Positions 1 through 64,000 of a stretch of 64,000 nucleotides of DNA are shown here, piece after piece. The stretch covers positions 3,278,001 through 3,342,000 of the forward strand of contig CP053031.1 in the NCBI GenBank assembly GCA_021496505.1, read 5' to 3'. The notes beneath the pieces were generated by a model. That model saw only the letters and a list, made by a program, of their open reading frames with translations, was not told the origin of the DNA and ran no database searches. Origin of the DNA: Thermoleophilia bacterium SCSIO 60948 (GTDB taxonomy: Bacteria; Actinomycetota; Thermoleophilia; Solirubrobacterales; 70-9). The position numbers and the translations under genes are program-made. Numbering within the stretch: position 1 is the stretch's first letter; each line of letters opens with the position of its first letter.

Positions 1-2163
1 CGTGGCGAGCAGGACCGTCGCGTTGTAGGCGCGGCCGAGGCGCACCAGCCGGTTCAGCAGCGCCCGCCCCTGGGTCGAGGCGAGCAGGAACCACGCCTCG
101 TCGAGCAGCACCACCTTGTGGCGGGAGCGGTCGCCCGCGACCAGCCGCAGCGCCAGCGCCGCCACCAGCGAGAGAGTCGCCACCGAGACACGCTCGGAGC
201 GGGTGTAGGTCTCGCGCGAGGCGCCGGGGTCGGGCAGCGTCAGCCCAGGGGTGCGGATCGTCGTCACCGGCCGGCCCGCCTCCAGGCCCTCCCCGTCGCC
301 GGCGCCGAACCCGAGCCGCGCGAGGCCGAAGTCCGAAAGCACCTCGAGCGCGTCGCCGGCCTCACGCGCCGCCTCGACATCGGAGCGCCGCAGGCGCTCG
401 ACGACCTCCAGCAGGCTTCTCGCTCCGGCCCGGTCGGCATCGCGCACGGCCCGCTGGACCTGGTTCTCCCACGCCGGCGGCGGCTCGCGCAGCAGCTCGA
501 GCAAGTACGACGAGGCGAGCTCCTCGCGCAGCTCGGCGAGCCCGATCCGCAGCGGGTCGAGCTTGCCGCGGTGCTCGGGGTCGCCCGAGAGCTCGAGCAC
601 CTCGACGCGGTCCCCGAGCCCGTCGACGCGGTGCAGGCCGTGGTCGGGCTTGGGGTCGAAGTCGACCACCAGCGAGCCGCGCCGCTCGGCGGCGAGCGCG
701 ACCAGCTGGGCCGCGACCGTCTTGCCCGAGCCCAGCGTGCCCGCGAACAGCACCGCGGAGGTGCGCGCCTCGCGAGACGGCGCGGTCGGGTCGTAGCGGA
801 CCGGGCGCCCGTCGGCGACCGGCGAGTAGCCGAGATAGATGCCGCGCTCGGAGCCGACCTGCTGGGTCGCCAGGCAGACCATCGCGCCGAACTGCTCGAC
901 CGTGAGCTGGCTCTCGTAGTCGGGCACCGAGCTGCCGTCCGCCCGTGGCAGGTGGTCGGCGAAGAGCTGGTGCTGCAGGCCGCGCGGGCGGTGCAGGCGC
1001 ACCGCCCCGTACTGCTCGCGCAGCGCCTCGACCCGCCGCTCGAGCTCGCCGCGGTCGGGAGCGCCGACCGCGAGGCCGACCGTGGCGTAGAGCATCGGCG
1101 GGTGCGCGGTCGACTGCAGGATCGCCTCGTAGTCGCGCGCGAGCACCCGGTCCTCCTCGGCCAGCCACCCCGCCCCGGCCTGGGCGCCCTCGGCTTGCTC
1201 GCGGTAGGAGTGCTCGACGTCGAGGATCCGCTTGCGCACCTGCGAGAGCGCCTGGCGGTTGCCGATCCAGCGCGCGTGCAGCACCGCGTCGACCGGGAAT
1301 TCGACCCCCTCGAGCGGGGCGAACAGCAGCTCAGCCTGCGCACCGGGGAACTCGGCCTCTTCCGGCAGCGCCCCCAGACACAGGACGGCCTGAAACGAGC
1401 GCGCATCCTCCGCCTCGACCTCGAGCGAAGCCGGCTCGCCCGGGTCCTCGCTCAGCGGCGCGTTGGCGCAGCGCCACAGGTCGTGCTCCAGCGGCTCGTA
1501 GGCCACCGAGCCGTCCGCCGTCTCGATAACCAGCGCGTCGGGCTCCCAGTAGGCGTCGAGGGTCGGCTCGCCGACCCCGCGCAGCTCGCCGCGGCGCAGC
1601 AGCCACTCAAGCTCGCGGGTAGCGGCCCGCTCGACCGCGAGCACGCCGCCGAGCCGCTCGAACGTCCGCTGCTCGGCGGCCGCGAGGGCTTCGAGCTCGC
1701 GCCCGGAGAGCGGCCTCGAGCTGCCGACGCCGGCCAGCTCCTCAAGCCGGCGCCGGGCGCGGTCGACCGATCGGAGGAATGACGCGCTCGCGCCGGCGCC
1801 CTCGCCGAGCGACACCCCCAGGTAGATCTCGGGCACGTGCGATGCGAGCGCCTCGAGCCGCCGCTCGTGCGCCTCGAGGAAGCGCCGCCAGCCAGCGGCG
1901 TCGGCGTGGCGGATGTCGGCAAGGCCTGCGAGCTCGGCCGGGTAGCGGTCGGCCGGGAAGGCTCGGTTGACGCGCCAGATCGAGAAGTCCGCTCCGATCA
2001 CGTGCGCGAAGCGCTCCAGCCGCCGCAGCAGAAGCCACTTGTCGGCGACCGGCAGGAACGGATACGAGACCGGCGCGAGGCGGTAAAGCGCCGCCGCCTC
2101 GCCCCCGTGTCCGATGAGCAGATTCTGGCGCGCGTAGCGCAGCGGGAAGCGCCTCAGGGCCAC
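1..2163 (-). CDS. VirB4/TraC-like conjugation ATPase (3' end outside window)
   Basis: Predicted ATPase that drives assembly or operation of a type IV-like mating channel on the cytoplasmic face of the membrane. About 721 codons are visible and the gene runs off the left edge. Walker A GTLGSGKT lies at about residues 472-479 and Walker B VVLLDEAWFLL at about 684-694, followed by a conserved LVRLGRAYNA stretch. The N-terminal half is the charged, poorly conserved domain usual in VirB4 proteins. The GTG start at 2163 falls inside the end of the TcpE-like gene (10-base overlap), so translation is probably coupled. The GGAGG just upstream is very close to this GTG, so a slightly later start is possible. 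The three upstream genes are also conjugation-type, which supports the call. Confidence 0.85.
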   Translation of the reverse strand, partial: MALRRFPLRYARQNLLIGHGGEAAALYRLAPVSYPFLPVADKWLLLRRLERFAHVIGADFSIWRVNRAFPADRYPAELAGLADIRHADAAGWRRFLEAHERRLEALASHVPEIYLGVSLGEGAGASASFLRSVDRARRRLEELAGVGSSRPLSGRELEALAAAEQRTFERLGGVLAVERAATRELEWLLRRGELRGVGEPTLDAYWEPDALVIETADGSVAYEPLEHDLWRCANAPLSEDPGEPASLEVEAEDARSFQAVLCLGALPEEAEFPGAQAELLFAPLEGVEFPVDAVLHARWIGNRQALSQVRKRILDVEHSYREQAEGAQAGAGWLAEEDRVLARDYEAILQSTAHPPMLYATVGLAVGAPDRGELERRVEALREQYGAVRLHRPRGLQHQLFADHLPRADGSSVPDYESQLTVEQFGAMVCLATQQVGSERGIYLGYSPVADGRPVRYDPTAPSREARTSAVLFAGTLGSGKTVAAQLVALAAERRGSLVVDFDPKPDHGLHRVDGLGDRVEVLELSGDPEHRGKLDPLRIGLAELREELASSYLLELLREPPPAWENQVQRAVRDADRAGARSLLEVVERLRRSDVEAAREAGDALEVLSDFGLARLGFGAGDGEGLEAGRPVTTIRTPGLTLPDPGASRETYTRSERVSVATLSLVAALALRLVAGDRSRHKVVLLDEAWFLLASTQGRALLNRLVRLGRAYNATVLLAT

Positions 2164-2855
2164 ACCTCCGCCAGCTCGCCCTCGCCGAGCTCAATCGAGT
2201 CGACGACCGCACCGCGCGGCCTCCCACGCCCAAGCGGCCGGACCACAGCGCCGCGGCGAAGGCGCCGCGGCGCGATCCGCGCGCGGCTCGCCAGCACTGC
2301 GGTCACCGGTCCGCGGAGGCGCGCGCGGCGAAGCCGCGGCTGGCGCTCATCCGCCGCCACCCACAGCCGCCCCCCTTGCCGCCGACGCTGGCCGGCTGGA
2401 GGCAGGGCGCGGCCGAGCGAGCGCCGCCTCGGAGCGAGCCGCAGCGCGACCCACGAGAGCGCGAAGCGGTCCGCGCGCCGGCCGTCCGGCGTCGCCTGCG
2501 TCGCGAGCGTCGCCAGCAGCGCCGGCAAGACGACGAAGCGAAGCGGCCAGCCGAGCAGCCCAAGCAGGAACCCCGCCACCGGCACCCCGAGCGCCGCGAG
2601 CGCCGCCGCGGCGAGGGCGGACGCCCGGCCGCCCAGGGCCAGGCCCCCGAGCGCCGCCGCTGCGGCGGCGAGCAGCGCGACGACAGCCGAACCTGAGCTC
2701 AGCACGAGCACGCAGAGCAGCGAGCCGCTCGCCCAGGCGAGCCAGCGAAGCGGCACGCCGCCCGGAACCGGCAGCGAGCGGCCCTCGACCTGGTAGAGCC
2801 GCCGCTCAGGCCGGAAGATCCGCTGGTAGGAGCGGATCAGCCCGCGCTCATCCAC
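2154..2855 (-). CDS. TcpE-like conjugal transfer membrane protein
   Basis: Membrane protein of 233 residues that resembles the TcpE/PrgI-type partner encoded next to VirB4 ATPases in Gram-positive conjugation systems. The N-terminus is soluble with a YQRIFRPERRLYQVEG stretch. Two hydrophobic blocks follow at about residues 36-75 and 85-120, then a basic, Arg-rich cytoplasmic tail. The GTG start directly follows the TAG of the pilin-like gene. The family call rests on position, length and the two-block topology more than on a strict motif. It probably forms part of the membrane channel for the ATPase downstream. Confidence 0.6.
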   Translation of the reverse strand: MDERGLIRSYQRIFRPERRLYQVEGRSLPVPGGVPLRWLAWASGSLLCVLVLSSGSAVVALLAAAAAALGGLALGGRASALAAAALAALGVPVAGFLLGLLGWPLRFVVLPALLATLATQATPDGRRADRFALSWVALRLAPRRRSLGRALPPAGQRRRQGGRLWVAADERQPRLRRARLRGPVTAVLASRARIAPRRLRRGAVVRPLGRGRPRGAVVDSIELGEGELAEVWP

Positions 2856-3161
2856 CTACGGAAGCACCTGATCGCCGATCCCCCGAGCCGTCTCCGCCAC
2901 CTGATCGGGCGAGAAGACGAGCCAGGCGACCAGCACCGCGGCGATGAAGAACAGGCCCAGCTCGGTGTAGCGCCGGTTGAGCAGGAAGACGAGGCTGATG
3001 ATCGCCACCACCCCGCCGTAGATCTGACCTGCATAGCCCTTGAGCAGGTCGCCCAGGTTCTGGCCGACGTCGTCGCCGGACTGCGCGGCGGCGTCGGGCG
3101 CGAACCACAGGCAAACGCCAAGGGCGCTCGCCAGCAACGCGGCGAGCAAGAGTCGCCTCAT
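2856..3161 (-). CDS. Small pilin-like/TrbC-VirB2-type membrane protein
   Basis: A 101-residue protein with a signal peptide (MRRLLLAALLASALG, likely cleavage after AAA near residue 26) and two hydrophobic segments at about 48-62 and 70-85. A short N-terminal polar region precedes them. This is the shape of VirB2/TrbC-type pilin or channel subunits. Its ATG overlaps the end of the TcpC-like gene by four bases and its stop abuts the TcpE-like start, so it belongs to the conjugation operon. The sequence is too short to exclude another small membrane subunit. Confidence 0.6.
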   Translation of the reverse strand: MRRLLLAALLASALGVCLWFAPDAAAQSGDDVGQNLGDLLKGYAGQIYGGVVAIISLVFLLNRRYTELGLFFIAAVLVAWLVFSPDQVAETARGIGDQVLP

Positions 3162-4105
3162 GCGACCTCCCCTCGTATCGATTCCACGTACCAGCGCTCG
3201 CGCTGCACCAGCTCGAGGCGGTAACGCGCTGGATAGACCGCGCCCGAGGCGCTATCGCGCACCCCGACCGCGACGAAGACCGAGCGCCGCGAGGGCTCCT
3301 CGGCCGGAAGCGCGTCGACCGCGTCGACGCGCACAAGCTCAAGCCCCGGGGCGAGCGAGCCCACCTTCGCTCCGGGGGACACGAAGAAGGCGAGATCCTC
3401 TCCGGGCGCGCCGGCGATGTAGGCGGCCAGGAACCTCCGCACCAGCCGGTCGATCTCGGCCGCGTCCGATCCGGTCAGCGGCGCTATTGCATCGACCTCG
3501 ACGTGCCCGGGCGGCGGGCCGGCTACCAGCGACGGAAGGTCGTATGCCGCCAACCCACCCTCGCTGTCGCGCCCGACCGGCACCGCCACGTACCGCACCC
3601 CCGCTCCCGGCAAGAGGCAGGCGATGGTGATGACGCTGCGCTGCGCGGAGATCTGCTCGCTCGCGGCTACGGTCGCGTCGACCACGACCGGTCGGGCTCG
3701 GCGGCGCGATGAACGGCCTTCGAGCTGCTCGCGCAGCTCCGGGGCAACCAGGGCATCCAGGCCGCGGGCGCCTTGGCCGGTCAGATAGACGCGTGCGACC
3801 TCAACCGCGAAGGCCCGCTCGTCTTCGGCGAGCAGCCCCCTTTCCGGGACCGATTCGCCGGTCGGGCTCGGCGCCGGGGCCGCGACGATGTCTCCGAGAC
3901 CCCTGACGATGACGAGCAGCAGGAACGTCCAGAGGACAACCCGCCCGCCAGCTCGCACGAAGTCCGCCGGCGTACGGCCGGACTCCCTCGCAGAAGACTG
4001 AGCCGACCCCGCCCCTTCGGCTCCAACGCCATAACGGCCCCGGCCGCGCAGGCGAGCAGCGAACAGGCGACCTCGCGGTCGGTCCTCGTCTCGCCGTTCT
4101 GCCAC
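3158..4105 (-). CDS. TcpC-like conjugal transfer protein
   Basis: A 315-residue protein with a basic cytoplasmic N-terminus, one transmembrane helix at about 56-75 and a large extracytoplasmic part. The latter shows two alpha/beta modules (about 90-200 and 205-315) as in TcpC-family conjugation proteins, which have NTF2-like or VirB8-like folds. VirB8-type proteins form the periplasmic or wall-side scaffold of the channel. The GTG start at 4105 has a strong GAGGAGG ribosome site upstream. It is the first recognisable gene of the minus-strand operon running to the VirB4-like gene. Confidence 0.7.
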   Translation of the reverse strand: MAERRDEDRPRGRLFAARLRGRGRYGVGAEGAGSAQSSARESGRTPADFVRAGGRVVLWTFLLLVIVRGLGDIVAAPAPSPTGESVPERGLLAEDERAFAVEVARVYLTGQGARGLDALVAPELREQLEGRSSRRRARPVVVDATVAASEQISAQRSVITIACLLPGAGVRYVAVPVGRDSEGGLAAYDLPSLVAGPPPGHVEVDAIAPLTGSDAAEIDRLVRRFLAAYIAGAPGEDLAFFVSPGAKVGSLAPGLELVRVDAVDALPAEEPSRRSVFVAVGVRDSASGAVYPARYRLELVQRERWYVESIRGEVA

Positions 4106-4335
4106 CTGCGACCTCCTCGGTCCGCCGCCGGCCCTTGTCCGCGACCCCGGTGCCGCGGGAGCCGGTCGGCTGCTTGCGCAGGCGGTTGTACGACCGCTCC
4201 GGCGAGAAGCCCACAGCCGTACAAACGCTTGGTTACGGAGCCGAGCGAGCCGCGGACAGGGGCTCTGGGCACCGGCGAGTCACGGTCACACCCGCCGAAG
4301 GAGCCAGGCGGGGCTCCGAGGAGGTCAGCTAGGGC
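4106..4335. other. Gap upstream of the conjugation operon
   Basis: No convincing gene is seen here. Short open frames exist on both strands but lack a credible ribosome site or recognisable sequence. The segment must hold the promoter of the TcpC-to-VirB4 operon and the 3' flank of the ArsR gene. Confidence 0.4.
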
Positions 4336-4758
4336 CTACGCCGCGTTCCCGCGGTCCGCCGCGAAGAGCCCATGGAGCTCATCAAGGCGGTCGGCGACGC
4401 TGGTCGCCATCTGCTCGACCAGCCACCAGCCCGTCCAGTCGACGAGCGTGTAACGAACCGAGATCCCGTCCTTGCGACGGCTGACCATACCGGCCTGATA
4501 GAGCACGCCGAGGTGCTTGGAGACATTCTGGTGCGTTGTCATCAGCCGGTCCGTCAGCTCCTGCACAGTCGCCTCGCCCTCATTCAAGAGGCCGAGGATG
4601 CGAATCCGGTTGGGCTCCGCGATGACGCGAAGCCGTGCGGCGATCAGCTCGATCGCCTCATCCGAGAGCTGCTGTGGGGGCGCGCGCCGGGGGCGCGACT
4701 GATCCGCAAGGCGCCGGCCCTCCCGACCCGATTTGTTGCTCGTCACCCTTTCCCTCAT
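4336..4758 (-). CDS. ArsR-family winged-helix regulator
   Basis: ArsR/SmtB-type transcription factor. The core LRVIAEPNRIRILGLLNEGE with TVQELTDRL and TTHQNVSKHLGVLYQAGMVSRRKDG is the classic winged helix, with the recognition helix at TTHQNVSKHL and the wing at RRKDGISVRYTL. No CxC metal site is visible near the recognition helix, so it is probably not a classical metal sensor. ATG 4758 (MRERVTSNKS) is preferred; an in-frame GTG at 4788 would add ten residues. It is isolated from a structural operon, so the target is unknown. A near-palindrome at 4867-4882 upstream could be its own operator. Confidence 0.85.
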   Translation of the reverse strand: MRERVTSNKSGREGRRLADQSRPRRAPPQQLSDEAIELIAARLRVIAEPNRIRILGLLNEGEATVQELTDRLMTTHQNVSKHLGVLYQAGMVSRRKDGISVRYTLVDWTGWWLVEQMATSVADRLDELHGLFAADRGNAA

Positions 4759-4866
4759 CCTTGGCTCCGCGAGACCGCCAGCGCACACGTCTCATTCGCT
4801 ACAAACGGTAGTTCGCGCCCGAAGTCTCGGTGCCGGTAGCGCCCCGGTCCACAACCCGGCAAACGC

Positions 4867-4882
4867 TTACGCACTTGCGCAA
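4867..4882. promoter_or_regulatory. Candidate ArsR operator palindrome
   Basis: TTACGCACTTGCGCAA is a 7+2+7 inverted repeat with one mismatch. It lies upstream of the ArsR gene and downstream of the XRE gene, a fitting place for autoregulation. Confidence 0.4.
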
Positions 4883-4908
4883 ACGAGGGAGCACCGGCCG
4901 GCCCTTCC

Positions 4909-5154
4909 CTAAGACTGATCGGCGTCGATCCGCTCCGCCCTAAGTGCGAGCTCCGAGACCGGGACATCAAGCGCGGCAGCGATCCGAGCCACTGTTCCCC
5001 AGGCGGGATTGGGACGGCCGGCTTCGATGTGCGAAAGCCAGGTCACATTGAGGTCGGCCGCGCGCGCAAGCTCTCGCTGGGTGAGTCCGCGTTCAAGTCG
5101 AAGGGCGCGCACTGCTCGGCCGAGGCTTTCCTGCGGCTCAAGGCGGCGTCCCAT
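4909..5154 (-). CDS. Small XRE-family DNA-binding protein
   Basis: An 81-residue protein that is almost only a Cro/C1 helix-turn-helix. LGRAVRALRLERGLTQRELA, then NVTWLSHIEAGRPNPAWGT and VARIAAALDVPVSEL, give all five helices of the domain at about residues 10-70. There is no effector domain. Such proteins are common repressors on mobile elements, which would agree with the nearby conjugation genes, but its target cannot be read from the sequence. ATG 5154 is the start. Confidence 0.85.
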   Translation of the reverse strand: MGRRLEPQESLGRAVRALRLERGLTQRELARAADLNVTWLSHIEAGRPNPAWGTVARIAAALDVPVSELALRAERIDADQS

Positions 5155-5317
5155 GAGCGGACGCTGTCGGGCTCTGCGCTACTTTGCTTCTAACTCAAGT
5201 GGAGGAAAGGGTTGACAAGCTTCCTGCGGCCGTCAGTGCCACCCCATGTCGGCTGGCGTCGGCAAGAGTCATCCGGTTAGGCTCTGGGCATCCCTGGCCG
5301 CCAACCGAGGTCCCGGC

Positions 5318-5695
5318 GTGAGCCAAGACAGTCCTGCCCCTGTTGCCTACGTCCGCTACTCCGACTTTCTAGATGGTGATCCCGCCCGGCGGGGCGATGC
5401 TCTCGAGTTCGGTCATGACTGGCTCGATGGAGACGACCGCTACCGCGCCTGTTGGTATCCGGGAACGGGCGAGCTTACGATCGAGCGGCTCGATCCCGAC
5501 GGTGAGCTTGCGCTCGAAGACTTCCATCAGGGCGTCGCGGGCCCCGTCGAGGTTCTAGCCCGCTTCGCGACACGCGCTGAGGTTGAACGTGTCCTTGGGA
5601 CCTGGCCCAACCCCGCGCCCGACGGCCCGCGAGCGGTCGGCTCCCTGCGAGACATGGCGCAGCGTGGTGCGGAGTCCAGCTCGCCCGGTGGGTGA
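5318..5695 (+). CDS. Hypothetical protein, 125 aa
   Basis: A soluble acidic protein not recognised as a named family. The central part, YVRYSDFLDGD to CWYPGTGELTIERL (about residues 10-58), reads like a conserved small domain with a beta-hairpin, and an FATRAEVERVLG helix follows near 80-95. GTG 5318 (SQDSPAPVAYVRY) is preferred to the in-frame ATG at 5246 because the 24 residues before it look non-coding. It sits alone on the plus strand between XRE and ArsR regulators, an accessory-region setting. Confidence 0.6.
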   Translation: MSQDSPAPVAYVRYSDFLDGDPARRGDALEFGHDWLDGDDRYRACWYPGTGELTIERLDPDGELALEDFHQGVAGPVEVLARFATRAEVERVLGTWPNPAPDGPRAVGSLRDMAQRGAESSSPGG

Positions 5696-5712
5696 GCTGC
5701 GGCTGGGGGGGG

Positions 5713-6081
5713 TTACTCGCGCCTGTCGATTAGCTGGTTCAGGCGTATCGACTCGGCCCGCAAGCCGGCGGCCACATGCTCGTAAACGGGCATAGCGACC
5801 GGATCCGAGAGCCGGTAGAAGACCTGGCGTCCGTGGTGGCGCCGCGAGACAGCCCCCGCCGAGCGCAGAACGGCGAGGTGCTGCGAGATGTTGTGCAGCC
5901 GCTCGTCGAGAGCGTCCGCGAGCGCTCCCACCGTCTGCTCGCCGTCCGCATCGAGTCGATCAAGCATGCGGACTCGAACTGGCTGCCCGAGCACGCGTAG
6001 CCGGTCAGCGATGGCTTCTGCGACGACCGGCCGGATAGGTCGCTCAAGCGAACCACCTCCGCTTGGCTCATGCTCTTGCAT
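5713..6081 (-). CDS. ArsR-family winged-helix regulator
   Basis: Second ArsR-type repressor. The DNA-binding core is ADRLRVLGQPVRVRMLDRL, TVGALADALDERLHNISQHL and LRSAGAVSRRHHGRQVFYRL at about residues 20-100. The recognition helix is HNISQHLAVL and the wing carries RRHHGRQ. No CxC metal motif is present. ATG 6081 (MQEHEPSGG) has an AGGGAT ribosome site; an in-frame GTG at 6114 is an alternative. It lies downstream of and in the same direction as the cupin, so it may control the flavoprotein/MFS/methyltransferase/cupin operon. Confidence 0.85.
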   Translation of the reverse strand: MQEHEPSGGGSLERPIRPVVAEAIADRLRVLGQPVRVRMLDRLDADGEQTVGALADALDERLHNISQHLAVLRSAGAVSRRHHGRQVFYRLSDPVAMPVYEHVAAGLRAESIRLNQLIDRRE

Positions 6082-6219
6082 GTCTAATCCCTGGCGATCG
6101 GAGCGGGTAATCACGGGTGGTGCAGCCCCATCTTTGCCCCGCTCGGCCAGAAGTGAGGTTCCTTGTCCGGCGAGACGGTACGTGGCTGACGACGGTGGCG
6201 AACCTCATGGCGCGATCCC

Positions 6220-6597
6220 TTAGGCCCAGAAGGCCTCGTCGCGCTCTGTGTCCCCGCCTTTCGGCCGCCGCCCTCCGACGCACAGAAGGTCGAGTCCGTC
6301 CGGGCTGGCTTCGAAGGCTCGCATGACCTTCGGAGCGACGCGGATGACGTCCCACTCCGCGACCTCGACGGTCTCCTTGTCGAGCTTTGCCCGCCCTGAG
6401 CCGCCGACGATCACGTAGACCTCCTCCTGCTCGCGGTGGCGATGGCCGAAAGGCATGCGCGCCCCCGGCGCGAAGGTGAAGCGGCTGACGCCAACCTGGC
6501 GCGACCGCAGCGCCCCCCGCGACAAACGCCACTCCATCATGTCGTCGGGGCTGCGATCGGCGACCTCGGCGAAGTTCTTCTTGGTCCAGCCAGGCAT
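6220..6597 (-). CDS. Single-domain cupin protein
   Basis: A 125-residue cupin_2 barrel. The first metal motif is GHRHREQEEVYVIVGGSGRA (about residues 50-69), with His, His and Glu in the usual spacing. The second motif, around WDVIRVAPKVMRAFEA, has lost the canonical His, so metal binding may be reduced. Small cupins act as sugar, acid or sensor-domain enzymes or as binding proteins; no specific function is claimed. Its start lies 61 bases inside the 3' end of the methyltransferase gene, so the two are probably cotranscribed. Confidence 0.75.
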   Translation of the reverse strand: MPGWTKKNFAEVADRSPDDMMEWRLSRGALRSRQVGVSRFTFAPGARMPFGHRHREQEEVYVIVGGSGRAKLDKETVEVAEWDVIRVAPKVMRAFEASPDGLDLLCVGGRRPKGGDTERDEAFWA

Positions 6598-7286
6598 CGA
6601 TCAGTGAGAGGAGGTCCACCGGCTTGGCCGGCCAGGCCGACGACAGCGGTCGTGGCTTCCCCGCTCGAAGCGGTGCGCACGGCGTGCACCACGGCGTCCA
6701 GGATGACTTGCTGCCGCCCGTCGTAGGTGACCGCGCGCGCGAGCTCGTCCGCTACGCCGATCCTCCACTCCCGGTCATCGAGCGCAAGCGCCGACGCGAG
6801 CTCACTGCCGCTCGGAAGGCCGCCTGTGGCTTCGGGATCCCAGGCCCACGGCGGCAGCGTGTAGTGGCCGATGACGAGGAGCGTTCCGCCGGCTCGGACC
6901 TGCTCGGCGGCGCGGCGCAGCGTCGCGGGGTAGTCGAGGTAGAGCGGAGTGTGCAGGTAGAACGCCGCGGCGAGGTCGACGGTCTCCGTCGCCGCCCAGT
7001 CTTGAAGATCGGCGTGCTCCCAGCGAACTCGCGACGCCACCCCGACCCTCCGGGCAAGGGCCGCGGCGCGGTCGAGCGCAACCTCCGAGACGTCTACCCC
7101 GGTGACGGTCCAGCCCTGGGTCGCGAGCCAGATGGCATTAGCGCCCTCGCCGCAACCGAGCTCAAGCGCCGATCCTGGGGCGATCGCGGCCAGCTCGCCG
7201 ATCACGTATGGGTGAGGTTGCGGATGCCGGGACGAGTTCCGCCGGCTGTGGATCCGATCCCACAGCCTCTGTGCCTCGTCGGTCAA
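6537..7286 (-). CDS. Class I SAM-dependent methyltransferase
   Basis: A Rossmann methyltransferase. Motif I is ALELGCGEGANAIWLA at about residues 40-55, followed by the acidic loop GVDVSEVALDRA and motif IV AAFYLHTPLYL. This arrangement resembles small tellurite-resistance/thiopurine-type methyltransferases. The TTG start at 7286 overlaps the MFS stop (TTGA). The family usually ends near the ILDAVVHAVR segment; here about 45 low-complexity residues follow and run 61 bases into the cupin gene. This suggests loss of the normal stop. Its role next to an exporter and a flavin oxidoreductase may be modification of an exported compound. Confidence 0.8.
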   Translation of the reverse strand: MTDEAQRLWDRIHSRRNSSRHPQPHPYVIGELAAIAPGSALELGCGEGANAIWLATQGWTVTGVDVSEVALDRAAALARRVGVASRVRWEHADLQDWAATETVDLAAAFYLHTPLYLDYPATLRRAAEQVRAGGTLLVIGHYTLPPWAWDPEATGGLPSGSELASALALDDREWRIGVADELARAVTYDGRQQVILDAVVHAVRTASSGEATTAVVGLAGQAGGPPLTDRCLAGPRRTSPRSPIAAPTT

Positions 7287-8722
7287 GGCGCGCTCGCCTC
7301 CGCAGGCGGCCGCGGCCGCACGGCGAGCGTGATCACGACCAGGATCAGGAGAGCGAAGGCCGCGGCGGCCACGAACGCATCGGCGACACCATCGGCGAAC
7401 GCCGCCGGACCGGCCTCGCCGTCCCCCGCTCCGGCAAAGACCGATACGAGGACGGCCACGCCGAGGGCGGCGCCGAGCTGCTGGGCGGTCTGCATCGCAC
7501 CCGAGGCCGCCCCGGAGTCCTCGAGGCGCACCCCCGAGAGCAGCACGGCGCTGAGCGGCATGAACAGCAGCCCGCCGCCGAGCCCAAACAGAACCACCGG
7601 TCCCCCCACTGCCGTGAGGTACCCGCTCGAGGCCGAGAGCTGCGTGAGCCAGAGCGTGCCCGCCGTGAGGGCCGCCCCACCGGCGATCATGAAGGGCCGT
7701 GGCCCGATGCGCTGCAGGTACCTCGGTACGGCCTGCGAGCCGGCGAAGATCAAGATTGCCATGGGCAGGAAGGCGAGACCCGTCTCGATCGCCGAGTACC
7801 CGAGCACGACCTGCAGGTACTGGGTGATGAAGAAATACATGCCGAGCAGGACAGCGGGCACCAGCAGCATCGCGAAGTAGGCGCTCGCGGTCGCACTGCG
7901 CTCGAACAGGCGCAAGGGCAGCAGCGGCTGCTCAACGCGCTGCTCGATCGCCACGAAACTCGCGAGCAGCACGACGGCGAGCACGAACGCGACAACGGCC
8001 AGATCATCGCCCCACCCCTGCGCCCCGGCGCGGATGAACCCGTAAACGAGCATCGTCATCCCGCCCGTTGAGACGAGTGCGCCGGCGACGTCGAAGCGGC
8101 CCGGGATGCGCACGGAGCTCGCGACCAGCCGCGCGGTCAGCGCCACGATCGCCGCACCGACCGGCACGTTGATGAGCAGCACCCAGCGCCAGGAGAGCCA
8201 CGAGGTCAGCGCGCCGCCGAGCAGCAGCCCGATCGCCCCTCCTGCGGCGGACATCGCCGAATAGAGACCGAGCGCCTTGTTGCGCGGCGCGCCCTCGGGG
8301 AAGGTTGCGAGGAGGATCGCGAGTGCGCTCGGGGCGGCGACCGCCGCGCCGAGGCCCTGGGTTGCGCGCGCCGCAACTAGGATCGCCTCGCTCGGCGCGA
8401 CGCCGCCGACCAGTGAAGAGATCGTGAACAGCGCGACCCCCGCGATGAAGACGCGACGCCGGCCGAGCACATCCCCGAGCCGCCCGCCTAGAAGGAGCAG
8501 GCCGCCGAACGCGAGCGCGTAGGCATTCACGACCCAGGACAAGCCGGTAGCCGAGAACCCAAGGTCGTTTCGGATCGGAGTCAATGCGACATTGACGACG
8601 GTCGCGTCGAGGACGAGCATGAGCTGGCACACGACGACGATCGCGAGCACGAGCGCGCCGCGCGCTGGAGGCCTGTCGGGTGCGACGACCTCCGGGGCTT
8701 CGGAGGCGGTGCGGGTGCTCAT
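7283..8722 (-). CDS. MFS exporter, DHA2 (EmrB/QacA) type
   Basis: Proton-driven drug/H+ antiporter of about 479 residues with 14 predicted transmembrane helices. The DHA2 hallmarks are visible: LDATVVNVALTPI in helix 1, the antiporter loop GGRLGDVLGRRRVFIAG, and motif C-like GGAIGLLLGGALTSWLSWRW. ATG 8722 (MSTRTAS) follows a GGAGG site and overlaps the flavoprotein stop by four bases. The operon with a flavin oxidoreductase and methyltransferase suggests efflux of a small, redox-modified compound, but the substrate cannot be read. Confidence 0.9.
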   Translation of the reverse strand: MSTRTASEAPEVVAPDRPPARGALVLAIVVVCQLMLVLDATVVNVALTPIRNDLGFSATGLSWVVNAYALAFGGLLLLGGRLGDVLGRRRVFIAGVALFTISSLVGGVAPSEAILVAARATQGLGAAVAAPSALAILLATFPEGAPRNKALGLYSAMSAAGGAIGLLLGGALTSWLSWRWVLLINVPVGAAIVALTARLVASSVRIPGRFDVAGALVSTGGMTMLVYGFIRAGAQGWGDDLAVVAFVLAVVLLASFVAIEQRVEQPLLPLRLFERSATASAYFAMLLVPAVLLGMYFFITQYLQVVLGYSAIETGLAFLPMAILIFAGSQAVPRYLQRIGPRPFMIAGGAALTAGTLWLTQLSASSGYLTAVGGPVVLFGLGGGLLFMPLSAVLLSGVRLEDSGAASGAMQTAQQLGAALGVAVLVSVFAGAGDGEAGPAAFADGVADAFVAAAAFALLILVVITLAVRPRPPAEASAP

Positions 8723-9654
8723 CGTGTCGCCTCCGCCTTGGGAACCGCGCACCCTGGAGCTTCGGTCATCAGGCTGACCACAACCATCGCCGCCGCCTGC
8801 TGGCCCGCGGCCACCGAGCTCGCGATCGACGGTACCTGCGTGCTTACGTCGCCCGCGGCGTACAGACCGGGCACGCTGGTGGCGTAGCTGCCGTCTACCT
8901 CGACGGCGTCGGCGGCGATCGGCCCCGGCTCAGCGGGCGCCGCGCCCAGTTGCTCCGCGAGCGTGCCGCGCTGATGAAGGGTGAAGGGGATGAGCAGCCC
9001 GCCGCACGCGCGGTTCTCGCCATCTTCGAACTCGACCGCGGTCAGCGCGCTGCCCGGGCCGTGCAGACTGGCGACGCGGCGCTCGTCGACCGCGACTCCC
9101 GCCGCATCCAACGTGTCGCGCTCCTCCGCGCTCAGCTCGCCGGGTCCGTCCGTGAACAGCGTCACGTCATCGCTCCAGGCCCGCAGGAGAAGCGACCCGC
9201 CTCGGCTCAGAACGCCGAGCGGCTTGTCGCGGTTCTCCCATCCATGGCAGAACGGGCAGTGAAAGACCGAGCGTCCCCACCGCTCCTCGATCCCCGGCAG
9301 CTCGGGAAGGCGGTAGTCCATCCCCGTCGCCAGCAGCACACGTCGCGCCACCTCACTGGACCCGTCGGCCATCTCGAGCTCGAACGCCGACTCGACCCGA
9401 CTGCCGGCCGCGACCTCGTTGGCGCGCAGCTCGACGGACGGGTAGGCCGCCAGCTCGTCGCGACCAGCTGCGTAGTAGTCGGCTGGAGGGCGGGTGTCGC
9501 TGCCGAGCAGGCCGCCGATCCCCGGCGCCACGGCATTGCTTGGCTCTCCGGCGTCGATGACCAGCGTCTTGCGTCGCGCGCGGCCGAGCACCAGCGCGGC
9601 GCTCAGGCCGGCGGCCCCTCCACCGATAACGATGCAGTCCCAGGCTTCGTCCAT
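8719..9654 (-). CDS. Thioredoxin-reductase-like FAD/NAD(P) oxidoreductase
   Basis: Flavoprotein of about 311 residues. The N-terminal FAD site is CIVIGGGAAGLSAALVLGRA (residues 5-24), a CPFC redox pair lies near residue 134 (FHCPFCHGWE), and the FAD-closing motif is SVPGLYAAGDV near 270. The layout is that of low-molecular-weight thioredoxin reductase relatives that act on small molecules instead of thioredoxin. ATG 9654 (MDEAWDC) is preferred to an upstream in-frame start. It heads a coupled operon with the MFS gene and is divergent from a truncated XRE regulator, the usual partner of such genes. Confidence 0.85.
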   Translation of the reverse strand: MDEAWDCIVIGGGAAGLSAALVLGRARRKTLVIDAGEPSNAVAPGIGGLLGSDTRPPADYYAAGRDELAAYPSVELRANEVAAGSRVESAFELEMADGSSEVARRVLLATGMDYRLPELPGIEERWGRSVFHCPFCHGWENRDKPLGVLSRGGSLLLRAWSDDVTLFTDGPGELSAEERDTLDAAGVAVDERRVASLHGPGSALTAVEFEDGENRACGGLLIPFTLHQRGTLAEQLGAAPAEPGPIAADAVEVDGSYATSVPGLYAAGDVSTQVPSIASSVAAGQQAAAMVVVSLMTEAPGCAVPKAEATR

Positions 9655-9701
9655 GGGCCTCACCGTGACAGGCCTGGCAGGATCTGCCAAGCTCTTTTGC
9701 T

Positions 9702-9866
9702 ATGACGGCAAAGCGCCCCGAGGAGCCCGTCGACGTTCGTGTCCGGAGGCGCCTTCGTGAGCTCCGCACCGAGCGCGGTCTAACGTTGCAGCAGGTCTCC
9801 GAGCGCGCGAGCATTGACCTCTCTACGCTCAGCCGGCGCGGTAGGTCAGCGACGCGGCGGGTTTGA
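9702..9866 (+). pseudogene. 5' remnant of an XRE-family regulator
   Basis: Reads MTAKRPEEP, then a clear XRE helix-turn-helix: LRELRTERGLTLQQVSERA and SIDLSTLSR. At that point, where the family continues with a Leu-Glu/Ser-Gly-Lys turn and about 150 more residues, the frame changes to unrelated sequence and stops after 54 codons. The break is near 9837. The gene is divergent from the flavoprotein/MFS operon and was probably its regulator. The unrelated gene ending at 9829 overlaps the break, so a deletion or insertion has joined two DNA segments here. Confidence 0.75.
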
Positions 9867-10500
9867 CGCCGACGAGCACGAGATGCCGGCCGAGCCACCC
9901 CTCGACGAGCACGGCCTCCCAGCACGGCGCCCGGAACATGCGAAAGCCGAACGGCTCGTCGGAGAGTCGCACGATCCATGCGTGAGCGGACTCGTTCGCG
10001 CTCAGCGACAGCGCGGTCTCGACGAGCGAGAGCGTCTCGAGCGCCGCCAGCGTCGGCTCCTCGATCGCCCGCCAGGCAGCGCCGTCGAGCTTGCAGGTCG
10101 CATCCATACCGGCGAACTCCCGTGCGAGGCGTTCCTCGATGTAGAGGTCGGACATGTCGTACCCGCGTGCGATGCCCTGCGACAGCTGTCGCGACCCGTG
10201 CGCTTCGATCCACGTGACTGCGTCCTCGTCGATCTCGGCGCGCTCACACTTGGCCAGCGCTGACTCGTAGGCGCGCAGCACGGACTCCGCCGCCTGGACG
10301 CCGTCAAACGCCGGACGCTCGACCGTCGTCCACGCGAGGCGGGCCAGCAGCGGCGTCATCCGCTCGACGAACGCAAGATCGCGCTCCGCGAGCACGATGC
10401 GTACCTCGTACTCGTAGGGAGGCGCGCCCGGCGGTGCGACCGTGTACGGCAGCACGAGGGCCGGAGCCGAATCGGTCGGCTGGTGAGCCGCGCGGCCCAT
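9829..10500 (-). CDS. Hypothetical protein, 223 aa
   Basis: Not recognised. The protein is soluble and mixed alpha/beta, with no signal peptide or membrane segment. Notable stretches are VRIVLAERDLAFVERM, IEAHGSRQLSQGIARGYDM and HAWIVRLSDEPFGFRMFRAP. ATG 10500 overlaps the stop of the upstream gene as TGATG. The 3' end lies exactly at the break in the XRE remnant, so the C-terminus may be truncated. It forms a two-gene operon with the 139-residue protein upstream, divergent from a MarR regulator. Confidence 0.55.
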   Translation of the reverse strand: MGRAAHQPTDSAPALVLPYTVAPPGAPPYEYEVRIVLAERDLAFVERMTPLLARLAWTTVERPAFDGVQAAESVLRAYESALAKCERAEIDEDAVTWIEAHGSRQLSQGIARGYDMSDLYIEERLAREFAGMDATCKLDGAAWRAIEEPTLAALETLSLVETALSLSANESAHAWIVRLSDEPFGFRMFRAPCWEAVLVEGWLGRHLVLVGVKPAASLTYRAG

Positions 10501-10919
10501 CAGCCCTTTCCCCGGCAGCCGCGATGTCGACGGGCCGGTAGTTCGCCACGGCACCCCGACTCTGCGGGGCGCTCATCGGACCGCGCGGCGTGCCACGCGC
10601 GCAGGAACGCCAGCAGTGCGTACGCCTGGACGTGGCAGTCGTTGGCGTTGTCCGGGCGCCACTCCGGGGCCGCGGTCACGACCAGGTCGTAGACGTCGTC
10701 GAGCAGGTCCTCGAGGAGCTGGAGGAACGTCGGGTCGCTTGCCCAGCCGCGCTGTGCGCGCAGGACGTCGCGCGCGCAGGCGAGCGCGAGGACCTCGTCG
10801 CGCTGGCCGGCGCCCTCGCCTTCCAACTCGCTGACGAGGCGATCCATCCGTTCGTGCATGAGGCCGAGGGGTCCGGCCGGCGAGTCGTCGTCGGTCCAAC
10901 TAGGGTGCAGCTTCGGCAT
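10500..10919 (-). CDS. Hypothetical protein, 139 aa
   Basis: Not recognised. ATG 10919 (MPKLHPSWTDDD) follows a GGAGAAG ribosome site. The visible part is helical and acidic (MDRLVSELEGEG, TFLQLLEDLLDDVYDLV, HVQAYALLAFLRAWHAA), then an Arg-rich tail that may be spurious. It is coupled to the 223-residue gene and read divergently from the MarR gene at 11055. The pair could be the MarR target, but no function is apparent. Confidence 0.5.
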   Translation of the reverse strand: MPKLHPSWTDDDSPAGPLGLMHERMDRLVSELEGEGAGQRDEVLALACARDVLRAQRGWASDPTFLQLLEDLLDDVYDLVVTAAPEWRPDNANDCHVQAYALLAFLRAWHAARSDERPAESGCRGELPARRHRGCRGKG

Positions 10920-11054
10920 TGCTTCTCCGGTGATGTCGGTTTGTGGCGGGTCGTGGCCCTCATGCCGCCAAGCTCGAGGCCGCGGCCCGCCCTTCGTTCC
11001 GGTGGGAAGGTATGCGCCGACCCGGACGGAACTACTTCTACAGGCAGAACTATA

Positions 11055-11447
11055 TTGGTTGACGCCCGCTCCCCCCACCGCGCGACGCTCAAGACCGTCG
11101 TCGAGGCTCCCGCGATGTCGAGGCGGGCCTTCTCGGCGCAGGTACGCCGCGAGCTCGAGCTCAACGAACTGCCGCTACAGGTGCTCGCGGCGCTCGCGTT
11201 CTACGGCCCGCTCGGCGGAGCGGAGCTCGCCGCGCGCCTTGCGCTCTCGCGAGGATCGGTCTCCTCGCTCATCGCAGACCTCAGCGCGCGCGGACTCATC
11301 GTCACGGCAAGCGACGCCGGCGATCGCCGGCGGCGGATTGCCCACCTCACCCCGGCTGGGCAGGAGGTGGTCGAACGCTTCCTCGATCTGGCCGGGAAAG
11401 CGCTGACAACGGGTCCCACGTCAAACCGTCCTCCGGGCTCGCCATGA
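11055..11447 (+). CDS. MarR-family winged-helix regulator
   Basis: MarR-like regulator of about 130 residues. The winged helix is ALAFYGPLGGAELAARLALS, SRGSVSSLIADLSARGLIV and the wing DAGDRRRRIAHLTPAGQEVV, at about residues 37-105. TTG 11055 gives the full domain; ATG 11115 is a shorter alternative that still keeps the whole helix-turn-helix. The gene is shorter than classic MarR (about 140-150 residues). It is divergent from the two unknown genes, and the direct repeat GAACTA (in the 11030-11054 region) just upstream may be a binding site. Confidence 0.75.
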   Translation: MVDARSPHRATLKTVVEAPAMSRRAFSAQVRRELELNELPLQVLAALAFYGPLGGAELAARLALSRGSVSSLIADLSARGLIVTASDAGDRRRRIAHLTPAGQEVVERFLDLAGKALTTGPTSNRPPGSP

Positions 11448-11646
11448 GCACCAGGACGTCGGCGGGCCATGACGCACTCGTCGATGCGTGGCCGGTCGTC
11501 ACGTGGCCGGCCGTGCTCGGTCATGTCGAGGCACACCGCCGCGCGCGATCTCGTGTCGACGGAGCGGGGGACGTCGACCGTCACGCGAGCGCCGTCTGCG
11601 CCGCGCGACGGGCGGGCGCGGGCCGACGCGCGAAGCGTCCTGCACG

Positions 11647-12909
11647 CTACGACCGGAGCCGGACCGGCAACGTCTTGAGCTGATTGATGAACTGCGATTC
11701 GGCGTATCGCGGCTCACCGGCCAGCGTCATCACCGGAAAGCGAGCGAGCGTCTCCTCGATGAGGATCCGGAGCTCAAGCCGGGCCAGCGCCGTGCCCAGG
11801 CAGAAGTGCCGACCGCCGGCGCCGAACGCTTGGTGCTCCGGATTGCGCGTGACGTCGAACCGATCCGGATCGTCGTAGCGCGTCTCGTCGCGATTCGAGG
11901 ACACGTACCACATGACGACCTTGTCGCCCTTGGCGATGGGGCACCCGTTGAGCTCGGTGTCCCGCATCGCCGTCCGGCGGAAGTGGGAGAACGCGGGGAA
12001 CATCCGCAGCGATTCCTCGACCGCGCTGGGGATCAACGAAGGATCGTCGAGCAGCAACTGCCGTTGATCGGGGTGCTCGATCAACGCGCGCATCGCGCTG
12101 CAGTACGTGGCCTTCGTGCTGTCGTTGCCGGCCGCGACGAGGAGGAAGAACCCCATCACGATCTCATGATCCTCGAGTCGTTCGCCGTCGACCTCGGCAT
12201 GGACGAGAACACTCGTCAGGTCGTCGGTCGGGCGCTCTCTGCGCTCGGCGATGAGCCTCGAGCAGCGCTCGAAGACCTCGGGGACGTCGCGACCCATGAC
12301 CGTGTCGAAGCCCTCAGGGTTGAGGTCGGGGTCCCCCGTCCCGAGGATCGTGTTCATCAGGTGCGCCCAGATGGCGTCGTCCTCCGGCGCGATGCCCATG
12401 AACCTGCCGATGACACGCGAGACGACCGGCTGCGCCACGTCACTGACGAGGTCGCAGGCGTCACGGTCTTCGAGTCGGTCCAGCACGTTCGTGACGATGG
12501 CCCGGATCTCTTCCTCGTGCTCGGCGATGCGCTTTGGCGTGAACCCGCGCTGAAACAGCGCTTTCAGGCGATCGTGCTTGGGCGGGTCCATGGCGATGAA
12601 CATCGACCGCATCAGCTCGAGCGGCAGGACGGAGTCGGTGATGAGAGCGACGCCGCCCTCTTCGGAGGAGTACGTCGACCAGTCGCGGCTGACCTCGTGA
12701 ATGTCCTCAGCCGTCGTCACCGACCAGAACCCGTCCTCGTGGGGGAACTGCGTGATGCTCGGCGTCCAGTGGACCGGACACTGCGCTCGCAGCTGCCGAA
12801 AGAGCTCCTGCGGGGGGCCTTCCCGCCACAGCGCCTGATCTGCGACCAGCACCTCATCAAGTCTGGGGTCTTCAGCGGGCACACAGGCCTCCTGCCGCGT
12901 CATCGTCAT
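11647..12909 (-). CDS. Cytochrome P450 monooxygenase
   Basis: Bacterial class I P450 of about 420 residues. The I-helix is AAGNDSTKAT near 260, the ExxR motif is EESLR, and the heme loop FGAGGRHFCLG places the thiolate Cys near residue 370. The sequence style (MFIAMDPPKHDRLK, VMWYVSSNRDET) resembles actinobacterial CYP125/142-like and terpene or steroid P450s, but no substrate can be assigned. ATG 12909 or 12903 is the start. No ferredoxin gene is adjacent. An operator-like site at 12923-12940 lies upstream, matching sites near the TetR paralogue at 57.5 kb. Confidence 0.9.
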   Translation of the reverse strand: MTMTRQEACVPAEDPRLDEVLVADQALWREGPPQELFRQLRAQCPVHWTPSITQFPHEDGFWSVTTAEDIHEVSRDWSTYSSEEGGVALITDSVLPLELMRSMFIAMDPPKHDRLKALFQRGFTPKRIAEHEEEIRAIVTNVLDRLEDRDACDLVSDVAQPVVSRVIGRFMGIAPEDDAIWAHLMNTILGTGDPDLNPEGFDTVMGRDVPEVFERCSRLIAERRERPTDDLTSVLVHAEVDGERLEDHEIVMGFFLLVAAGNDSTKATYCSAMRALIEHPDQRQLLLDDPSLIPSAVEESLRMFPAFSHFRRTAMRDTELNGCPIAKGDKVVMWYVSSNRDETRYDDPDRFDVTRNPEHQAFGAGGRHFCLGTALARLELRILIEETLARFPVMTLAGEPRYAESQFINQLKTLPVRLRS

Positions 12910-12922
12910 AGGACGTCGCCAA

Positions 12923-12940
12923 ACGTACCGTATGGCGAAC
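12923..12940. promoter_or_regulatory. Family-B operator upstream of P450
   Basis: ACGTACCGTATGGCGAAC differs by one base from the site at 60924-60941 upstream of the SGNH gene. It lies 14 bases before the P450 start. Confidence 0.55.
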
Positions 12941-13006
12941 TCTGCCGCACCGGCGCCTCTCACGACCGGCAGGCACGAACGAACGCGGACTGAGGGATTC
13001 CCGCGC

Positions 13007-13563
13007 TCAGCCGGCAGTGGTGACCGAAGCGAGCCACTGCTGGAACGCCGCGATGGCACTGGCAAGCTGCGGCGTGTCACCGTGGGTGAGCCACTCGAGC
13101 GTGAGCCCGTTGATGCCCGCGATGACGAGGACCACGAGCATCTCCTCGTCCATCCGCAGCTCGCGGCCCTGCTGGCGCGCGCGGCCGGCCAGGAGCCCTA
13201 TGAGGTCGCGGTAGCCGTCGCTGACGTACGCGATGGTCCCACGCAGACGCGGATCGGTGACCGACTCGGCGACAAGCCGAAGTACGCGGTGAGCAGCGCA
13301 CGGTCGGAGGTCACGCCGGTCCAGAATCGATCGAAACCCACGGCGACGATGTCGGGCGGCTCTTCGAGATCGCGCACGGCTGCGGCAACCTGCTCGAGGA
13401 GCGCGTCCCCGACCCGCCGGACGACTGCATCGAAGAGCTGTTCTCGACTCCCGAAGTAGTAGTGCACCATCCGTTTCTGCACGCCCGCCTCGTCAACGAT
13501 GCGTTGCACCGACGTTGCCGCGTAGCCGTCACGAGCGAGGCGGCGCACCGTGGCCTTCATCAT
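13007..13563 (-). pseudogene. TetR-family regulator, one-base frameshift
   Basis: The N-terminal helix-turn-helix (GYAATSVQRIVDEAGVQKRM, VHYYFGSREQLFDAVV) and most of the ligand domain are nearly identical to the intact TetR at 57545-58153. After TAYFGL, near 13272, the frame is lost by one missing base. In the next frame the sequence continues as VAESVTDPRLRGTIAYVSDG and ends with GINGLTLEWLTHGDTPQL, the same C-terminus as the paralogue. The start is uncertain: MMKAT at 13563 gives a short N-terminus. The damage is either a recent mutation or a sequencing error. It lies between the P450 and the carboxylase genes. Confidence 0.8.
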
Positions 13564-13735
13564 CGACTCATCGCGGAGGGTGAGCCGCAACCGCCGGTGA
13601 AGGGGAGGGCGGTCGCGGCCACCCAGCTTCTGGAGAGCACCCAGGGGCACCTGTCTCGTGCCGGGGAAAGGTTCGCCGCGGTGAAGCACGGGAGCGCGGC
13701 GAGCGCCACCGACACCTCGCACGCTACCACGAGAC

Positions 13736-13751
13736 GTGAACGATCGCTAAC
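13736..13751. promoter_or_regulatory. Family-A operator upstream of carboxylase
   Basis: GTGAACGATCGCTAAC is an imperfect palindrome that ends 10 bases before the GTG start of the carboxyltransferase gene, so a bound repressor would block transcription start or initiation. Confidence 0.6.
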
Positions 13752-13761
13752 GTTGCGCGCC

Positions 13762-15357
13762 GTGGCAGTCCTCGGGACGAACGTCCGGTATGACGACGCC
13801 TTCGAGCGCAATCGCTCCGGAGCGCTCGAGCGGGTCGCGGAGATCGACGAGCAGCTCGTGGCGACGCGCGCCGGCGGCGGACCGAAGTACGTCGAGCGCC
13901 ACCGCCGCCGCGGCAAGCTGCTGGCCCGCGAGCGCATCGAGCTGCTGCTCGATCGCGATGCGCCGTTCCTCGAGCTCATGCCGCTCGCCGGCTGGGGAAG
14001 CGACTTCCCGGTCGGCGGCGGCATGGTGGTCGGGCTCGGCGTCGTCGAGGGCGTCGAGTGCCTCATCTCGGCAAACGACCCCACGACTCGCGGCGGAGCG
14101 TCGAATCCGGTCACCTTCAAGAAGGTCTTCCGGACGCTGGAGATGGCCCGCGCCAACCGCTTGCCGCTCGTCAACCTCGTGGAGTCCGGGGGCGCGGACC
14201 TCCCGACTCAGGCGGAGATCTTCGTGCCGGGCGGTGAGATGTTCCGCAACCTCACGCGCCTGTCGGCCGCGCGTATCCCGACGCTGGCCCTCGTGTTCGG
14301 CAACTCGACGGCGGGTGGCGCCTACGTGCCGGGGATGTGCGACTACACCGTCTTCGTCAAGGAGCGCGCGAAGGTGTTTCTCGGCGGGCCGCCACTCGTG
14401 AAGATGGCGACCGGGGAGGTGTCCGACGACGAGTCGCTCGGCGGCGCGGAAATGCACTCGCGCACGAGCGGGCTGTCGGACTTCATGGCCGACGACGAGC
14501 AGGACTGCCTGCGGATCGGTCGCGACGTCGTGCGCAGCCTGGGTTGGCGCAAGCTCGGCCCCGGTCCGACCGAGCCGCCGGACGACCCACTGCACGATCC
14601 GGAGGAGTTGCTCGGAATCGCGTCGGCGGATGTGAAGGTGCCATTCGACATGCGCGAGGTCCTGGGCCGCGTGGTGGACGGGTCGCGCTTCGACGAGTTC
14701 AAGCCGCTCTACGGCACGTCGCTGCTGACCGGCTGGGCATCGATCCACGGCTTCCGCGTCGGCGTGCTCGCCAACCAGCGCGGGATCCTCTTTTCCGCAG
14801 AGGCCGAGAAGGCGGCCCAGTTCATCCAGCTCGCCAACAAGCAGGACACGCCGCTGCTCTTCGTGCACAACACGACCGGCTACATGGTCGGTCGGGAGTA
14901 CGAGCAGGGCGGGATCATCAAGGACGGCGCGAAGATGATCAACGCGGTCGCCAACTCGACCGTCCCGCACATCGTCCTGATGGCCGGAGCCTCCTACGGC
15001 GCCGGCAACTACGGCATGTCGGGTCGCGCTTACCGACCCCGGTTCCTGTTCTCCTGGCCGACCATGAAGAGCGCGGTGATGGGCCCGCAGCAGCTCGCCG
15101 GCGTGCTGTCGATCGTCGCGCGCGCCGCCGCCGAAGGGCGCGGCCAGCCGTACGACGAGGATGCTGACGCGCGCATGCGCGAACAGGTAGAGCAGCAGAT
15201 CGAGAGCGAGTCGCTGGCGCTGCCGAACTCCGGGCGGCTCTACGACGACGGCATCATCGATCCGCGCGACACGAGGACCGTCCTCGGCATGGCGCTGTCG
15301 GCGTGCCACTCGGCGGAGGTCGCCGGCGCCCGCGAGTACGGGGTCTTCCGGATGTGA
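13762..15357 (+). CDS. Acyl-CoA carboxylase, carboxyltransferase (beta) subunit
   Basis: A 531-residue carboxyltransferase that moves CO2 from carboxybiotin to an acyl-CoA. N- and C-terminal crotonase-like halves are visible. Oxyanion stretches include GNSTAGGAYVPGMCDYTVFV (about 175-195) and GASYGAGNYGMSGRAY (about 410-425). Residue style (GGGMVVGLGVVEGVECLI, FVHNTTGYMVGREYEQGG) places it with methylcrotonyl-/geranyl-CoA type enzymes more than propionyl-CoA type. GTG 13762 is the start. The stop overlaps the biotin carboxylase start (GTGA). A MccB/AtuC-like role agrees with the AtuA genes at 32-34 kb. Confidence 0.9.
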   Translation: MAVLGTNVRYDDAFERNRSGALERVAEIDEQLVATRAGGGPKYVERHRRRGKLLARERIELLLDRDAPFLELMPLAGWGSDFPVGGGMVVGLGVVEGVECLISANDPTTRGGASNPVTFKKVFRTLEMARANRLPLVNLVESGGADLPTQAEIFVPGGEMFRNLTRLSAARIPTLALVFGNSTAGGAYVPGMCDYTVFVKERAKVFLGGPPLVKMATGEVSDDESLGGAEMHSRTSGLSDFMADDEQDCLRIGRDVVRSLGWRKLGPGPTEPPDDPLHDPEELLGIASADVKVPFDMREVLGRVVDGSRFDEFKPLYGTSLLTGWASIHGFRVGVLANQRGILFSAEAEKAAQFIQLANKQDTPLLFVHNTTGYMVGREYEQGGIIKDGAKMINAVANSTVPHIVLMAGASYGAGNYGMSGRAYRPRFLFSWPTMKSAVMGPQQLAGVLSIVARAAAEGRGQPYDEDADARMREQVEQQIESESLALPNSGRLYDDGIIDPRDTRTVLGMALSACHSAEVAGAREYGVFRM

Positions 15358-17351
15358 GCCAGCCGATCACCAAGCTCCTGGTCGCCAACCGCGGCGAGAT
15401 CGCACGGCGGATCTTCCGCACCTGCACCGAGATGGGCATCGCCACGGTCGCCGTGTTCTCCGAGCCCGACCGGAACGCCCCGTTCGTCCGCGAGGCCGAC
15501 GAAGCCGTCGCGCTCGGCGGAGCGACGCCCGCCGAGTCGTACCTGCGCGGCGACGCGATCGTGGCAGCGGCGCGACGCACCGGCAGCGATGCCGTGCACC
15601 CGGGGTACGGGTTCCTGGCCGAGAACGCCGCGTTCGCACGTGCGTGCGGCGACGCGGCGATCACCTTTGTCGGCCCCACTCCGGACGCCATCGAGGCCAT
15701 GGGCTCGAAGCTCCAGGCCAAGCGCCGGATGGAGGCGGCCGGTGTGCCCGTCGTACCGGGCCGGGACGTGACCGGGCTGGACGGGGCGGACCTGCAGGCG
15801 GCCGCCGAGCGCGTCGGATTCCCGCTGCTCGCCAAGGCCTCGGCGGGTGGGGGCGGCAAGGGCATGCGGATCGTCCGTTCGCCGGACGAGCTGCAGTCCG
15901 CCGTGGCAGCAGCGCGTCGCGAGGCCGCCGGCGCGTTCGGCGACGACGCGTTGATGCTCGAGCGCTACGTCGAGCGCGGCCGGCACGTGGAGATCCAGAT
16001 CTTCGGCGACGGTCACGGGAACGTCGTCTCGCTGCACGAGCGCGACTGCTCGATCCAGCGGCGCCATCAGAAGGTCATCGAGGAGTCCCCTTCCCCCGCG
16101 CTGTCCGATGACCTGCGCGCGCGGATGAGCGATGCTGCGGTGGCGGCGGGCGAGGCGCTCGGGTACGTCAATGCGGGAACCGTCGAGTTCCTGCTCGCGC
16201 CCGACGGCGAGTTCTTCTTCCTGGAGGTCAACACCCGGCTGCAGGTCGAGCACCCGGTCACCGAGCTCGTCACCGGTCTCGATCTCGTCCGCCTGCAGCT
16301 GATGATCGCCGAGGGGCAGCCGCTGCCGCACGAAGCGGGGACGGCGCAGCTGCGGGGACACGCCATCGAGGCGCGCCTGTACGCGGAGGACCCCACCGCC
16401 GGGTTCCTCCCGCAGACCGGCCGGGTGACGCGCTTCGCCGTGCCGGACGGTGTCCGCGTGGATGCCGGCGTGGAGTCCGGCTCGCAGATCACCGTGCACT
16501 ACGACCCGATGATCGCCAAGGTCATCGCGCACGCCCCGACGCGCACCGAGGCCGCGCGGCTGCTGAGCGATGCTCTGCGCAGGACCGAGGTCCACGGGGT
16601 CGCGACGAACCGCGACCTGCTCGTCCGGGTCCTGGCCCATGACGAGTTCCTCGCCGGTGAGGCTGATACGTCGTTCCTGGAGCGTCACGACCCCGCACGG
16701 CTGAGCGCGCCACTGCCCGACACCGGCGACGAGGCGCTGCACGCCGCGGCCGCGGCGCTCGCCGGGCAGGCCGAGCGCCGTGCGGCCGCCCGCGCGCTGC
16801 GCACCTTCCCGAGCGGTTGGCGCAACAACCCGTCCCAGCCGCAGGAAACGAGGTTCGAAGGCGCGCGCGGCTCCCTCGACGTGCAGTACGAGCTCGAGCG
16901 CGACGGCAACGTGATCCTTCTGCGCGTGAACGACGAAGAGCTGCCGTCGCCGCGACTGACGACCCGCCGCGCCGATCTCGTGGAGCTCGAGATCGAGGGA
17001 CTGCGGCGCTCGTATCGGCTGCGCCGCGACGGAGCGATCTGGTGGATCAACGGGCCGGAGGGGCAGAGCGCGCTGCGCGAGCTCGACCGCTTCCCGGACA
17101 CCGGCGGCGACGCGCAGACCGGCTCACTGACCTCACCGATGCCCGGCACCGTGGTGCGCCTCCTCACACCGGCCGGCGCCCAGGTCGAGCGCGGGGCGCC
17201 CCTGCTGGTCATCGAGGCGATGAAGATGGAGCACGAGATCGTCGCGCCGGTAGCAGGCACCGTCGCGAACCTGCACGTGGAGCAGGGCGCGCAGGTCGAC
17301 GCCGGAGCGGTGCTGGCGGTGATCGAGGAGGACGGCGCGTCGCCGTCATGA
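15354..17351 (+). CDS. Acyl-CoA carboxylase, biotin carboxylase/BCCP (alpha) subunit
   Basis: A 665-residue fused subunit. The N-terminal biotin carboxylase starts KLLVANRGEIARRIFRTC, and the ATP-grasp loop is KASAGGGGKGMRIV near 160. Later motifs are ERDCSIQRRHQKVIEE and the catalytic FLEVNTRLQVEHPVTE near 290. A linker domain follows, then the biotinyl domain with VIEAMKMEHEIVAPVAGTV near 620, where the central Lys is biotinylated. It forms the holoenzyme with the upstream beta subunit. GTG 15354 overlaps the beta stop. This is the MccA/AtuF-type architecture. Confidence 0.92.
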   Translation: MSQPITKLLVANRGEIARRIFRTCTEMGIATVAVFSEPDRNAPFVREADEAVALGGATPAESYLRGDAIVAAARRTGSDAVHPGYGFLAENAAFARACGDAAITFVGPTPDAIEAMGSKLQAKRRMEAAGVPVVPGRDVTGLDGADLQAAAERVGFPLLAKASAGGGGKGMRIVRSPDELQSAVAAARREAAGAFGDDALMLERYVERGRHVEIQIFGDGHGNVVSLHERDCSIQRRHQKVIEESPSPALSDDLRARMSDAAVAAGEALGYVNAGTVEFLLAPDGEFFFLEVNTRLQVEHPVTELVTGLDLVRLQLMIAEGQPLPHEAGTAQLRGHAIEARLYAEDPTAGFLPQTGRVTRFAVPDGVRVDAGVESGSQITVHYDPMIAKVIAHAPTRTEAARLLSDALRRTEVHGVATNRDLLVRVLAHDEFLAGEADTSFLERHDPARLSAPLPDTGDEALHAAAAALAGQAERRAAARALRTFPSGWRNNPSQPQETRFEGARGSLDVQYELERDGNVILLRVNDEELPSPRLTTRRADLVELEIEGLRRSYRLRRDGAIWWINGPEGQSALRELDRFPDTGGDAQTGSLTSPMPGTVVRLLTPAGAQVERGAPLLVIEAMKMEHEIVAPVAGTVANLHVEQGAQVDAGAVLAVIEEDGASPS

Positions 17352-17790
17352 CCTGACGCTGCGCTGTACGAGCGCCGCGGCCCCGCCGCGTGGCTGACGA
17401 TCGACCCACGGCGTCGCCTACGGAGGAGGCTTCCTGCTCGCGCAGATGTGCGATCTGTGCGTCGCCTCCGAGAGCGCGCGCTGTGCGATCCCCGAGGCGC
17501 GCTGCGGACGCGGCGCGCCGTGGGTCAGCACCGCTGCCGTGGCTCGTCCCACCGCGGGTCGCGCTCGAGCTCCTGCTCACCGGGGACCCGATCGACGCCC
17601 AGCGTGCACGCGACGTGGGGCTGGTCAACCGCGTGGTGGCGGCCGAGCGCCTGCACAACGAGGCGCAGGCCCTGGCCGAGCGGATCGCGGGCCGATGCCC
17701 CGCTGTCGGTCCACGCGAGCAAGGCGATGGTTCATGCGACTGCCGGACGCGCGCGCCCGCCTCAGCGGCAGGGACGCTGACGACCGGACA
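17348..17790 (+). pseudogene. Enoyl-CoA hydratase (crotonase) remnant with internal deletion
   Basis: An N-terminal crotonase segment (LYERRGPAAWLTID, about 17366-17404) is joined directly to the mid-domain HGVAYGGGFLLAQMCDLCVA, so roughly 70-80 codons, including the first oxyanion loop, are missing and the frame changes at the joint. Further on, ALELLLTGDPIDAQRARDVG and LVNRVVAAERL keep one frame. ADAPLSVHASKAMV follows in another, so a second shift lies near 17690. The C-terminal trimer helices are absent. It directly follows the carboxylase operon, where a hydratase is expected, so it was probably the third gene. Confidence 0.75.
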
Positions 17791-17812
17791 CCGCGGACGG
17801 CGCCCACGCAGC

Positions 17813-18586
17813 TCAGGCCATCGTCAACCCGCCGCTCACCGAGAGCGTCTGCCCGGTGATGTACCCCGCGTCCTCCGAAGCGAAGAACCGCACCGCCGCG
17901 GCGACCTCCTCCGGTCGCCCGACGCGCTTCATCGCGACCCCACGGGTCATGGCCCGGATGACCTTGTCGGCGTCCTCGGCCGCCTCGATGATCCCGGCGA
18001 GCATCGGCGTGTCGGTGGGTCCCGGGCAGACCGTGTTCGCGGTGACGCCCGATCGGGCGAACTCGCGGGCGATGGTCTTCGTGAACGCGATGATCGCCCC
18101 CTTCGCGCCCGAGTAGACCGACTCCAGGGACGAGCCGACGCGCCCGGCGTCGGACCCGATGTTGACCACGCGACCCCAACCGCGCTCTGCCATCCCGGGC
18201 AGCGCCGCGTGGCAGAGCCGCAGGCACCCCTTGTAGTTCACGTCGATCACCTGGTCCCAGAACATCTCGTCGGTCTCGACGAACGGCATGAGCTCGTCCC
18301 AGCCGGCGTTGTTGACCAGGATCTCGACGGGACCGAGATCTTCCGCGACGCGCGTGAAGGCGTCGCGCACCGCTGCGCTGTTCGTCACGTCGAGGCGCAC
18401 CGCGAGCGCGTGCCCTCCGGACGCGCGGACCTCGTCGGCCACCGAGGCTGCCTCGTCCTCGAGCCGGTCGGCGATCGCGACAGCCCGTCCATCGGCAGCC
18501 AGCGCCAGGACGATCGCCCGACCGATGCCCCGAGCGCCGCCGCTGACGAGCGCGACGCGAGGCGAGCCGTCATCGCTGCTCGTCAT
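17813..18586 (-). CDS. Short-chain dehydrogenase (BadH-like)
   Basis: Classical SDR of 257 residues with NAD site SGGARGIGRAI (about 16-26), NNAG (about 93), a catalytic Ser near 146 (GSDAG), YSGAK near 159, and C-terminus GYITGQTLSVSGG. Family resemblance is to 3-oxoacyl-ACP reductase-like enzymes such as 2-hydroxycyclohexanecarboxyl-CoA dehydrogenase, which oxidise cyclic 3-hydroxyacyl-CoA esters. The canonical active-site Tyr/Lys pair is present. It faces away from the SDR/R2lox operon with operators in the gap, and converges on the hydratase remnant. Confidence 0.85.
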   Translation of the reverse strand: MTSSDDGSPRVALVSGGARGIGRAIVLALAADGRAVAIADRLEDEAASVADEVRASGGHALAVRLDVTNSAAVRDAFTRVAEDLGPVEILVNNAGWDELMPFVETDEMFWDQVIDVNYKGCLRLCHAALPGMAERGWGRVVNIGSDAGRVGSSLESVYSGAKGAIIAFTKTIAREFARSGVTANTVCPGPTDTPMLAGIIEAAEDADKVIRAMTRGVAMKRVGRPEEVAAAVRFFASEDAGYITGQTLSVSGGLTMA

Positions 18587-18622
18587 CACGGTCGCGATGG
18601 TAGATGAACGAGACGCGAGCCG

Positions 18623-18638
18623 ATTAACGATCGTTCAG
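18623..18638. promoter_or_regulatory. Family-A operator between divergent SDR genes
   Basis: ATTAACGATCGTTCAG contains the perfect 10-base core AACGATCGTT. It lies about 37 bases upstream of the minus-strand SDR and 99 bases upstream of the plus-strand SDR. Confidence 0.6.
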
Positions 18639-18658
18639 TCTGTGAACGCGCCCCGTCC

Positions 18659-18675
18659 CTTGACAGCGTGTCAAG
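18659..18675. promoter_or_regulatory. TTGACA-N3-TGTCAA operator
   Basis: CTTGACAGCGTGTCAAG is a perfect 7+3+7 inverted repeat upstream of the SDR/TetR/R2lox operon. A related repeat occurs at 20634-20652, before the R2lox gene. The TetR encoded between them is the likely ligand; TTGACA could also serve as a -35 element. Confidence 0.6.
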
Positions 18676-18736
18676 CAGCGTGTCATCCTGTATCTCCCTG
18701 GCCGTCCAGCAGCCCACCCGAAACCCGGAGGTCTCC

Positions 18737-19630
18737 ATGCCACGACGCCCCTGGCCGCTCGCCGGTCGCACCGTCGCCGTCACCGGCGGAGCTCGAGGTA
18801 TCGGACGGGCGACCGCGGCGGCGTTCCTTCAGCGCGGGGCGCGCGTCGCAATCGGCGACATCGACGCCGGCCTGGCCGAGCGAACCGCTGCCGAGCTCGG
18901 CGCCGGCGCAGTCGGCCTGGATCTCGACGTGACGGACCGGTCGTCGTTCGCCGCCTTCCTCGACGGGGCCGAGCGTCAGCTCGGTCCGCTCGCCGTCCTG
19001 GTCAACAACGCGGGGATCATGCCGCTGGCGGCGCTCGTCGACGAGCGCGACGAGATCGCTCGGCGGCAGGTGGACATCAACGTGCACGGGGTCCTCCTGG
19101 GAACGAAGCTCGCCCTGCCCGGGATGGTCCGGCGGGGCGATGGCCACATCGTCAACATCGCCTCGGCAGCCGGCAAGGCAGGCTTCCCCGGCGGGGCGAC
19201 GTACTGCGCGACCAAGCACGCGGTGGTCGGATTGAGCGAGGCGGTGCGGGCGGAGACACGCGGCACCGGCGTCGAGCTGTCGGTCGTCATGCCGTCGGTC
19301 GTCAACACCGAGCTGGGCTCGGGACTGCAGCGCACGCGCGGCGTCGCGATGGTCGAACCGCGGGACGTGGCCGAGGCGATCGTGGATGCCGTCCAGCACC
19401 GGCGCTTCGACGTCTACGTCCCCCGGTCCCTGGGACCGCTGTTCAAGGTCATGACCGTGCTGCCGCGCCCCGCCCGCGAGCTCCTCTCGCACGCGCTGAA
19501 AGGCGATCAGGTCCTCGCGAAGCCCGACAGCGCGGTCCGCCACGCGTACGAGGCGCGCGCGGCCGAGATCCCGTCCGGACGTGCCACAGCACCCGAGCCG
19601 GAGACCAGCCAATCCGTCACAGCGGCATAA
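18737..19630 (+). CDS. Short-chain dehydrogenase
   Basis: A 297-residue SDR with TGGARGIGRATAAAF (about 16-30), NNAGIM (about 93), catalytic Ser in ASAAGKAG, and YCATKHAVVG (about 155). The C-terminal extension after residue 230 (RFDVYVPRSLGPLFKVM) is typical of mycobacterial-type SDRs that reduce or oxidise hydrophobic alcohols. ATG 18737 follows GGAGG. It is the first gene of an operon with an ABM-fold protein, a TetR gene and the R2lox/rubredoxin/reductase genes, so it probably handles the alcohol or ketone made by that oxidase. Confidence 0.85.
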   Translation: MPRRPWPLAGRTVAVTGGARGIGRATAAAFLQRGARVAIGDIDAGLAERTAAELGAGAVGLDLDVTDRSSFAAFLDGAERQLGPLAVLVNNAGIMPLAALVDERDEIARRQVDINVHGVLLGTKLALPGMVRRGDGHIVNIASAAGKAGFPGGATYCATKHAVVGLSEAVRAETRGTGVELSVVMPSVVNTELGSGLQRTRGVAMVEPRDVAEAIVDAVQHRRFDVYVPRSLGPLFKVMTVLPRPARELLSHALKGDQVLAKPDSAVRHAYEARAAEIPSGRATAPEPETSQSVTAA

Positions 19631-19641
19631 GGAGCACGCAG

Positions 19642-19971
19642 ATGTACGCACGCGTCACGTTCGTTCAGGTTGCGCCCGATGACGTCGAGGAGTCGGTGCG
19701 GCTCTTCGACGAGTCGATCATCCCGGCGGCCCGACAGGAGGAGGGCTTCCAAGGCGCGATGCTGTTGGTGCGCGAGAACGGGGAGGCGATGGCCATCGAC
19801 CTCGCTGACTCTCTCGAGCACCTCCAGGCCAACGAGCGCAGTGGCTTCTACCAGACCCAGGTGGCGAAGTTCCGCGACCGGATCGTCGGCCATCCGCGGC
19901 GCGAGATCTTCCGCGTCGCCGTCTCCAAGGGCGTCAAGGGCGGCATCGAGCTCCTGGAGGAAGCGCCCTGA
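19642..19971 (+). CDS. Small ABM-fold (dimeric alpha-beta barrel) protein
   Basis: A 109-residue protein with the ferredoxin-like ABM layout: beta strand YARVTFVQVAPDDVEES, helix with ARQEEGFQGAMLLV, and second repeat AIDLADSLEHLQAN. Members act as cofactor-free monooxygenases, heme-degrading enzymes or stress proteins. Catalytic residues differ by subfamily, so none is assigned. AAGGAG lies at a good distance from ATG 19642. It is cotranscribed with the SDR before it and the TetR after it. Confidence 0.65.
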   Translation: MYARVTFVQVAPDDVEESVRLFDESIIPAARQEEGFQGAMLLVRENGEAMAIDLADSLEHLQANERSGFYQTQVAKFRDRIVGHPRREIFRVAVSKGVKGGIELLEEAP

Positions 19972-20078
19972 GCCGACGCTCCGGCCATGCCTCTGCCGGG
20001 ACTCCGCGACCGCCGCTGCCGCGCGGTGCCCTCGGACACGCGCCGGTTTCCGGCCGCCGGGAGGACAACCGGCGCCTC

Positions 20079-20627
20079 ATGATGGAGGCGACCGAGCGGC
20101 TGCTTGCGGCGGGGTCCTCGTACGCCGAGCTGACGATCGAGCAGATCGCCCGCGAGGCCGGCCAGTCCCGCACGACCTTCTACTTCCTCTTCCGCGACAA
20201 GCGCGAGCTCCTGGAGGCCGCCGCGGGGGAGCTGACCGACTTCGTCGCCGGCGCCGCAGAGCGCTGGCTCGCGGACCCCGATGCCGGCCGCCCCGAGCTC
20301 ACCGACGCCCTGCTGGTGCTCGTGCGGGGGTTCGTCGAGCATGCCCCGCTGCTGCGCGCGGTCGTCGAGGCCTCGACGTACGACGCTGCGGTCAGCACCT
20401 TCTGGCGCGGCCTGGTCGGGCGCTACATCGAGGCGACGGCCGTCCGGCTGCGCGAGACCGGAGCGGCGAGCGGCGAACGCGCCGACGTCATGGCTGCGTC
20501 GCTGGTCTGGATGACCGAGCGCACGCTCTACCAGCTGGCGATCCAGGACGCCGAGCACGCCCCCGAGGCCGTCGTCGCAGGGTTAGCCGACATCTGGTGG
20601 CAGACGCTCGCCGGAGCGTCAACCTGA
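20079..20627 (+). CDS. TetR-family regulator
   Basis: A 182-residue TetR protein. The HTH is LTIEQIAREAGQSRTTFYFLFRDKRELLEAA at about 18-48 (core TTFYFLFRDK), and the ligand-binding C-half contains AASLVWMTERTLYQLAI. The ATG at 20079 leaves almost no N-terminal arm. The frame stays open upstream and encodes the usual arm (SGRREDNRRL), but no ATG, GTG or TTG is present there, so a rare start is possible. It sits between the two TTGACA-N3-TGTCAA sites and is their best candidate ligand. The TetR remnant at 58247 shares its C-terminal VWMTERTL motif. Confidence 0.85.
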   Translation: MMEATERLLAAGSSYAELTIEQIAREAGQSRTTFYFLFRDKRELLEAAAGELTDFVAGAAERWLADPDAGRPELTDALLVLVRGFVEHAPLLRAVVEASTYDAAVSTFWRGLVGRYIEATAVRLRETGAASGERADVMAASLVWMTERTLYQLAIQDAEHAPEAVVAGLADIWWQTLAGAST

Positions 20628-20633
20628 CGCAGC

Positions 20634-20652
20634 GTTTGGCATACTGTCAAAC
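20634..20652. promoter_or_regulatory. TTTGACA-type operator upstream of R2lox
   Basis: GTTTGGCATACTGTCAAAC is an 8+3+8 inverted repeat with one mismatch, related to CTTGACAGCGTGTCAAG at 18659. It starts just after the TetR stop and gives the R2lox gene its own control point. Confidence 0.6.
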
Positions 20653-20653
20653 G

Positions 20654-20669
20654 GGAAACGATCGTTCAC
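20654..20669. promoter_or_regulatory. Family-A operator upstream of R2lox
   Basis: GGAAACGATCGTTCAC holds the perfect core AACGATCGTT and lies directly beside the TTTGACA-type site, 26 bases before the R2lox start. Confidence 0.6.
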
Positions 20670-20695
20670 ACCCACGCAGAAGGAGTTCAAGGCTC

Positions 20696-21598
20696 ATGGC
20701 CACATTGCTCGAGCTCACACAACAGGGCGACGTCGCGACGATCAGCGACGAGTCCAAGCTCAAGGACGTCAAGCTGCAGAAGCCGCGCGAGATCTACGCG
20801 CTGTGGGAGCGCCAGCCCTGGGAGTCGCACGCGATCGACTTCGCCAAGGACCGCGAGGACTGGGCTGCGATGGCCGCCGAGGAGCGCGACGACATCCTGT
20901 GGGGGCTGAGCTCGTTCTTCCTCGGCGAGGAGCGGGTGACCACCCAGTTCTCCGGCCTGGTGATGGCGTACGAGGACCAGCACGAGGAGGCGTACCTCAC
21001 GACGCAGCAGGTCGACGAAGCCCGGCACGCGCAGTTCTTCGACCGCTTCTACGAGAACGTGTTCGCCTTCGACGGGACGATGGAGAACCGGCTCGACCGC
21101 GTGCGCGAGGAGGTCAACGACGCGTTCCTGCAGCTCTTCGACGGTGCGCTGGTCGACGCCAACAAGCGGCTGATCGCGGACCCCGGCGATCGCGAGGCGA
21201 AGGTCGACTTCGTGACGACCTACCACATGGTCATCGAAGGGACGCTGGCGCTGACCGGCCAGTTCTTCATCACCGACTTCTTCGAGAGCCGCGGGATCCT
21301 CCCGGGCTTCGTGGAGGGCTTCAAGAACATCTCGCAGGACGAGCATCGCCACGTCGCCTACGGCACCTGGTACCTGCAGCAGGCCTGCAAGGACGACGCG
21401 CTCAAACAGCGCATGCAGGACAAGCTCACCGAGCTGCTGCCGATCGCCGCCAGCGTCCTCGTGCCCAAGGGCAAGGACCCGTTCGGCGAGTGGGAGCTGC
21501 TCGGCTACTCGTCCCAGGAGGTCAACGAGTTCGCGTTCACCGCGCTCAAGCGCCGCCTGACGGTGATCGGCGCGGAGCTGCCGGCGGTTGCGGCGTAG
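20696..21598 (+). CDS. R2-like ligand-binding oxidase (R2lox-type diiron/Mn-Fe protein)
   Basis: A 300-residue ferritin-like protein of the R2lox group within the ribonucleotide reductase R2 superfamily. Metal ligands are visible in the expected pattern: E78 (GEERV), E108 and H111 (DEARH), E181 (VIEGTLALTG), and E216 and H219 (DEHRH). V81 and Y176 fall at the positions of the Val-Tyr ether cross-link described for mycobacterial R2lox, three after the first Glu and five before the fourth ligand. No R1 subunit is nearby, so nucleotide reduction is unlikely. The gene is followed after three bases by a rubredoxin and then a flavin reductase, which would supply electrons. Oxidation of a fatty or hydrophobic ligand is inferred. 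Confidence 0.85.
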   Translation: MATLLELTQQGDVATISDESKLKDVKLQKPREIYALWERQPWESHAIDFAKDREDWAAMAAEERDDILWGLSSFFLGEERVTTQFSGLVMAYEDQHEEAYLTTQQVDEARHAQFFDRFYENVFAFDGTMENRLDRVREEVNDAFLQLFDGALVDANKRLIADPGDREAKVDFVTTYHMVIEGTLALTGQFFITDFFESRGILPGFVEGFKNISQDEHRHVAYGTWYLQQACKDDALKQRMQDKLTELLPIAASVLVPKGKDPFGEWELLGYSSQEVNEFAFTALKRRLTVIGAELPAVAA

Positions 21599-21601
21599 CT
21601 G

Positions 21602-21793
21602 ATGGAGGCGGTTGCCGACCCCACGACGCAGAAATGGATCTGCGAGCCCTGCGGGATGATCTACGACCCCCAGGAGGGTGACCCCGACGGCGGCATCCCA
21701 CCGGGGACGCCGTTCGAGGACATCCCGCGCACGTGGACGTGCCCGGTGTGCGGCGCACGCAAGGCGGACTTCCGCCCCTTCGACGGCGACTGA
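21602..21793 (+). CDS. Rubredoxin
   Basis: A 63-residue rubredoxin with both metal-binding knuckles: [10 protein letters not shown] (Cys at about 15 and 18) and [13 protein letters not shown] (Cys at about 48 and 51). The length and the acidic [17 protein letters not shown] loop are typical of AlkG-type electron carriers. It passes single electrons from the downstream FAD reductase to an oxidase. Here the oxidase in the operon is the R2lox-like protein, as no AlkB gene is seen in the window. ATG 21602 starts three bases after the R2lox stop. Confidence 0.95.
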
Positions 21794-21850
21794 CAGGCCA
21801 CGACCGTGGGCGGGGCCCGCAGCCCCGCCCACGGCACGAGAGGAGATGAC

Positions 21851-23092
21851 ATGCCCGAGCACCGGGTCGACTTCCTGCTGATCGGCGGCGGCATCGCCTC
21901 CGCCGCCTGTGCGCGAACCCTCCGCGAGGAGGGCGTCGACGGCAGCATCCTGCTCGCCACGCGCGAGATGGACGCGCCGTATCACCGCCCACCGGCGTCG
22001 AAGGGCTACCTTCAGGGCCGCGAGTCCAGAGACGACACACGCGTCCTCGCCCCGGAGTGGTGGGATGAACACGACGTGGAGCTGCGCACCCGCGCGAGCG
22101 TCTCCGGGCTCGACCTCGAGGGGCGCACGGCCAAGATCGGCAAGGACGAGGTCCGGTTCGACAAGGCGCTGCTCGCCACCGGGGCGATGGTCCGCCGGCT
22201 ACAGGTCGACGGCGCCGCCGACTTCGACGGCGTGCATTACCTGCGCGCGCTCGGCAACGCCGACTCGATCCGCCGCGACGCCGAGAACGCCGAGCAGGTC
22301 GTACTCGTGGGCGGGTCGTACATCGGCTGCGAGGTCGCCGCATCGCTCACCAAGCTCGGCAAGCGGTGCACGATCCTCATGCAGGAGTCCGAGCCGATGG
22401 AGCGCGCGTTCGGCTGCGAGGCGGGCCGGTTCGTGCGCTCGGTGCTCGAGGAGCATGGGATCGAGATCGTCGGCGACGACGAGGTCGAAAGCTTCACCGG
22501 CCGCGACGAGCGCGTGACGGCGGTGGTCACCAAAGGTGGACGCGAGCTGCCCGCGGACCTCGTCGTGTGCGGCGTCGGTGCGCAGCCCGACGTGATGCTG
22601 GCGCGCAAGGCCGGACTCGACCTCGGCGATGCCGGCGGCGTGCGCTGCGACGCCCGGCTCCAGACTTCGACGCCCGGCGTCTACGCGGCCGGCGACATGT
22701 GCGAGTACGACAGCGCCCTACACGGCGGCCACGTGCGCATCGAACACGAGGACGTCGCGCGAACTCAGGGCGAGACCGTCGCCCGGAACATGCTCGCCGC
22801 CGACGAGCCGTACACCGTGGTGCCGTACTTCTGGTCCGACCTCGCCGACTGGACCACGCTCGAATACCTCGGGGCCGCCCAGCGCTGGGATCGCGAGGTG
22901 CTCCGCGGCTCCCCCCGGGACGGCGACTTCACCGTCTGCTACCTCGACGGCGACAGGCTCGTGGCCGCGCTGGCGGTCGGCCGGTCGCCAGACCTCGAGC
23001 ACGCGCGCCGCCTCATCGCCTCGCACGCGTGTGCGCCCGAGCTCGCCGACGCGAGCGCCGACCTTGGTGACCTCGTGGCCGCGGCGTCCTGA
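21851..23092 (+). CDS. Rubredoxin/ferredoxin reductase (FAD, NAD(P)H)
   Basis: A 413-residue flavoprotein of the AlkT/oxygenase-coupled reductase group. It has the FAD site FLLIGGGIASAACARTLRE (about 7-25), HRPPASKGYLQG (about 45-56), NAD site VVLVGGSYIGCEVAASLTKL (about 149-168), and FAD-closing TSTPGVYAAGDM near 275. The C-terminal domain after residue 320 matches the reductase family. AGGAGATGAC precedes ATG 21851. Together with the rubredoxin it makes a complete NAD(P)H-to-oxidase chain for the R2lox-like protein. Confidence 0.9.
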   Translation: MPEHRVDFLLIGGGIASAACARTLREEGVDGSILLATREMDAPYHRPPASKGYLQGRESRDDTRVLAPEWWDEHDVELRTRASVSGLDLEGRTAKIGKDEVRFDKALLATGAMVRRLQVDGAADFDGVHYLRALGNADSIRRDAENAEQVVLVGGSYIGCEVAASLTKLGKRCTILMQESEPMERAFGCEAGRFVRSVLEEHGIEIVGDDEVESFTGRDERVTAVVTKGGRELPADLVVCGVGAQPDVMLARKAGLDLGDAGGVRCDARLQTSTPGVYAAGDMCEYDSALHGGHVRIEHEDVARTQGETVARNMLAADEPYTVVPYFWSDLADWTTLEYLGAAQRWDREVLRGSPRDGDFTVCYLDGDRLVAALAVGRSPDLEHARRLIASHACAPELADASADLGDLVAAAS

Positions 23093-23104
23093 GAAACGCT
23101 CAGG
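23088..23104. terminator. Bidirectional hairpin between convergent genes
   Basis: CCTGAG-AAACG-CTCAGG is a perfect 6-base stem that overlaps the stop codons of both the reductase and the second R2lox-like gene. No U-tract follows, so its strength is uncertain. Confidence 0.5.
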
Positions 23105-23849
23105 CTGCGGCGGCGCTTGCGAGCAGGCGCCGCCGCAGGTCGGCCAGCGTCGCCGCGCCGACCTCGCGACGCACGAGCGGTCCCCACGCGTCGAGCGCCC
23201 GTTGCCCCTCGCCGGCGAAGGCCTCAGCATCGAACGGCGCCTGGGCATCGGCGAGTAGCCGCGCGCCGAACGCGACATGCCAGCGCTCGTCGCGCTGGAC
23301 GCGTCGCACGCCTTCCGCGACCCCCGCAAGCAGCCCTGGACCTTCCAGCCGCACCAGGAGCTCGGCCTGCCCCGCGAGGAACACCACACCCTCGAGCAAC
23401 CCGTGATAGAGCGCGACGGCCGGCACCAGCGCGCCCGCATCGCCCGCGAGCCGTGCCGCAGCGTCACCGAGCTCGTCCTCGAAGAGCGCGACGAACGCCT
23501 CCGGCACACGCTGACGGGCACGTCGGAGCGCGGTGTCGCCGGCCTCCCCGAGAACCTCGGCATGGACGCGCTCGAAGAAGCGGCGGTGGCGATCCTCGTC
23601 GAGCGCCTGGAGCGCGAAGCACGCTGCGGTCTCATCGTTGGGCGCTTGTTCATGGAACGGACGGATGTCGGCTGCCACCGCGCGCTCTCCGAGGAGGAAG
23701 CCGGCGAGCAACCCCGCGATGGGCGCAGCCTCGGCGCACGGCAGGTGGTGCCAGAGCTTGGCGTCGGCGACGAGCTCGACCTCGTCCGCGTCCCACCGGC
23801 TGCGTTCGGCGATGCCGGGGAAGTCGGCGTAGCGCGGCAGTCGCGTCAC
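23100..23849 (-). CDS. Second R2lox-like ferritin-fold protein
   Basis: A 249-residue relative of the R2lox protein at 20696. The same ligand pattern is visible: GERAV (first Glu, Val at +3), LDEDRH (Glu...His), YHGLLEG (Tyr five residues before the Glu), and RDERWH (Glu...His). All six ligands and both cross-link positions therefore appear conserved despite low overall similarity. The C-terminus is short and Ala-rich. It converges on the reductase gene. It may be a second oxidase served by the same rubredoxin/reductase pair, or a partner of the first. Confidence 0.75.
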   Translation of the reverse strand: MTRLPRYADFPGIAERSRWDADEVELVADAKLWHHLPCAEAAPIAGLLAGFLLGERAVAADIRPFHEQAPNDETAACFALQALDEDRHRRFFERVHAEVLGEAGDTALRRARQRVPEAFVALFEDELGDAAARLAGDAGALVPAVALYHGLLEGVVFLAGQAELLVRLEGPGLLAGVAEGVRRVQRDERWHVAFGARLLADAQAPFDAEAFAGEGQRALDAWGPLVRREVGAATLADLRRRLLASAAAA

Positions 23850-23895
23850 GTCGCGAGCCTAGAGCCGGGCGTGCCCCGTCGGCAACAGCATCCGC

Positions 23896-24144
23896 TCAGG
23901 CGGTGCGGTCCGCCGTGCGCTCGATGAACCCCTCGAGCAGCGTGGTGAGCACTCCCATGTCCGCGCGGATGCCGCGGATCTCGTCGAGCATCATCAGCAT
24001 CGCCTCGCGTGTCTCGCCGAGCTCCTCGTGGATCAGCGGCAGCGCCTGAACGGCGGAGATGTCGCCGCTGAGCTCGCCGACGGCGGCCTCCAGACGGCTG
24101 ATCGGGTGGAGCAGCTCGCCAATCGGGTTGTTGATGAGGGCCAC
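23896..24144 (-). CDS. Small helical protein, 82 aa
   Basis: Not recognised. The protein is almost wholly amphipathic helix (ISRLEAAVGELSGDISAV, ELGETREAMLMMLDEIRGI, MGVLTTLLEGFIERTA) and reads like a small coiled-coil or polymer/lipid-surface binding protein. GTG 24144 has GGAGACGATC upstream. It lies 25 bases after the SDR gene on the same strand, so it probably belongs to the operon of membrane protein and SDR. The degenerate coiled-coil gene at 52740 has a similar heptad style. Confidence 0.55.
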   Translation of the reverse strand: MALINNPIGELLHPISRLEAAVGELSGDISAVQALPLIHEELGETREAMLMMLDEIRGIRADMGVLTTLLEGFIERTADRTA

Positions 24145-24169
24145 GATCGTCTCCTGTTCTGTGGGCGCG

Positions 24170-24958
24170 TTACCACGCCGTGCGTTCGATCAGCCGCTGG
24201 AAGGGCGCGGCGACGTAGTACGGCACCTTCGCGCGGGCGGGCACGATGACCGCCCGGCGCTCGCGTTCGATGCCGCGGGCGATCGCCTCTCCGGCGGCTT
24301 CGGCGCCGACGAGCGGGCTCATCCCGAGTCGCCGAGCTCGTTCGACGTTGCGCTTCATCCGCACAGTGACCGCGTCGTCCTGCAGCCCGTTGGCGAGCAG
24401 CGGCGTGTCGATCGTGCCGAAGTAGACGGTCGTGATCCCGATGCCGTCGCGTCCGAGCTCGACGCGCAGCGTCTCGTTGAAGGCCGCGACGCCGGCCTTG
24501 GTGGCCGAGTAGTGCCCGAGCATCGGCGTCCACACGCGAGCGGCCATCGATGCGACCGTCGCGACGTGGCCGCGTCGGCGGCGCAGCTCGGGCAGCGCGG
24601 CCTTGACCATCCGGAACGGGCCGGTGAGGTTGACGTCGACAGTTCGCTGCCACGTCACCTCGTCGAGCCGGTCGATCGTCCGAGGCGCGCCGATGCCGGC
24701 GTTGTTGACCAGGACGTCAAGCGCGCCGAAGTGGTCGACAGTGGCGTCGACCGCGGCCTGAGCCGACGTCGCGTCCCGCACGTCGAGCTTCAGCGCCAGC
24801 GCCTCGCCGGGCAGCTCGAGCACGAGCTCGCGCGCCCTGTCCTCCTGCACGTCACCCACGACGACGCGGGCGCCGCGCATCGCGAGCGCGTGCGCCGTGG
24901 CGGCGCCGATGCCCTGCGCACCGCCGGTGACGAGACAGACCCGGTCGCGGAGCTGCAC
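24170..24958 (-). CDS. Short-chain dehydrogenase
   Basis: A 262-residue SDR with LVTGGAQGIGAATAHAL (about 9-25), NNAGIGAP (about 85), ASMAA and HYSATKAG (catalytic Tyr/Lys near 150), and the C-terminal part YYVAAPFQRLIERTAW typical of SDRs that act on fatty alcohols or sterols. GTG 24958, seven bases after the membrane-protein stop, is preferred; the frame is open further upstream. Its tight spacing makes it cotranscribed with the 562-residue membrane protein and the small helical protein. Confidence 0.8.
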   Translation of the reverse strand: MQLRDRVCLVTGGAQGIGAATAHALAMRGARVVVGDVQEDRARELVLELPGEALALKLDVRDATSAQAAVDATVDHFGALDVLVNNAGIGAPRTIDRLDEVTWQRTVDVNLTGPFRMVKAALPELRRRRGHVATVASMAARVWTPMLGHYSATKAGVAAFNETLRVELGRDGIGITTVYFGTIDTPLLANGLQDDAVTVRMKRNVERARRLGMSPLVGAEAAGEAIARGIERERRAVIVPARAKVPYYVAAPFQRLIERTAW

Positions 24959-24965
24959 GGCGATC

Positions 24966-26654
24966 TCAGGCCGCAGCGGCCGGACGAGGGTTCCCCGCGG
25001 CAAAGCGCCGCAGCACGAAGACGGCGAAAGCGACGAAGGCCAGCCACGTCGCCAGGTGGACCAGGTAGCCGGGAAGAATGAGATCCCGTCGGCCGCCGCG
25101 GTACTCGCGCATCAGATACTGCTGCTCGCGCTGGAACGCGAAGTCCGGCCGGCTGCGAGCCGCGATGGGCGGGGCCCCGACGAAGCTGTCGAAGTTGAAG
25201 CGGATCGGGGCGCCGCGCATCGAGCTGCCGTCGTTGATGCGCAGCATCGACTTCCACTCGCCCGTGATCGGGATCGGCTGCGGGGCCACCCACGTGCCGT
25301 CCCCCACGTAGCGCATCGGCTTCTGGATGCGGCCGCCGCCCTGCCAGGCGAACACCTGGAACCACTCGGCCCCGTCGAGCGCGCTCGGGTCATCGAAGTG
25401 TGCCGCCACGGTGACGTGGCTGCCGTCGCCGACCCGCTGGACGTCGATGTCCGCGACGTAGGCCTTCTCGCCTGTGCGGGGTAGCGGGAGCGTGAACGCG
25501 ACGACGCCGGCGGCAACCGCCGCGACGATCGTGATCGTCGGCGGGCCGCCGGCGGGCACGCGGTCGGGGACGAGCACGCGGGCCATGGCGACCGCCAGCA
25601 CCACGGCGCTCAGGGCCGCGAGCGTCGCGAGCGCGAGTGCCTGGGGCAGCAGATGCCATGGGAGCACGTCGTAGCCCCACATCCGCGAGAACCCGAAGGT
25701 GGCGACGCATCCCACCGTGCCGATGAGCACCCCGGAGAGCAGCGCCGCGCGGATGGGCCGCCGCCCCAGCACCAGGAACGCCGCCTCCACGATCAGGCCT
25801 TCGACGAGGTACGGGTAGAAGTGCGGCGCCGACAGCCCGAGGGCGGCGACCCCGAGGAAGACGAGCCCGCGCAGCACGATCCACACGGCGACCGCACGCA
25901 GCGCTCCGGTCGGACCGAGCGCGATGCGCGCGAAGACCAGGGTGGCGCCGGTGATGAAGGCGATCATCGCTGGAAGGAGGACCAGCTGGAACTGCGGGAT
26001 GCCGAAGTCGAACTCGCCGAGGAAGACCGACATGACCGTGGGCCCGGCGACGATGCCGCAGGCCATGAGGAGCCGGCCGGGCAGCGTGGGCTGCCAGCCC
26101 GGCGAGCGCCGGGCCTCGCACGCGAGGATGACGAACCCGAGCACGCTGAGCGCGCCACCACCGATCAGCTGCAGATGGCTCGGACCCCACAGGGTCACGT
26201 CCTCGCCGAACAGCGAGTGCCAGGCGAAGTCGAACGGGAACCCGATAAGGGTGAACAGGCCGGCGACGAGCGCGAAGACCGCTCCGTACGGACACTGCCA
26301 CCCGCACACGCGCAGCCCGCTGCGCGCCTCCTGCGGATAGAGCGCGACGGCCAGCAGCGCACCGAGCAGCATGCCGTGGACGGCGACGACGCCGATCGTG
26401 TGCGAGGGCGTCAGCAGCGTCGTGTCGCGTCCGTTGTCGATGTGGACTGCGATGTCGCTGTTCATGACGAACAGCCCGGGAACGAGGCTGGCGAACGCGA
26501 CCAGGGACGCAAGGGACGCCCAAGCAGGAACCCCGGTCGCCCGCTGCACCCGTCCGGCCGCTCGCCCGAGCACGTCCCGCGGGAGTGCGGGAAGCGGGAT
26601 GCGAGGGTCGATGGTGACCCCGGTGCTGGACCGATGGGGGCTGAGACGTGGCAT
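24966..26654 (-). CDS. Polytopic membrane protein with conserved-looking His residues, unknown family
   Basis: A 562-residue protein of unknown family with about 10-11 hydrophobic segments. The first two thirds are membrane-embedded and carry clustered His/Asp residues: H71/D73 (AVHID), H85 (TPSHT), H93 (AVHGM), H146 (DFAWHSLFGEDV) and H160 (GPSHLQLIGGG). These could bind metal. Residues about 395-510 form an extracytoplasmic beta-rich domain (HVTVAAHFDDPSALDG, PIPITGEWKSMLRINDG) resembling YtkA/FixH-like Ig-type domains, followed by a last helix. It leads an operon with an SDR. A membrane metalloenzyme or sensor-transporter is possible; no function is assigned. Confidence 0.7.
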   Translation of the reverse strand: MPRLSPHRSSTGVTIDPRIPLPALPRDVLGRAAGRVQRATGVPAWASLASLVAFASLVPGLFVMNSDIAVHIDNGRDTTLLTPSHTIGVVAVHGMLLGALLAVALYPQEARSGLRVCGWQCPYGAVFALVAGLFTLIGFPFDFAWHSLFGEDVTLWGPSHLQLIGGGALSVLGFVILACEARRSPGWQPTLPGRLLMACGIVAGPTVMSVFLGEFDFGIPQFQLVLLPAMIAFITGATLVFARIALGPTGALRAVAVWIVLRGLVFLGVAALGLSAPHFYPYLVEGLIVEAAFLVLGRRPIRAALLSGVLIGTVGCVATFGFSRMWGYDVLPWHLLPQALALATLAALSAVVLAVAMARVLVPDRVPAGGPPTITIVAAVAAGVVAFTLPLPRTGEKAYVADIDVQRVGDGSHVTVAAHFDDPSALDGAEWFQVFAWQGGGRIQKPMRYVGDGTWVAPQPIPITGEWKSMLRINDGSSMRGAPIRFNFDSFVGAPPIAARSRPDFAFQREQQYLMREYRGGRRDLILPGYLVHLATWLAFVAFAVFVLRRFAAGNPRPAAAA

Positions 26655-26792
26655 TGCGGCGTGCTCCAGTCAGGCTCGGCGACGCCGCGTAACTGTACAG
26701 ATATCGTTTCAGTGTTGCATTGTTACTCGTGTGACGACACGCGCCGAGGCACGCCGGAGGAGACGAGCGCGGACGCCCCGGGGGTGCCCCGG

Positions 26793-27458
26793 TCAGGCGT
26801 CGACAGACGTCGCGCGGAGCGCCGGCGCCAGATAGACGCGCGCGAAGCGCCGCGCCTCGTCCGGCTTCGCAAGCGGCACGACGCTGTGCGAGGTCAGGAA
26901 GAACGACAACACCAGGCGCGCCAGCAGCTCACCGGCGACCTGCACGTCCAGCGGCGCGAGCCGCCCCTCGTCGATCTCCTGCTCGAGCCGCTCGGCGAGG
27001 AACTGCCGGGCCGCATCGAGGACCGGTCCGGCATCGACCGTGAGGTACGGAAGCAGCAGGTCCGGCTCGGTGCGCAGGAACCGGTTGAGCAGCGTGTGGT
27101 CGTGCAGGAACTGCAACGCGAAGGCGAACCCCTCGACGAGCCGATCCTCGGTGGCGTCGATGCCGGCGACGCGTTCGTCGATCGCGGCGAAGAACCGGCG
27201 CAGCTCACGCAGCAGCACCGCTCGGACCAGCGCATCCTTCCCAGCGAAGCGCCGGTAGATCGTCACACGCGACATCCGGACGCGCCGAGCGACGTCCTCG
27301 ACCGTCGTACGCCGCAGGCCGAAGTCCTCGAGCAGCGCGAGGGCCCCCTCCAGAATGCGCTCCGCCGTCGGATCGCCGTCGTGCGTCGCCGCCTCGAGCG
27401 CCTCCCGAAACAGCGGGTCGAGGTCCACTTGGGTGGTCTTGGCGGCTGGACGCCTCAC
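26793..27458 (-). CDS. TetR-family regulator
   Basis: A 221-residue TetR protein. The HTH is RTTVEDVARRVRMSRVTIYRRFAGKDALV (core VTIYRRF) at about 50-78, with a long ligand domain ending VLSFFLTSHSVVPL. It is closely similar along its whole length to the TetR at 40244, so the two are paralogues. It is encoded just upstream (139 bases) of the 562-residue membrane-protein gene on the same strand, with the ATCGTTTCAG sequence in the gap at 26703-26712 also found inverted near the paralogue at 40948-40957. The GTG at 27458 is the start. Confidence 0.88.
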   Translation of the reverse strand: MRRPAAKTTQVDLDPLFREALEAATHDGDPTAERILEGALALLEDFGLRRTTVEDVARRVRMSRVTIYRRFAGKDALVRAVLLRELRRFFAAIDERVAGIDATEDRLVEGFAFALQFLHDHTLLNRFLRTEPDLLLPYLTVDAGPVLDAARQFLAERLEQEIDEGRLAPLDVQVAGELLARLVLSFFLTSHSVVPLAKPDEARRFARVYLAPALRATSVDA

Positions 27459-27527
27459 GCGTAAAGCCTAGAGCAGGTCTGCTCCAGCGCCGAGCGATGT
27501 GCGTTCAGCGCGGGCTGGCGCGACGCC

Positions 27528-28469
27528 TCACGCGGCTCGCGCCCACGTGCCCGACTCGTCGCGCCGCACACGGTCGCGGACGCGCAGGTACTCGAGGTGC
27601 GCGTAGGTCTCCATGTCCGCGAGCATGCGGTCCTCGCCCGTGACGAGGTCTCCGAAGATCTCCTCGGTGAGCGTGCCAAGCGGCCGGGGGCCGGCGGCCA
27701 GGACCGCCTCGAGCTGGTGCAGGCGCTGCTCGTGATGGATGCGCAACTCCGCCGCGCGGCCGGCGGCGTCGCGATATGGCTCGCCGTGCGACGGAAGCAC
27801 GAGCGAGACGTCCAGGTCCCGCACGCGATCCAGTGACGAGAGGAAGTCCGCCAGCGCGTCGGCTCGCTCGGGGGACGGCTGGACGTTCGGCGTGAAGCCG
27901 GGCAGCAGGTGATCTCCGGCGAGCAGAACGCCGTCCGCCTCGCGCAGCAGGCAGACGTGGCCGGGGGCGTGCCCGGGGGTCCAGAGGACCCGCCACCCGT
28001 CGATCAGGTCGCCGTCGGCGAGATCGGCGCGAGCGGGGACCCCGGTGACCATCGAGCGGTAACGCGCGAACACGCGCTCCATCGCAGCCCGGTCCGGAAG
28101 CCCCTCGCCGCCACTCGCGCCGACCCCCTCGCCGACGTCCGCCGCGAAGGCGAAGGAGCTGCGGCACCCCGGATGGGCGAGCACGGTGTCGGCGAACCGG
28201 GTCGCCAAGCCCCAGTGGTCGATGTGCCCGTGGGTCACGAGCACGCGCTCCGGGGTGACGCCCGCCTGCGCCAGGCCGGCATCGAGCGCGCTCTCGGATC
28301 CGAGCATTCCCGTGTCGACGAGCAGGTCGCCGCCCGCAAGCCGCAGGACGTAGCAGCTGATGTGGTCGGGCGAGCGCAGCGCCAGCGGGATGGTGATCCG
28401 CACGACGCCGTCCGCCGGCTCTTCGATGCCGGCGGTCGCCGGCAGTTGGACGGCTCGCGGAGCGGTCAC
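27528..28469 (-). CDS. Metallo-beta-lactamase-fold hydrolase
   Basis: A 313-residue MBL-superfamily protein. Metal motifs are complete: THGHIDHWG (about 79-87), GHAPGHVCLL (about 172), LLAGDH (about 186) and a final His in LVLPSHGEP near 229. A helical C-terminal domain (about 240-310) with HHEQRLHQLEAVLAAGP resembles LACTB2/RNase-like or thioesterase-like MBL proteins. Within acyl-CoA gene clusters such proteins often act as thioester hydrolases, which is an inference. GTG 28469 is the start, with a family-A operator 21 bases upstream. Confidence 0.85.
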   Translation of the reverse strand: MTAPRAVQLPATAGIEEPADGVVRITIPLALRSPDHISCYVLRLAGGDLLVDTGMLGSESALDAGLAQAGVTPERVLVTHGHIDHWGLATRFADTVLAHPGCRSSFAFAADVGEGVGASGGEGLPDRAAMERVFARYRSMVTGVPARADLADGDLIDGWRVLWTPGHAPGHVCLLREADGVLLAGDHLLPGFTPNVQPSPERADALADFLSSLDRVRDLDVSLVLPSHGEPYRDAAGRAAELRIHHEQRLHQLEAVLAAGPRPLGTLTEEIFGDLVTGEDRMLADMETYAHLEYLRVRDRVRRDESGTWARAA

Positions 28470-28489
28470 GCCACCGACGCTACCGAATC

Positions 28490-28505
28490 GTGAACGGGCG
28501 TTCTG
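28490..28505. promoter_or_regulatory. Family-A operator upstream of MBL gene
   Basis: GTGAACGGGCGTTCTG lies between the acyl-CoA dehydrogenase stop and the MBL start, both on the minus strand. It shares the arm and spacer GTGAACGGGCGTT with the inverse of the site at 29764 only in part; the CGTTC arm is common to both. Confidence 0.55.
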
Positions 28506-28521
28506 GCCGGGGCAGCGCTCA

Positions 28522-29721
28522 TCAGTACGACCGCGGCAGCCCGAGCGAGTGCTCGGCGACGTAGTTGAGGATCATCTCGCGCGAGACCGGGGCGGTGCGC
28601 AGCAGCCGCACGCCCCACCAATAGCTCGAGAGGTCGTACTCGAGTGCGACGCCGTTGCCGCCGTGCGTTTGGATCGCCTGGTCCAGGCACCGGATCCCCG
28701 CTTCGGCGGCCGCGAACTTGGCCATGTTCGACGCCTCGCCGGCGGGCGCGCCGGCGTCGTACAGCACCGCGGCCTTCTGGATCATCACCCGCGCGCACTC
28801 GAGCTGGATCTTCGCCTCGGCGAGCGGATGCGCGATGCCCTGATGCGTGCCGATCGGCGCGCCCCACACCGCGCGCTCATTCGCGTATCGGCTGGCCTTG
28901 TCCATGGCGTAGCGCGCGATCCCGGTGCACATGACGGCCGCCGCGATGCGCTCCGGGTTCAGGCCGTCGAAGACCACCTTGAGCCCCTGATGCTCCTCGC
29001 CCACCAGCCGGTCAGCCGCGACCTCCACGCCGTCGAAGAACAGCGTCCACTGCTTCTCCGCGGCCGAGAGGGCGGTCGGGATGTGCTGGCGCGTCAGCCC
29101 GGGCGTGTCCGTGTCGACGACGAACAGCGACAGCCGCCCCCTGCCACTGGCCTCGTCGAGCGCGGTGCGCGCGACGACGAGGATGGCGTCGGCGTCCTCG
29201 ACTCCGGAGATGTAGGTCTTCTGGCCGTTCAGGACGTAGCCGCCGTCCACCCGCTGGGCCGTCGTCGAGATGCGGTGCGAGTTCGACCCGGCGTCCGGCT
29301 CGGTGATCGCGAACACGATCCGTCGCTCGCCCGTGCCGATCCAGCGCAGCCAGCGATCCTTCTGGGCCGGGGTGCCGTGGCGGGCGAGGATCGAGCCGAC
29401 GATCGCCGGCGAGACCACGATCAGCAGCAGCGGGCAGCCGACCGCGGCCGTCTCCTCCCCCACGGCGGCGAGCTCGTACAGGCCGAGCCCTCCGCCGCCG
29501 TACTCCTCGGGCACGTTGACGCCGAGGTACCCCTTCTCGGCGAGGGCGTTCCACAGCTCGGTCGGCGGCTCCCCGGCCGCGGTGATGCGCTTGATGTACG
29601 CCGGGCCGAAGCCCGAGGCGATGTCCCGCACCGCGGCGCGGAGCATGCGTTCCTCGTCGCTCGGGACCAGCGGGAGGGCGGGGAGGCCGTCGGCGGTGGT
29701 GGGCAGCGTTGCGGCGGGCAT
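28522..29721 (-). CDS. Acyl-CoA dehydrogenase
   Basis: A 399-residue FAD enzyme that introduces the alpha,beta double bond into an acyl-CoA. It has the N-terminal helical domain with NVPEEYGGGGLGLYEL (about 74-89), substrate/FAD loop FAITEPDAGSNSHRISTTAQ (about 135-154), LNGQKTYISG, and C-terminal IQTHGGNGVALEYDLSSYWW. The last segment lacks the usual Arg-rich RDAR stretch, so its FAD/partner contacts are unusual. It is followed by the MBL hydrolase on the same strand and is divergent from the thiolase-like gene. The family-A site at 29764 lies in the shared promoter region. Confidence 0.9.
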   Translation of the reverse strand: MPAATLPTTADGLPALPLVPSDEERMLRAAVRDIASGFGPAYIKRITAAGEPPTELWNALAEKGYLGVNVPEEYGGGGLGLYELAAVGEETAAVGCPLLLIVVSPAIVGSILARHGTPAQKDRWLRWIGTGERRIVFAITEPDAGSNSHRISTTAQRVDGGYVLNGQKTYISGVEDADAILVVARTALDEASGRGRLSLFVVDTDTPGLTRQHIPTALSAAEKQWTLFFDGVEVAADRLVGEEHQGLKVVFDGLNPERIAAAVMCTGIARYAMDKASRYANERAVWGAPIGTHQGIAHPLAEAKIQLECARVMIQKAAVLYDAGAPAGEASNMAKFAAAEAGIRCLDQAIQTHGGNGVALEYDLSSYWWGVRLLRTAPVSREMILNYVAEHSLGLPRSY

Positions 29722-29763
29722 GCATGCTCCTGGGTCGAGGCGGGCGACGAGCTGGGGGCCTAT

Positions 29764-29779
29764 GCTAACGGGCGTTCAC
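29764..29779. promoter_or_regulatory. Family-A operator between dehydrogenase and thiolase-like genes
   Basis: GCTAACGGGCGTTCAC lies 13 bases before the plus-strand thiolase-like start and 42 bases before the minus-strand dehydrogenase, so one site could control both. Confidence 0.65.
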
Positions 29780-29792
29780 GCCGAAGGAGGGG

Positions 29793-30959
29793 ATGTTGGC
29801 GAGCGAGAGACCGGCGATCATCGGAGCGGCCGAGCACGCCCCGGCCATGCGCCTCGACCGCGGATTCGTCGAGCTGCATGCGCAGGCCGGCGCACAGGCG
29901 CTCGCCGACGCGGGCGTCGCGCCAGACGAGGTGGAGGGCCTGCTCGTCGCCTCCCCGATGACCGACGAGGGCCCGATATTCCTGTCCGAGGACGTCATGG
30001 ACTACCTCGGCCTGACGAGCCTGCGCCTGGAGGCCACGATGAATCTCGGCGGCGCCAGCCACCTCGCGATGGCGCGTCACGCGTGGCAGATCATCGGGGC
30101 CGGCGAGGCGGAGACCGTGCTGTGCGTGAGCTGCGGGAAGTTCCCGCCCATTCGCGACGTCGGGCGCCAGCTCATGGGAGCGGTGTGTCACCGGGACTTC
30201 GAGCTGCCGTATGCGCCGTCGGTCCCCGCGCTGTACGGCCTGATCGCGCAGCGCTGGATGCACGAGACGGGTGCGACGAAGGCCGACCTGGCGGAGGTGC
30301 CGGTGGCGCAGGACGCCTGGGCGAAGCGCCATCCCACCGCGCTTGGATGGAGCATGCCCTCGATCGGCACCGACGAGGTCCTCTCCAGCAGGCCGATCGC
30401 CGGCCCGTTCTCGCTGCTGGACTGCTCGATCCCGTGCGAGGGGGGAGGGGCCATCGTCCTGGCGAGCGCGGACCGCGCCCGCCGTGGACCGCACCGGCCC
30501 GTGCATCTCCTCAGCTTCGGCGAGGGCCACACCCACGGGTTCCTGTCCTCGATGCGCGAGCCGGGGCGCACCGGCGCGGCACGTTCGGGCCCGCTGGCGC
30601 TCGAGCGCGCGGAGCGCTCGCTGGGCGACGTCGACGTCCTCCAGCTGTATGACGCGTTCTCGGCCACGCCGCTCATGACACTCGAGGAGATGGGGTTCGC
30701 GGCACCGGGACGCGCAGCGGATCTGTACCGCGAGGGTCGTACGGGACCTGGCGGAGATCTCCCGGTCAACACGAACGGCGGGCTGATCCGCTTCGGGCAC
30801 TCCGGGACGTCATCGGGCTTCACCGGCATCCTCGAGGCCTACTGGCAGCTGGCCGGCCGCGCTCACGGCGCACAGGTACCGTCCGCCGACTGCGCGCTGG
30901 TGCATGCCTACGGCTCGATGCTCTGCAGTCACGTCACCGTCGTCCTGGAGGGCGCATGA
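29793..30959 (+). CDS. Thiolase-fold protein lacking the nucleophilic Cys (Ltp2-like)
   Basis: A 388-residue protein with the thiolase fold of SCP2/lipid-transfer type. The nucleophile region reads MNLGGASHLAMA, so the usual Cys is absent, while the C-terminal GGLIRFGHSGTSSGF keeps the His loop. Thiolase-like proteins of this kind, such as Ltp2 in sterol side-chain breakdown, work as retro-aldolases with a DUF35 partner instead of thiolysing. Exactly such a partner starts four bases before the stop here. ATG 29793 is given; TTG 29796 has better ribosome-site spacing. Thus aldol cleavage of a branched or cyclic hydroxyacyl-CoA is the likely role. Confidence 0.8.
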   Translation: MLASERPAIIGAAEHAPAMRLDRGFVELHAQAGAQALADAGVAPDEVEGLLVASPMTDEGPIFLSEDVMDYLGLTSLRLEATMNLGGASHLAMARHAWQIIGAGEAETVLCVSCGKFPPIRDVGRQLMGAVCHRDFELPYAPSVPALYGLIAQRWMHETGATKADLAEVPVAQDAWAKRHPTALGWSMPSIGTDEVLSSRPIAGPFSLLDCSIPCEGGGAIVLASADRARRGPHRPVHLLSFGEGHTHGFLSSMREPGRTGAARSGPLALERAERSLGDVDVLQLYDAFSATPLMTLEEMGFAAPGRAADLYREGRTGPGGDLPVNTNGGLIRFGHSGTSSGFTGILEAYWQLAGRAHGAQVPSADCALVHAYGSMLCSHVTVVLEGA

Positions 30960-31408
30960 CCGAGCAACCGGACCGCATGCAGTTCGACGAACTCGCCGAT
31001 CCAGAGGCCCTACCGGTGCCGAACGCCGTCTCAGCGCCGTTCTTCGCCGCCGCGGCCGGCGGGGAGCTTGTCTTCCAGCGTTGCGCGCGTGGCCATGCCT
31101 TCCTGTACGCGCGTTCCCTGTGTCCGGTGTGCCACTCGACCGACCTCACGTGGGAGTCGTCGGCCGGCCGCGGCGAGGTCGTGACCTTCTCGGTCGTGCA
31201 CCGCCCGCCCTGGAACGACCTCCCCCGCCCCGTGCCGTACGTGGTCGCGCTGGTCCGCCTCGACGAAGGACCGCAGCTCCTCTCGACGATCGAGGGCACC
31301 GAGCCCGGGGAAGTCCGCATCGGCCAGGCGGTGCAGGCAGGATTCGAGCGGGTCGACGAGGCCGTCGGCCTTGTGCGCTTTCACCCTGTCGACACGGCGC
31401 GGTCCTGA
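30956..31408 (+). CDS. DUF35 OB-fold acyl-CoA-binding protein (aldolase partner)
   Basis: A 150-residue DUF35 protein: an N-terminal helix, a zinc ribbon and an OB fold (GEVVTFSVVHRPPW, YVVALVRLDEGPQLLSTI). The ribbon reads CARGHAFLYARSLCPVCHS, so the second ligand of the first knuckle is His at an x3 spacing instead of the usual Cys. ATG 30956 overlaps the thiolase-like stop by four bases. Known relatives, for example the DUF35 domain of ChsH2 with Ltp2, form a complex with a Cys-less thiolase. Same stoichiometry is expected here. Confidence 0.85.
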   Translation: MTEQPDRMQFDELADPEALPVPNAVSAPFFAAAAGGELVFQRCARGHAFLYARSLCPVCHSTDLTWESSAGRGEVVTFSVVHRPPWNDLPRPVPYVVALVRLDEGPQLLSTIEGTEPGEVRIGQAVQAGFERVDEAVGLVRFHPVDTARS

Positions 31409-31433
31409 TCCGGCGGCCACCCGCCCTGGCACT

Positions 31434-32237
31434 TCAGACCGAGACGCGGCCCCGGTGCGCGGAGAAGTCCGGCGCGCGCTTCTCGGCGAAGGCCCTGACG
31501 CCTTCGGCCGCCTCCTCGCTCTCCACGAAGAGGTTCAGGCCGCTGAACGCGAGCGCGGCGTTGCCGGCCAGATGTTCGGTCTCCGCGTTGAAGGACTGCT
31601 TGAGAAAGCGCAACGCGGTGGGCGACAGGGCGAGGATCTCGTCCGCATACCGTCGGACCTCGGCGGCGAGATCGCCCGCGGGCACCACCCGGTTGACCAG
31701 CCCCCAGCGCTCGGCCTCGACGGCGTCGTACTGACGGCACAGGAACCAGATCTCCCGCGCGCGCTTCTCCCCCACCACACGCGCGAGATAGCCCGTCCCG
31801 AACCCGGCGTCGAACGAGCCGACGCGCGGTCCGGTCTGGCCGAACCGCGCGTGGTCGGCGGCGAGCGTCAGGTCGCAGAGCAGCGCAAGCACATGCCCGC
31901 CCCCGATCGCGTACCCGTTGACCGCGGCGATGACCGGCTTGGGGATGTCGCGGATGACCCGGTGCAGCGTCTCGACCTCGAAGAGCCCGGACTCCGAGGG
32001 TCCGTAGTCGCCGGTCTCCGCGCGCTGCTTCTGATCTCCGCCGGTGCAGAACGCCCGGTCGCCGGCGCCGGTCAGGCAGACCACGCCCACGTCCGCATCG
32101 GCCCAGGCCCGCTTGAAGCAGGCGATGAGCTCGTCGACCGTGCGGGCCCGGAAGGCGTTCAATCGCTCGGGCCGCGCGATCGTGATGGTGGCCAACCCCC
32201 CAGCCGTCTCATACCCGACATCCGTCAGCTCGTGCAC
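31434..32237 (-). CDS. Crotonase, MenB/BadI-like ring-cleaving hydrolase
   Basis: A 267-residue crotonase of the MenB branch: FCTGGDQKQR (about 85-94), NGYAIGGGHVLALLCDLTLA, FGQTGPRVGSFDAGFGT and AREIWFLCRQYDA. GFGT with LARVVGEKRAREIW is closer to 2-ketocyclohexanecarboxyl-CoA hydrolase (BadI) than to 1,4-dihydroxy-2-naphthoyl-CoA synthase, and no other menaquinone gene is present. BadI-type enzymes cut an alicyclic ring by a retro-Dieckmann reaction. GTG 32237 has GGAGG upstream. A family-A operator separates it from the AtuA gene. Confidence 0.8.
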   Translation of the reverse strand: MHELTDVGYETAGGLATITIARPERLNAFRARTVDELIACFKRAWADADVGVVCLTGAGDRAFCTGGDQKQRAETGDYGPSESGLFEVETLHRVIRDIPKPVIAAVNGYAIGGGHVLALLCDLTLAADHARFGQTGPRVGSFDAGFGTGYLARVVGEKRAREIWFLCRQYDAVEAERWGLVNRVVPAGDLAAEVRRYADEILALSPTALRFLKQSFNAETEHLAGNAALAFSGLNLFVESEEAAEGVRAFAEKRAPDFSAHRGRVSV

Positions 32238-32275
32238 CGCATCCTCCGCTCGTCGATCGCCGGCCGGTGAGCGAT

Positions 32276-32291
32276 GGTAACGAACGTTCAC
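32276..32291. promoter_or_regulatory. Family-A operator between crotonase and AtuA genes
   Basis: GGTAACGAACGTTCAC lies 13 bases before the plus-strand AtuA start and 39 bases before the minus-strand crotonase start. Confidence 0.65.
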
Positions 32292-32303
32292 TACGATCCC
32301 GAC

Positions 32304-33689
32304 ATGGCCACAAGCTTCCGGATCGGCTCGGGATCGGGCTTCTGGGGAGACATGGTCGACCCGGCGGTCGAGCTGGTCGAGGCCGGCGACATCTCGGCGA
32401 TCGCGTTCGACCTGCTCGCCGAACTGACGATGTCGGTGCTGCAGCGCGCCAAGCACCGCGATCCTTCGCGCGGGCACATCCCCGACGTCGAGCAGATCAT
32501 GCGCCAGGTGCTGGATCCGGCACGCCGTCGCGGCGTCACCGTCGTCACCAACGGCGGGGGCGCGAACCCGCCGGCGGCCGCCGACGCGACCGCCGCGGTC
32601 GCGTGCGAGCACGGCCATCCCGACCTGCGCATCGGCGTCATCGAGGGCGACGACCTCACCGGCAGGCTCGACGGCATCCGAGCGCAGGGATGGAGCTTCA
32701 CGCACCTGGAGAGCGGCGAGGAGGACATCGACGGGATCGCGGACCGCGTCGTCGCGGCGCATGCATATCTGGGCTCGGACGGCATCGTCGAAGCCCTGGG
32801 TGCCGACTGCGACGTCGTCATCGGAGGCCGGCTGGCCGATTCGGCGCTCTACTGCGGCCCGCTCATGCACCACTTCGGGTGGACGTTCGCCGACGATCCT
32901 GAGCTCATCGGCGCGGCCCTGACCATCGGCCACGTGCTCGAGTGCGCGGGAATCGCCTCGGGCGGCATGTCGACGCAGTGGCGTACCTCGTCGGAACCGT
33001 GGCGCCTCGGATTTCCGCTCGCGCAGGTCGAGCCCGACGGCACCGCGCTTGTCACCAAGGTCCCGGGCTCAGGCGGCGTCATCAACCAGTGGACGGCCAA
33101 GGAGCACCTGCTCTACGAGGTTCACGATCCCGCGGACTACCGACTGCCGGACGGCATCGTCGACCTGTCCGGCGTGGAGGTGGCCGAGGCCGGCCCCGAC
33201 CAGGTACGCATCACCGGCATGTCCGGCCGTCCGCGCCCCGACATGCTGAAGCTCCAGATCGGCTACGAGGACGGCTACATCGCCGAAGGTCGCGCGATCT
33301 TCCCCTGGCCCGACGCGCTGGAGAAGGCCGAGTGGTCCGAGCGGCTGGTCAGGCGCCGCCTCGAGCATCTCGGCGTCGAAGCCCTCGAGCAGCGCTACGA
33401 CCGTGTCGGCATCGACGCACTGGCCGGCGCCATCGCGCCGCCGGCGGTCCACGAGCCCAACGAGGTCGAGCTGAGAATGGCGGTCCGCTGCCGCACGCGC
33501 GCGGAGGCCCAGGCGGCCAGGCGCGCGCTGCTGGCGCCCGCCACCGCAGGACCCGCCGGCACGGCGTTCGGCGTGCCGGCCCCGGTGCGAAAGGTCATCG
33601 CGCTGTGGCCGGCGCTCGTGCCGCGCGAGTTCGTCCACGAGCGCGTCAGCGTGCAGACCGCGAAGGAGCTCGTCGATGCGACTGCATGA
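32304..33689 (+). CDS. AtuA-family (DUF1446) acyl-CoA catabolism protein
   Basis: A 461-residue DUF1446/AtuA protein. Recognisable parts are RIGSGSGFWGDMVDPAVELV (N-terminus), VVTNGGGANPPAAADA (about 81), ADCDVVIGGRLADSALY (about 170) and GMSTQWRTS (about 225). AtuA proteins accompany acyclic-terpene and other acyl-CoA carboxylase/hydratase clusters; their reaction is not established. ATG 32304 is preferred over the in-frame ATG at 32274, which lies in the operator. The ferredoxin-fold C-terminal domain is a separate gene here, overlapping by 14 bases. Confidence 0.88.
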   Translation: MATSFRIGSGSGFWGDMVDPAVELVEAGDISAIAFDLLAELTMSVLQRAKHRDPSRGHIPDVEQIMRQVLDPARRRGVTVVTNGGGANPPAAADATAAVACEHGHPDLRIGVIEGDDLTGRLDGIRAQGWSFTHLESGEEDIDGIADRVVAAHAYLGSDGIVEALGADCDVVIGGRLADSALYCGPLMHHFGWTFADDPELIGAALTIGHVLECAGIASGGMSTQWRTSSEPWRLGFPLAQVEPDGTALVTKVPGSGGVINQWTAKEHLLYEVHDPADYRLPDGIVDLSGVEVAEAGPDQVRITGMSGRPRPDMLKLQIGYEDGYIAEGRAIFPWPDALEKAEWSERLVRRRLEHLGVEALEQRYDRVGIDALAGAIAPPAVHEPNEVELRMAVRCRTRAEAQAARRALLAPATAGPAGTAFGVPAPVRKVIALWPALVPREFVHERVSVQTAKELVDATA

Positions 33690-34002
33690 CCTCGCGTTCG
33701 TGCGCTCCGGCGACAAGGGCGACATCTCGAACGTGGCCGTCCTGGCGCGCGACGAGGAGTCGTATCGGCAGCTCGAGCGTCTGCTGCTGCCCGAGGCGAT
33801 CAAGTCCTACATGGGCCCGCTGGTCACCGGCCCTGTCGCGGTGTACCGGCTGCCCAGGCTCCAAGCGCTCAACGTGGTGATGCACGGAGCCCTCGGGGGC
33901 GGCGCGACCACGACGCTGCGGTTCGACGAGACCGGCAAGTCGATGGGCGCGGTCCTGTCACGGATGGAGCTGACCGGCGACGATGGTGTGAACGTCCGTT
34001 AG
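33676..34002 (+). CDS. AtuA C-terminal-domain protein
   Basis: A 108-residue protein equal to the alpha/beta domain fused to the C-terminus of longer AtuA proteins: LAFVRSGDKGDISNVAVLA at the N-terminus and LNVVMHGALGGGATTTLRFD (about 67-86). It overlaps the DUF1446 gene by 14 bases and probably binds it. Its stop codon lies in the family-A site at 33988. Confidence 0.85.
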   Translation: MRLHDLAFVRSGDKGDISNVAVLARDEESYRQLERLLLPEAIKSYMGPLVTGPVAVYRLPRLQALNVVMHGALGGGATTTLRFDETGKSMGAVLSRMELTGDDGVNVR

Positions 34003-34003
34003 C
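33988..34003. promoter_or_regulatory. Family-A operator upstream of GMC oxidase
   Basis: GTGAACGTCCGTTAGC overlaps the end of the AtuA_C gene and ends 10 bases before the GMC start, the same distance as at 13736. Confidence 0.65.
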
Positions 34004-34013
34004 ATCCGGGCTC

Positions 34014-35657
34014 ATGGCACCGCGACGTGGCTTCGACTTCGACTGGCTCGTGATCGGATCGGGCTTCGGCGGCAGCGCGTCCGCCCTGCGACTGGCGCAG
34101 AAGGGCTACTCGGTCGGCGTCCTGGAGTGCGGTCGGCGCTTCGAGGACGAGGACTTCCCGGACACGACGTGGGACGTGCGCAAGTACTACTGGCTGCCCC
34201 GGCTCGGGATGAAGGGCATCCTGCGCATGACCCTCTTCAAGGACATCTTCATCGTCTCGGGCTGCGGCGTCGGCGGCGGGAGCCTCGGCTACGCGAACAC
34301 CCTGTACCGGCCGCGCCGGGGCTCGGCGTTCTACCGCGACCGGCAGTGGTCAGAGCTCGACGAGTGGGAGCGTACGCTGGCCCCGCACTACGACACCGCC
34401 GAGCGCATGCTCGGCGTGACGACCTACGAGGGCGAGGGCGCGGCCGACCGCCTGCTCATGGAGCTGGCCGACGAGCTCGGCGTGCGCGACACGTACACGA
34501 CGACCCGCGTCGGGGTGTTCTTCGGCGAGCCCGGCGCGACGGTCCCGGACCCGTACTTCGGCGGGGAGGGGCCGGCCCGGGCCGGCTGCCTGCGCGTCGG
34601 CCGGTGCATGCTCGGCTGCCCCCACAACGCCAAGAACACCCTGATGAAGAACTACCTGTGGTTCGCCGAGCGCAAGGGCGCGCGGATCATGCCCGAGCGC
34701 ACAGTGGTCGAGGTGCGCCCGCTCGGCAAGCCCGACGGCTCGGACGGCTACCGGGTGCTCAGCGAGCGCTCCGGAGCGTGGCTGCGCAAGGACCGACAGG
34801 AGCACACCGCCAGGGGCGTCGTCGTCGCGGCCGGCGCGCTCGGCACCAACACGCTGCTGCGCCGCTGCAAGGACCGAGGGGCGCTGCCGCGCCTATCCGA
34901 CCGCCTCGGCTACCTCGTCCGCACGAACAGCGAGGCCATCTCCGCCGTCACCCGCAAGGACGACCGCGTCGACTTCTCCGACTCGATCGCGATCTCCTCG
35001 AGCATCCACCCCGACGCCGACACCCACATCGAGAACGTCACCTACGGGCGCGGTGCCGATTCGATGAGCTTGCTGTTCACTCTGCTGACGCCGAATGGGA
35101 GCGCTCTCACACGGCCGCTGAAGGCGGTCGCCGGCGCGCTGCGCCATCCGCTGACGTTCGCGCGCATCACGTGGCCGCGCGCGTGGTCGCGGCGCACCGT
35201 GATCCTGCTGACGATGCAGACGCTCGACAACTCGATGCGCCTCGTGCCCAAGCGCAACCTGCTGGGGCTCGGGCCGCGCCTGCAGACCCGCGAGGACCCC
35301 GACAAGCCGAACCCGCGCTTCATCGATGCGGCAAACGGGGCGACCAAGCGCGCGGCCGAGAAGCTCGACGGCATCCCGCAGAGCGGCATCACCGAGGCAT
35401 TGCTCAACGTCCCGACGACCGCGCACATCATGGGCGGCGCGGTGATCGGCGCGTCGCGTGAGAACGGGGTGATCGACGCGCGCCAGCGGGTGTTCGGCTA
35501 CGAGAACCTGCTCGTCTGCGACGGCTCGGCGGTGCCCGCCAACATCGGCGTGAACCCGAGCCTGACGATCACGGCGCTGGCCGAGCACGCCATGAGCCAC
35601 ATCGCGGCGGCGCAGTCCGCGGCCCCCACCACCGGCGAGCGCGTGGCCGCCACTTGA
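34014..35657 (+). CDS. GMC-family FAD oxidoreductase (ChoD-like)
   Basis: A 547-residue GMC flavoprotein. The ADP-binding motif is WLVIGSGFGGSASALRLAQ (about 11-29), followed by LECGRRF, SGCGVGGGSLGYANTLYRP (about 82-100) and the C-terminal active-site region VPTTAHIMGGAVIGAS with NIGVNPSLTITALAEHA. It resembles actinobacterial ChoD/3-ketosteroid or long-chain alcohol oxidases. GRCMLGCPHNAKNTL near 197 holds a Cys-x3-Cys-type pair seen in that group. It is the first gene of a three-gene coupled operon with a MaoC-like hydratase and an acyl-CoA dehydrogenase. Confidence 0.85.
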   Translation: MAPRRGFDFDWLVIGSGFGGSASALRLAQKGYSVGVLECGRRFEDEDFPDTTWDVRKYYWLPRLGMKGILRMTLFKDIFIVSGCGVGGGSLGYANTLYRPRRGSAFYRDRQWSELDEWERTLAPHYDTAERMLGVTTYEGEGAADRLLMELADELGVRDTYTTTRVGVFFGEPGATVPDPYFGGEGPARAGCLRVGRCMLGCPHNAKNTLMKNYLWFAERKGARIMPERTVVEVRPLGKPDGSDGYRVLSERSGAWLRKDRQEHTARGVVVAAGALGTNTLLRRCKDRGALPRLSDRLGYLVRTNSEAISAVTRKDDRVDFSDSIAISSSIHPDADTHIENVTYGRGADSMSLLFTLLTPNGSALTRPLKAVAGALRHPLTFARITWPRAWSRRTVILLTMQTLDNSMRLVPKRNLLGLGPRLQTREDPDKPNPRFIDAANGATKRAAEKLDGIPQSGITEALLNVPTTAHIMGGAVIGASRENGVIDARQRVFGYENLLVCDGSAVPANIGVNPSLTITALAEHAMSHIAAAQSAAPTTGERVAAT

Positions 35658-36616
35658 CCGCCACCGACGTCACCGGCCTCGGCCTCGCCTTCGGCTCCGC
35701 GGAGGAGGGTCGCGCGCGGATCGGCCGCAGGTCCGCGCCGCGTCCGGCGGAGGCGCCGGTGTCCGAGGCGATGATCCGCAACTACTGCGCGCTCGTCGAG
35801 GACGGCAACCCCGCGTACTGGGACCACGGCGTCAGCCCGCCGGGACTGCTCATGGCCTACGGCTTCCCGGCGCCGTGGCGACCCGGCGGCCGCACCGCGT
35901 CCAACCTCTTCGCCATGGGCATCCCGCTGCCCGGACGGCACATCATCAACGTCTCGACCGACACGGAGTTCCACCGCCACGCCACCGTCGGCGACCGCGT
36001 CTGGGTGGCCGACGAGGTCGTCGACGTCTCGCAGGAGAAGCGCACGCGCCTTGGCGGCGGGCACTTCATCACGACGCGCTCGACCTACCGACTCGACGAC
36101 GAGGAGCCGCTCGCGACGAACGTCAACGTCCTGTTTCGCTACGACGTCCCGCCGGGCCCGGTCGACGCCCCTCCCGCTCGGGTCGACCCTGCGCCGGCCG
36201 ACGCCGGGGACGTCGTCGAGGAGCTCCCTCCCATCTCGCTCGACATCACCTACCGGCGCGTGTGTCACAACGCGGCGGCGACCTGGGACTGGTTCCCCGG
36301 TCACCACGACCCCCACTACGCCCGCAGCCAGGGGCAGCGCACGATCTACCTCTCCACCCTGTTCTTCCACGGCTTCGTCGACCGCCTGGTCACCGACTGG
36401 GCCGGCCCGACGGCTGTCCTCCGGCGCCGGAGGATCCGCATGATGCGTTCGATCTACGCCGGACAGACGGCCACGGCGACCGGGACGGTCACGGCCGTGC
36501 GAACGGACGGCGACCGACGCGTCGCGGACGTGTCGTGCCTGGTGTCCAGCGAGGACGGGGCGTGCGTGCCCGCGAAGGTCACCGTCGAGCTGGCCGCCGG
36601 GGAGCGAGCGCGATGA
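35654..36616 (+). CDS. Double-hotdog MaoC-like hydratase
   Basis: A 320-residue protein with two hotdog domains. The N-half (about 1-165) is the FAS1-type MaoC domain (YCALVEDGNPAYWDHG, HIINVSTDTEFHR), and the C-half (about 180-320) carries WDWFPGHHDPHYARSQGQ with the likely catalytic Asp/His pair. Such two-domain hydratases act on bulky enoyl-CoAs that crotonases handle poorly. The TTG start overlaps the GMC stop, and its stop overlaps the dehydrogenase start, giving strict coupling. Confidence 0.82.
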   Translation: MTATDVTGLGLAFGSAEEGRARIGRRSAPRPAEAPVSEAMIRNYCALVEDGNPAYWDHGVSPPGLLMAYGFPAPWRPGGRTASNLFAMGIPLPGRHIINVSTDTEFHRHATVGDRVWVADEVVDVSQEKRTRLGGGHFITTRSTYRLDDEEPLATNVNVLFRYDVPPGPVDAPPARVDPAPADAGDVVEELPPISLDITYRRVCHNAAATWDWFPGHHDPHYARSQGQRTIYLSTLFFHGFVDRLVTDWAGPTAVLRRRRIRMMRSIYAGQTATATGTVTAVRTDGDRRVADVSCLVSSEDGACVPAKVTVELAAGERAR

Positions 36617-37791
36617 CCCCGACCGCCCCGCCCGGCCCGGCGCTCGCGGGCCGCGTCACGCCGCCGTTCACCGAGGAGCTCGAGGACTTCCGCCTGGTGG
36701 TCCGCCGTTGGGTCGAGCATGAGCTGGCGCCGCTCGCCGACGAGTGTGAGGCGGCCCACGATTTCCCCGACGACGTCTTCCGCCGCTGCGCCGAGCAGGG
36801 GTACCTCGGTCTGAAGTTCGAGGAGAAGTACGGCGGCCAGGGAGGCGGCTACCTCGCCGACGCGGTGTTCGTCGAAGAGCTCCAGGCCTGCGGTTCGGGT
36901 GGTCTGGCCGCCGGCATCGGCGCGCACATCGGCATCGCGCTCCCGCCCATCTGGAAGTTCGGCACGGATGAGCAGAAGCAGCGCTTCCTGGTGCCGGGCA
37001 TCCGCGGCGAGAAGATCGCCGCCCTGGCGATCACCGAGCCCGACGCGGGCTCCGACGTGGCCGCGATCAAGACCACCGCGCGACGGGTGGAGGGCGGCTG
37101 GGTGGTGAACGGGTCGAAGATGTTCATCACCAACGGCGTTCGGGCCGACGCCCTGGTCACGGCCGTCAAGACGACCGAGCAGGGCGGGCACCACGGCATC
37201 TCGTTCCTCATCGTCGAACGTGGCGACGGCGTCTCGGCGTCGCCGATCGAGAAGATGGGCTGGCATGCGTCGGATACCGGCCTGATCAGCTTCGACGACG
37301 CCTTCGTTCCGGACGCGAACCTGCTCGGCGCACAGAACCAGGGCTTCGCGCTCGTCATGGCCAACTTCCAGTGGGAGCGGCTGCTCATGGCACTCGGCGC
37401 CGTCGGCGCGATGAGGACGTGGTTCGACCGCACGGTGCGGTTCGCGCAGGAGCGCACGACGTTCGGAAGGCCGCTCACCGGCCATCAGGCGATCCGCCAC
37501 AAGCTCGCGGACATGGCGACGACGATCGAGGCCGGCAAGACCATCACCTACAACGCCCTGCGCCTGTTCGTGGAGGGCCGAGACCCGGTCGCCGAGGTGA
37601 CGATGGCCAAGCTGTTCACCCAGCGAGCGTGCTTCGACGTCCTCGACGAGTGCCTGCAGATCCACGGCGGGGCGGGCTACATGGTCGAGTACGGGATCGA
37701 GCGCGCCGTACGCGACGCTCGCCTCGGGCCGATCGGCGGTGGCACCGACGAGATCATGCGCGAGATCCTCGGCAAGACGCTCGCGCTGTGA
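36613..37791 (+). CDS. Acyl-CoA dehydrogenase
   Basis: A 392-residue dehydrogenase with LKFEEKYGGQGGGYLADAVF (about 62-81), ALAITEPDAGSDVAAIKTTA (about 136), NGSKMFITNGVRA, ERTTFGRPLTGHQAIRHKLA (about 278) and C-terminal CLQIHGGAGYMVEYGIERA followed by RDARLGPIGGGTDEIM. All FAD and partner motifs are intact, unlike the dehydrogenase at 28522. ATG 36613 overlaps the MaoC-like stop. It should make the substrate of the hydratase in the same operon. A strong palindromic terminator follows. Confidence 0.93.
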   Translation: MTPTAPPGPALAGRVTPPFTEELEDFRLVVRRWVEHELAPLADECEAAHDFPDDVFRRCAEQGYLGLKFEEKYGGQGGGYLADAVFVEELQACGSGGLAAGIGAHIGIALPPIWKFGTDEQKQRFLVPGIRGEKIAALAITEPDAGSDVAAIKTTARRVEGGWVVNGSKMFITNGVRADALVTAVKTTEQGGHHGISFLIVERGDGVSASPIEKMGWHASDTGLISFDDAFVPDANLLGAQNQGFALVMANFQWERLLMALGAVGAMRTWFDRTVRFAQERTTFGRPLTGHQAIRHKLADMATTIEAGKTITYNALRLFVEGRDPVAEVTMAKLFTQRACFDVLDECLQIHGGAGYMVEYGIERAVRDARLGPIGGGTDEIMREILGKTLAL

Positions 37792-37797
37792 CGCGAC

Positions 37798-37819
37798 GTC
37801 CTCGTGCGCGCACGAGGAC
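37798..37819. terminator. Perfect palindrome, bidirectional terminator
   Basis: A 22-base perfect palindrome with arm GTCCTCGTGC and its complement around a GC centre. It lies seven bases after the dehydrogenase stop and 15 bases from the end of the convergent dehydrogenase gene, so it can end transcription from both sides. Confidence 0.6.
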
Positions 37820-37833
37820 CCGGGCTCGACCCG

Positions 37834-39063
37834 TCAGGCCAGGGCCGGCACTGCGGCAGCCTCCCGGGAGCGCTGGCGCTCGGAGCGCTGCAGGCGCGCC
37901 ACGACGAGCCGCTGGACCTGGGCCGTCCCCTCGAAGATCTGGTAGATCTTGGCATCGCGGAACCACTTCTCCATCGGATGCTCGGTGCTCCACGCCGCCG
38001 GCCCGGCGAGGTCCATCAACGTGGTCACCGCCCACATCGCCACGTCAGCCGCCTTGAGCTTGGACATCGAGCCCTGCCCGGCGGTCATCGGCACGCCGCT
38101 GCGTGCCATCCACGCGGCGCGCCAGACGAGCAGGCGAGCAGCCTCGATCTCGGTGGCGACGTCGGCGAGGACCTGCTGGACGCGCTGCTGCTCGAGGGCC
38201 GGCCCGTCCGCGCCACCGACCTCCTCGAGGTGGTCGAGCGTCCACTCGTAGGCCGCCCGGGCGATGCCCAGCGCCGACGCCCCGACGTACGGGCGCGTGA
38301 CCTCGAACGTCGCAAGCGCGGTGGACGAGCGCGCGGCCTCACCGGACCGGGCCCGGGCGAGGCGGTCGTGCAGCCGCTCGACGCCGCCGAGCACGTGGTC
38401 GGCCGGGATACGGCACCCGTCGAAGGCGATCTCCGCGGTGTGCGAGGCACGGATGCCGAGCTTGTCCTCCTTGCGCGCCTGACGCAGCCCGGGCGCGGCC
38501 TTCGGAACCACGAACGAGGCATGGCCGCGATGACCGAGGGCGGGGTCGACCGTGGCGACCACGACGGTCACATCGGCGATACCGCCGTTGGTGATGAACG
38601 TCTTGGTGCCGTTGAGCACCCAGTCGTCGCCGTCGAGCTCGGCTCGGGTCGCAGCGACTTGACGTCTGACCCGGCTCCAGGTTCGGTCACGGCGTACGCG
38701 CCGAGCTTGATCTCGTCGCCGGTCCCGTAACACTCGGGTACCCAGCGTGCGACCTGCTCGGGCGTGCCTGACGCGGCGATGCCTGACGCGGCCAGGCCCG
38801 ACCCGGCGATCGCCAGCGCGATCCCCGCGCAGCCCCAGTGCAGCTCCTCGGCGTAGATCGCGCTCATGAGCCCCGTCTCATCAGCGTCCATGCGCTCCAG
38901 CGCCGCCAGTCTGCTCAGGCCCTGACGTTGAGCCTCGCGCATGACCCCCCAAGGCATCGACTGCTCGCGGTCGTGCAGCGGCGCGACGGGCGGATCACCT
39001 CGCTGGCGAACCGGTGGCAGTGCTCCTGCCACGCCTTCTGCTCCTCGTCGAGTCGGAAGTCCA
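37834..39063 (-). pseudogene. Acyl-CoA dehydrogenase with two one-base frameshifts
   Basis: A full-length dehydrogenase can be read only across three frames. The N-terminus MDFRLDEEQKAWQEHCHRFA begins at 39063. Near 38987 one base is missing after EVIRP, and PLHDREQSMPWGVMREAQRQ to AVTEPGAGSDVKSLR continue in the next frame. Near 38650 another base is missing, and AELDGDDWVLNGTKTFITNG to IYQIFEGTAQVQRLVVARL continue to the end. Motifs are otherwise intact and conserved, which suggests very recent damage or sequencing error. A family-A operator lies upstream, so it was or is a regulon member. Confidence 0.85.
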
Positions 39064-39085
39064 TGGAGCTCCTCTGTTCCGGTAT

Positions 39086-39101
39086 GCGAACGGTCGTTCA
39101 C
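39086..39101. promoter_or_regulatory. Family-A operator upstream of dehydrogenase
   Basis: GCGAACGGTCGTTCAC lies 23 bases before the minus-strand dehydrogenase start and 85 bases before the plus-strand LLM gene. Confidence 0.6.
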
Positions 39102-39185
39102 GTACGCCGAGCGCCAGAGTAGCGAACGCGTGTAACATTTGCGCCTCGTGCGTATCACGCCGCCGAACGCCCACGGGCCGTCCCG

Positions 39186-40205
39186 TTGACGAGCCCCGCC
39201 GTCTCGCTCGTGGTGACCGGTGGCGAGGGCATCGCCGACGTGGTCGAGTCCGCCCGCCTGGCGGAGGCGGCCGGGTTCTCGTCGGTCTGGGCGACGGAGT
39301 TCTACGACCGCTCTGCGACCGTCGCGCTCGCCGCGATGGCCCACGCGACCGAGCGCATCGGCCTGGGCAGCGCCATCGCCTACGCGTTCGGGCGCACGCC
39401 CGTCGTCACGGCGGCCGAGGCGCGCGACCTCGACGAGCTGTCAGGCGGGCGGCTGACGCTCGGGCTCGGCACCGGGACGCGCCGGATGCAGCAGGACTGG
39501 CACGGGCTGGACGGCGAGCACCCCGCACCCCGCATGGAGGAGCTCGTCCCCCTCATCCGCCGGCTCCTGCGCCTCCACGAGGGCCCGGTCGACCACGACG
39601 GTCGCTTCTACCGCCTGCACGTCCACCCCACGGTGCCGGTGGCGCCGCCGCTTCGGATGGAGCTGCCGATCTACCTGGCGGGCGTCAACCCGCGGATGAT
39701 CGAGGCGGCTGGCACCGTCGGCGACGGGCTCATCGGACATCCGCTGTTCACCCCCGAGTACGTGCGCGAGGTCGCCCGGGCCGCGCTCGAGCGCGGCGCC
39801 GAACGCGCCGGGCGGCGGGAGCCGGTGCCGATCGCCGGCTATCTGACGTGCAGCGTCGCCGAGGACCCCGAAGCGGCCCGGCAGGCCGCACGCGCGGTGG
39901 TGGCGTTCAACTCGACGGTCAAGACGTACCGCGTGGTGCACCGCCTCCACGGCTTCGAAGAGCACGCCGAGCGCATCCGTGAACTCTGGCGCTCAGGCGA
40001 CTTCGCGCAGGCGGTGGAGGCCGTGCCGGACAAGATGCTCGACGCGATCGCGCTCGCCGGGACGCCAGACGAGGTGCGCCTCCGGTACGACGAGCGCTGG
40101 GCCGGCGTGCACGACGAGACGCTCCTGTGGCCACCCGCGTTTCGCGGGATGGAAGGCGTGCGAGCGGTGATCGACACGTTCTCGAGCGCGGGGCGCGCGG
40201 GGTAA
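39186..40205 (+). CDS. LLM-class (F420-dependent type) oxidoreductase
   Basis: A 339-residue luciferase-like (beta/alpha)8 protein. FSSVWATEFYDRSATVALAA (about 31-50), IGLGSAIAYAFGRTPVVTAA (about 59), GGRLTLGLGTGTRRMQQDWH (about 83) and the C-terminal MIEAAGTVGDGLIGHPLFT fit the F420-using subgroup common in actinobacteria. Such enzymes oxidise hydroxy groups or reduce enoyl and keto groups. The TTG start at 39186 is preferred. It is followed on the same strand by the TetR gene at 40244, and its substrate is unknown. Confidence 0.85.
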   Translation: MTSPAVSLVVTGGEGIADVVESARLAEAAGFSSVWATEFYDRSATVALAAMAHATERIGLGSAIAYAFGRTPVVTAAEARDLDELSGGRLTLGLGTGTRRMQQDWHGLDGEHPAPRMEELVPLIRRLLRLHEGPVDHDGRFYRLHVHPTVPVAPPLRMELPIYLAGVNPRMIEAAGTVGDGLIGHPLFTPEYVREVARAALERGAERAGRREPVPIAGYLTCSVAEDPEAARQAARAVVAFNSTVKTYRVVHRLHGFEEHAERIRELWRSGDFAQAVEAVPDKMLDAIALAGTPDEVRLRYDERWAGVHDETLLWPPAFRGMEGVRAVIDTFSSAGRAG

Positions 40206-40243
40206 CCCCTGCCGCCGCCTACCGACGCTCTAGGCTGCGCGCC

Positions 40244-40915
40244 GTGACCACCCGCGGCGCCGACCCGGACAGCCCCTTGATCGGTCCGCTGCTCCGGCGA
40301 GCGCTCAGCCCCGCAGCCGAGCCGCAGGCCGACGAGACGTCTGAGCGCATCCTCGCGGGCGCTCTGGCGCAGTTCGAGGACTTCGGCGTCCGCAGGACAA
40401 CGATGGAGGATGTCGCGCGACGTGTCGGCATGTCGCGCGTGACGATCTACCGCCGCTTCTCCACGAAGGACGCCCTGGTCGAGGCGGTACTGCTGCACGA
40501 ATGCGCCGGCTTCTTCGTCGCGCTCGACGCCGCGGTCGCCGGCCTGCCCACCACCGACGAGCGACTGGTCGAGGGCTTCGCCTTCACGCTCGAGTTCCTG
40601 CGATCGAACGTTCTCCTCGGACGCCTGCTGACGACCGAGCCCGAGTCGCTGCTGCCGCACCTGACCCTCGAGGCGGGCCCGATCCTCGGCGCCGCAAGGG
40701 AGTTTCTGGCCGATCGCCTCGGACAGGAGATCTCCCAAGGCAGGTTGGCGCCGCTTGACGTCGAGGTGGCGGGCGAGATGCTCGTCCGCCTCGTGCTGTC
40801 GTTCCTGCTCACCCCTGAGAGCATCGTCCCCCTCGACACCCCGCAGGCGGCCCGGGACTTCGCCAGGCGGCACCTCGCGCCGTCGTTGCACGTGCGGCCA
40901 CAGCCGCACAGCTGA
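40244..40915 (+). CDS. TetR-family regulator
   Basis: A 223-residue TetR protein. The HTH is RTTMEDVARRVGMSRVTIYRRFSTKDALV at about 48-76 (core VTIYRRF), and the ligand domain ends LVLSFLLTPESIVPLDT. It is the paralogue of the TetR at 26793, with nearly the same length and most motifs. GTG 40244 follows a poorly defined ribosome site. It lies directly before the palindrome at 40954 and the two coupled P450 genes, which it probably represses. Confidence 0.88.
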   Translation: MTTRGADPDSPLIGPLLRRALSPAAEPQADETSERILAGALAQFEDFGVRRTTMEDVARRVGMSRVTIYRRFSTKDALVEAVLLHECAGFFVALDAAVAGLPTTDERLVEGFAFTLEFLRSNVLLGRLLTTEPESLLPHLTLEAGPILGAAREFLADRLGQEISQGRLAPLDVEVAGEMLVRLVLSFLLTPESIVPLDTPQAARDFARRHLAPSLHVRPQPHS

Positions 40916-40953
40916 CTCGCGCAGACACCGAGCCATGCACGGCGCTGCTGAAA

Positions 40954-40978
40954 CGATGACACAACATCTGTATCATCG
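40954..40978. promoter_or_regulatory. Operator-like inverted repeat upstream of P450 pair
   Basis: CGATGACAC-N7-GTATCATCG is a 9+7+9 inverted repeat with one mismatch. It ends six bases before the P450 start and follows the TetR gene, the expected target position. Confidence 0.55.
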
Positions 40979-40984
40979 CATCGC

Positions 40985-42373
40985 ATGGCTGTGTCGAGCT
41001 CGGCCCCACCGCCGTCACCACCCGCTGGCCGTACCGCCGTGCCCACGCCGGCGCGAACCACGTCGGACCGCGCGCTACCCGGCCCCCGTTCGCCCGGTTG
41101 GTGGCAGACGGCGCACTTCCTCGCCCGCCCGACCGCGTTCTTCGAGCGCCACGGCCGCCGCCATGGCGACATGTTCTTCGTTCGCCTGCAGGGCCTGGCC
41201 ACCGGGAGGATGGTCGTCGTCACGGACCCGTCGCTCATCGAGGAGGTCTTCACGGGCGACCCCGAGATGCTCCGCGCCGGCGAGGCGGCGTATGCCACGA
41301 TCGAGCCGATCGGCGGCCCGAACTCGCTGCTCGTCCTGGATGCGCCCAAGCACCTCGAGGACCGGCGTCTCATGCTGCCGCCGTTCCACGGCGAGCGGAT
41401 GCGCTCGTACGCAGACATCATGGCCGAGGAAGCCGACCGGTCGCTGGCCGGTTGGCCGATCGGGACGCCGTTCGCGCTGCGCCCGCGGATGGCCGACATC
41501 ACCCTCGACGTCATCATGCGCGCGGTCTTCGGCCTCGAGCGCGACGCCCGCTACGAGGAGCTGCGCCGGGCGCTCGTGGCCATGGTCGAGAACGACAGGG
41601 CGGTCAGCACCGGGCTGATGGTCCCGGCGCTCCGGCGCGATGTCGGCCCGTGGCGCGGGTGGAACGCCTTCCAGGCGGCGATCGCACACGCCGACGAGCT
41701 GATCTACGACGAGATCAGCCGCCGGCGCGCCGAGCCCGACCTCGCCGCCCGCGAGGACATCCTCTCGATGCTGATCGCCGGCCGGCGCCGCGACGGGAGC
41801 CAGATGGACGACCGCGAGCTGCGCGACGAGCTCGTCACGATGCTTCTCGCCGGACACGAGACGACCGCCACCGGCCTGGCATGGACCTTCGAGCTGCTGT
41901 TCCGCCACCCTGCCGCGATGGCCCGGCTGCGCAAGGAGCTCGCAACGGGCGACGACGTGTACCTCGAGGCGGTCGTCTACGAGGCCCTTCGGGTCAGGCC
42001 GGTCATCCCGTTCGTCGTCCGCGTCCTCAAGCAGCCGATGGAGCTCGGCGGGCACCTGCTGCCCGAGGGGGTGACCGTGGTTCCGGCCATCCACCTCGTC
42101 CACCGGCGCCCCGACCTGTACCCCGAGCCGGCCGCGTTCCGTCCCGAGCGCTTCCTCGACCGCAAGCCCGGCACGTATGAGTGGCTGCCGTTCGGCGGCG
42201 GCATGCGGCGCTGTATCGGCGCGAGCTTCGCGCTGTTCGAGATGAAGGCGGTGCTGCGCCACATCCTCACGCGGACCGAGCTCGGGCCGGCGAGCGCCCG
42301 TCAGGAGCGCATCCGGCGCCGCGCGTTCACCCTCGTCCCGGAGCATGGCACGCCTGCCATTCGCCTGGTGTGA
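40985..42373 (+). CDS. Cytochrome P450 monooxygenase
   Basis: A 462-residue P450. The I-helix is MLLAGHETTATG near 285, the ExxR motif is VVYEALRVRP, the PERF motif is RPERFLDRKPG, and the heme loop FGGGMRRCIGASFALFEM puts the Cys near 410. The style is of the CYP110/138-like group that hydroxylates fatty acids and terpenoids. Its stop overlaps the next P450 start as GTGTGA. Redox partners are not encoded beside it. Confidence 0.92.
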   Translation: MAVSSSAPPPSPPAGRTAVPTPARTTSDRALPGPRSPGWWQTAHFLARPTAFFERHGRRHGDMFFVRLQGLATGRMVVVTDPSLIEEVFTGDPEMLRAGEAAYATIEPIGGPNSLLVLDAPKHLEDRRLMLPPFHGERMRSYADIMAEEADRSLAGWPIGTPFALRPRMADITLDVIMRAVFGLERDARYEELRRALVAMVENDRAVSTGLMVPALRRDVGPWRGWNAFQAAIAHADELIYDEISRRRAEPDLAAREDILSMLIAGRRRDGSQMDDRELRDELVTMLLAGHETTATGLAWTFELLFRHPAAMARLRKELATGDDVYLEAVVYEALRVRPVIPFVVRVLKQPMELGGHLLPEGVTVVPAIHLVHRRPDLYPEPAAFRPERFLDRKPGTYEWLPFGGGMRRCIGASFALFEMKAVLRHILTRTELGPASARQERIRRRAFTLVPEHGTPAIRLV

Positions 42374-43800
42374 CGGCGACTCACGGAGGCACCCGCACGG
42401 CCGACGTCCACGGCATCCCCACCAATCCGCTCCAGCGGATCGTCAGCGACCTCGCGCGCGAGCGCCGAACGCCCACGCCGTACCCGCCGGGCGACACGCG
42501 GCCCTCCCCTCGCCGAACGCGGCAGTTCATCCGTGAGCCGCTCCCGCTCCTGCTCGACGCCTACGAGCGGTACGGGCCCGTCTTCACGCTCCGGATCTTC
42601 CACCACAACGTGGTGTTCATGATCGGCGCCGAGGCCAACCACTTCGTGACGGTCTCCCACCCGGAGCTGTTCCGCTGGCGCGACGGACACATGGGAGAGC
42701 TCACGCCGCTCATCGGCCACGGCCTGCTGACCACCGACGGCGCCGAGCACCGGACGGCCCGGAAGCTCATGCTTCCCGCCTTCCACCGCGAGCGCCTGGC
42801 CGCGACGCTCGACACGATGCTCGACGAGACCGACCGCGGACTGGACACCTTGACGCTCGGCAAGCCGGTCGACCTGTACCACTGGACGCGACGCCTGGCC
42901 CTGCGAATCGCCATGCGCTGCCTGTTCGGACTCGATCCCGGCCGGGCGAGGGCGGAGATCGACGCGGCGCACGAGTTCGAGGTCGCCCTCGGGTTCCACG
43001 GCCATGACGTGCCGATCCAGATGCTGCGCGGCCCCGGCACCCCGTGGCACCGGATGCTGCGCGCACGGCGCCGTCTCGACGCGCTCATCTACGCCGAGAT
43101 CGCCGACCGCCGCCGCCGTGGCGGCGGCGAGGACCTGCTGACGATGCTCGTCGCCGCGACCGACGAGGACGGTCGCGCGCTGGACGACCGGCAGATCCGC
43201 GACCAGGTGATGACGCTGCTGTTCGCGGGGCACGACACGACCACGGCGACGATCGCGTTCCTCTTCTACGAGCTCGCGCGCCACCCGCACGTCCTCGCCG
43301 GTCTCGAGGCCGAAGTCGCGCAGGCCCTGCAGGGGTGCTTCCCCGGCTACGGCGAGCTGATGGGCGGCGGCCTACCGCGACTCGACGCCGCCCTGGACGA
43401 GACGTTGCGGTTGTATCCCGCAGCGTGGCTCGGTCCCCGCCGCGCGCAGGAGACGTTCGAGTTCGCCGGCGGCACCATCCCGCGCGGAGCGTACGTCGAG
43501 TACTCGTCCTGGGCGACGCACCATCTGCCCGAGCTCTTCCCGGAGCCCGAGGCGTTCAGGCCCGAGCGCTTCACCGACGGATCGGTCGCGCGGCTGCCGA
43601 AGGGCGCCTACCTGCCGTTCGGTGGGGGGTCGCGCACGTGCATCGGCATGCGCTTCGGTCAGCTCGAGATCAAGGCGAGCGCTGCGCGGATGCTCCCTCG
43701 GCTCCGCCTCGAGCTCCAGCCCGGCTACCGCCTGGAGACTCGTCAGACGCCGACGCTCGGGCCCCGCCGCGGCATGCCGATGACCGTCCGCGCCGCCTGA
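42370..43800 (+). CDS. Cytochrome P450 monooxygenase
   Basis: A 476-residue P450 of the same broad group as the gene before it. The I-helix is LLFAGHDTTTATIAF near 285, ExxR is DETLRLYP, PERF is RPERFTDGS, and the heme loop FGGGSRTCIGMRFGQLEIKA has its Cys near 424. GTG 42370 overlaps the upstream stop, so the two are coupled. The pair could oxidise the same skeleton at two positions. The N-terminus has no membrane anchor. Confidence 0.92.
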   Translation: MTATHGGTRTADVHGIPTNPLQRIVSDLARERRTPTPYPPGDTRPSPRRTRQFIREPLPLLLDAYERYGPVFTLRIFHHNVVFMIGAEANHFVTVSHPELFRWRDGHMGELTPLIGHGLLTTDGAEHRTARKLMLPAFHRERLAATLDTMLDETDRGLDTLTLGKPVDLYHWTRRLALRIAMRCLFGLDPGRARAEIDAAHEFEVALGFHGHDVPIQMLRGPGTPWHRMLRARRRLDALIYAEIADRRRRGGGEDLLTMLVAATDEDGRALDDRQIRDQVMTLLFAGHDTTTATIAFLFYELARHPHVLAGLEAEVAQALQGCFPGYGELMGGGLPRLDAALDETLRLYPAAWLGPRRAQETFEFAGGTIPRGAYVEYSSWATHHLPELFPEPEAFRPERFTDGSVARLPKGAYLPFGGGSRTCIGMRFGQLEIKASAARMLPRLRLELQPGYRLETRQTPTLGPRRGMPMTVRAA

Positions 43801-43810
43801 ATCTCCGATC

Positions 43811-44461
43811 TCAATCGGCGGGGGCGGGGCTCGCGGTCAGGGCCGGGTACGCGGCGGCGTAGGCGGCCATGAGCTCGGCGAACGGCAGGTCCGATCGCAT
43901 CCCATGGTCGCGCACGTACTCCATGTGCCGCGCGCCGTCGCCCGTGTAGCCGTGCAGCAGCGCATCCCCGGTGCCGTCGAAGTCCAGCGGCGGGACGCCG
44001 AACCGGGCGCACAGCTCGCGGTTGAACGCCGGGCTCGCCTTGCGCCAGGCACCGTCGACGAACAGCACGCTGTAGCCGTGGTAGAGGAACAAGTCCGTGC
44101 CCATCGCCGCTCGCAGGCGTTCGGACTGCAGGTGGTTGCGGACGTCGGCGAAGCCGAGGCGGGCAGGCACGCCGGCCGCACGTGCGGCGGCCGTGAGCAG
44201 GACCGCCTTGGGAACGCAGTACGCCGCGCCGGCCTCGAGCACGGCGCTCGCGCGGTAGTCCGCGGGGTGGACCGACAGCGAATAGGGGTCGTAGCGGATC
44301 TCGTCGCGGACCGCGGCGAACAGACGCGCAACGACGCTCCGTTCATCCGCGGACCCTTCGGTGACGCGGTGGGCGAACGCCCGGACGGTCTCGTTATCGC
44401 TGTCGACGAAGCGGGTCGGCGCGAGATCCAGCGGCGTGGACGCTGCGGACACCCGGCTCAC
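43811..44461 (-). CDS. Transglutaminase-like Cys-protease-fold protein
   Basis: A 216-residue protein with the transglutaminase-like core: catalytic Cys in AAYCVPKAVLLTAAARAAG (about 79), His in YHGYSVLFVDG (about 127) and Asp/Asn near ASPAFN. This fold is used by peptidases and amide hydrolases. It is the last gene of a beta-oxidation operon, coupled by GTGA overlap to the dehydrogenase, where a hydrolase acting on an acyl or amide bond is possible. No signal peptide is seen, so it is cytoplasmic. Confidence 0.75.
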   Translation of the reverse strand: MSRVSAASTPLDLAPTRFVDSDNETVRAFAHRVTEGSADERSVVARLFAAVRDEIRYDPYSLSVHPADYRASAVLEAGAAYCVPKAVLLTAAARAAGVPARLGFADVRNHLQSERLRAAMGTDLFLYHGYSVLFVDGAWRKASPAFNRELCARFGVPPLDFDGTGDALLHGYTGDGARHMEYVRDHGMRSDLPFAELMAAYAAAYPALTASPAPAD

Positions 44462-45588
44462 AACCCCAGCGTCTTGCCGATGATCTCGCGCTGGACCTCA
44501 CTCGTGCCGCCGTAGATCGTGCCGACGACGGCGCCACGGACGTGGCGCTCCATGTCGTACTCCGTTGCGTAGCCGTAGCCGCCCATCATCTGCATGCCTT
44601 CCAGCGCGACCTGCTTGCCGACCTCAGTGATCTTGAGCTTGGCCATCGATGCCTCGCGCGGGAACAGCGCCGCCGGGTCGGCGTCGACCCGGCGAGCGAC
44701 GTCGTAGACGAGCAACCGGCAGCACTCGAGCTCCGTCGCCAGATCGGCGAGACGGTGCTTGATCGTCTGGAACGAGCCGATCGGCCGGCCGAACTGCTTG
44801 CGCTCCTTGACATAGGCCAGCGCGTCGTCGAACGCACGGCGGGCCATCCCCAGGTGCTGGGCGGCGATGATCAGCCGCTCGACGTTCAGGCCGGCCATGA
44901 GCTGCATCCACGCCTGCCCTTCCTGACCGAGGACGTTCTCGGCCGGAAGCTCGCAGTCGGTGAAGAAGAGGTCGTTGACCTCGCGCCCGCCCATCGTGTC
45001 GATGCCGCGCATCTCCATTCCCGCCGCGCCGGCCGGGACGTTCAGCATGGTCAGACCCTCGTGCTTGGCGCCGGACCGATCCGAGCGCGCGACGAGCAGG
45101 ACGTGGGCGGCGTGGTGGGCGTTGGAGATCCATGTCTTCTGCCCGTTGACGACGAACGACCCGTTGCGTCGCTCGGCGCGGCACTGCAGCGCTCCGACGT
45201 CCGAGCCTGCCTCGGGCTCGGACATCGCGATTGCCTCGACGTTTCCGCGCACGATGCCGCCGAGCATCTCCTTCTTCTGCTCCTCGGTGCCGAAGCGCTC
45301 GTAGGCGCCGGCGGCGATCATCGTGGTGGCGATGCCCGCGATCGGCGCCATCCCGTAGGCCGTCTCGTCGAGCAGCAGGCACAGGTCGAACAGGCCGCCC
45401 CCGGTGCCGCCGTACTCCTCGGGAACCGACACGCCGAGCCAGCCGAGATCGGCCATGCGCCGGTAGATCTCGGCGTCGTGCGGCTCAGGGCCGCGCTGCT
45501 CGCGGGTCGCCGTCTCGCGGCGACAGAACTCGCGGATCGAGTCGACGAACGCCCTGCGCTCATCGGTCAGGTCGACGACGGCGCTCAT
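44458..45588 (-). CDS. Acyl-CoA dehydrogenase
   Basis: A 376-residue dehydrogenase: [20 protein letters not shown] (about 53-72), [19 protein letters not shown] (about 121), [33 protein letters not shown] (about 260) and C-terminal [20 protein letters not shown] with [15 protein letters not shown]. It is intact. ATG 45588 overlaps the thiolase stop, so thiolase and dehydrogenase are coupled. It starts one beta-oxidation round with the thiolase, MaoC and SDR of the operon. Confidence 0.93.
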
Positions 45589-46784
45589 GCTGCTGCGGGC
45601 GTGTAGACGGTCACGACGGCCGCACCGCCGAGGCCGATGTTGTGCTGCAGCGCGACCTTGGCGCCGTCGACCTGCCGCTTGTCGGCACGGCCGCGCAGCT
45701 GCCAGGTCAGCTCCGAGCATTGGGCGAGGCCGGTTGCCCCGAGCGGGTGCCCCTTGGAGATCAGACCACCGGAGGGGTTGACGACGGGGCCGGTGCCGCC
45801 GTAGGTCGTGGCCCGCGCGTCCACGAGATCGTGACCGCAGCCCTCCTCGGCCAGGCCGAGGGCCTCGTAGGTGATCAGCTCGTTCGCGCTGAAGCAATCG
45901 TGGAGCTCGACGACGTCGATGTCCGTGGGCCCGACCTGCGATTCCTCGTAGGCGCGGCGCGCTGCCTCCTTGGACATGTCGTAGCCGACGATCCTGATGC
46001 AGTCCGCGTCGTCGGCGAACGTGCTCTGCAGGTCGGTGACCATCGCCTGCCCAGCGATCTCCACCGCCTGACCCCACAGGTCGTGCTCGTCGACGAAGCG
46101 CTCGGAGGCGACGATCGCCGCGGCGCTTCCGTCACTGGTCGGCGAGCATTGCAGCTTGGTCAGCGGGTCGTGGATCATCCGCGAGTTCTTGATGTCGTCG
46201 AGCGAGTACTCGTCCTGGAACTGCGCATACGGGTTGCCCGTCGAGTGCTTGTGGTTCTTCCACCCGATCCACGCGAAGTGCTCCGGGGCCGAGCCGTACT
46301 TCTGCATGTGGTCACGGCCGGCGTTGCCGAACATCTGCGGCGCGAACGGCGACTCCTCCGGGGCGCGAAGCTCGCACATGCGCTCGAGGTGGCGGTCCAT
46401 CGCGGGCGTGCGGTCGGTGTACTTCATGCCGAGCGAGCCGCGTTCCATCTTCTCGAAGCCGATCGCCAGGGCGCAGTCGACCAGCCCGCCCTTGACCGCC
46501 AGGCGGGCGAGGAACAGCGCGCTCGAGCCGGTCGAGCAGTTGTTGTTGACGTTGATCACGGGCACGCCGGTGAGCCCGAGGCCGTACACCGAGCGCTGGC
46601 CGTAGGTCGAGTCGCCGTAGCAGTAGCCGGCGTAGACCTGCTCGACGTCCTTGTACTCGACGCCAGCGTCCTCGAGGGCCTTCCGCCCGGCCTCCTCGGC
46701 CCAGTCGGGATAGTCGCCCGGCTTCGTGCCGGGCTTGTCGAACTTCGTCATCCCGACGCCGACGACGAACGTGCGATGGCTCAT
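45585..46784 (-). CDS. Thiolase (SCP-x type)
   Basis: A 399-residue thiolase with the active-site Cys in [16 protein letters not shown] (about 88) and the His/Cys-His loop [17 protein letters not shown] near 360. Unlike the thiolase-like protein at 29793, the nucleophile is present, so it should cleave 3-ketoacyl-CoA. The SCP-x style ([17 protein letters not shown]) fits branched or sterol side-chain substrates. It follows the MaoC gene and overlaps the dehydrogenase start. Confidence 0.92.
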
Positions 46785-46794
46785 GTCGTGCTCC

Positions 46795-47641
46795 TCAGAG
46801 TGATGGCCGCGTGCTGATCACTGGGGTCCCGCGTTCCTTCGTGTGCACGTCGACGACGATCCGGTCCTCTTCGCGCCATTGACGTACGACGAGCGTCTCG
46901 GCCGGGGAACACCACGCCCGCGAAGCGCGCCTGGTAGCGCGCGACCTGCTCGCCGTCGCCCTCCAGCGACGCGTCGACGACCGCCTTGTACGCGATGCCG
47001 AAGCTGCACAGCCCGTGCAGGATCGGCCGGTCGAAGCCGCCGAGCTTCGCGAACTCGGGATCGACGTGCAGCGGGCTCCTGTCGCCGCTGAGGCGGTAGA
47101 GCAGTGCCTGCTGCTCGAGGGTCGGGCGCTCGACCTCGACGTCGGGCGCCCGCTCGGGCGGCGGGTGGCCGGCCGATGGCCCACCGTCGCCACCGAAGCC
47201 GCCCTCGCCGCGGATGAACAGCGAGAACCTGTTGACGAACAGCGTCGCCCCGTCCCGAGTGCGGGACGTCGCCTCGAGGATGACCAGCGCGCCCTTGCCC
47301 TTGTCGACGACGTCGGTGATGCGCGCGGTGCTGGTGGCCTCACCGGTAGCCGATATCGGCGCGTGCAGCTCGACGTCCTGCTCCCCGTGAAGGAGCATGG
47401 CGAAGTTCACGCCGAAGCCGTCGAGCGACCCGAGGCCGGCGAGCGCGCCAAACACGGGGATGACGGCGAACGAGGGCAGGACCTTGAGCGCACGCTCGTA
47501 GACGTACGCCAGCTCGTTCGGATCGGTCGGCGGCACGCCGGCGCCGACGCCGAGGTGGTAGAGGATGACCTCGTCGGGCGTCCATGACGCTGTGCCAGGC
47601 GACAGCTCGGCGCCGACGACCTTGTCGCGGTCAATCGGCAT
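46795..47641 (-). pseudogene. MaoC-like hydratase with a one-base frameshift near the 3' end
   Basis: A 281-residue double-hotdog hydratase. The N-domain has SWTPDEVILYHLGVGAGVPP (about 18), and the C-domain holds the hydratase motif DRSPLHVDPEFAKLGGFDRP with ILHGLCSFGIAYKAVV (about 200-235). Near 46902 one extra base puts the last ~35 codons (ETLVVRQWREEDRIVV) into another frame. The domain core is untouched, so this may be a sequencing error; a product with an altered tail might still be active. ATG 47641 starts after the SDR stop. It is a member of the SDR/MaoC/thiolase/dehydrogenase operon. Confidence 0.8.
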
Positions 47642-47645
47642 GATG

Positions 47646-48473
47646 TCAGGAGGCCATCCCGACGAACAATCCACCGGTCACGTTCAGCACCTGGCCGTGG
47701 ACGTAGTCCGACAGCGGCGAGCAGAGGAAGAAGATGCCGCGCGCGGCCTCGTCGGGCGTCGCCGCCCGCCCCAGCGGGATCATCATCTTCATCATCTCGC
47801 GCATCTGCTCCGGCACGCCGACCTGCACGCTGCGCCCACCGACATCGACCACCGTGTCCTCGCCCTTGGGGACCGTCAACCGCGTGTCGATGAAGCCGAA
47901 CGCGGCCGCGTTGACGTTGACCTTGAACTGGCCCCACTCCTTGGCCAGCGTCTTGGTGAGGCCGACGACACCCGCCTTCGCAGAGGAGTAGTTGGCCTGG
48001 CCGGCGTTGCCCATGGTGCCGGCGATCGACGTCACGTTGACGATCTTGCGGAACACCTCGCGGCCCTCGTCGCGCTCGCGCTTGGCGGGCTCGCGCAGGT
48101 GCGGCGCGGCAGCCCGGCACACGCGAAACGGCACGATCGTGTGGATGTCGAGCATGCGCTGGAACGCGTCGTCGTCCATCTTGTGGATCGGCGCGTCGAT
48201 CGTGTAGCCGGCGTTGTTGACGATGATGTCCAAGCGCCCCCACGCGTCGATCGCCGTCGTGACGAGCTCGTCGGCGGCACCGTCCTTCGTCAGGTCGCCG
48301 GCATGGACGACCGTGTCGCCGTCGATCTCGGAGGAGGTCTGCTCGGCCACGTCGCCGTCGAGATCGTTGATCACGACCTTGGCCCCTTCCCGGCTCAGCA
48401 GCTCTGCGGTAGCGCGGCCGATCCCGCGTGCCGAGCCGGTGATGATCGCGACCCTGTCGTCCAGCATGCCCAT
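47646..48473 (-). CDS. Short-chain dehydrogenase (3-hydroxyacyl-CoA type)
   Basis: A 275-residue SDR: IITGSARGIGRATAELL (about 9-25), NNAGYTI (about 86), VTSIAGTMGNAGQANYSSAKAG (Ser near 148, Tyr/Lys near 160) and C-terminus YVHGQVLNVTGGLF. It resembles the 3-hydroxyacyl-CoA dehydrogenase of multifunctional proteins, a role that fits first place in an operon with MaoC, thiolase and dehydrogenase. It is divergent from the TetR at 48569 across a 95-base gap. Confidence 0.88.
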   Translation of the reverse strand: MGMLDDRVAIITGSARGIGRATAELLSREGAKVVINDLDGDVAEQTSSEIDGDTVVHAGDLTKDGAADELVTTAIDAWGRLDIIVNNAGYTIDAPIHKMDDDAFQRMLDIHTIVPFRVCRAAAPHLREPAKRERDEGREVFRKIVNVTSIAGTMGNAGQANYSSAKAGVVGLTKTLAKEWGQFKVNVNAAAFGFIDTRLTVPKGEDTVVDVGGRSVQVGVPEQMREMMKMMIPLGRAATPDEAARGIFFLCSPLSDYVHGQVLNVTGGLFVGMAS

Positions 48474-48524
48474 GCGCGTTGCTCTCCGTCCGATGACTCG
48501 CCCCGCCGGACCCTAGCCGAAAAA

Positions 48525-48540
48525 CATTCGTGCATGAACG
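48525..48540. promoter_or_regulatory. Operator-like palindrome between SDR operon and TetR
   Basis: CATTCGTGCATGAACG is an imperfect inverted repeat that lies in the divergent promoter gap and is the likely binding site of the TetR at 48569. It shares the TGAACG arm with family A but differs in spacing. Confidence 0.5.
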
Positions 48541-48568
48541 CAAGACGCCCGCGAGTAGGCTGCCAGCG

Positions 48569-49198
48569 ATGACCGACGCCCCTGCGCTCCCCTCCCGGCG
48601 AACCCAGCAGGAGCGCAGCGCGGCGACGCAGGCGGCACTGCTCGACGCCGCCATCGACTGCCTGATCGATCACGGATATGCGAACACCACCACGAGCCGC
48701 GTGGCCGAGCGCGCCGGCCTCTCCCGTGGCGCGCATCTGCATCACTTCCAGACCCGTGCCGTGCTCGTCGCCGCCGCCGTCGAGCGCTTCGCCGCCCGTC
48801 GAATCGACGAGCTGCAGCACGAGATCGAGCGCCTGCCGCGCGGGCCGGACCGCACGCTCCGTGCGCTCGACCTGCTCTGGAGGCTGTACTCCGGGCCGCT
48901 GTTCCAGGCGGCGGTCGACCTGTTCGCCGCCGCACGGACCGACGCCGACCTGCGCGCAAGCCTCGTGCGCTTCGAACGGGTCATCGCGCGCGAGACCGTG
49001 CGGCTCTGCCGCGACCTGTTCCTCGACCAGGCCGACCGGCCGGACTTCGCGCAGGTGCTCGAGCTCGTGCTCAGCACGATCCGGGGCCTCGCCCTGCTCG
49101 ACACCGTTCAGCCCGGCAGTAGCGCCGCCGAGCAGCAGTGGCGCTACTGCCGCGCGCAGCTTCAGGCGATGCTCGAGCTGCCGTCCGCTGCGAGCTGA
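48569..49198 (+). CDS. TetR-family regulator
   Basis: A 209-residue TetR protein. The HTH is TTTSRVAERAGLSRGAHLHHFQTRAVLV at about 38-65, with an unusual GAHLHHF core instead of the common FYxHF. The C-domain has VLELVLSTIRGLALLDTVQP. ATG 48569 (MTDAPALP) is the start. It is divergent from the beta-oxidation operon and is its probable repressor. Its end overlaps the BVMO end by 37 bases (convergent). Confidence 0.87.
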   Translation: MTDAPALPSRRTQQERSAATQAALLDAAIDCLIDHGYANTTTSRVAERAGLSRGAHLHHFQTRAVLVAAAVERFAARRIDELQHEIERLPRGPDRTLRALDLLWRLYSGPLFQAAVDLFAAARTDADLRASLVRFERVIARETVRLCRDLFLDQADRPDFAQVLELVLSTIRGLALLDTVQPGSSAAEQQWRYCRAQLQAMLELPSAAS

Positions 49199-50646
49199 GG
49201 GTCCCTGTCCGGCCCCGCCGCGGTCTGCCAGCGGTAGTCGTCCAGGGGAAACCTTCCGGCCCGCCAGCGCGCCTCCAAGGTCGTGCTCGGGCGAAGCGGT
49301 GCGTCGCCGTGCCGGTCGAAGTAGTAGCTGTTGGCGAGCGAGCAGCTCGACTGCCAGAACACCTGTCGCGTCCGTCGCGCCAGCATCTCGGCGAAGAACC
49401 GCGCGTTCGCGGCCTCGGTCACCTCGACGGCGGTCGCGCCCCGCCGGCGCGCGTTGAGCAGGCAGCGCACGATGTGCCGCGCCTGCGTCTCGATGAGCGT
49501 GAAGTACGAGGCGCCGTTGTAGCCATACGGCCCGAACACCATGAACAGGTTGGGGAACCCCGGGACCGTGAGACCCTCGTAGGCCTGGTAGCGGTTGACG
49601 TCCCACCAGGCCTCGAGATCCTCGCCGCCGCGACCGGCCACCGGATACTTGGGAAAGTTGCCCCGGTCGAAGACCTTGAACCCGGTTGCGAGCACGAGAA
49701 CGTCGACCGGATGCTCGGTCCCGTCGGCGCACACCACGCCGCGCGGGGTGATCCGCTCGATCGGCGTGGTCTCGAGCGCGACGTCCGGTCGATTGAACGT
49801 GGCGAGGTAGGAGTTGTGGAAGCTCGGTCGCTTGCACCCGATCGCGTACCTCGGCGTGAGCTTCTCCACGAGTGCGGGGTCGTCGACCTGCTTGCGGACG
49901 TAGCGCCGCGCGAAGCGCTCGAACACGCTGGCCAGCGGCACCGTCGCGTGGAAGTGGGCCGCGAACGGAAAGGTGACCTCGACGAACGCCTGGCTGGCCA
50001 GTCGGGCCAGGCGCTGGGCGCCGGGGATGCGCGAGAGGGCGGTACCCACCGGCCCGGGCAGCGCCGCGTCGGGCTTGGGCAGACACCAGATCGGCGTGCG
50101 CTGGAAGACCGTGAGATGCTCGACCTGCGGCGCGATGCTCGGAATGAGCTGCACCGCCGAGGCGCCGGTGCCGATGACCGCCACGCGCCGACCGGTCAGG
50201 TCCTGGCTCGGATCCCAGCGTGCCGTGTGCATCGTGACGCCGGCGAAGTCTCCGACCCCCGGGATGTCCGGAAGCTCGGGCTTCGTCAGCGCGCCGGTCG
50301 CATCGACGACGTGGCGGGCGATGAGTGTGTCGCCCGCGTCCGTGGTGACGCGCCACACGTGGTGCGCCTCGTCGAACTCCGCGCCGGTGACCGTCGTGCC
50401 GAAGCGGGTGCGCTCGTGAAGCCCGTAGCGCTCGGCGCAGTGCTCGGCGTACCGCAGCAGCTCGTCGCCCCGCGCGTAGACACGCGACCAGTCCGGCCGC
50501 TGCTCGAACGAGAACTGGTAGCTGAACGAGGGGATGTCGACCGCCACCCCGGGATAGCGGTTCCAGTACCAGGTGCCGCCGAACCCGGACCCCGCCTCCA
50601 CGATGAGCTGATCGTGCAGGCCGGCCCGATCGAGCTCGATCGCCAC
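49162..50646 (-). pseudogene. Baeyer-Villiger-type flavin monooxygenase missing its N-terminus
   Basis: The body is a good class-B flavin monooxygenase: FGGTWYWNRYPGVAVDIPSF (about 22-41), the fingerprint-region FAGVTMHTARWDP, NADP site VAVIGTGASAVQLIPSIAPQ (about 150) and LVLATGFKVFDRGNF. The protein begins at MAIELDRAGL (GTG 50646), and the codons just upstream read GFSGIG then a stop shared with the TetR gene. The first beta strand and GxGxxG of the FAD site (about 15-20 residues) are lost. Without it FAD binding should fail, so it is called a pseudogene. It follows the TetR at 50686. Confidence 0.75.
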
Positions 50647-50685
50647 GCCGATGCCGGAGAAGCCGAGAGGGACACGGAGTCGACC

Positions 50686-51282
50686 TCAGTCGGGACCGGC
50701 GCTCGCGACCCGGTCGGCCGGCCGGACGGCCCGCGTCCCTGCGAGAGCCCCGAGCCCGCGTTCGGCGAGGTCGGTGAGCAACGCTGCCAGGCCGGCGGTG
50801 CGCATCGCTTCCTTCGGCCAGTGCGCGACGGAGATGAGCATCCCGATAAGGGCGTAGGCCGTGGTCGTCAGCTCGTCGGCACTGCGCTCGGGGTAGCAGC
50901 GCCGCAGCACGTCGACCCAGCGATCCACGTGCTGGCGCTGACGGCGCGCGAGTCGTTTCCGGGCGGCCCCCGAGAGCGAGCGGTCTTCTCGCGCGTAGAT
51001 GCTCAGTAGCTCTCGGTCGCGCAACGCGAACTCGGTCTGCGCGGTGACCAGCGTGTGGAGATCGTGGAACGGATCGTCGGTCGGACCGCCGGCGAGCACG
51101 AGCAGATGGTCCATCGCCTCGTCGAACAGCGTCGAGAGGATCTCCTCCTTGCCGCTGAAGTGGCGATAGATCGCCGGGCCTGTGACGCCCGCGCGAGTCC
51201 CGATCTCGTCGACGCCGACCGCGTCGAACCCGCGCTCGTAGAAGAGCCGCTTGGCCGCATCGAGAATCGCACGGTCGCGCAC
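50686..51282 (-). CDS. TetR-family regulator
   Basis: A 198-residue TetR protein. The HTH is VGVDEIGTRAGVTGPAIYRHFSGKEEIL (about 23-50) with IYRHF core, and the C-domain resembles QacR-like mycobacterial repressors (LISVAHWPKEAMRTAGLAALL). The GTG at 51282 is the start. Its stop lies right before the truncated monooxygenase, which suggests the two were once one operon and that the deletion removed the space and the monooxygenase start. Confidence 0.88.
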   Translation of the reverse strand: MRDRAILDAAKRLFYERGFDAVGVDEIGTRAGVTGPAIYRHFSGKEEILSTLFDEAMDHLLVLAGGPTDDPFHDLHTLVTAQTEFALRDRELLSIYAREDRSLSGAARKRLARRQRQHVDRWVDVLRRCYPERSADELTTTAYALIGMLISVAHWPKEAMRTAGLAALLTDLAERGLGALAGTRAVRPADRVASAGPD

Positions 51283-51438
51283 GGACCCAGAGTAGTGCTG
51301 GCCAGGACGGCGGGGACGGTGCGGCGGCGCGGCTGTGCGATGATCGCTGAGCTGGCGGCCTCGGCGCTTCCGTGCAAATCGTCCGACCCGACCGCGCGCG
51401 CCCGACAGTCACGTCACCCCGACGACCCAGCCCTGACG

Positions 51439-52674
51439 ATGAGCGACGACGACCGACGCGTCACCATCAGCGCACTGCCGCGACCGCAGGGCGCCGTGCG
51501 AGGCAGCCTGGAGATGCTCCGCCGAGCGATCCGCGGGCCGATCCGCCGCGCCGACGTCGACTTCGCGGCCGAGGGGCTCCTCGAAGGCCTGGACGGCGAC
51601 GCGCGCGAGGCGCGGTGCGCCCTCTTGCAGCGGCTGGCCGATGAAGGCGTCGAGCTCGACGATCTGCGCCGGGCCGTCGACGACGACCGCCTCGCACTGC
51701 TCCCGGTGGAGCGCGTCCTGTCAGGCGACGAGCCTTGTTACACGTTCCGAGAGATCGCAGAGACGTCAGGCCTCGACACTCGCTTCCTGGTCGGACTGTG
51801 GCGGGCCTTCGGCGTCGCCCTTGGCGACATCGACGACACGGTCGCCAATCGCGAGGATCTCGAGGCCGCGCTGGCAGTCAAGCGATGGCGAGAGGCCGGC
51901 GTCTCGGAGGACGGCATGCTCGAGATCGCCCGCGCGATGCGGCACGCCATGTCGACGGTCGCCGCGGCCATGCGCAGCGTCCTCGGCACGTCGTTCGTGC
52001 ACCCCGGCGACAACGAGCTCGACGTCGCGATGCGCTACGCCCGCGTAGCCGACGAGGCGGCGTCCGAGCTCGATCGGCTGCTCGGTTGGGCCCTGCGCGT
52101 CCACCAGCGCAACCAGCTCGCCCTGGAGGTCACCGGGGGCGTCGCCGAGGCACCGGGAGCCCGCGACGTCGCCGTGTGCTTCGCCGACCTCGTCGGCTTC
52201 ACCGCGTTCGGCGAGCACGCCTACGCGCCCGAGATCGCCACGGTGGCCGCGCGGCTCGACGAGCTCGCCGCCGCCGCTGTCCGTCCGCCCGTCCAGCTCG
52301 TCAAGACGATCGGCGACGCGGTCATGCTCGTCTCGCCCGATGCCGGCACACTTGTCGAGACGGCACTCATCCTCAACCGCGAGGTCGACGAGGACCCATC
52401 GATGCCCCGGCTGCGGGTCGGCATCGCCCGGGGCCCGGCCCTTGCGAGGGCCGGGGACTGGTTCGGTCAGCCCGTCAACATCGCCAGCAGGCTCACGGCG
52501 CTCGCCGCCCCCGGCAAGGTGATCGCGACCCGGGAGGTCCGCGAGGCAACGACGGGACGCTACGCGTGGACGCCGCAGCGCCGTCGTCGCATCAAGGGCC
52601 TCGAGGGGCGACTCGACCTCTTCTGCGTCGACGCTCCGCAGTCAGCCTCCGCGAAGCCGCGAGGCTCTGACTGA
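51439..52674 (+). CDS. Class III adenylate cyclase with N-terminal regulatory domain
   Basis: A 411-residue cyclase. The N-domain (about 1-230) is helical like the Rv1264-type regulatory domain, and it contains an HTH-looking FREIAETSGLDTRFLVGLWR. The catalytic domain (about 235-405) has metal Asp in DVAVCFADLVGFTAFGE, base-recognition Lys and second metal Asp in VKTIGDAVMLVS, and transition-state Asn/Arg in FGQPVNIASRLTALAAPGKV. All key residues are present, so it should make cAMP. It has no membrane segment. The neighbours give no direct pathway link. Confidence 0.88.
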   Translation: MSDDDRRVTISALPRPQGAVRGSLEMLRRAIRGPIRRADVDFAAEGLLEGLDGDAREARCALLQRLADEGVELDDLRRAVDDDRLALLPVERVLSGDEPCYTFREIAETSGLDTRFLVGLWRAFGVALGDIDDTVANREDLEAALAVKRWREAGVSEDGMLEIARAMRHAMSTVAAAMRSVLGTSFVHPGDNELDVAMRYARVADEAASELDRLLGWALRVHQRNQLALEVTGGVAEAPGARDVAVCFADLVGFTAFGEHAYAPEIATVAARLDELAAAAVRPPVQLVKTIGDAVMLVSPDAGTLVETALILNREVDEDPSMPRLRVGIARGPALARAGDWFGQPVNIASRLTALAAPGKVIATREVREATTGRYAWTPQRRRRIKGLEGRLDLFCVDAPQSASAKPRGSD

Positions 52675-52739
52675 TACAAAGCCCGGCGTCTTGTAGCATC
52701 CGCCGCCTGGTGAACCCGCTGCTCCTGCGCCGCGGCTGA

Positions 52740-53233
52740 TGGCCCGCGCACTCGAGGACCTGCACTCCTTGGCACTCTCGGCCGAGACCGTCGCCCGGCG
52801 GTCGGCCCGCTCGACGCCGAGCGCGTCGAGCAGCTCATGGGCGACATGACGGTCCTCGCCGACGCAGCCGAGCGACTTCCCCGGATCGAGGCGGCGCCTG
52901 GCGGACATCGAGAGCGAGGCGCTGCGCCGGGCCGACGGCCTCGACCGGCGCCTAGCCGCGCGCTCGAGCTCGCCGAGCGCATCGAGCGCGGGCTGCCGGC
53001 CATCGGCGAGCTCCTGGACCGCATCGGCGCGCTCGACGGCAGTCTGGCCCATGCGCTGGAGATCGTCGACCGCCTCGAGAGCGAATCTCGAGCCTCGGGC
53101 GCATCGCACCGTCGGTCGACGTCCTCACGGCGCGGCAGGTCGGCTCGCGGACACCGTCGAACCCCTGCAGGGCGCCGCCGAGCGCCTCGGCCGGATCGCG
53201 GACCGGCTTCCGGGTGCGCGTAGTCGTGCGTAG
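52740..53233 (+). pseudogene. Degenerate coiled-coil protein gene
   Basis: Coding pattern is seen but is broken across frames. MARALEDLHSLALSAETVAR starts at 52740. In a second frame come MGDMTVLADAAERLPRIE and ALELAERIERGLPAIGELLD with IGALDGSLAHALEIVDRLE. In a third comes ADTVEPLQGAAERLGRIADR, ending at 53233. Heptad-like hydrophobics suggest a helical surface or coiled-coil protein. At least two shifts separate the parts, so it is not expressed as one protein. Confidence 0.6.
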
Positions 53234-53288
53234 CAGAAAGCGGCGGCGGCAAGAGTTAGCCGTTCGGAGAACAGGGTACGGCCCCATC

Positions 53289-53304
53289 ATGAGCGGTCGT
53301 TCAC
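53289..53304. promoter_or_regulatory. Family-A operator-like site
   Basis: ATGAGCGGTCGTTCAC has one strong arm (CGTTCAC) and the same GGTCGTTCAC as the site at 39086. It is upstream of the small membrane ORF and the BtrH_N gene. Confidence 0.4.
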
Positions 53305-53371
53305 GACCCGCCGGAAGCCGACAACCCCTCGAGCACCAGCGCCTCCTGCACTTCACGCTGGTGACCGCGCG

Positions 53372-53512
53372 GTGGTCGACGCCGCGCTTGTCCTCGTCCT
53401 CGCGGCCGTGGCCGTCGCCTTCCCCCTCGTCGGCGAGCTCGCGCCCGCCGCCGCTCTCGGCCTCGGCGCCGCGGCAATCGGACTCGGCGCGTCCTTCACG
53501 CGCTACGCGTGA
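53372..53512 (+). CDS. Small hydrophobic protein, 46 aa
   Basis: Short GTG-started frame encoding a nearly all-hydrophobic peptide (ALVLVLAAVAVAFPLVGELA and ALGLGAAAIGLGASFTRY), two possible membrane helices. No family is recognised. A frameshift remnant of a longer membrane protein is equally possible. It ends 22 bases before the BtrH_N gene. Confidence 0.35.
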   Translation: MVDAALVLVLAAVAVAFPLVGELAPAAALGLGAAAIGLGASFTRYA

Positions 53513-53534
53513 GCCGATCGGTAGCCTTTGGCCG

Positions 53535-54566
53535 GTGCAAACGATCGTTCACAAGTTCCCGCATCGGCGCGCTGGCCACTGCGGCTCGGGAGCGCTGCGC
53601 GACCTGCTCGAGTTCCACGGCCTGAGCTACGGCGACGCGGCGCTGCGCGAAGGCGCCGTCTTCGGCCTGTCCGGTGGGCTCGGCTTCTTCTACGCCGCGC
53701 TGGCGGGCATCCAGCCGCCCGTCTACCTCGTCGGCCGGACCGCCGATCTCGAGCGGGACTTCTGCTCGCACGTCGGCGTCGACCTCGACCTGCGCCAGAC
53801 CGATGATCCGGACGAAGGCTGGGCGGTGCTGCGCGGCGAGCTCGATGCCGGTCGCCCGACGATGGTCTGGGCGGACATCAAGCACCTGGACTACCTGCGG
53901 GTGCGGATGCACAACACGATGCACGACATCGTCGTCTGCGGCTACGACCTCGAGGACGGCGTCGCCTTCGTGGCCGACAACGACCGCGACGACCTGCAGC
54001 GCTGCTCGCTGGAGTCCCTCGCACGGGCCCGAAACTCGGCGGCGTTCCCCGGGCCGAACCGGCACGCGACGTGGGTGATGAGCTGGCCGTCGGAGCTGCC
54101 GGCAGCGCGCGCCGTCGTCGCGCGCGCGATCGAGCGGGCGGTGGAGAACATGGCCGGCCCGGCTCAGCCGGTACTCGCCGGAACGGGCGCCGGGGGGCTC
54201 GCCGGCGTGGACCTCTTCGCCGGCGAGTACGAGGGATGGCCCGACCAGTTCGGCGACGACCTCGGCGCGGTGCTGCGCGGGCTGGCGGTGTTCATCGTCA
54301 AGGCGGGCACCGCCGGGGCGATGTTCCGGTCGCTGCACGCGGACTTCCTGTTCGACGCGGCCCGGTGGCTCGACGACGAGCAACTCGACGAGCTCGGCGC
54401 GACGTATGCGGCGCTCAGCGAGCGTTGGCGGCTGCTGGCCGCCGCCGTCAACGGCGAGGACGATCCGGTCGCGGCACACGCCGCGGGTCGCGACCATGTC
54501 GCGCACATCGCCGGGCTCGAGCACCGCGGCGTCGAGGAGATGCAGGCGTGGCTGGCGACGCGCTGA
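53535..54566 (+). CDS. BtrH_N/DUF4872 acyltransferase-like protein
   Basis: A 343-residue protein. The BtrH_N domain (about 8-145) has FPHRRAGHCGSGALRDLLEF (conserved His15-Cys16) and GAVFGLSGGLGFFYAALAG, and the DUF4872 domain follows (about 165-335) with VFIVKAGTAGAMFRSLHADF. BtrH in butirosin synthesis transfers an acyl group from a carrier protein, so an acyl transfer or peptidase-like reaction is expected; it is not proven here. GTG 53535 is the start, and a family-A site overlaps the first codons. A thioesterase follows with a 19-base overlap. A second copy of the pair is at 60967-62426. Confidence 0.8.
   Translation: MQTIVHKFPHRRAGHCGSGALRDLLEFHGLSYGDAALREGAVFGLSGGLGFFYAALAGIQPPVYLVGRTADLERDFCSHVGVDLDLRQTDDPDEGWAVLRGELDAGRPTMVWADIKHLDYLRVRMHNTMHDIVVCGYDLEDGVAFVADNDRDDLQRCSLESLARARNSAAFPGPNRHATWVMSWPSELPAARAVVARAIERAVENMAGPAQPVLAGTGAGGLAGVDLFAGEYEGWPDQFGDDLGAVLRGLAVFIVKAGTAGAMFRSLHADFLFDAARWLDDEQLDELGATYAALSERWRLLAAAVNGEDDPVAAHAAGRDHVAHIAGLEHRGVEEMQAWLATR
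53537..53552. promoter_or_regulatory. Family-A operator overlapping the BtrH_N start
   Basis: GCAAACGATCGTTCAC covers codons 1-6 of the BtrH_N gene and has the perfect core AACGATCGTT. Binding here would block initiation or transcription. Confidence 0.55.
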
Positions 54567-55033
54567 CCACGCCGGACGGCTGGTTCCGGCCGCACCAGCC
54601 GAACTGCCTGGGCTGTGGCGATGAGAACCCGCTGGGGCTGCGGCTGCGCATGCGGCCGCGAGGCGAGGGAGTCAGCGGCGAGGTCACGTTCCGGCCCGAG
54701 CACGAGGGTGCGCCCGGCTTCGCGCACGGTGGCGCGGTGGCGACGGCGCTCGACGACGCGTTCGGGATGATGCTCGTCAAGCTCGGGCTTCCGGCGGTCA
54801 CGGCGCGGCTGGAGGTCGACTACCGGCGGCCGGTGTTCGTCGGGCGCCCGTACACGGTCCGCGCCGAGTGCGAGCGGCGCGAGCGTCGGAAGCTGTGGCT
54901 GGAAGCGGGGCTCCTCGAGGGCGGCGTCGTCGCGGCAGCGGCGCAAGCGCTGTTCGTGCGCGTCGACGAGCGCCACTTCCTCCAGGGACGCGAGCACGCG
55001 TCCGACGGAGGACAGCGGCGCCTGCCGTGGTGA
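54548..55033 (+). CDS. Hotdog-fold acyl-CoA thioesterase (PaaI-like)
   Basis: A 161-residue hotdog protein. NCLGCGDENPLGLRLRM is the N-terminal motif common in PaaI/THEM-like thioesterases, and GAPGFAHGGAVATALDDAFG carries the HGG and Asp active-site region. ARLEVDYRRPVFVGRPYTV is the following strand. GTG 54548 overlaps the BtrH_N stop by 19 bases. It likely frees acyl groups from CoA or from a carrier and works with the BtrH_N protein. Confidence 0.85.
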   Translation: MAGDALTTPDGWFRPHQPNCLGCGDENPLGLRLRMRPRGEGVSGEVTFRPEHEGAPGFAHGGAVATALDDAFGMMLVKLGLPAVTARLEVDYRRPVFVGRPYTVRAECERRERRKLWLEAGLLEGGVVAAAAQALFVRVDERHFLQGREHASDGGQRRLPW

Positions 55034-55039
55034 CCGTCG

Positions 55040-55985
55040 TCACGGCGGGTCCCGCAGCAGGGGGACGTAGGCGCCGCGCTTGTCGCGGAAGGCTTGCGGC
55101 CGCTGAGTCAGGCAGGGAGGCGATGGGCCCGTGGCCGGGACGTCTGGCGGTTCGACGTATGCGCACAACTGAACGACTCGAGCGCGCCGGGGAGGCGGTC
55201 GAGCCAGCGCGGCGCCGGATAGGCGTTCGAGCGGTTCGTGGGCTCGCGATCACGATAGAGGAGGAAGTTCTCCTTGTTGATCGGCAGCAGGCCGCGGGCA
55301 TAGTGCAGCGGCGGACGCCCCGGTCGCGGCTCGGACGCCTGGAAGAAGCTCGCCGTGTTCGCCCACGAGGCGATGATCTCCTGGCGGTCGCGAGCAAGGT
55401 ACTCGGTCACGGGGACGATCTCGCGCCCGAGCGGATGCAGCTGCCCCAGCAACGGCCGTGCCGCGCGCAGCAGCCGATCGGCGGCCGGCAGCGCCGTCGA
55501 AGAGGTGTCGATGTTCCGGTCCAACCGCCGCAGGGTCGCACCGAGGTCCTGGACCGCTGCGGCCAGATCGTGGAGCGTCGGGCGGACCAGCGGCGCGACC
55601 GGCAGCAGCGCCCGGACGACCGGCCGCCCGGCGCGCGAGGTCGCCTGGAGCTCGGCCAGCGCCGGGCGCGGGGCGCGCAGGAACGGCGGGAGCTCGCGGA
55701 CGGTCCGGCGCAGCTCGGCGTTGCGCGCCGCGGTCCGTGCCAGGACACTGTCCCCGCTGCGGATCAGACGCTGCACGGCAGTCTCGCGCCGACCGACCGT
55801 CCGGAGCACGACCCCGCCGTCGCGGATCAGGCGCCCCACGACCGCCGATTGGGTGTCGACGCGCGCGAGCAGGCCGCTCGCGTCCTCGGCAAACGGGGCG
55901 GCGTTCGCCACCGCCGCCGACACGTCCGGCCCGCGGCCCCGCACCGCCACCTCCAGCTCGCTCAGCCACGTCCGCAGATCGTGGC
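55040..55985 (-). pseudogene. Mce-family protein, 3' fragment with frameshift
   Basis: Only the C-terminal half of an Mce (MlaD-like) lipid-uptake protein remains. HDLRTWLSELEVAVRGRGPD starts near 55985, and helical heptads follow (DRLLRAARPLLGQLHPLGRE) with IASWANTASFFQA and ENFLLYRDREPTNRSNAYPA. Near 55108 a stop occurs, but RPQAFRDKRGAYVPLLRDPP, the usual Mce end, continues in another frame to 55040. The N-terminal MCE beta domain is absent and replaced at 55985-56000 by part of a kinase-like gene. No ABC or other mce genes are next to it. Confidence 0.7.
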
Positions 55986-55997
55986 GCGTCGGCGGCC

Positions 55998-56203
55998 CCC
56001 GTCTGGGCCGCCTCATGGATGAGCCGCTCGGTCTCGGCACGGAACTCGCGCTCGCCGGACTCGCGTGACGACGCGGCGTTCCCGTGCCACGGCGCCAACG
56101 ACCCGAACGAGCGGAGCACACGCGCCATCCTGGCCGGAACAGCCTCGTCGTAGGCAAGCGCCCGCTCGAGCGGAACGGCAAGGCGTCGGGCGACCTCGGC
56201 AGG
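55998..56203 (-). pseudogene. Cytidylate-kinase-like gene, N-terminal fragment
   Basis: Minus-strand sequence reads PAEVARRLAVPLERALAYDE, a region ending ARVLRSFGSLAPW, and FRAETERLIHEAAQTG. This is like the part after the P-loop in cytidylate kinase-like (PF13189) proteins. It lacks the P-loop itself, and at its 3' end it joins the Mce fragment. The rest of the protein is found on the other strand at 56204-56424. Confidence 0.6.
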
Positions 56204-56424
56204 CGATGCGGGTGCAGGGCATCGACCGGGAGACCGCGCGGCGTCGGCTCCGACAGAGCGACCGGGCTCGCCACGCCTACGCCCGGCACGTGTACGGCAC
56301 CGATCCGCGCGACACCCGGCTCCATCACATCGTGATCGACTCCACGGCCATGGACCGCGCGACGTGTGTCGACCTCCTCACGCTCGCGGCGTTCTCCAGG
56401 TCCGAGCGCCGGGCGCACCGGTGA
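56204..56424 (+). pseudogene. Cytidylate-kinase-like gene, C-terminal fragment
   Basis: Plus-strand sequence reads MRVQGIDRETARRRLRQSDR, ARHAYARHVYGTDPRDTRLH and HIVIDSTAMDRATCVDLLTL, the C-terminal lid and last helices of the same kinase-like family. It begins at the joint near 56203, where the N-terminal fragment starts on the opposite strand. The two pieces together explain one gene broken by an inversion or by two separate joins. Confidence 0.6.
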
Positions 56425-56441
56425 CATGTTCGCTTGCTCGA

Positions 56442-56459
56442 ATGTACCGATCGGCGTAG
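56442..56459. promoter_or_regulatory. Family-B operator-like site
   Basis: ATGTACCGATCGGCGTAG shares AATGTACCGATCGGCG with the site at 63171. It is about 110 bases upstream of the universal stress protein gene. Confidence 0.5.
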
Positions 56460-56567
56460 AATGAGTCGCGAGGCCATGGCATGTCCATCTCTCGCGCGCG
56501 TCTGCCGGCGACTGGTTCCGTCGCCGCCGGCGCTCCGCGGCCCAGCGCCGGCCGAAGGGAACGGAGG

Positions 56568-57078
56568 ATGTTCCGCAGTGTCCTTGTAGCAGGTCGGTGG
56601 GTCTCCCGCCGACGCGGCCGCCGTCGAGCAGGCCGTCGACCTCGCGCTCGGCGAGCACGCGCGGCTGACGCTCCTCGCCGCGCTGCCCGGCCTGCCGGCC
56701 ATGGCCTACCTGGCACCCGTCACCCCCGTCGGCGAGCTGCCCCCCGCCCGTGCGGCATGTGAGACGGTCCTGCGCCAAACCGCCGCCAGCGTACCCGCCG
56801 AGCTGCCGGTCACGACGCTGCTCGTCGAGGGGCCGGCGCGCCGGGCGCTCGTCCGCGAGGCCCGGCGCGGCGGATATGACCTGCTCGTCGTCGGCTCGTC
56901 GACGCGGCGACGGCTGCCGGCAGCGCTGGGCGGAGACCTCGGCGCGGCGCTCGTGCGACGCTGCGCGATCCCGGTCCTCGTGGTCCGCTTCCCGGCGGTC
57001 GAGCCCGTGGCGGCGGCGCCGCAGCCGTCGCCCGTGACCGCGCTTGGCGTCCCGGGGAGACGGCATGCCCGGGCTTGA
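56568..57078 (+). pseudogene. Universal stress protein with one-base frameshift
   Basis: A UspA-fold protein. MFRSVLVA starts at 56568, one extra base follows near 56590, and the rest reads in another frame: GGSPADAAAVEQAVDLALGE, AALPGLPAMAYLAPV, then YDLLVVGSSTRRRLPAALGG and CAIPVLVVRF. The ATP-binding GSxxR-like GSSTRR is present. Because only the first 8 codons are cut off, a downstream start could still give a shortened protein. The next gene starts 14 bases before its stop. Confidence 0.7.
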
Positions 57079-57535
57079 GCCGCGCGCGCTCGACGCGCTC
57101 AGTCAGATGCTCGGGGCGCTGCTGCTGTCGGTCGCGGCCGTGGTCGTCGGTCTGCTCTACGCACTGCTGACGGCGATCGCCAACCGACGGCGCCGGCCGC
57201 CCGCCGCGCCATCTTCGCCGATCGACGGCTATCTCGTCGGCCGGACGGACGATGACGGCGCCGCCCTGTACGTCCTCGACGAGCATGGCGTCCGCCGCAT
57301 CGCCCGGGTTCGCCTGCCGGACGACCTGGCTGCGTCCTCCCATCGGCTCATCGCGCTGCTCCGCCATGGCCGCGCAGGCGCGCCGCCGGCCAAACCCGCG
57401 ACGATGGACATCCGCCTGCCTGAGGACTGGCGCGAGGAAGGGTTCAGCGTGCCGCTGACCACCGCCGCGCCGACCGGTCGACGTCGCCGCCGCGACGGCC
57501 GGCGCGGCATCTCGCCCCGCGCCCGGCGCCGCTGA
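57065..57535 (+). CDS. Single-pass membrane protein, unknown
   Basis: A 156-residue protein with one membrane helix at about 13-38 (LGALLLSVAAVVVGLLYALL), a short basic linker and a soluble domain with GYLVGRTDDDGAALYVLDEH and SSHRLIALLRHGRAG, ending in an Arg-rich tail. No family is recognised. ATG 57065 is inside the USP end. It may be a membrane partner of the USP or an unrelated protein. Confidence 0.55.
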   Translation: MPGLEPRALDALSQMLGALLLSVAAVVVGLLYALLTAIANRRRRPPAAPSSPIDGYLVGRTDDDGAALYVLDEHGVRRIARVRLPDDLAASSHRLIALLRHGRAGAPPAKPATMDIRLPEDWREEGFSVPLTTAAPTGRRRRRDGRRGISPRARRR

Positions 57536-57544
57536 CGATCAGCG
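57530..57544. terminator. Hairpin between convergent genes
   Basis: CGCTGA-CGA-TCAGCG is a perfect 6-base stem overlapping the stop of the membrane protein gene and just before the stop of the TetR gene. Confidence 0.45.
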
Positions 57545-58153
57545 TTACCGGGCCTCGGTCGCGGAGGCCAGCCACCCCTGGAACGCCGCGATCGCCTTGG
57601 CGAGCTGCGGCGTGTCGCCGTGCGTCAGCCATTCGAGGGTCAGGCCGTTGATGCCGGCGATGATCAGCACCGTCAGCGTCTCCTCGTCCATGCGCAGCGC
57701 ACGTCCGCGTTCTCTCGCGCGCGCGGCCATGAGCGCGATGAGCTCGCGGTAGCCGTCGGTGACGTAGGCGATCGTCGACCGGAGCCTGGGATCGGTCACC
57801 GCCTCGGCGACCAGCCCGAAGTACGCGGTCAGCAGAGCCCGATCCGACGTGACGCCCGACCAGAAGCTGTCGAATCCGACCGCCACGATGTCGGGCGGGT
57901 CTTCAAGGTCGCGCACGGCGTCGGCCACGCTCGCCAGCAGGGCATCGCCCACCCGCCGGACCACCGCGTCGAAGAGCTGCTCGCGGCTGGCGAAGTAGTA
58001 GTGGACCATGCGCTTCTGCACGCCCGCCTCGACGGCGATGCGCTGCACCGACGTCGCGGCGTAGCCATCGCGGGCGAGGCAGCGCACGGTCGCCTCGATG
58101 ATCGACTCGGCCGCTCGTTCGCCCTTGGGTGTGGTGGCGCGAAGACCCGTCAC
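57545..58153 (-). CDS. TetR-family regulator (intact paralogue of the 13.0 kb TetR)
   Basis: A 202-residue TetR protein. The HTH is GYAATSVQRIAVEAGVQKRM and VHYYFASREQLFDAVV, at about 31-66. The ligand domain carries VAVGFDSFWSGVTSDRALLT and ends GINGLTLEWLTHGDTPQLAK. It is nearly identical to the frameshifted TetR at 13007, which shows how that gene should read. A family-B site (58199) lies 46 bases upstream, and other family-B sites lie near the P450 by the paralogue, so it is the best candidate for their ligand. Confidence 0.9.
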   Translation of the reverse strand: MTGLRATTPKGERAAESIIEATVRCLARDGYAATSVQRIAVEAGVQKRMVHYYFASREQLFDAVVRRVGDALLASVADAVRDLEDPPDIVAVGFDSFWSGVTSDRALLTAYFGLVAEAVTDPRLRSTIAYVTDGYRELIALMAARARERGRALRMDEETLTVLIIAGINGLTLEWLTHGDTPQLAKAIAAFQGWLASATEAR

Positions 58154-58198
58154 GTCCGCAACCCTAATCGGTGCCGGCCCGCGCAGCGGAGCCGCACA

Positions 58199-58216
58199 GT
58201 TCGTCGATCGGCGACT
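58199..58216. promoter_or_regulatory. Family-B operator between divergent TetR genes
   Basis: GTTCGTCGATCGGCGACT is a near-palindrome about the core CGATCG, in the gap of two divergent TetR genes, fitting autoregulation. Confidence 0.55.
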
Positions 58217-58246
58217 TCGCGCCGCGGACGGGGATATGGTCCGCGC

Positions 58247-58845
58247 ATGGCGACCTCGTCGTTCGATCGCGGGTACCGCTCGCGGGAGGTGCGCCGCCGG
58301 GACTTCGTGGGCGCCCTCGAGCGGCTGCTGGCCGACGGTTGCCGGTTCAGGGAGATCACCGTCCGGCAGCTCGCGGACGAGGTGAGGTTGTCACGCACGG
58401 GGTTCTACTTTCACTTCGGGCACACGCGCGACGTTGTGCTCGCAGCCGCGACGGGCATCTCGGCTGACCTGTACGAGGCCGCAGACACTGGCTCGGCGAC
58501 GACGATGCCGGGTTGGACGGACTGGAGGCAGCGCTGGCCCGGATCGCCGAGGGGTACCGCAGCCATGCCCCCGTGCTGCGGGCGGTGCGCGAGGCCGCCG
58601 CGTACGACGACGCGCTGCGCGCCGAGTGGCGCCGGCTCATCGGGCGCTTCGTCGTCGCCACCCCGGGGCCGGCTCGAACGAGCTACGCCGGGCCAGACGC
58701 GCGGCCTGCAGGCGGCCGCGCTCGTCTGGATGACCGAGCGCACGCTTCTCGAGCAGGTGGCGACCGACGGCGACGATCCGCACAGGTCTCCGCCGCTTTG
58801 GCGCGCATCCGGTGGGCGGCGCTCGCCGGGCGGGACTCGGGGTAG
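58247..58845 (+). pseudogene. TetR-family regulator with several frameshifts
   Basis: The HTH is intact in the first frame: FREITVRQLADEVRLSRTGF and YFHFGHTRDVVLAAATG. After about 58500 the sequence moves to a second frame (LEAALARIAEGYRSHAPVLR). Near 58665 it moves to a third (GLQAAALVWMTERTLLEQVA), and near 58780 it shifts again to SAALARIRWAALAGRDSG. The order of parts matches the TetR at 20079 (VWMTERTL). It is a real decayed gene or a badly resolved stretch. Confidence 0.7.
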
Positions 58846-58862
58846 GGCGGTTCCGCCCTACC
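58837..58862. terminator. Strong inverted repeat, probable terminator
   Basis: A perfect 12-base stem, GGGGTAGGGCGG, with a TT loop and its full complement. It covers the TetR remnant stop and lies downstream of the SGNH gene, so it can serve both directions. Confidence 0.6.
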
Positions 58863-59064
58863 CCGCCCGTTCGTCCCGGTGACGGGCGAAATGCGTCGGC
58901 GCGCCGCGAGCGGGCAGGCGACCGTCTCACGGTTACAGTCCGACGCCGGCGTGGAGCACCGCGAGCGTGCCGGTCGCACCGGTGCCACCGACGGACGACC
59001 GAGCCGGCGCGCCTTGCTGTCCCGCGGCCCGCGGGGGCCCGCTGCCCCGCCGCCCGGCACGGCG
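58863..59064. other. Gap downstream of SGNH gene
   Basis: No gene is supported here. Open frames on both strands lack motif or ribosome-site support. It is likely 3' flank of the SGNH gene. Confidence 0.4.
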
Positions 59065-60920
59065 CTAGAGCCGCCGGACGGACAGGACCTCCTGGTCGGC
59101 ATCGCCGCCCGCCGATGCCTGGACAACGACGCGGACGTCCCCACGGCCGATGCGCTCGGCCGGCACGCGCAGGCGGACGAGCGCACCCGCCCGGACGCGC
59201 CGCGCTGCCAATCGGCGGATGGTCCTCGTGCCCTGCTCGACCCGGACGCGGACGGTCGCCTGCCGCGCGACGCGGAACGCCACGCGCAGGGGGCGGTTGG
59301 TCCGTCCGCCGAACACCGGGCGTTCGGCCTTGGCCAGGCGCAGCAGCCCGCACGGGTCCGCGGCGGCGAACGTCGGCAGCAGTGCGAACCGTCCGCTTCT
59401 GCGGCGCACCGCAATGCGCCGGACCAATCGACCGTGCCGCAGGCGGACGAGGAACGTCCCGTCGGTGACCCGCCGCCCTCGTCGCGTGGCCCGGCCCCGC
59501 CAGGTGCGCGCCGAGCGACGGAGAGAGAACCGTGCGACCAGGCGGTTTCCAAGGATCCTGCGCCCGCGATCGTGCTGGAAGACGTCGACGCGCACGTTCT
59601 CCAGATCTCGCGGGAGCACGAAGCGCAGCCCGCGCCCGCGCGGGCGGAGCGCAATCCGTTCGAGCGCGGAGCGACGCGCGCACGCGCCGAGCGAGCTGCC
59701 GGCCGAGCCGGCCGGGTCGGAAGCCCGCGCGGGCGGAACGACGACGGGCGTCGGCGCGCCGGCCGTCCGAGCGAGGACCATGCCCTCCGGCCCCGTCCCC
59801 GGGGTGTTCGTGCACGCGAACGATCCGGGCGGCTCGCGGTAGAGCAGGCTCAGGCACGTCCCGATCGCCTGCTGCGCGTACGCGTTGGGGTGGAAGACCT
59901 CCTGGACCTCGCCCTGAGCGATGGCGCCGACACTGAGGGCGCGCCCCCACTCGCTGCGCTCGGGCGAGGGCGGGGAGGCCGGGGTCGCGGCCTGGGCGGT
60001 CTTCGCGCAGATCTCGCGACCCTGTAGCGCGTTGACGAGCTCGAGCACCTCGACGCCTCGCGACCGGGCGGCCGCCTTGCTCACCGCGCCGATCTGCGGC
60101 GCGGCCACGTCGCGCGCCCAGTCCAGGTCGGCGTCGTAGAACGGGCAGCCGTCGCTGGTGCGGCGCGGGTCGGCCTCCGCGTACCGCGCCTCAGCGGCGC
60201 GCGGCATCACCGACGGATACGTCTGCATGACGAGCCGGTAGTCGCCCGGGCCGTAGCCGGCTGCCGCCATCACGGCTCGGATCTCGTCGATCGCACGTTC
60301 GACGTCGGCGATGACGCGCGGCACCAGCGCGTCGATCTGCGCCTGCTGCTCGTCGCGGCACGGACCACTGCGTGTCTCGTAGGCGAGGAAGCAGGCCGTG
60401 ACGATCGAGGCGAAGCCGAGGTCATTGCCGCCGAGCGAGAGAACGATGAGCTTCACGTCGCGATCGCGGGCGATCGGGGCGAGCTGGTCGGCCTGCGGCG
60501 CCTCGCCGTTCTGACCTCGCCGCCGCTCGACGCGCGGTAGATGTTCCTGGTCTGGCCTCCCGAGCAGCTGATGTTGAGCTTCTCGTCGGCAGGGATGCGG
60601 GCGCTGCGGATCTCGGCGACGTCGGAACGATGGCATCCGCTGTCGCTGCCGCCGACGTAGACCCGCGCCGGGTCGTAGGTGCAGGCGAGCGCCGGCAGCA
60701 GCGGCGCGCACGCCCGATCGGTGCCGTCGCGGTCGCCCGCGGGGTTGACCGAGTTGCCCTGCCAGCGACCGGCCTCTCCGGAGATGTAGCTGTCACCCAT
60801 GCTGACCACCGCCGTGTACGACGCCCCCGGACCAGCGAACGCCTCACCGCTCGACGACAGCGCTGCCGTGAGCATGGCCACGGCGACAAGGAGGGTTCGG
60901 GACGAAACGCAGCGGAGCAC
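59065..60920 (-). pseudogene. Secreted SGNH/GDSL hydrolase with one frameshift
   Basis: GTG 60920 starts a signal peptide (LLVAVAMLTAALSSSGEAFA). SGNH block I is VVSMGDSYISGEAGRW with the catalytic Ser, and a disulfide-rich region follows (RACAPLLPALACTYD). Near 60517 one base is changed or lost, and SLGGNDLGFASIVTA (block III Gly/Asn) and VFHPNAYAQQ (block V His) are in the new frame. After about residue 370 an Arg-rich beta-repeat domain extends to the end, with several strand-like repeats (VRVDVFQHD, DGTFLVRLRHG). It is probably an exported esterase or lipase; frameshift or sequencing error leaves activity uncertain. Confidence 0.75.
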
Positions 60921-60923
60921 GCG

Positions 60924-60941
60924 ACGTACCGTACGGCGAAC
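60924..60941. promoter_or_regulatory. Family-B operator upstream of SGNH gene
   Basis: ACGTACCGTACGGCGAAC, one base from the site at 12923, lies directly before the SGNH start. Confidence 0.6.
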
Positions 60942-60966
60942 TTCCCGTGGGCGCGCCGGTCGGCCG

Positions 60967-61458
60967 TCAGGGCGCCACGGGCGTCTCGCCGGACGGCCAA
61001 TCGCGCCAGCGCTCGGGAAGCTCGCGCCCGCCGCGCTGGAAGTGCGCGAGGTCGACCTCCACGAACAGCGCACGGGCACGGGCGATCAGCGTCTCGCCGT
61101 CGCGCAGCTCCCCTTCCAGATGGAGCTTGCGCCCCTCGGCGCGGTCGCACCATGCCTCGACGTCGAGCTCGCGCTCGAGGAACGCCGGCGCCCGGTAGTC
61201 GACCTCGAGCCGCGCGGTCACGGCCGGGCGCCGGACGAGGATCAGCACGGTCCCGAGCGCGTCGTCCAGAACCGTCGCGACCGCGCCGCCGTGCGCGAAG
61301 CCGGGCGCGCCCTCCTGCCGGCGGTCGAAGCGCACGCGCCCGCGCACCCGCTCGCCGACGACCTGCATGCGCAGGCCCATGCTCGCCGGATTCTCCGGCC
61401 CGCACCCGAGGCAGTGGGGCTGGTGGGCGGGGACGATCCCGTCCGCTTCGGGCATCAT
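60967..61458 (-). CDS. Hotdog-fold acyl-CoA thioesterase, second copy
   Basis: A 163-residue paralogue of the thioesterase at 54548: HCLGCGPENPASMGLRM, GAPGFAHGGAVATVLDDALG and ARLEVDYRAPAFLERELDV match the same motifs in the same order. ATG 61458 overlaps the stop of the BtrH_N paralogue (ATGA), so the pair is coupled as in the first module. It is 46 bases from the SGNH start downstream, which may be cotranscribed. Confidence 0.87.
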   Translation of the reverse strand: MMPEADGIVPAHQPHCLGCGPENPASMGLRMQVVGERVRGRVRFDRRQEGAPGFAHGGAVATVLDDALGTVLILVRRPAVTARLEVDYRAPAFLERELDVEAWCDRAEGRKLHLEGELRDGETLIARARALFVEVDLAHFQRGGRELPERWRDWPSGETPVAP

Positions 61459-62426
61459 GCGGCGGTCTCCGTCCACCGCTCCATCCGGTCGACCCCGTCG
61501 GCCTCCAGCCGCGCGATTTGCGCGACGGCCGGGACGCCCGCCACGTGTGCGAGGGCGGCATCGTCGCTCTCGGAGATCCGCGCGAGCTCGCCGTACGTCT
61601 CGGCCAGCTCGTCGTAGACAGCGCCGATCCGCGCGAGTTCCGCGTCATCGAGCAGGCCCGCGGCGTCGTGCAGGAACGTCGCGTGCAGCGACCGGAACAT
61701 CGCGCCGCCCGTCCCGGCCTTGACGATGAACACGCGCAGGCCACGCATCGCCGCCGGCAGGTCCTCGCCGAACGTGGCCGGCCAGCGCTCGTAGCCGGCC
61801 GCGAAGGCGTCCGCGCCAGCAAGCCCGGTCTGTCCGGCCAGACCGGCAAGCGCCTCGCCGCCGTCGCCGCGCATGTTGCCGACCGCCCGCGCGATCGCGT
61901 CCTGCAGCGCCTCGCGCGGCGGCCGGAGCGGGCCGGCGAAGCTGTAGGGGAACATCCGGTTGCGGTTCGGGCCCGGGAACCCGTCGGAGTTCCGCGCGGC
62001 CGCGAGCGAGTCCAGCGAACAACGCTGAAGCTCCTCGCGGTCGTTGTCGGCGACCAGCGCGACACCCTCGCGCTCGTCGTAGTCGACGACGACGACGTCG
62101 TGGCGCCTGTTGTGCATCCGCACGCGCAGGTCCTCGAGGCGGCCGATGTCCGCCCACACCATCGGCGGTGTGCCCGCGTCGACCTGCTCCTTGACCCAGG
62201 CCCACGCCCGCCTGTCGTCGCCGGTCCCGCGCACGTCGAGCGGGAGCCCGAGGTGCGAGGCGACGTCGATCTCGAGGTCGGCGGTGCGCCCGACGAGGAA
62301 CTCGAGCAGATCACGCAGCGCACCCGAGCCGCAGTGCCCCGCCTTGCGGTGCGGGAACCGGCGGCTCGCGACGGCAGGGTCCGCGTCGCGACGGTCAGCG
62401 GGGGCCGCCGGTCTCTCGTCGTTCAT
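61455..62426 (-). CDS. BtrH_N/DUF4872 paralogue with internal deletion
   Basis: A 323-residue paralogue of the protein at 53535. FPHRKAGHCGSGALRDLLEF is kept, but the next 37 residues of the copy at 53535, which include FGLSGGLGFFYAALAG, are missing and the frame continues at LVGRTADLE. The DUF4872 part (VFIVKAGTGGAMFRSLHATF) is intact. The lost segment forms the core after the His-Cys pair, so acyl transfer may be lost or altered. A perfect 22-base palindrome is at 62445-62466 upstream. Confidence 0.8.
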   Translation of the reverse strand: MNDERPAAPADRRDADPAVASRRFPHRKAGHCGSGALRDLLEFLVGRTADLEIDVASHLGLPLDVRGTGDDRRAWAWVKEQVDAGTPPMVWADIGRLEDLRVRMHNRRHDVVVVDYDEREGVALVADNDREELQRCSLDSLAAARNSDGFPGPNRNRMFPYSFAGPLRPPREALQDAIARAVGNMRGDGGEALAGLAGQTGLAGADAFAAGYERWPATFGEDLPAAMRGLRVFIVKAGTGGAMFRSLHATFLHDAAGLLDDAELARIGAVYDELAETYGELARISESDDAALAHVAGVPAVAQIARLEADGVDRMERWTETAA

Positions 62427-62444
62427 CGGCGCGAAGCTAGCAAG

Positions 62445-62466
62445 GCGTTCGCCGATCGGCGAACGC
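62445..62466. promoter_or_regulatory. Perfect family-B palindrome upstream of BtrH_N copy 2
   Basis: Perfect 22-base palindrome with core GTTCGCCGATCGGCGAAC (62447-62464). It starts 19 bases upstream of the BtrH_N copy 2 start and gives the best consensus for the family. Confidence 0.7.
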
Positions 62467-62489
62467 GCGTCTGCCCACTTCGGCGCCGC

Positions 62490-63110
62490 TCACCGCGACC
62501 CGAGCAGGAGACCAGCGCCAGGCCGACGGCCAGACCGACCGACACCCAGCGAAGGACCCACGTCAGCGGCGGCGCCGGGGCAGCGGCCTGCGCCGAGCGT
62601 CGCGGTCGCGGTCGGGTGGCGGCGACACGCTCGTAAGCGGCTGGGCGTGTCCTGGGCGATCGCCGCCACGTCGATCTCGCGCTTGACGATCTTGCCGGTC
62701 GGGCCCTTCGGCAGCTCGCTCACGCACACGACCTGCCGCGGGTACTTGTAGGCGGCCACGCGATTCTTGGCCCACGCCCGCAGCTCCTCCGCGCCGGTGT
62801 CCGCGTCCGGGCGCAGCACCACCATCGCCACCACCTCCTCGCCCAGCTCGGCGTGCGGCACGCCGACCACCGCGGCTTCGAGCACCGCGGGGTGCTCGTA
62901 CAGCACCTCCTCGATCTCGCGCGGGTAGACGTTGTAGCCGCCTCGGATGATGAGGTCCTTCTTGCGGTCGACAGTGAAGACGAAGCCGTCCTCGTCCACC
63001 CGCGCCATGTCGCCGGTCCGGAACCAGCCCTGCGGCGAGATGGCCTCCGCGGTCGCGTCGGGACGGCCGTGGTAGCCGCACATGACGTTGTGGCCGCGCG
63101 GCGAGGTTGA
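62490..63110 (-). pseudogene. Acyl-CoA synthetase, 3' remnant
   Basis: Only the C-terminal part of an ANL (AMP-forming) acyl-CoA ligase remains: RGHNVMCGYHGRPDATAEAI, GWFRTGDMARVDEDGFVFTV, DRKKDLIIRGGYNVYPREIE and LPKGPTGKIVKREID (catalytic Lys). The P-loop and the N-terminal 350 or so residues are missing before about 63105. The open frame runs past the expected end into unrelated codons to 62490. The ORF can be extended upstream to 63212, but that part lies in an operator region and is not coding. Confidence 0.8.
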
Positions 63111-63171
63111 GTCACAGCGGTTCTCCGGCGGTCGGGAGGCATCCAAGCGGTCCGGCGGCCGCCCGTCCGCA

Positions 63172-63189
63172 ATGTACCGATCGGCGAGT
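63172..63189. promoter_or_regulatory. Family-B operator-like site upstream of MMPL gene
   Basis: ATGTACCGATCGGCGAGT shares 16 bases with the site at 56442. It lies 53 bases before the MMPL start and 62 bases before the ligase remnant. Confidence 0.5.
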
Positions 63190-63241
63190 TCGCTGATAGC
63201 GTGTCGGCGCATGAACCGTCACCGCACACACCCCGACTGAC

Positions 63242-64000
63242 GTGTTCTCGCGACTGGGCAGCGCGGTCACCGCGCATCCGTGGCGCGTCATCGCGGTGTG
63301 GATCATCGCGGTTGCGATCACCGTGCCGCTCTCCCCCGGTCTGGGCGCGGTCACGAACGAGGACCAGACGAGCTTCCTGCCCTCGGACTACGAATCGGTC
63401 CGAGCCGACGAGCTGGCCCGGGAGGCGTTTCCGGAGCAGTCCGGGTCGACCGCGCTGTTCGTCGTCCGCCGCCAGGACGGGGCCGCGCTCACCGCCCCCG
63501 ACCGCCGGCAGATCGCCGAGCTCGTCCAAGACCTCGAGGGCAGCCGCATCGAGCGCGTCCGCGGCGTGCAGACAGGACCGGAGCAGCTGTCACCCGACCG
63601 GCGCGTCCAGCTCGTCGCGGTCGCCCTCGAGGGCCTGCCGAGCGACGACCCTGTCGCCGAGGCCGTCGACCGGCTGCGAGCGGCGGGCGATGAGGCGCTC
63701 GCCGGAAGCGGGCTTCAGGCCGGCGTGACCGGCGACGCCGCGATCCTCAAGGACACGCGGGAATCCTACCGCGACGCCGAGGGGATCGTCGGGATCGCGA
63801 CGGTCGTCCTCATCATCGCGCTGCTCGGCGCGATCTACCGCAGTCCGCTCGCCGCCCTCATGCCGATCGTGTCGATCGGACTCGTCTACGCGACGGCGAC
63901 CTCGCTCATCGCCCTCGTCGCCGACGTCGCCGGGTTCGAGGTCAGCCCCGAACTGACGTCGCTGCTCATCGTCGTGCTCTTCGGCATCGGCACCGACTAC
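63242..64000 (+). CDS. MMPL/RND-family transporter (5' part)
   Basis: First 253 codons of an RND-superfamily MMPL protein; the rest is beyond the right edge. The N-terminal helix is VIAVWIIAVAITVPLSPGLG (about 16-35), a porter domain follows with FLPSDYESVRADELAREAFP and FPEQSGSTALFVV, and then helices 2-4 with IVGIATVVLIIALLGAIY and FGIGTDY (GTDY proton-relay motif begin). GTG 63242 is the start. MMPL proteins export lipids or siderophores. A family-B operator is upstream. Confidence 0.9.
   Translation, partial: MFSRLGSAVTAHPWRVIAVWIIAVAITVPLSPGLGAVTNEDQTSFLPSDYESVRADELAREAFPEQSGSTALFVVRRQDGAALTAPDRRQIAELVQDLEGSRIERVRGVQTGPEQLSPDRRVQLVAVALEGLPSDDPVAEAVDRLRAAGDEALAGSGLQAGVTGDAAILKDTRESYRDAEGIVGIATVVLIIALLGAIYRSPLAALMPIVSIGLVYATATSLIALVADVAGFEVSPELTSLLIVVLFGIGTDY

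What the first reader, a model, noticed from the sequence alone, without database searches (positions are those of the whole stretch)
53535..62426. Duplicated BtrH_N/DUF4872 plus hotdog thioesterase module
Two gene pairs (53535-55033 and 60967-62426) have the same order and translational overlap, and each has an operator at its start. BtrH is known for acyl transfer in butirosin synthesis, while a BtrH_N protein paired with a thioesterase in a catabolic or cell-envelope setting is not a system I recognise. The pair could load and release acyl groups from a carrier or CoA, possibly linked to the nearby SGNH hydrolase.
Basis: partly seen in the sequence, partly recalled or inferred. Interest (0 to 1): 0.7.

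Follow-up and report, generated by a model that had tools for sequence, protein, structure and literature searches.

The report
Acyl-transfer pair in hydrocarbon-oxidation gene clusters
Two neighbouring gene pairs each encode a cysteine-type acyltransferase of the antibiotic-enzyme BtrH family plus a thioesterase, and the same pair recurs beside hydrocarbon- and sterol-oxidising P450 genes in soil bacteria and on catabolic plasmids, which points to an unrecognised acyl-handling step in hydrocarbon breakdown.

Summary
The two pairs are real: BtrH_N+DUF4872 proteins 52% identical, hotdog thioesterases 58% identical, same order, overlapping frames, and a CCGATCGG-centred palindrome before each. 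Copy 2's BtrH protein, however, lacks 37 residues that are conserved in every relative examined and is probably inactive. The two pairs are not a recent duplication. The pairing is conserved: 17 of 28 close BtrH copies in Solirubrobacterales genomes are followed directly by the thioesterase. Every thioesterase-paired locus with adequate flank has a cytochrome P450 within 8 kb (13/13, against 0/5 without the thioesterase). Orthologues of both genes sit in CYP153 alkane-hydroxylase operons on Rhodococcus, Gordonia and Dietzia plasmids and in Nocardioides; a more distant version lies in the CYP153 operon of 44 Acinetobacter plasmids. A third recurring partner, a transglutaminase-like protein, is also in the window (43811-44452). 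The predicted fold (pLDDT 95) matches CcbD, CtaG and AziU3, thiotemplate enzymes of antibiotic biosynthesis. Best reading: a Cys-His-Asp acyltransferase fed by acyl-CoA from P450 oxidation, with a partner acyl-CoA hydrolase; the acceptor is unknown. An aminoglycoside pathway and a link to the SGNH hydrolase are unsupported. No paper found in the searched library describes BtrH proteins in CYP153 operons.

The parts
53535..54566 (+). BtrH_N + DUF4872 protein, copy 1 (343 aa); putative triad C16/H130/D148; predicted intact acyltransferase
   Evidence: Pfam; alignment; AlphaFold pLDDT 95.1; Foldseek CcbD/CtaG/AziU3
54548..55033 (+). PaaI-like hotdog thioesterase, copy 1, GTG start overlapping the end of the BtrH gene
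   Evidence: Pfam 4HBT; alignment A2
53512..53523 (.). operator-like site AGCCGATCGGTA, 11 bases before the copy 1 start codon
61455..62426 (-). BtrH_N + DUF4872 protein, copy 2 (323 aa), with an in-frame loss of 37 residues of the catalytic lobe; probably inactive
   Evidence: low-confidence N-terminal lobe in model
60967..61458 (-). PaaI-like hotdog thioesterase, copy 2, ATGA overlap with the BtrH gene; apparently intact
   Evidence: 76% identical to the G032 thioesterase
62445..62466 (.). perfect 22-bp palindrome GCGTTCGCCGATCGGCGAACGC upstream of copy 2; only match (up to 1 mismatch in the 16-bp core) in the genome
57545..58153 (-). TetR-family regulator of a subfamily that recurs beside the pair; likely repressor of the module
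   Evidence: neighbours in L034, L035, L036, L038, L044, L052, L057 and others
58199..58216 (.). operator-like site (3 mismatches to the copy 2 palindrome) 46 bases upstream of the TetR gene
43811..44452 (-). transglutaminase-like (papain-type) protein, 56-64% identical to proteins beside BtrH in Rhodococcus, Gordonia and M. avium plasmids and in Svornostia; probable third member of the module
41039..43800 (+). two cytochrome P450 genes (41039-42373, 42370-43800), the nearest P450s to copy 1

Best explanation
Shown by sequence: the pair is a conserved two-gene acyl-handling module that travels with P450-based oxidation of hydrophobic compounds (CYP153 alkane hydroxylases; CYP124/125-like P450s) in Actinomycetota, with a distant version in Acinetobacter. 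Inferred: a P450 oxidises a terminal carbon, dehydrogenases make the acid, and a CoA ligase makes the acyl-CoA. The BtrH protein attacks the acyl thioester with Cys16 (His130/Asp148), forms an acyl-enzyme, and hands the acyl group to an amine or hydroxyl acceptor, as its structural relatives do. The hotdog thioesterase hydrolyses surplus or dead-end acyl-CoA and frees CoA. A TetR repressor binding the CCGATCGG palindromes controls the module. In this genome copy 1 carries the full activity; copy 2 probably supplies only the thioesterase. The acceptor is not identified.
For: Triad positions: C16 and H130 are conserved except in rare divergent lineages, and D148 is invariant in 42 relatives. The AlphaFold model (pLDDT 95.1, pTM 0.93) matches AziU3, CcbD and CtaG (E 2e-10 to 7e-7, TM 0.48-0.65); the PDB titles list CcbD bound to a carrier-protein domain and CtaG C11A/H128A/D144N variants, a triad with similar spacing. 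NCBIfam names the closest model 'BtrH-related acyltransferase DarH'. 17 of 28 close BtrH copies have the thioesterase directly downstream. P450 within 8 kb in 13/13 loci with an adjacent thioesterase and 5 kb or more of flank, 0/5 loci without it; these genomes hold only 5-34 P450s in 2.4-5.5 Mb, one case 1 in 2.2 Mb. CYP153-type operons with BtrH and PaaI thioesterase: Rhodococcus L108-L111, L117, L119, Dietzia L112, Gordonia L114, Acinetobacter L115, Nocardioides L059, Patulibacter L057; P450 identity was checked for three of them, L059, L108 and L115. FadD lies beside BtrH in L108 and L110. TetR and operators.
Against: No activity has been measured on any member of this clade. Many relatives (11 of 28 close copies) lack the directly adjacent thioesterase, and in Dietzia and Gordonia it lies some 5 kb away on the other side of the P450, so the two enzymes need not work as one unit. 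One CYP153-type locus (M. chubuense, L118) has no annotated BtrH within the 20 kb read. BtrH_N proteins also occur beside a metH-like gene, beside a RarA-like gene, and in kynurenine or acetone gene clusters, so the family is not tied to P450s. The acceptor is unknown. In the window itself the nearest P450 is 10 kb from copy 1.
Confidence: 0.5

Rival explanations
1. The BtrH protein is a hydrolase, not a transferase: a cysteine thioesterase, esterase or amidase that together with the hotdog enzyme clears toxic acyl-CoAs or esters during hydrocarbon oxidation.
For: The papain-like fold includes many hydrolases, and water could be the acceptor (PMC10318531). Peptidase_C39_2 gives a weak hit. A second, cysteine-based release enzyme beside a thioesterase fits a detoxification role.
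Against: The closest structural matches over the full length are thiotemplate condensing or transfer enzymes; hydrolases match only part of the chain and more weakly. A hydrolase would duplicate its thioesterase partner.
Confidence: 0.25
2. The BtrH/thioesterase pair is part of a biosynthetic pathway (aminoglycoside, resorcinol ester or lipopeptide type) that happens to lie in catabolic islands.
For: BtrH itself, CcbD, CtaG and AziU3 are biosynthetic; the DarH model is the best NCBIfam match, at 97 bits.
Against: The DarH curated cut-off is 300 bits. No carrier protein, NRPS/PKS or aminoglycoside genes are recurrent or annotated in the loci read; the constant neighbours are P450, ferredoxin, ferredoxin reductase, dehydrogenases, CoA ligase and acyl-CoA dehydrogenases.
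Confidence: 0.08
3. The association is hitch-hiking: mobile catabolic islands collect many genes and BtrH/thioesterase has no role in the oxidation pathway.
For: Acinetobacter copies lie between two Tn3-family ISAcsp1 transposases and are nearly identical on 44 plasmids, so those are not independent. Distribution in Solirubrobacterales is patchy (about 19 of 232 genomes).
Against: The link recurs with different P450 families, gene orders and replicons, in Actinomycetota chromosomes and plasmids and in Gammaproteobacteria. BtrH often follows the ferredoxin reductase or SDR gene on the same strand, and in several Solirubrobacterales it shares a short divergent promoter region with the P450 gene.
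Confidence: 0.15
4. About copy 2 only (compatible with the best explanation): copy 2 is an assembly error or a decaying pseudogene rather than a variant with a new role.
For: Its 37-residue gap occurs in no other relative and removes the near-invariant E39 and G44. The model's N-terminal lobe is poorly defined (pLDDT 52-74). Adjacent genes are broken: the AMP-binding gene is truncated, the SGNH gene is split.
Against: The 111-base gap is exactly in frame, the rest of the frame is open, triad residues remain, and the thioesterase and the perfect palindrome are intact.
Confidence: 0.7

Closest known systems
BtrH, ACP:aminoglycoside acyltransferase of butirosin biosynthesis (PF14399 + PF16169)
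   Same: BtrH_N domain; papain-like fold; conserved Cys near the N-terminus, then His and Asp
   Different: No acyl carrier protein, aminoglycoside genes or BtrG-like partner in the loci read; a hotdog thioesterase and P450 instead
CcbD (celesticetin), CtaG (closthioamide) and AziU3 (azinomycin)
   Same: Best full-length structural matches in the PDB; CtaG variants C11A, H128A and D144N match our C16/H130/D148 spacing
   Different: 10-18% identity; they belong to antibiotic pathways (CcbD solved with a carrier domain); ours sits with CoA enzymes
DarH/DarE BtrH-like protein of dialkylresorcinol and aryl-polyene clusters
   Same: Best NCBIfam model (NF053550); acyl chemistry on lipid-like molecules
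   Different: 97 bits against a cut-off of 300; no dialkylresorcinol genes seen here
BtrH protein of Desulfotomaculum geothermicum, abundant in acetone-grown cells (PMC8084838)
   Same: A BtrH protein in an inducible, CoA-based catabolic gene cluster
   Different: Anaerobic acetone pathway; function also untested
CYP153 alkane-hydroxylase operon with AraC regulator (CypR), ferredoxin and ferredoxin reductase, as in Dietzia sp. DQ12-45-1b
   Same: The Dietzia plasmid locus read here carries BtrH (and a nearby PaaI thioesterase); its BtrH is 43% identical to copy 1
   Different: The window has no CYP153 operon next to its pairs; it has other P450s and a TetR regulator
THEM4 and PaaI-type hotdog thioesterases
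   Same: Hotdog fold, HGG motif and conserved Asp; THEM4 (4gah, 4ae8) is the best PDB match
   Different: Well below the PaaI equivalog cut-off (25.6 against 118.9 bits); substrate unknown

Membership tests
BtrH_N/DUF4872 family (PF14399, PF16169) | Both domains above Pfam gathering scores | tested here: met
   Copy 1: 139.1 and 110.9 bits; copy 2: 72.1 (BtrH_N matched from position 45 only) and 90.6
BtrH_N/DUF4872 family (PF14399, PF16169) | Conserved Cys-His-Asp positions and the E..FGL.GG.GF segment | tested here: met
   Met by copy 1; copy 2 keeps the three residues but lacks the segment
Papain-like thiotemplate condensing enzymes (CcbD, CtaG, AziU3) | Same full-length fold | tested here: met
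   Foldseek E 2e-10 to 7e-7, prob 1.00, TM up to 0.65
Papain-like thiotemplate condensing enzymes (CcbD, CtaG, AziU3) | Carrier-protein-bound acyl donor (carrier protein encoded nearby) | tested here: not met
   No acyl carrier protein recurrent or annotated in the clusters read; CoA ligases instead. The donor itself was not tested
Butirosin-type aminoglycoside pathway | Carrier protein, aminoglycoside genes and BtrG partner nearby | tested here: not met
   Neighbourhoods are P450 and acyl-CoA catabolism
DarH equivalog (NF053550) | Score of at least 300 bits | tested here: not met
   97.2 bits for copy 1, 43.2 for copy 2
4HBT hotdog thioesterase (PF03061) | Above gathering score | tested here: met
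   47.2 and 42.8 bits against 20.6
PaaI phenylacetyl-type thioesterase (TIGR02286) | Score of at least 118.9 bits | tested here: not met
   25.6 bits for copy 1
CYP153 operon accessory genes | Orthologues inside CYP153-ferredoxin-reductase operons | tested here: met
   Seen in relatives; the window's own pairs are not beside a CYP153 gene
Acyltransferase activity | Acyl-enzyme formation and transfer to an acceptor | not testable with these tools
   Needs purified protein

The most novel reading that the evidence does not exclude
BtrH-type acyltransferase, hotdog thioesterase and transglutaminase-like protein form a general, so far unrecognised acyl-conjugation step of P450-based alkane and sterol oxidation: oxidised chains are transferred from CoA to an amine or hydroxyl carrier and later released, so a chemistry known from antibiotic assembly lines is used in catabolism.
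Probability: 0.3. Interest if true: 0.78.

Novelty: new variant of a known kind. Interest (0 to 1): 0.58.

Why it matters
CYP153 operons are well-studied alkane-degradation loci, yet a gene set that recurs in them from Rhodococcus to Acinetobacter has no assigned role that I could find, and no paper found in the searched library mentions BtrH in them. If the acyltransferase reading holds, alkane and sterol oxidation includes a covalent conjugation step, relevant to surfactant formation, toxicity of fatty intermediates and the use of CYP153 in biotechnology. It is directly testable in existing alkane-degrading strains.

Tried and rejected
Recent tandem duplication: rejected, because copy 1 groups with G041 (no thioesterase) and copy 2 falls elsewhere, and copy 2's thioesterase is closer to G032's (76%) than to copy 1's (54%). 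Link to SGNH hydrolase: rejected. Aminoglycoside or resorcinol pathway: rejected on context and on the DarH cut-off. A single strict operator sequence for all relatives: not found; a palindrome filter missed most sites, and a 12-mer centred on CGATCG is clearly above chance only in copy 1 and four relatives (L034, L044, L048, L052). Copy 2's exact 16-bp core occurs once in the genome, so no large regulon was seen. PDB sequence search with the BtrH alignment gave nothing; only the fold search did. An exact count of the CYP153/BtrH overlap on Rhodococcus plasmids beyond the listed rows was not made.
Full report
OBSERVATION. The two pairs are present. Copy 1: BtrH_N+DUF4872 protein 53535-54566 (+) and hotdog thioesterase 54548-55033 (+), overlapping by 19 bases. 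Copy 2: BtrH 61455-62426 (-) and thioesterase 60967-61458 (-), with a 4-base ATGA overlap. Domain assignments are well above Pfam cut-offs. The copies are 52% identical (BtrH, E 8e-104) and 58% (thioesterase, E 5e-49).

COPY 2 IS DEFECTIVE. Copy 2's BtrH lacks residues 28-64 of copy 1. The segment contains E39 and G44, at least 90% conserved over 42 aligned proteins, and none of the relatives has the gap. Full-length relatives that keep the segment exist in G032 and G079. AlphaFold gives copy 1 mean pLDDT 95.1; copy 2 drops to 52-74 over the catalytic-Cys region while the rest stays high. I conclude, by inference, that copy 2's BtrH is probably inactive. Its neighbours are also damaged: 62490-63083 is only the C-terminal part of an AMP-binding enzyme and the SGNH gene is split into two frames. 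Several single-base frame breaks in 55-60 kb could be decay or sequencing error.

NOT A RECENT DUPLICATION. In a maximum-likelihood tree copy 1 pairs with a G041 protein (98/91 support) and copy 2 sits elsewhere in an unresolved fan.

DISTRIBUTION. The genome has only these two BtrH_N genes. Relatives with readable names are mostly Solirubrobacterales. In 232 genomes of the order, 45 have a match; counting close copies (E below about 1e-130, plus one broken copy in G187) gives 28 in 19 genomes, with up to three per genome. Of these 28, 17 have the specific thioesterase within about 20 bases downstream on the same strand. In the genome collection 14 of 21 loci are paired, including Svornostia, Paraconexibacter, Patulibacter and Nocardioides. 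The 4-base ATGA overlap is itself seen in relatives L034 and L039.

P450 LINK. All 13 loci with an adjacent thioesterase and at least 5 kb of flank contain a P450 within 8 kb, often divergent from BtrH with a short shared promoter region; none of 5 long loci without the thioesterase does (Fisher p about 1e-4 by my arithmetic, not corrected for shared ancestry; three of the 13 come from one genus). P450s are sparse in these genomes: 5-34 each, and one genome with 1. The P450 beside the Svornostia pair is closest to CYP125/CYP124; the one in the Nocardioides operon is CYP153-like.

PLASMIDS. A protein search of plasmids found BtrH proteins about 42-48% identical on Rhodococcus, Gordonia, Dietzia and Mycobacterium plasmids, and distant ones on 45 Acinetobacter plasmids. 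Reading the regions shows, with variations, AraC - ferredoxin - P450 - ferredoxin reductase - (transglutaminase-like, aldehyde dehydrogenase, SDR) - BtrH - (CoA ligase) - PaaI thioesterase. Acinetobacter has ferredoxin - P450 - reductase - metal hydrolase - TetR - BtrH - PaaI - PaaI between two ISAcsp1 transposases. By my comparison of the listed rows, 44 of 45 Acinetobacter plasmids with this P450 also carry BtrH; these copies are near-identical and not independent. The Rhodococcus L108 and Acinetobacter L115 P450s were confirmed as CYP153-like. The window's thioesterases are 40-50% identical to those of the actinobacterial operons; the Acinetobacter thioesterases did not match at E 1e-3.

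THIRD MEMBER. The window's 43811-44452 protein is a transglutaminase-core protein, 56-64% identical to those beside BtrH in Rhodococcus, Gordonia and M. avium plasmids and in Svornostia. In Svornostia an acyl-CoA dehydrogenase, thiolase, two SDRs, CoA ligase, transglutaminase-like protein and P450 lie directly beside BtrH-thioesterase; the window has a similar run (SDR, MaoC-like, lipid-transfer thiolase, acyl-CoA dehydrogenase, transglutaminase-like protein) at 43811-48473, with a cholesterol-oxidase-like gene at 34014-35657.

REGULATION. A TetR gene of one subfamily lies at 57545-58153 and recurs near the pair in G032, G048, G045, G039, L044, L052, Patulibacter and others. CCGATCGG-centred sites precede copy 1 and copy 2 and a related site precedes the TetR gene; similar sites precede BtrH in L034, L044, L048, L052, L053 and L054. 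In Patulibacter L053 both BtrH and TetR have a TCCCCGATCGGGGA-like site. This supports, but does not prove, that this TetR protein controls the module.

MECHANISM. The fold search places copy 1 with AziU3, CcbD and CtaG. CcbD has been solved with a carrier domain and CtaG as Cys11, His128 and Asp144 variants; our C16, H130, D148 have similar spacing. BtrH_N is described as close to the C39 and C70 papain-like families, with BtrH an ACP:aminoglycoside acyltransferase (PMC10318531). The most likely chemistry is therefore acyl-enzyme formation on Cys16 and transfer to a nucleophile; acyl-CoA is the likely donor because CoA ligases, not carrier proteins, recur nearby. The thioesterase would hydrolyse acyl-CoA. 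Steps shown: predicted fold, triad conservation, gene pairing, P450 association. Steps inferred: donor, acceptor, direction, regulation. A BtrH protein is highly abundant in acetone-grown Desulfotomaculum geothermicum within a CoA-based cluster (PMC8084838), an independent catabolic precedent. In Dietzia sp. DQ12-45-1b, CYP153 acts on C8-C10 alkanes and is activated by CypR (as cited in PMC12472514); the plasmid locus read here has the matching AraC-ferredoxin-P450-reductase order with BtrH next, though I did not verify it is the same gene.

NOVELTY. The families are known; the combination and its recurrence in P450 hydrocarbon operons appear undescribed in the searched open library, which lacks most subscription papers.

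Noticed in passing
59065-60875 (-): SGNH/GDSL hydrolase split over two overlapping frames (60453-60875 and 59065-60456): a frameshift from decay or a sequencing error.
   Followed up: partly
58248-58850 (+): A second TetR-like gene appears broken by frameshifts, next to the intact TetR gene at 57545-58153.
   Followed up: no
56568-57078 (+): Universal-stress-like protein that appears interrupted by a frame change near its start.
   Followed up: no
62490-63083 (-): C-terminal fragment only of an AMP-binding acyl-CoA ligase, upstream of copy 2; a site AATGTACCGATCGGCG lies at about 63171-63186.
   Followed up: partly
56445-56456: Another ACCGATCGG-type site, with no intact gene clearly attached.
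   Followed up: no
55108-55944 (-): Fragment similar to the Mce/MlaD protein that lies beside the pair in Patulibacter minatonensis (L039 7320-8768).
   Followed up: partly
L115, L116 (Acinetobacter plasmids): CYP153-BtrH-PaaI genes lie between two Tn3-family ISAcsp1 transposases and occur on many A. baumannii plasmids, an apparently mobile alkane-oxidation unit in clinical isolates.
   Followed up: partly
L040 9654-10709, L041 9554-10507: A BtrH_N subfamily without the catalytic Cys (HAATG/HGASG) sits next to a protein of about 1185 aa that looks like methionine synthase.
   Followed up: no
L012-L032 (mostly family f1 genomes): A separate BtrH_N clade occurs once per genome in many members of the window's own family, but was not found in the window's genome.
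   Followed up: no
L061, L062: Divergent BtrH proteins directly upstream of a RarA-like ATPase gene in two unclassified Actinomycetota.
   Followed up: no
L121 5992-6972: Haladaptatus BtrH protein inside a kynurenine/CoA catabolic cluster (indoleamine dioxygenase, kynureninase, acyl-CoA dehydrogenase).
   Followed up: no

What the first reader, a model, noticed from the sequence alone, without database searches (positions are those of the whole stretch)
55040..56424. Cytidylate-kinase-like gene split into opposite orientations and fused to an Mce fragment
The kinase-like N-part reads on the minus strand (56203-55998) and the C-part on the plus strand (56204-56424), meeting at 56203. The N-part then runs into the second half of an Mce gene near 55985-56000. 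Two independent breakpoints within 1.4 kb show past inversion or double recombination.
Basis: partly seen in the sequence, partly recalled or inferred. Interest (0 to 1): 0.6.

Follow-up and report, generated by a model that had tools for sequence, protein, structure and literature searches.

The report
Scar of two broken genes
A short stretch of an actinobacterial chromosome holds pieces of a kinase-like gene, one of them flipped, joined to the back half of an Mce (lipid-transport-type) gene: very probably a real but ordinary rearrangement scar that leaves dead gene fragments.

Summary
A profile of 21 homologues of the kinase-like gene (family PF13189) finds two pieces in the window, both far above chance: a middle piece on the minus strand (about 55994-56203, profile positions about 33-102 of 205) and the C-terminal piece on the plus strand (56200-56424, positions 132-203). 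The minus-strand piece abuts, out of frame, the C-terminal half of an Mce gene (55995 to 55040), of the type that stands last in the mce run in all 10 operons examined. The missing kinase parts and an orphan Mce N-half were not found elsewhere in the single-contig genome, so there is no reciprocal joint: this is an inversion with losses. Joint 1 shares at least 4 bases with both parents; joint 2 is blunt or nearly so. Most likely an in-vivo deletion-inversion-deletion scar (one template-switching event, or a short inversion followed by a deletion) in a decaying region; no functional product is expected. Assembly error is not excluded without reads. Low interest.

The parts
55040..55995 (-). 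C-terminal half of an Mce-family gene (of the type that stands last in mce operons), 5' half missing, frameshift near 55141-55153, stop 55040-55042
   Evidence: profile 160-445 of 480, 301.9 bits, plus tail 442-480 in another frame; TIGR00996 from position 151; 46% identity to the closest relative over 284 aa; stop
55990..55997 (.). joint 2: kinase middle piece to Mce half, blunt or with 0-6 shared bases, at most 4 unassigned bases; reading frames differ
   Evidence: alignments; frames
55994..56203 (-). middle piece of the kinase-like gene, inverted relative to the C-piece
   Evidence: 37.7 bits, iE 9.8e-11, profile 31-102 of 205; tblastn E down to about 1e-9 against homologues
56197..56203 (.). 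joint 1: inverted joint; the four bases 56200-56203 fit both sides, up to seven if the preceding codon is ancestral
   Evidence: alignment and residue counts at the flanking columns
56200..56424 (+). C-terminal piece of the kinase-like gene with its own stop codon
   Evidence: PF13189 33.1 bits; 89.2 bits to the homologue profile; 58-60% identity to the gene of G218 / Patulibacter medicamentivorans
56568..57078 (+). universal stress protein gene downstream, reading frame broken near its start
   Evidence: Usp profile positions 17-141 in one frame, the first residues in another

Best explanation
This is a deletion-inversion-deletion scar of illegitimate recombination. Shown: a kinase-like gene (PF13189 type) is reduced to an inverted block of about 208 bases from its middle and a C-terminal piece; the inverted block abuts the 3' half of an Mce gene of the operon-terminal type; and the parts between were not found elsewhere in the genome. 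Inferred: an mce operon once ran leftward and the kinase gene rightward, side by side; the DNA between the Mce middle and the kinase C-piece was lost except for the small block, which was copied or rejoined the wrong way round at matches of a few bases. This fits a single replication-linked event with two template switches (as in the FoSTeS/MMBIR models) or a short inversion inside the kinase gene followed by a deletion. The remnants lack the kinase's glycine-rich loop and the Mce domain and share no reading frame, so they are expected to be dead DNA in a decaying region.
For: Two-piece profile match on opposite strands and collinearity in homologues. With a full-length homologue as query at E<=10 only these two pieces were found in the genome. 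18 MlaD domains form three groups of six elsewhere, none orphaned. The Mce type stands last in its run in 10 of 10 operons examined. At least 4 shared bases at joint 1, given residues conserved in 17 of 21 and 18 of 21 homologues at the flanking columns; the chance of 4 or more is about 0.03. Neighbouring genes also show decay.
Against: No close relative with the intact arrangement was found, so the ancestral neighbourhood is inferred: none of 80 kinase loci has this Mce half within its flanks at E<=1e-4. Joint 2 shows no firm microhomology. The genome is one assembly and reads were not available; short-range inverted joins with a deletion are also what amplification chimeras look like (PMC1855051, abstract).
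Confidence: 0.78

Rival explanations
1. Assembly or amplification chimera: the inverted joint does not exist in the cell.
For: Inverted sequences with an intervening deletion and a few complementary bases are the dominant chimera type of multiple displacement amplification (PMC1855051, abstract). Several neighbouring genes have broken frames, which could also mean a poor consensus here.
Against: The genome is a single 3.42 Mb contig; a false join of reads from intact genes should leave the missing halves somewhere, and a full-length kinase query and an MlaD search found none. rpoB lies in one open frame of 1203 aa. Two separate joints would both have to be false.
Confidence: 0.13
2. Within the in-vivo reading, two separate historical events rather than one: first an inversion inside the kinase gene, later a deletion that ran from the Mce gene into the already broken kinase. 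(This confidence overlaps with that of the best explanation, which leaves one or two events open.)
For: Gives exactly the same product; joint 1 shares 4-7 bases in inverted sense, joint 2 is blunt or nearly so, so the joints may differ in kind.
Against: Needs two rare events within about 200 bases; nothing in the sequence separates it from one complex event.
Confidence: 0.4
3. A decayed intragenic inverton (recombinase-driven switching segment).
For: An inverted segment inside a gene with a few complementary bases at one end.
Against: No inverted repeat of 8 bases or more between 55900-56060 and 56140-56300; no recombinase among the window proteins matched to Pfam between 39 and 64 kb (selected ORFs, not all); the segment cannot switch back because its partner sequences are gone. 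Homologues show no more complementarity at these two sites than random pairs of sites in the same genes (mean 4.1 against 4.4).
Confidence: 0.03
4. The pieces came in separately by horizontal transfer and were never neighbours.
For: No other genome of the window's own family is among the matches to the kinase piece in the class sample (25 of 399 genomes matched, own included), and this Mce half is not in the flanks of any of 80 kinase loci.
Against: Middle and C-piece are parts of one gene type and do not overlap, which is most simply one gene broken in place.
Confidence: 0.1

Closest known systems
Microhomology-associated complex rearrangements (FoSTeS/MMBIR models; review PMC9199198, passages read)
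   Same: Deletion and inversion together, joints with a few shared bases, no reciprocal product found.
   Different: Described there for human chromosomes; here inferred from a single bacterial assembly, only one joint shows firm shared bases, and there is no ancestral sequence to compare.
PF13189 Cytidylate_kin2 (cytidylate kinase-like family; solved relatives 3hdt and 3fdi)
   Same: The two pieces are homologous to the middle and the C-terminal end of this family.
   Different: The N-terminus with its glycine-rich loop and the stretch between the pieces are missing and the pieces lie on opposite strands: a pseudogene.
Mce family (TIGR00996), last gene of mce operons
   Same: C-terminal half aligns at 46% identity over 284 residues with the closest relative.
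   Different: N-terminal half with the MlaD domain missing, tail frameshifted, rest of the operon absent from the locus.
Amplification chimeras (PMC1855051, abstract)
   Same: Inverted sequence with intervening deletion and short complementarity.
   Different: Here in a single-contig assembly in which the missing halves were not found; reads needed to decide.

Membership tests
PF13189 Cytidylate_kin2 | profile match over the curated cut-off | tested here: met
   C-piece 33.1 bits, cut-off 28; middle piece not found by the Pfam model on its own
PF13189 Cytidylate_kin2 | complete domain with the glycine-rich N-terminal loop | tested here: not met
   about 30 positions at the start and about 30 between the pieces missing at the locus and not found elsewhere in the genome; that this loop binds nucleotide is recalled
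Mce family (TIGR00996 / PF02470) | MlaD (Mce) domain in the N-terminal half | tested here: not met
   no PF02470 match near the window; the 18 matches in the genome lie at 0.56-0.57 and 2.57-2.60 Mb
Mce family (TIGR00996 / PF02470) | Mce family C-terminal region | tested here: met
   301.9 bits to a profile of relatives; TIGR00996 36.6 bits from position 151, which is below the whole-protein cut-off of 140.5
Intragenic inverton | inverted repeats at both ends of the segment | tested here: not met
   none of 8 bases or more in the flanks searched
Intragenic inverton | both orientations present in a population | not testable with these tools
   needs reads
MMBIR/FoSTeS-type event | microhomology at the joints | tested here: inconclusive
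   joint 1 at least 4 bases (chance about 0.03), joint 2 0-6 bases
MMBIR/FoSTeS-type event | no reciprocal product | tested here: met
   missing kinase parts and an orphan Mce N-half not found

The most novel reading that the evidence does not exclude
One replication-linked event with two template switches in a bacterium deleted most of an mce operon, kept a block of about 208 bases of the neighbouring kinase gene in reverse and resumed on the kinase gene: a readable deletion-inversion-deletion scar in a bacterial chromosome.
Probability: 0.35. Interest if true: 0.25.

Novelty: new member of a known kind. Interest (0 to 1): 0.13.

Why it matters
As an instance it shows how gene remnants of opposite orientation can arise and mislead annotation. 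If reads confirm it and a sister strain gives the ancestral order, it would be a small clean case of a complex rearrangement in an actinobacterium. It says nothing new about kinases or Mce transport.

Tried and rejected
Reading the C-piece in the wrong frame (56205-56420) gave no family and a meaningless translation; corrected. A DNA search of 54900-57540 in 50 genomes of the family gave hits in 31 of 50, the own genome included; outside the own locus they were short (under 100 bases) and no listed row spanned either joint. The only other genome of the genus is 54% complete, so its lack of the locus tells nothing. The idea that kinase and mce operon are regular neighbours was not supported: in 10 kinase regions of relatives and in 80 loci (the best 80 of 182 found; searched) none had this Mce half; only a generic TetR match recurred, in 23 of 80. 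The idea that the two joint-1 sites are complementary in homologues, which would make the inversion likely, was not supported. Paper searches for such rearrangements in bacteria, for the family name, for intragenic inversion and for amplification chimeras listed nothing that I recognised as this locus; I saw listings only, except the abstract of PMC1855051, passages of PMC9199198 and the abstract of PMC8604942. Of the 22 loci with a C-piece match, L055 was left out of the homologue alignment because no kinase start motif was found; L050 is a distant member that was kept, and two pairs in that alignment (L041/L042, L057/L058) are identical in sequence.

Full report
Setting. The window is bases 3278001-3342000 of a single-contig genome of 3.42 Mb, 97.65% complete. 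GC content around the locus is 73-75%, so open frames on any strand mean little by themselves, and I relied on profiles.

The kinase pieces. The C-terminal piece (plus, 56200-56424) matches PF13189, Cytidylate kinase-like family, at 33.1 bits over a cut-off of 28. In a sample of 399 genomes of the class, 25 (the own one included) hold a match at E<=1e-3; no other genome of the own family is among them, and the best is 58% identical. I built a profile from 21 of the 22 loci whose genes matched this C-piece (L055 was dropped). This profile, whose members were selected without the middle piece, finds the middle piece on the minus strand at 37.7 bits (iE 9.8e-11, profile 31-102 of 205) and the C-piece at 89.2 bits (132-203), and nothing else among 965 six-frame frames of the window; the best of 2000 shuffles of the middle piece reached 8.5 bits against 41.5. 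In homologues both pieces lie on one strand in the usual order wherever the middle piece was detectable: 11 of 28 loci, and 8 of 80 in a wider set at a stricter threshold. So the gene has been broken and one part turned.

The Mce half. On the minus strand from about 55995 the sequence follows an Mce profile from position 160 of 480 (301.9 bits), with 46% identity to the nearest relative over 284 residues and a TIGR00996 match beginning at position 151 of 291. The last 39 profile positions are in a different frame (frame 55249-55043), so the remnant is also frameshifted, and it ends with TGA at 55040-55042. Genes of this type scored highest and stood last in the run of mce genes in 10 of 10 operons examined, eight in relatives and two in the own genome, some of them cut by contig or stretch ends. 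What stands in the window is therefore most likely the 3' end of an mce operon whose other parts are absent here.

Where the rest is. The own genome has 18 MlaD domains in three groups of six and four MlaE permease matches far from the window; none is an orphan next to a kinase piece. A full-length kinase homologue finds only the two pieces described, at E<=10; the second match, query 14-115, runs past joint 1, as local alignments can. There is thus no sign of a reciprocal joint, and a plain inversion is not enough: DNA was lost.

The joints. At joint 1 the residue that starts the middle piece is P in 17 of 21 homologues and the residue that starts the C-piece is Q in 18 of 21; both codons are kept and overlap, so at least the four bases 56200-56203 fit both sides. 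Including the codon before, it would be seven, but that residue is R in only 2 of 21. In this window two random joins share four or more bases with probability about 0.03 and seven or more about 0.0016. At joint 2 the kinase is certain to about 55997 and Mce from about 55992; the bases between fit either or both, so the shared length is 0-6 and any insert at most 4 bases. The reading frames differ across joint 2, so no fused protein results.

Mechanism. The order Mce half (minus), middle piece (minus), C-piece (plus) with the intervening parts gone is a deletion-inversion-deletion pattern if the mce operon and the kinase gene were divergent neighbours. That ancestral order is an inference: none of 80 kinase loci from other bacteria has this Mce half in its flanks. 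One event with two template switches, or an inversion within the kinase gene followed by a deletion, explain the product equally well. The review PMC9199198 (passages) describes microhomology and joined segments as marks of FoSTeS and MMBIR, and notes that mechanisms cannot always be told from the breakpoint; its cases are human. A recombinase-driven inverton is disfavoured.

Artefact. Amplification chimeras are mostly inverted sequences with intervening deletions, often with 2-21 complementary bases (PMC1855051, abstract), so the structure alone cannot exclude one. Against it speak the absence of the missing halves from the contig and an intact rpoB frame. Reads are needed.

Surroundings. Several neighbours also look broken: the stress-protein gene, a TetR gene split over two frames, one copy of a BtrH-like gene with 37 residues missing relative to the other, and an AMP-binding enzyme of which Pfam sees only the C-terminal domain. 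This fits a decaying stretch, though a poor consensus would look similar for the frameshifts. Overall: very probably a real, ordinary scar.

Noticed in passing
53556-55033 (+) and 60967-62426 (-): Inverted duplication of a BtrH-like gene plus a 4HBT thioesterase gene, about 74% identical in the longer DNA blocks; the second BtrH copy lacks 37 residues inside.
   Followed up: partly
56568-57078 (+): Universal stress protein gene whose first residues are in a different frame from the rest.
   Followed up: partly
58248-58845 (+): TetR-type regulator that seems split over two frames: weak TetR_N in one, weak EthR_C in the other.
   Followed up: partly
59065-61079 (-): GDSL-type esterase whose start appears to lie in another frame than the rest (ORFs; weak Lipase_GDSL_2 match).
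   Followed up: partly
62490-63212 (-): AMP-binding enzyme of which Pfam matches only the C-terminal domain, abutting an MMPL gene on the other strand at 63242.
   Followed up: partly
G000:C1:561256-570679, 2573395-2581834, 2597498-2604499 (outside the window): Three six-gene mce runs, while only two MlaE permease pairs were found, at 842 kb and 2605 kb; the pair at 842 kb is far from any mce run.
   Followed up: no
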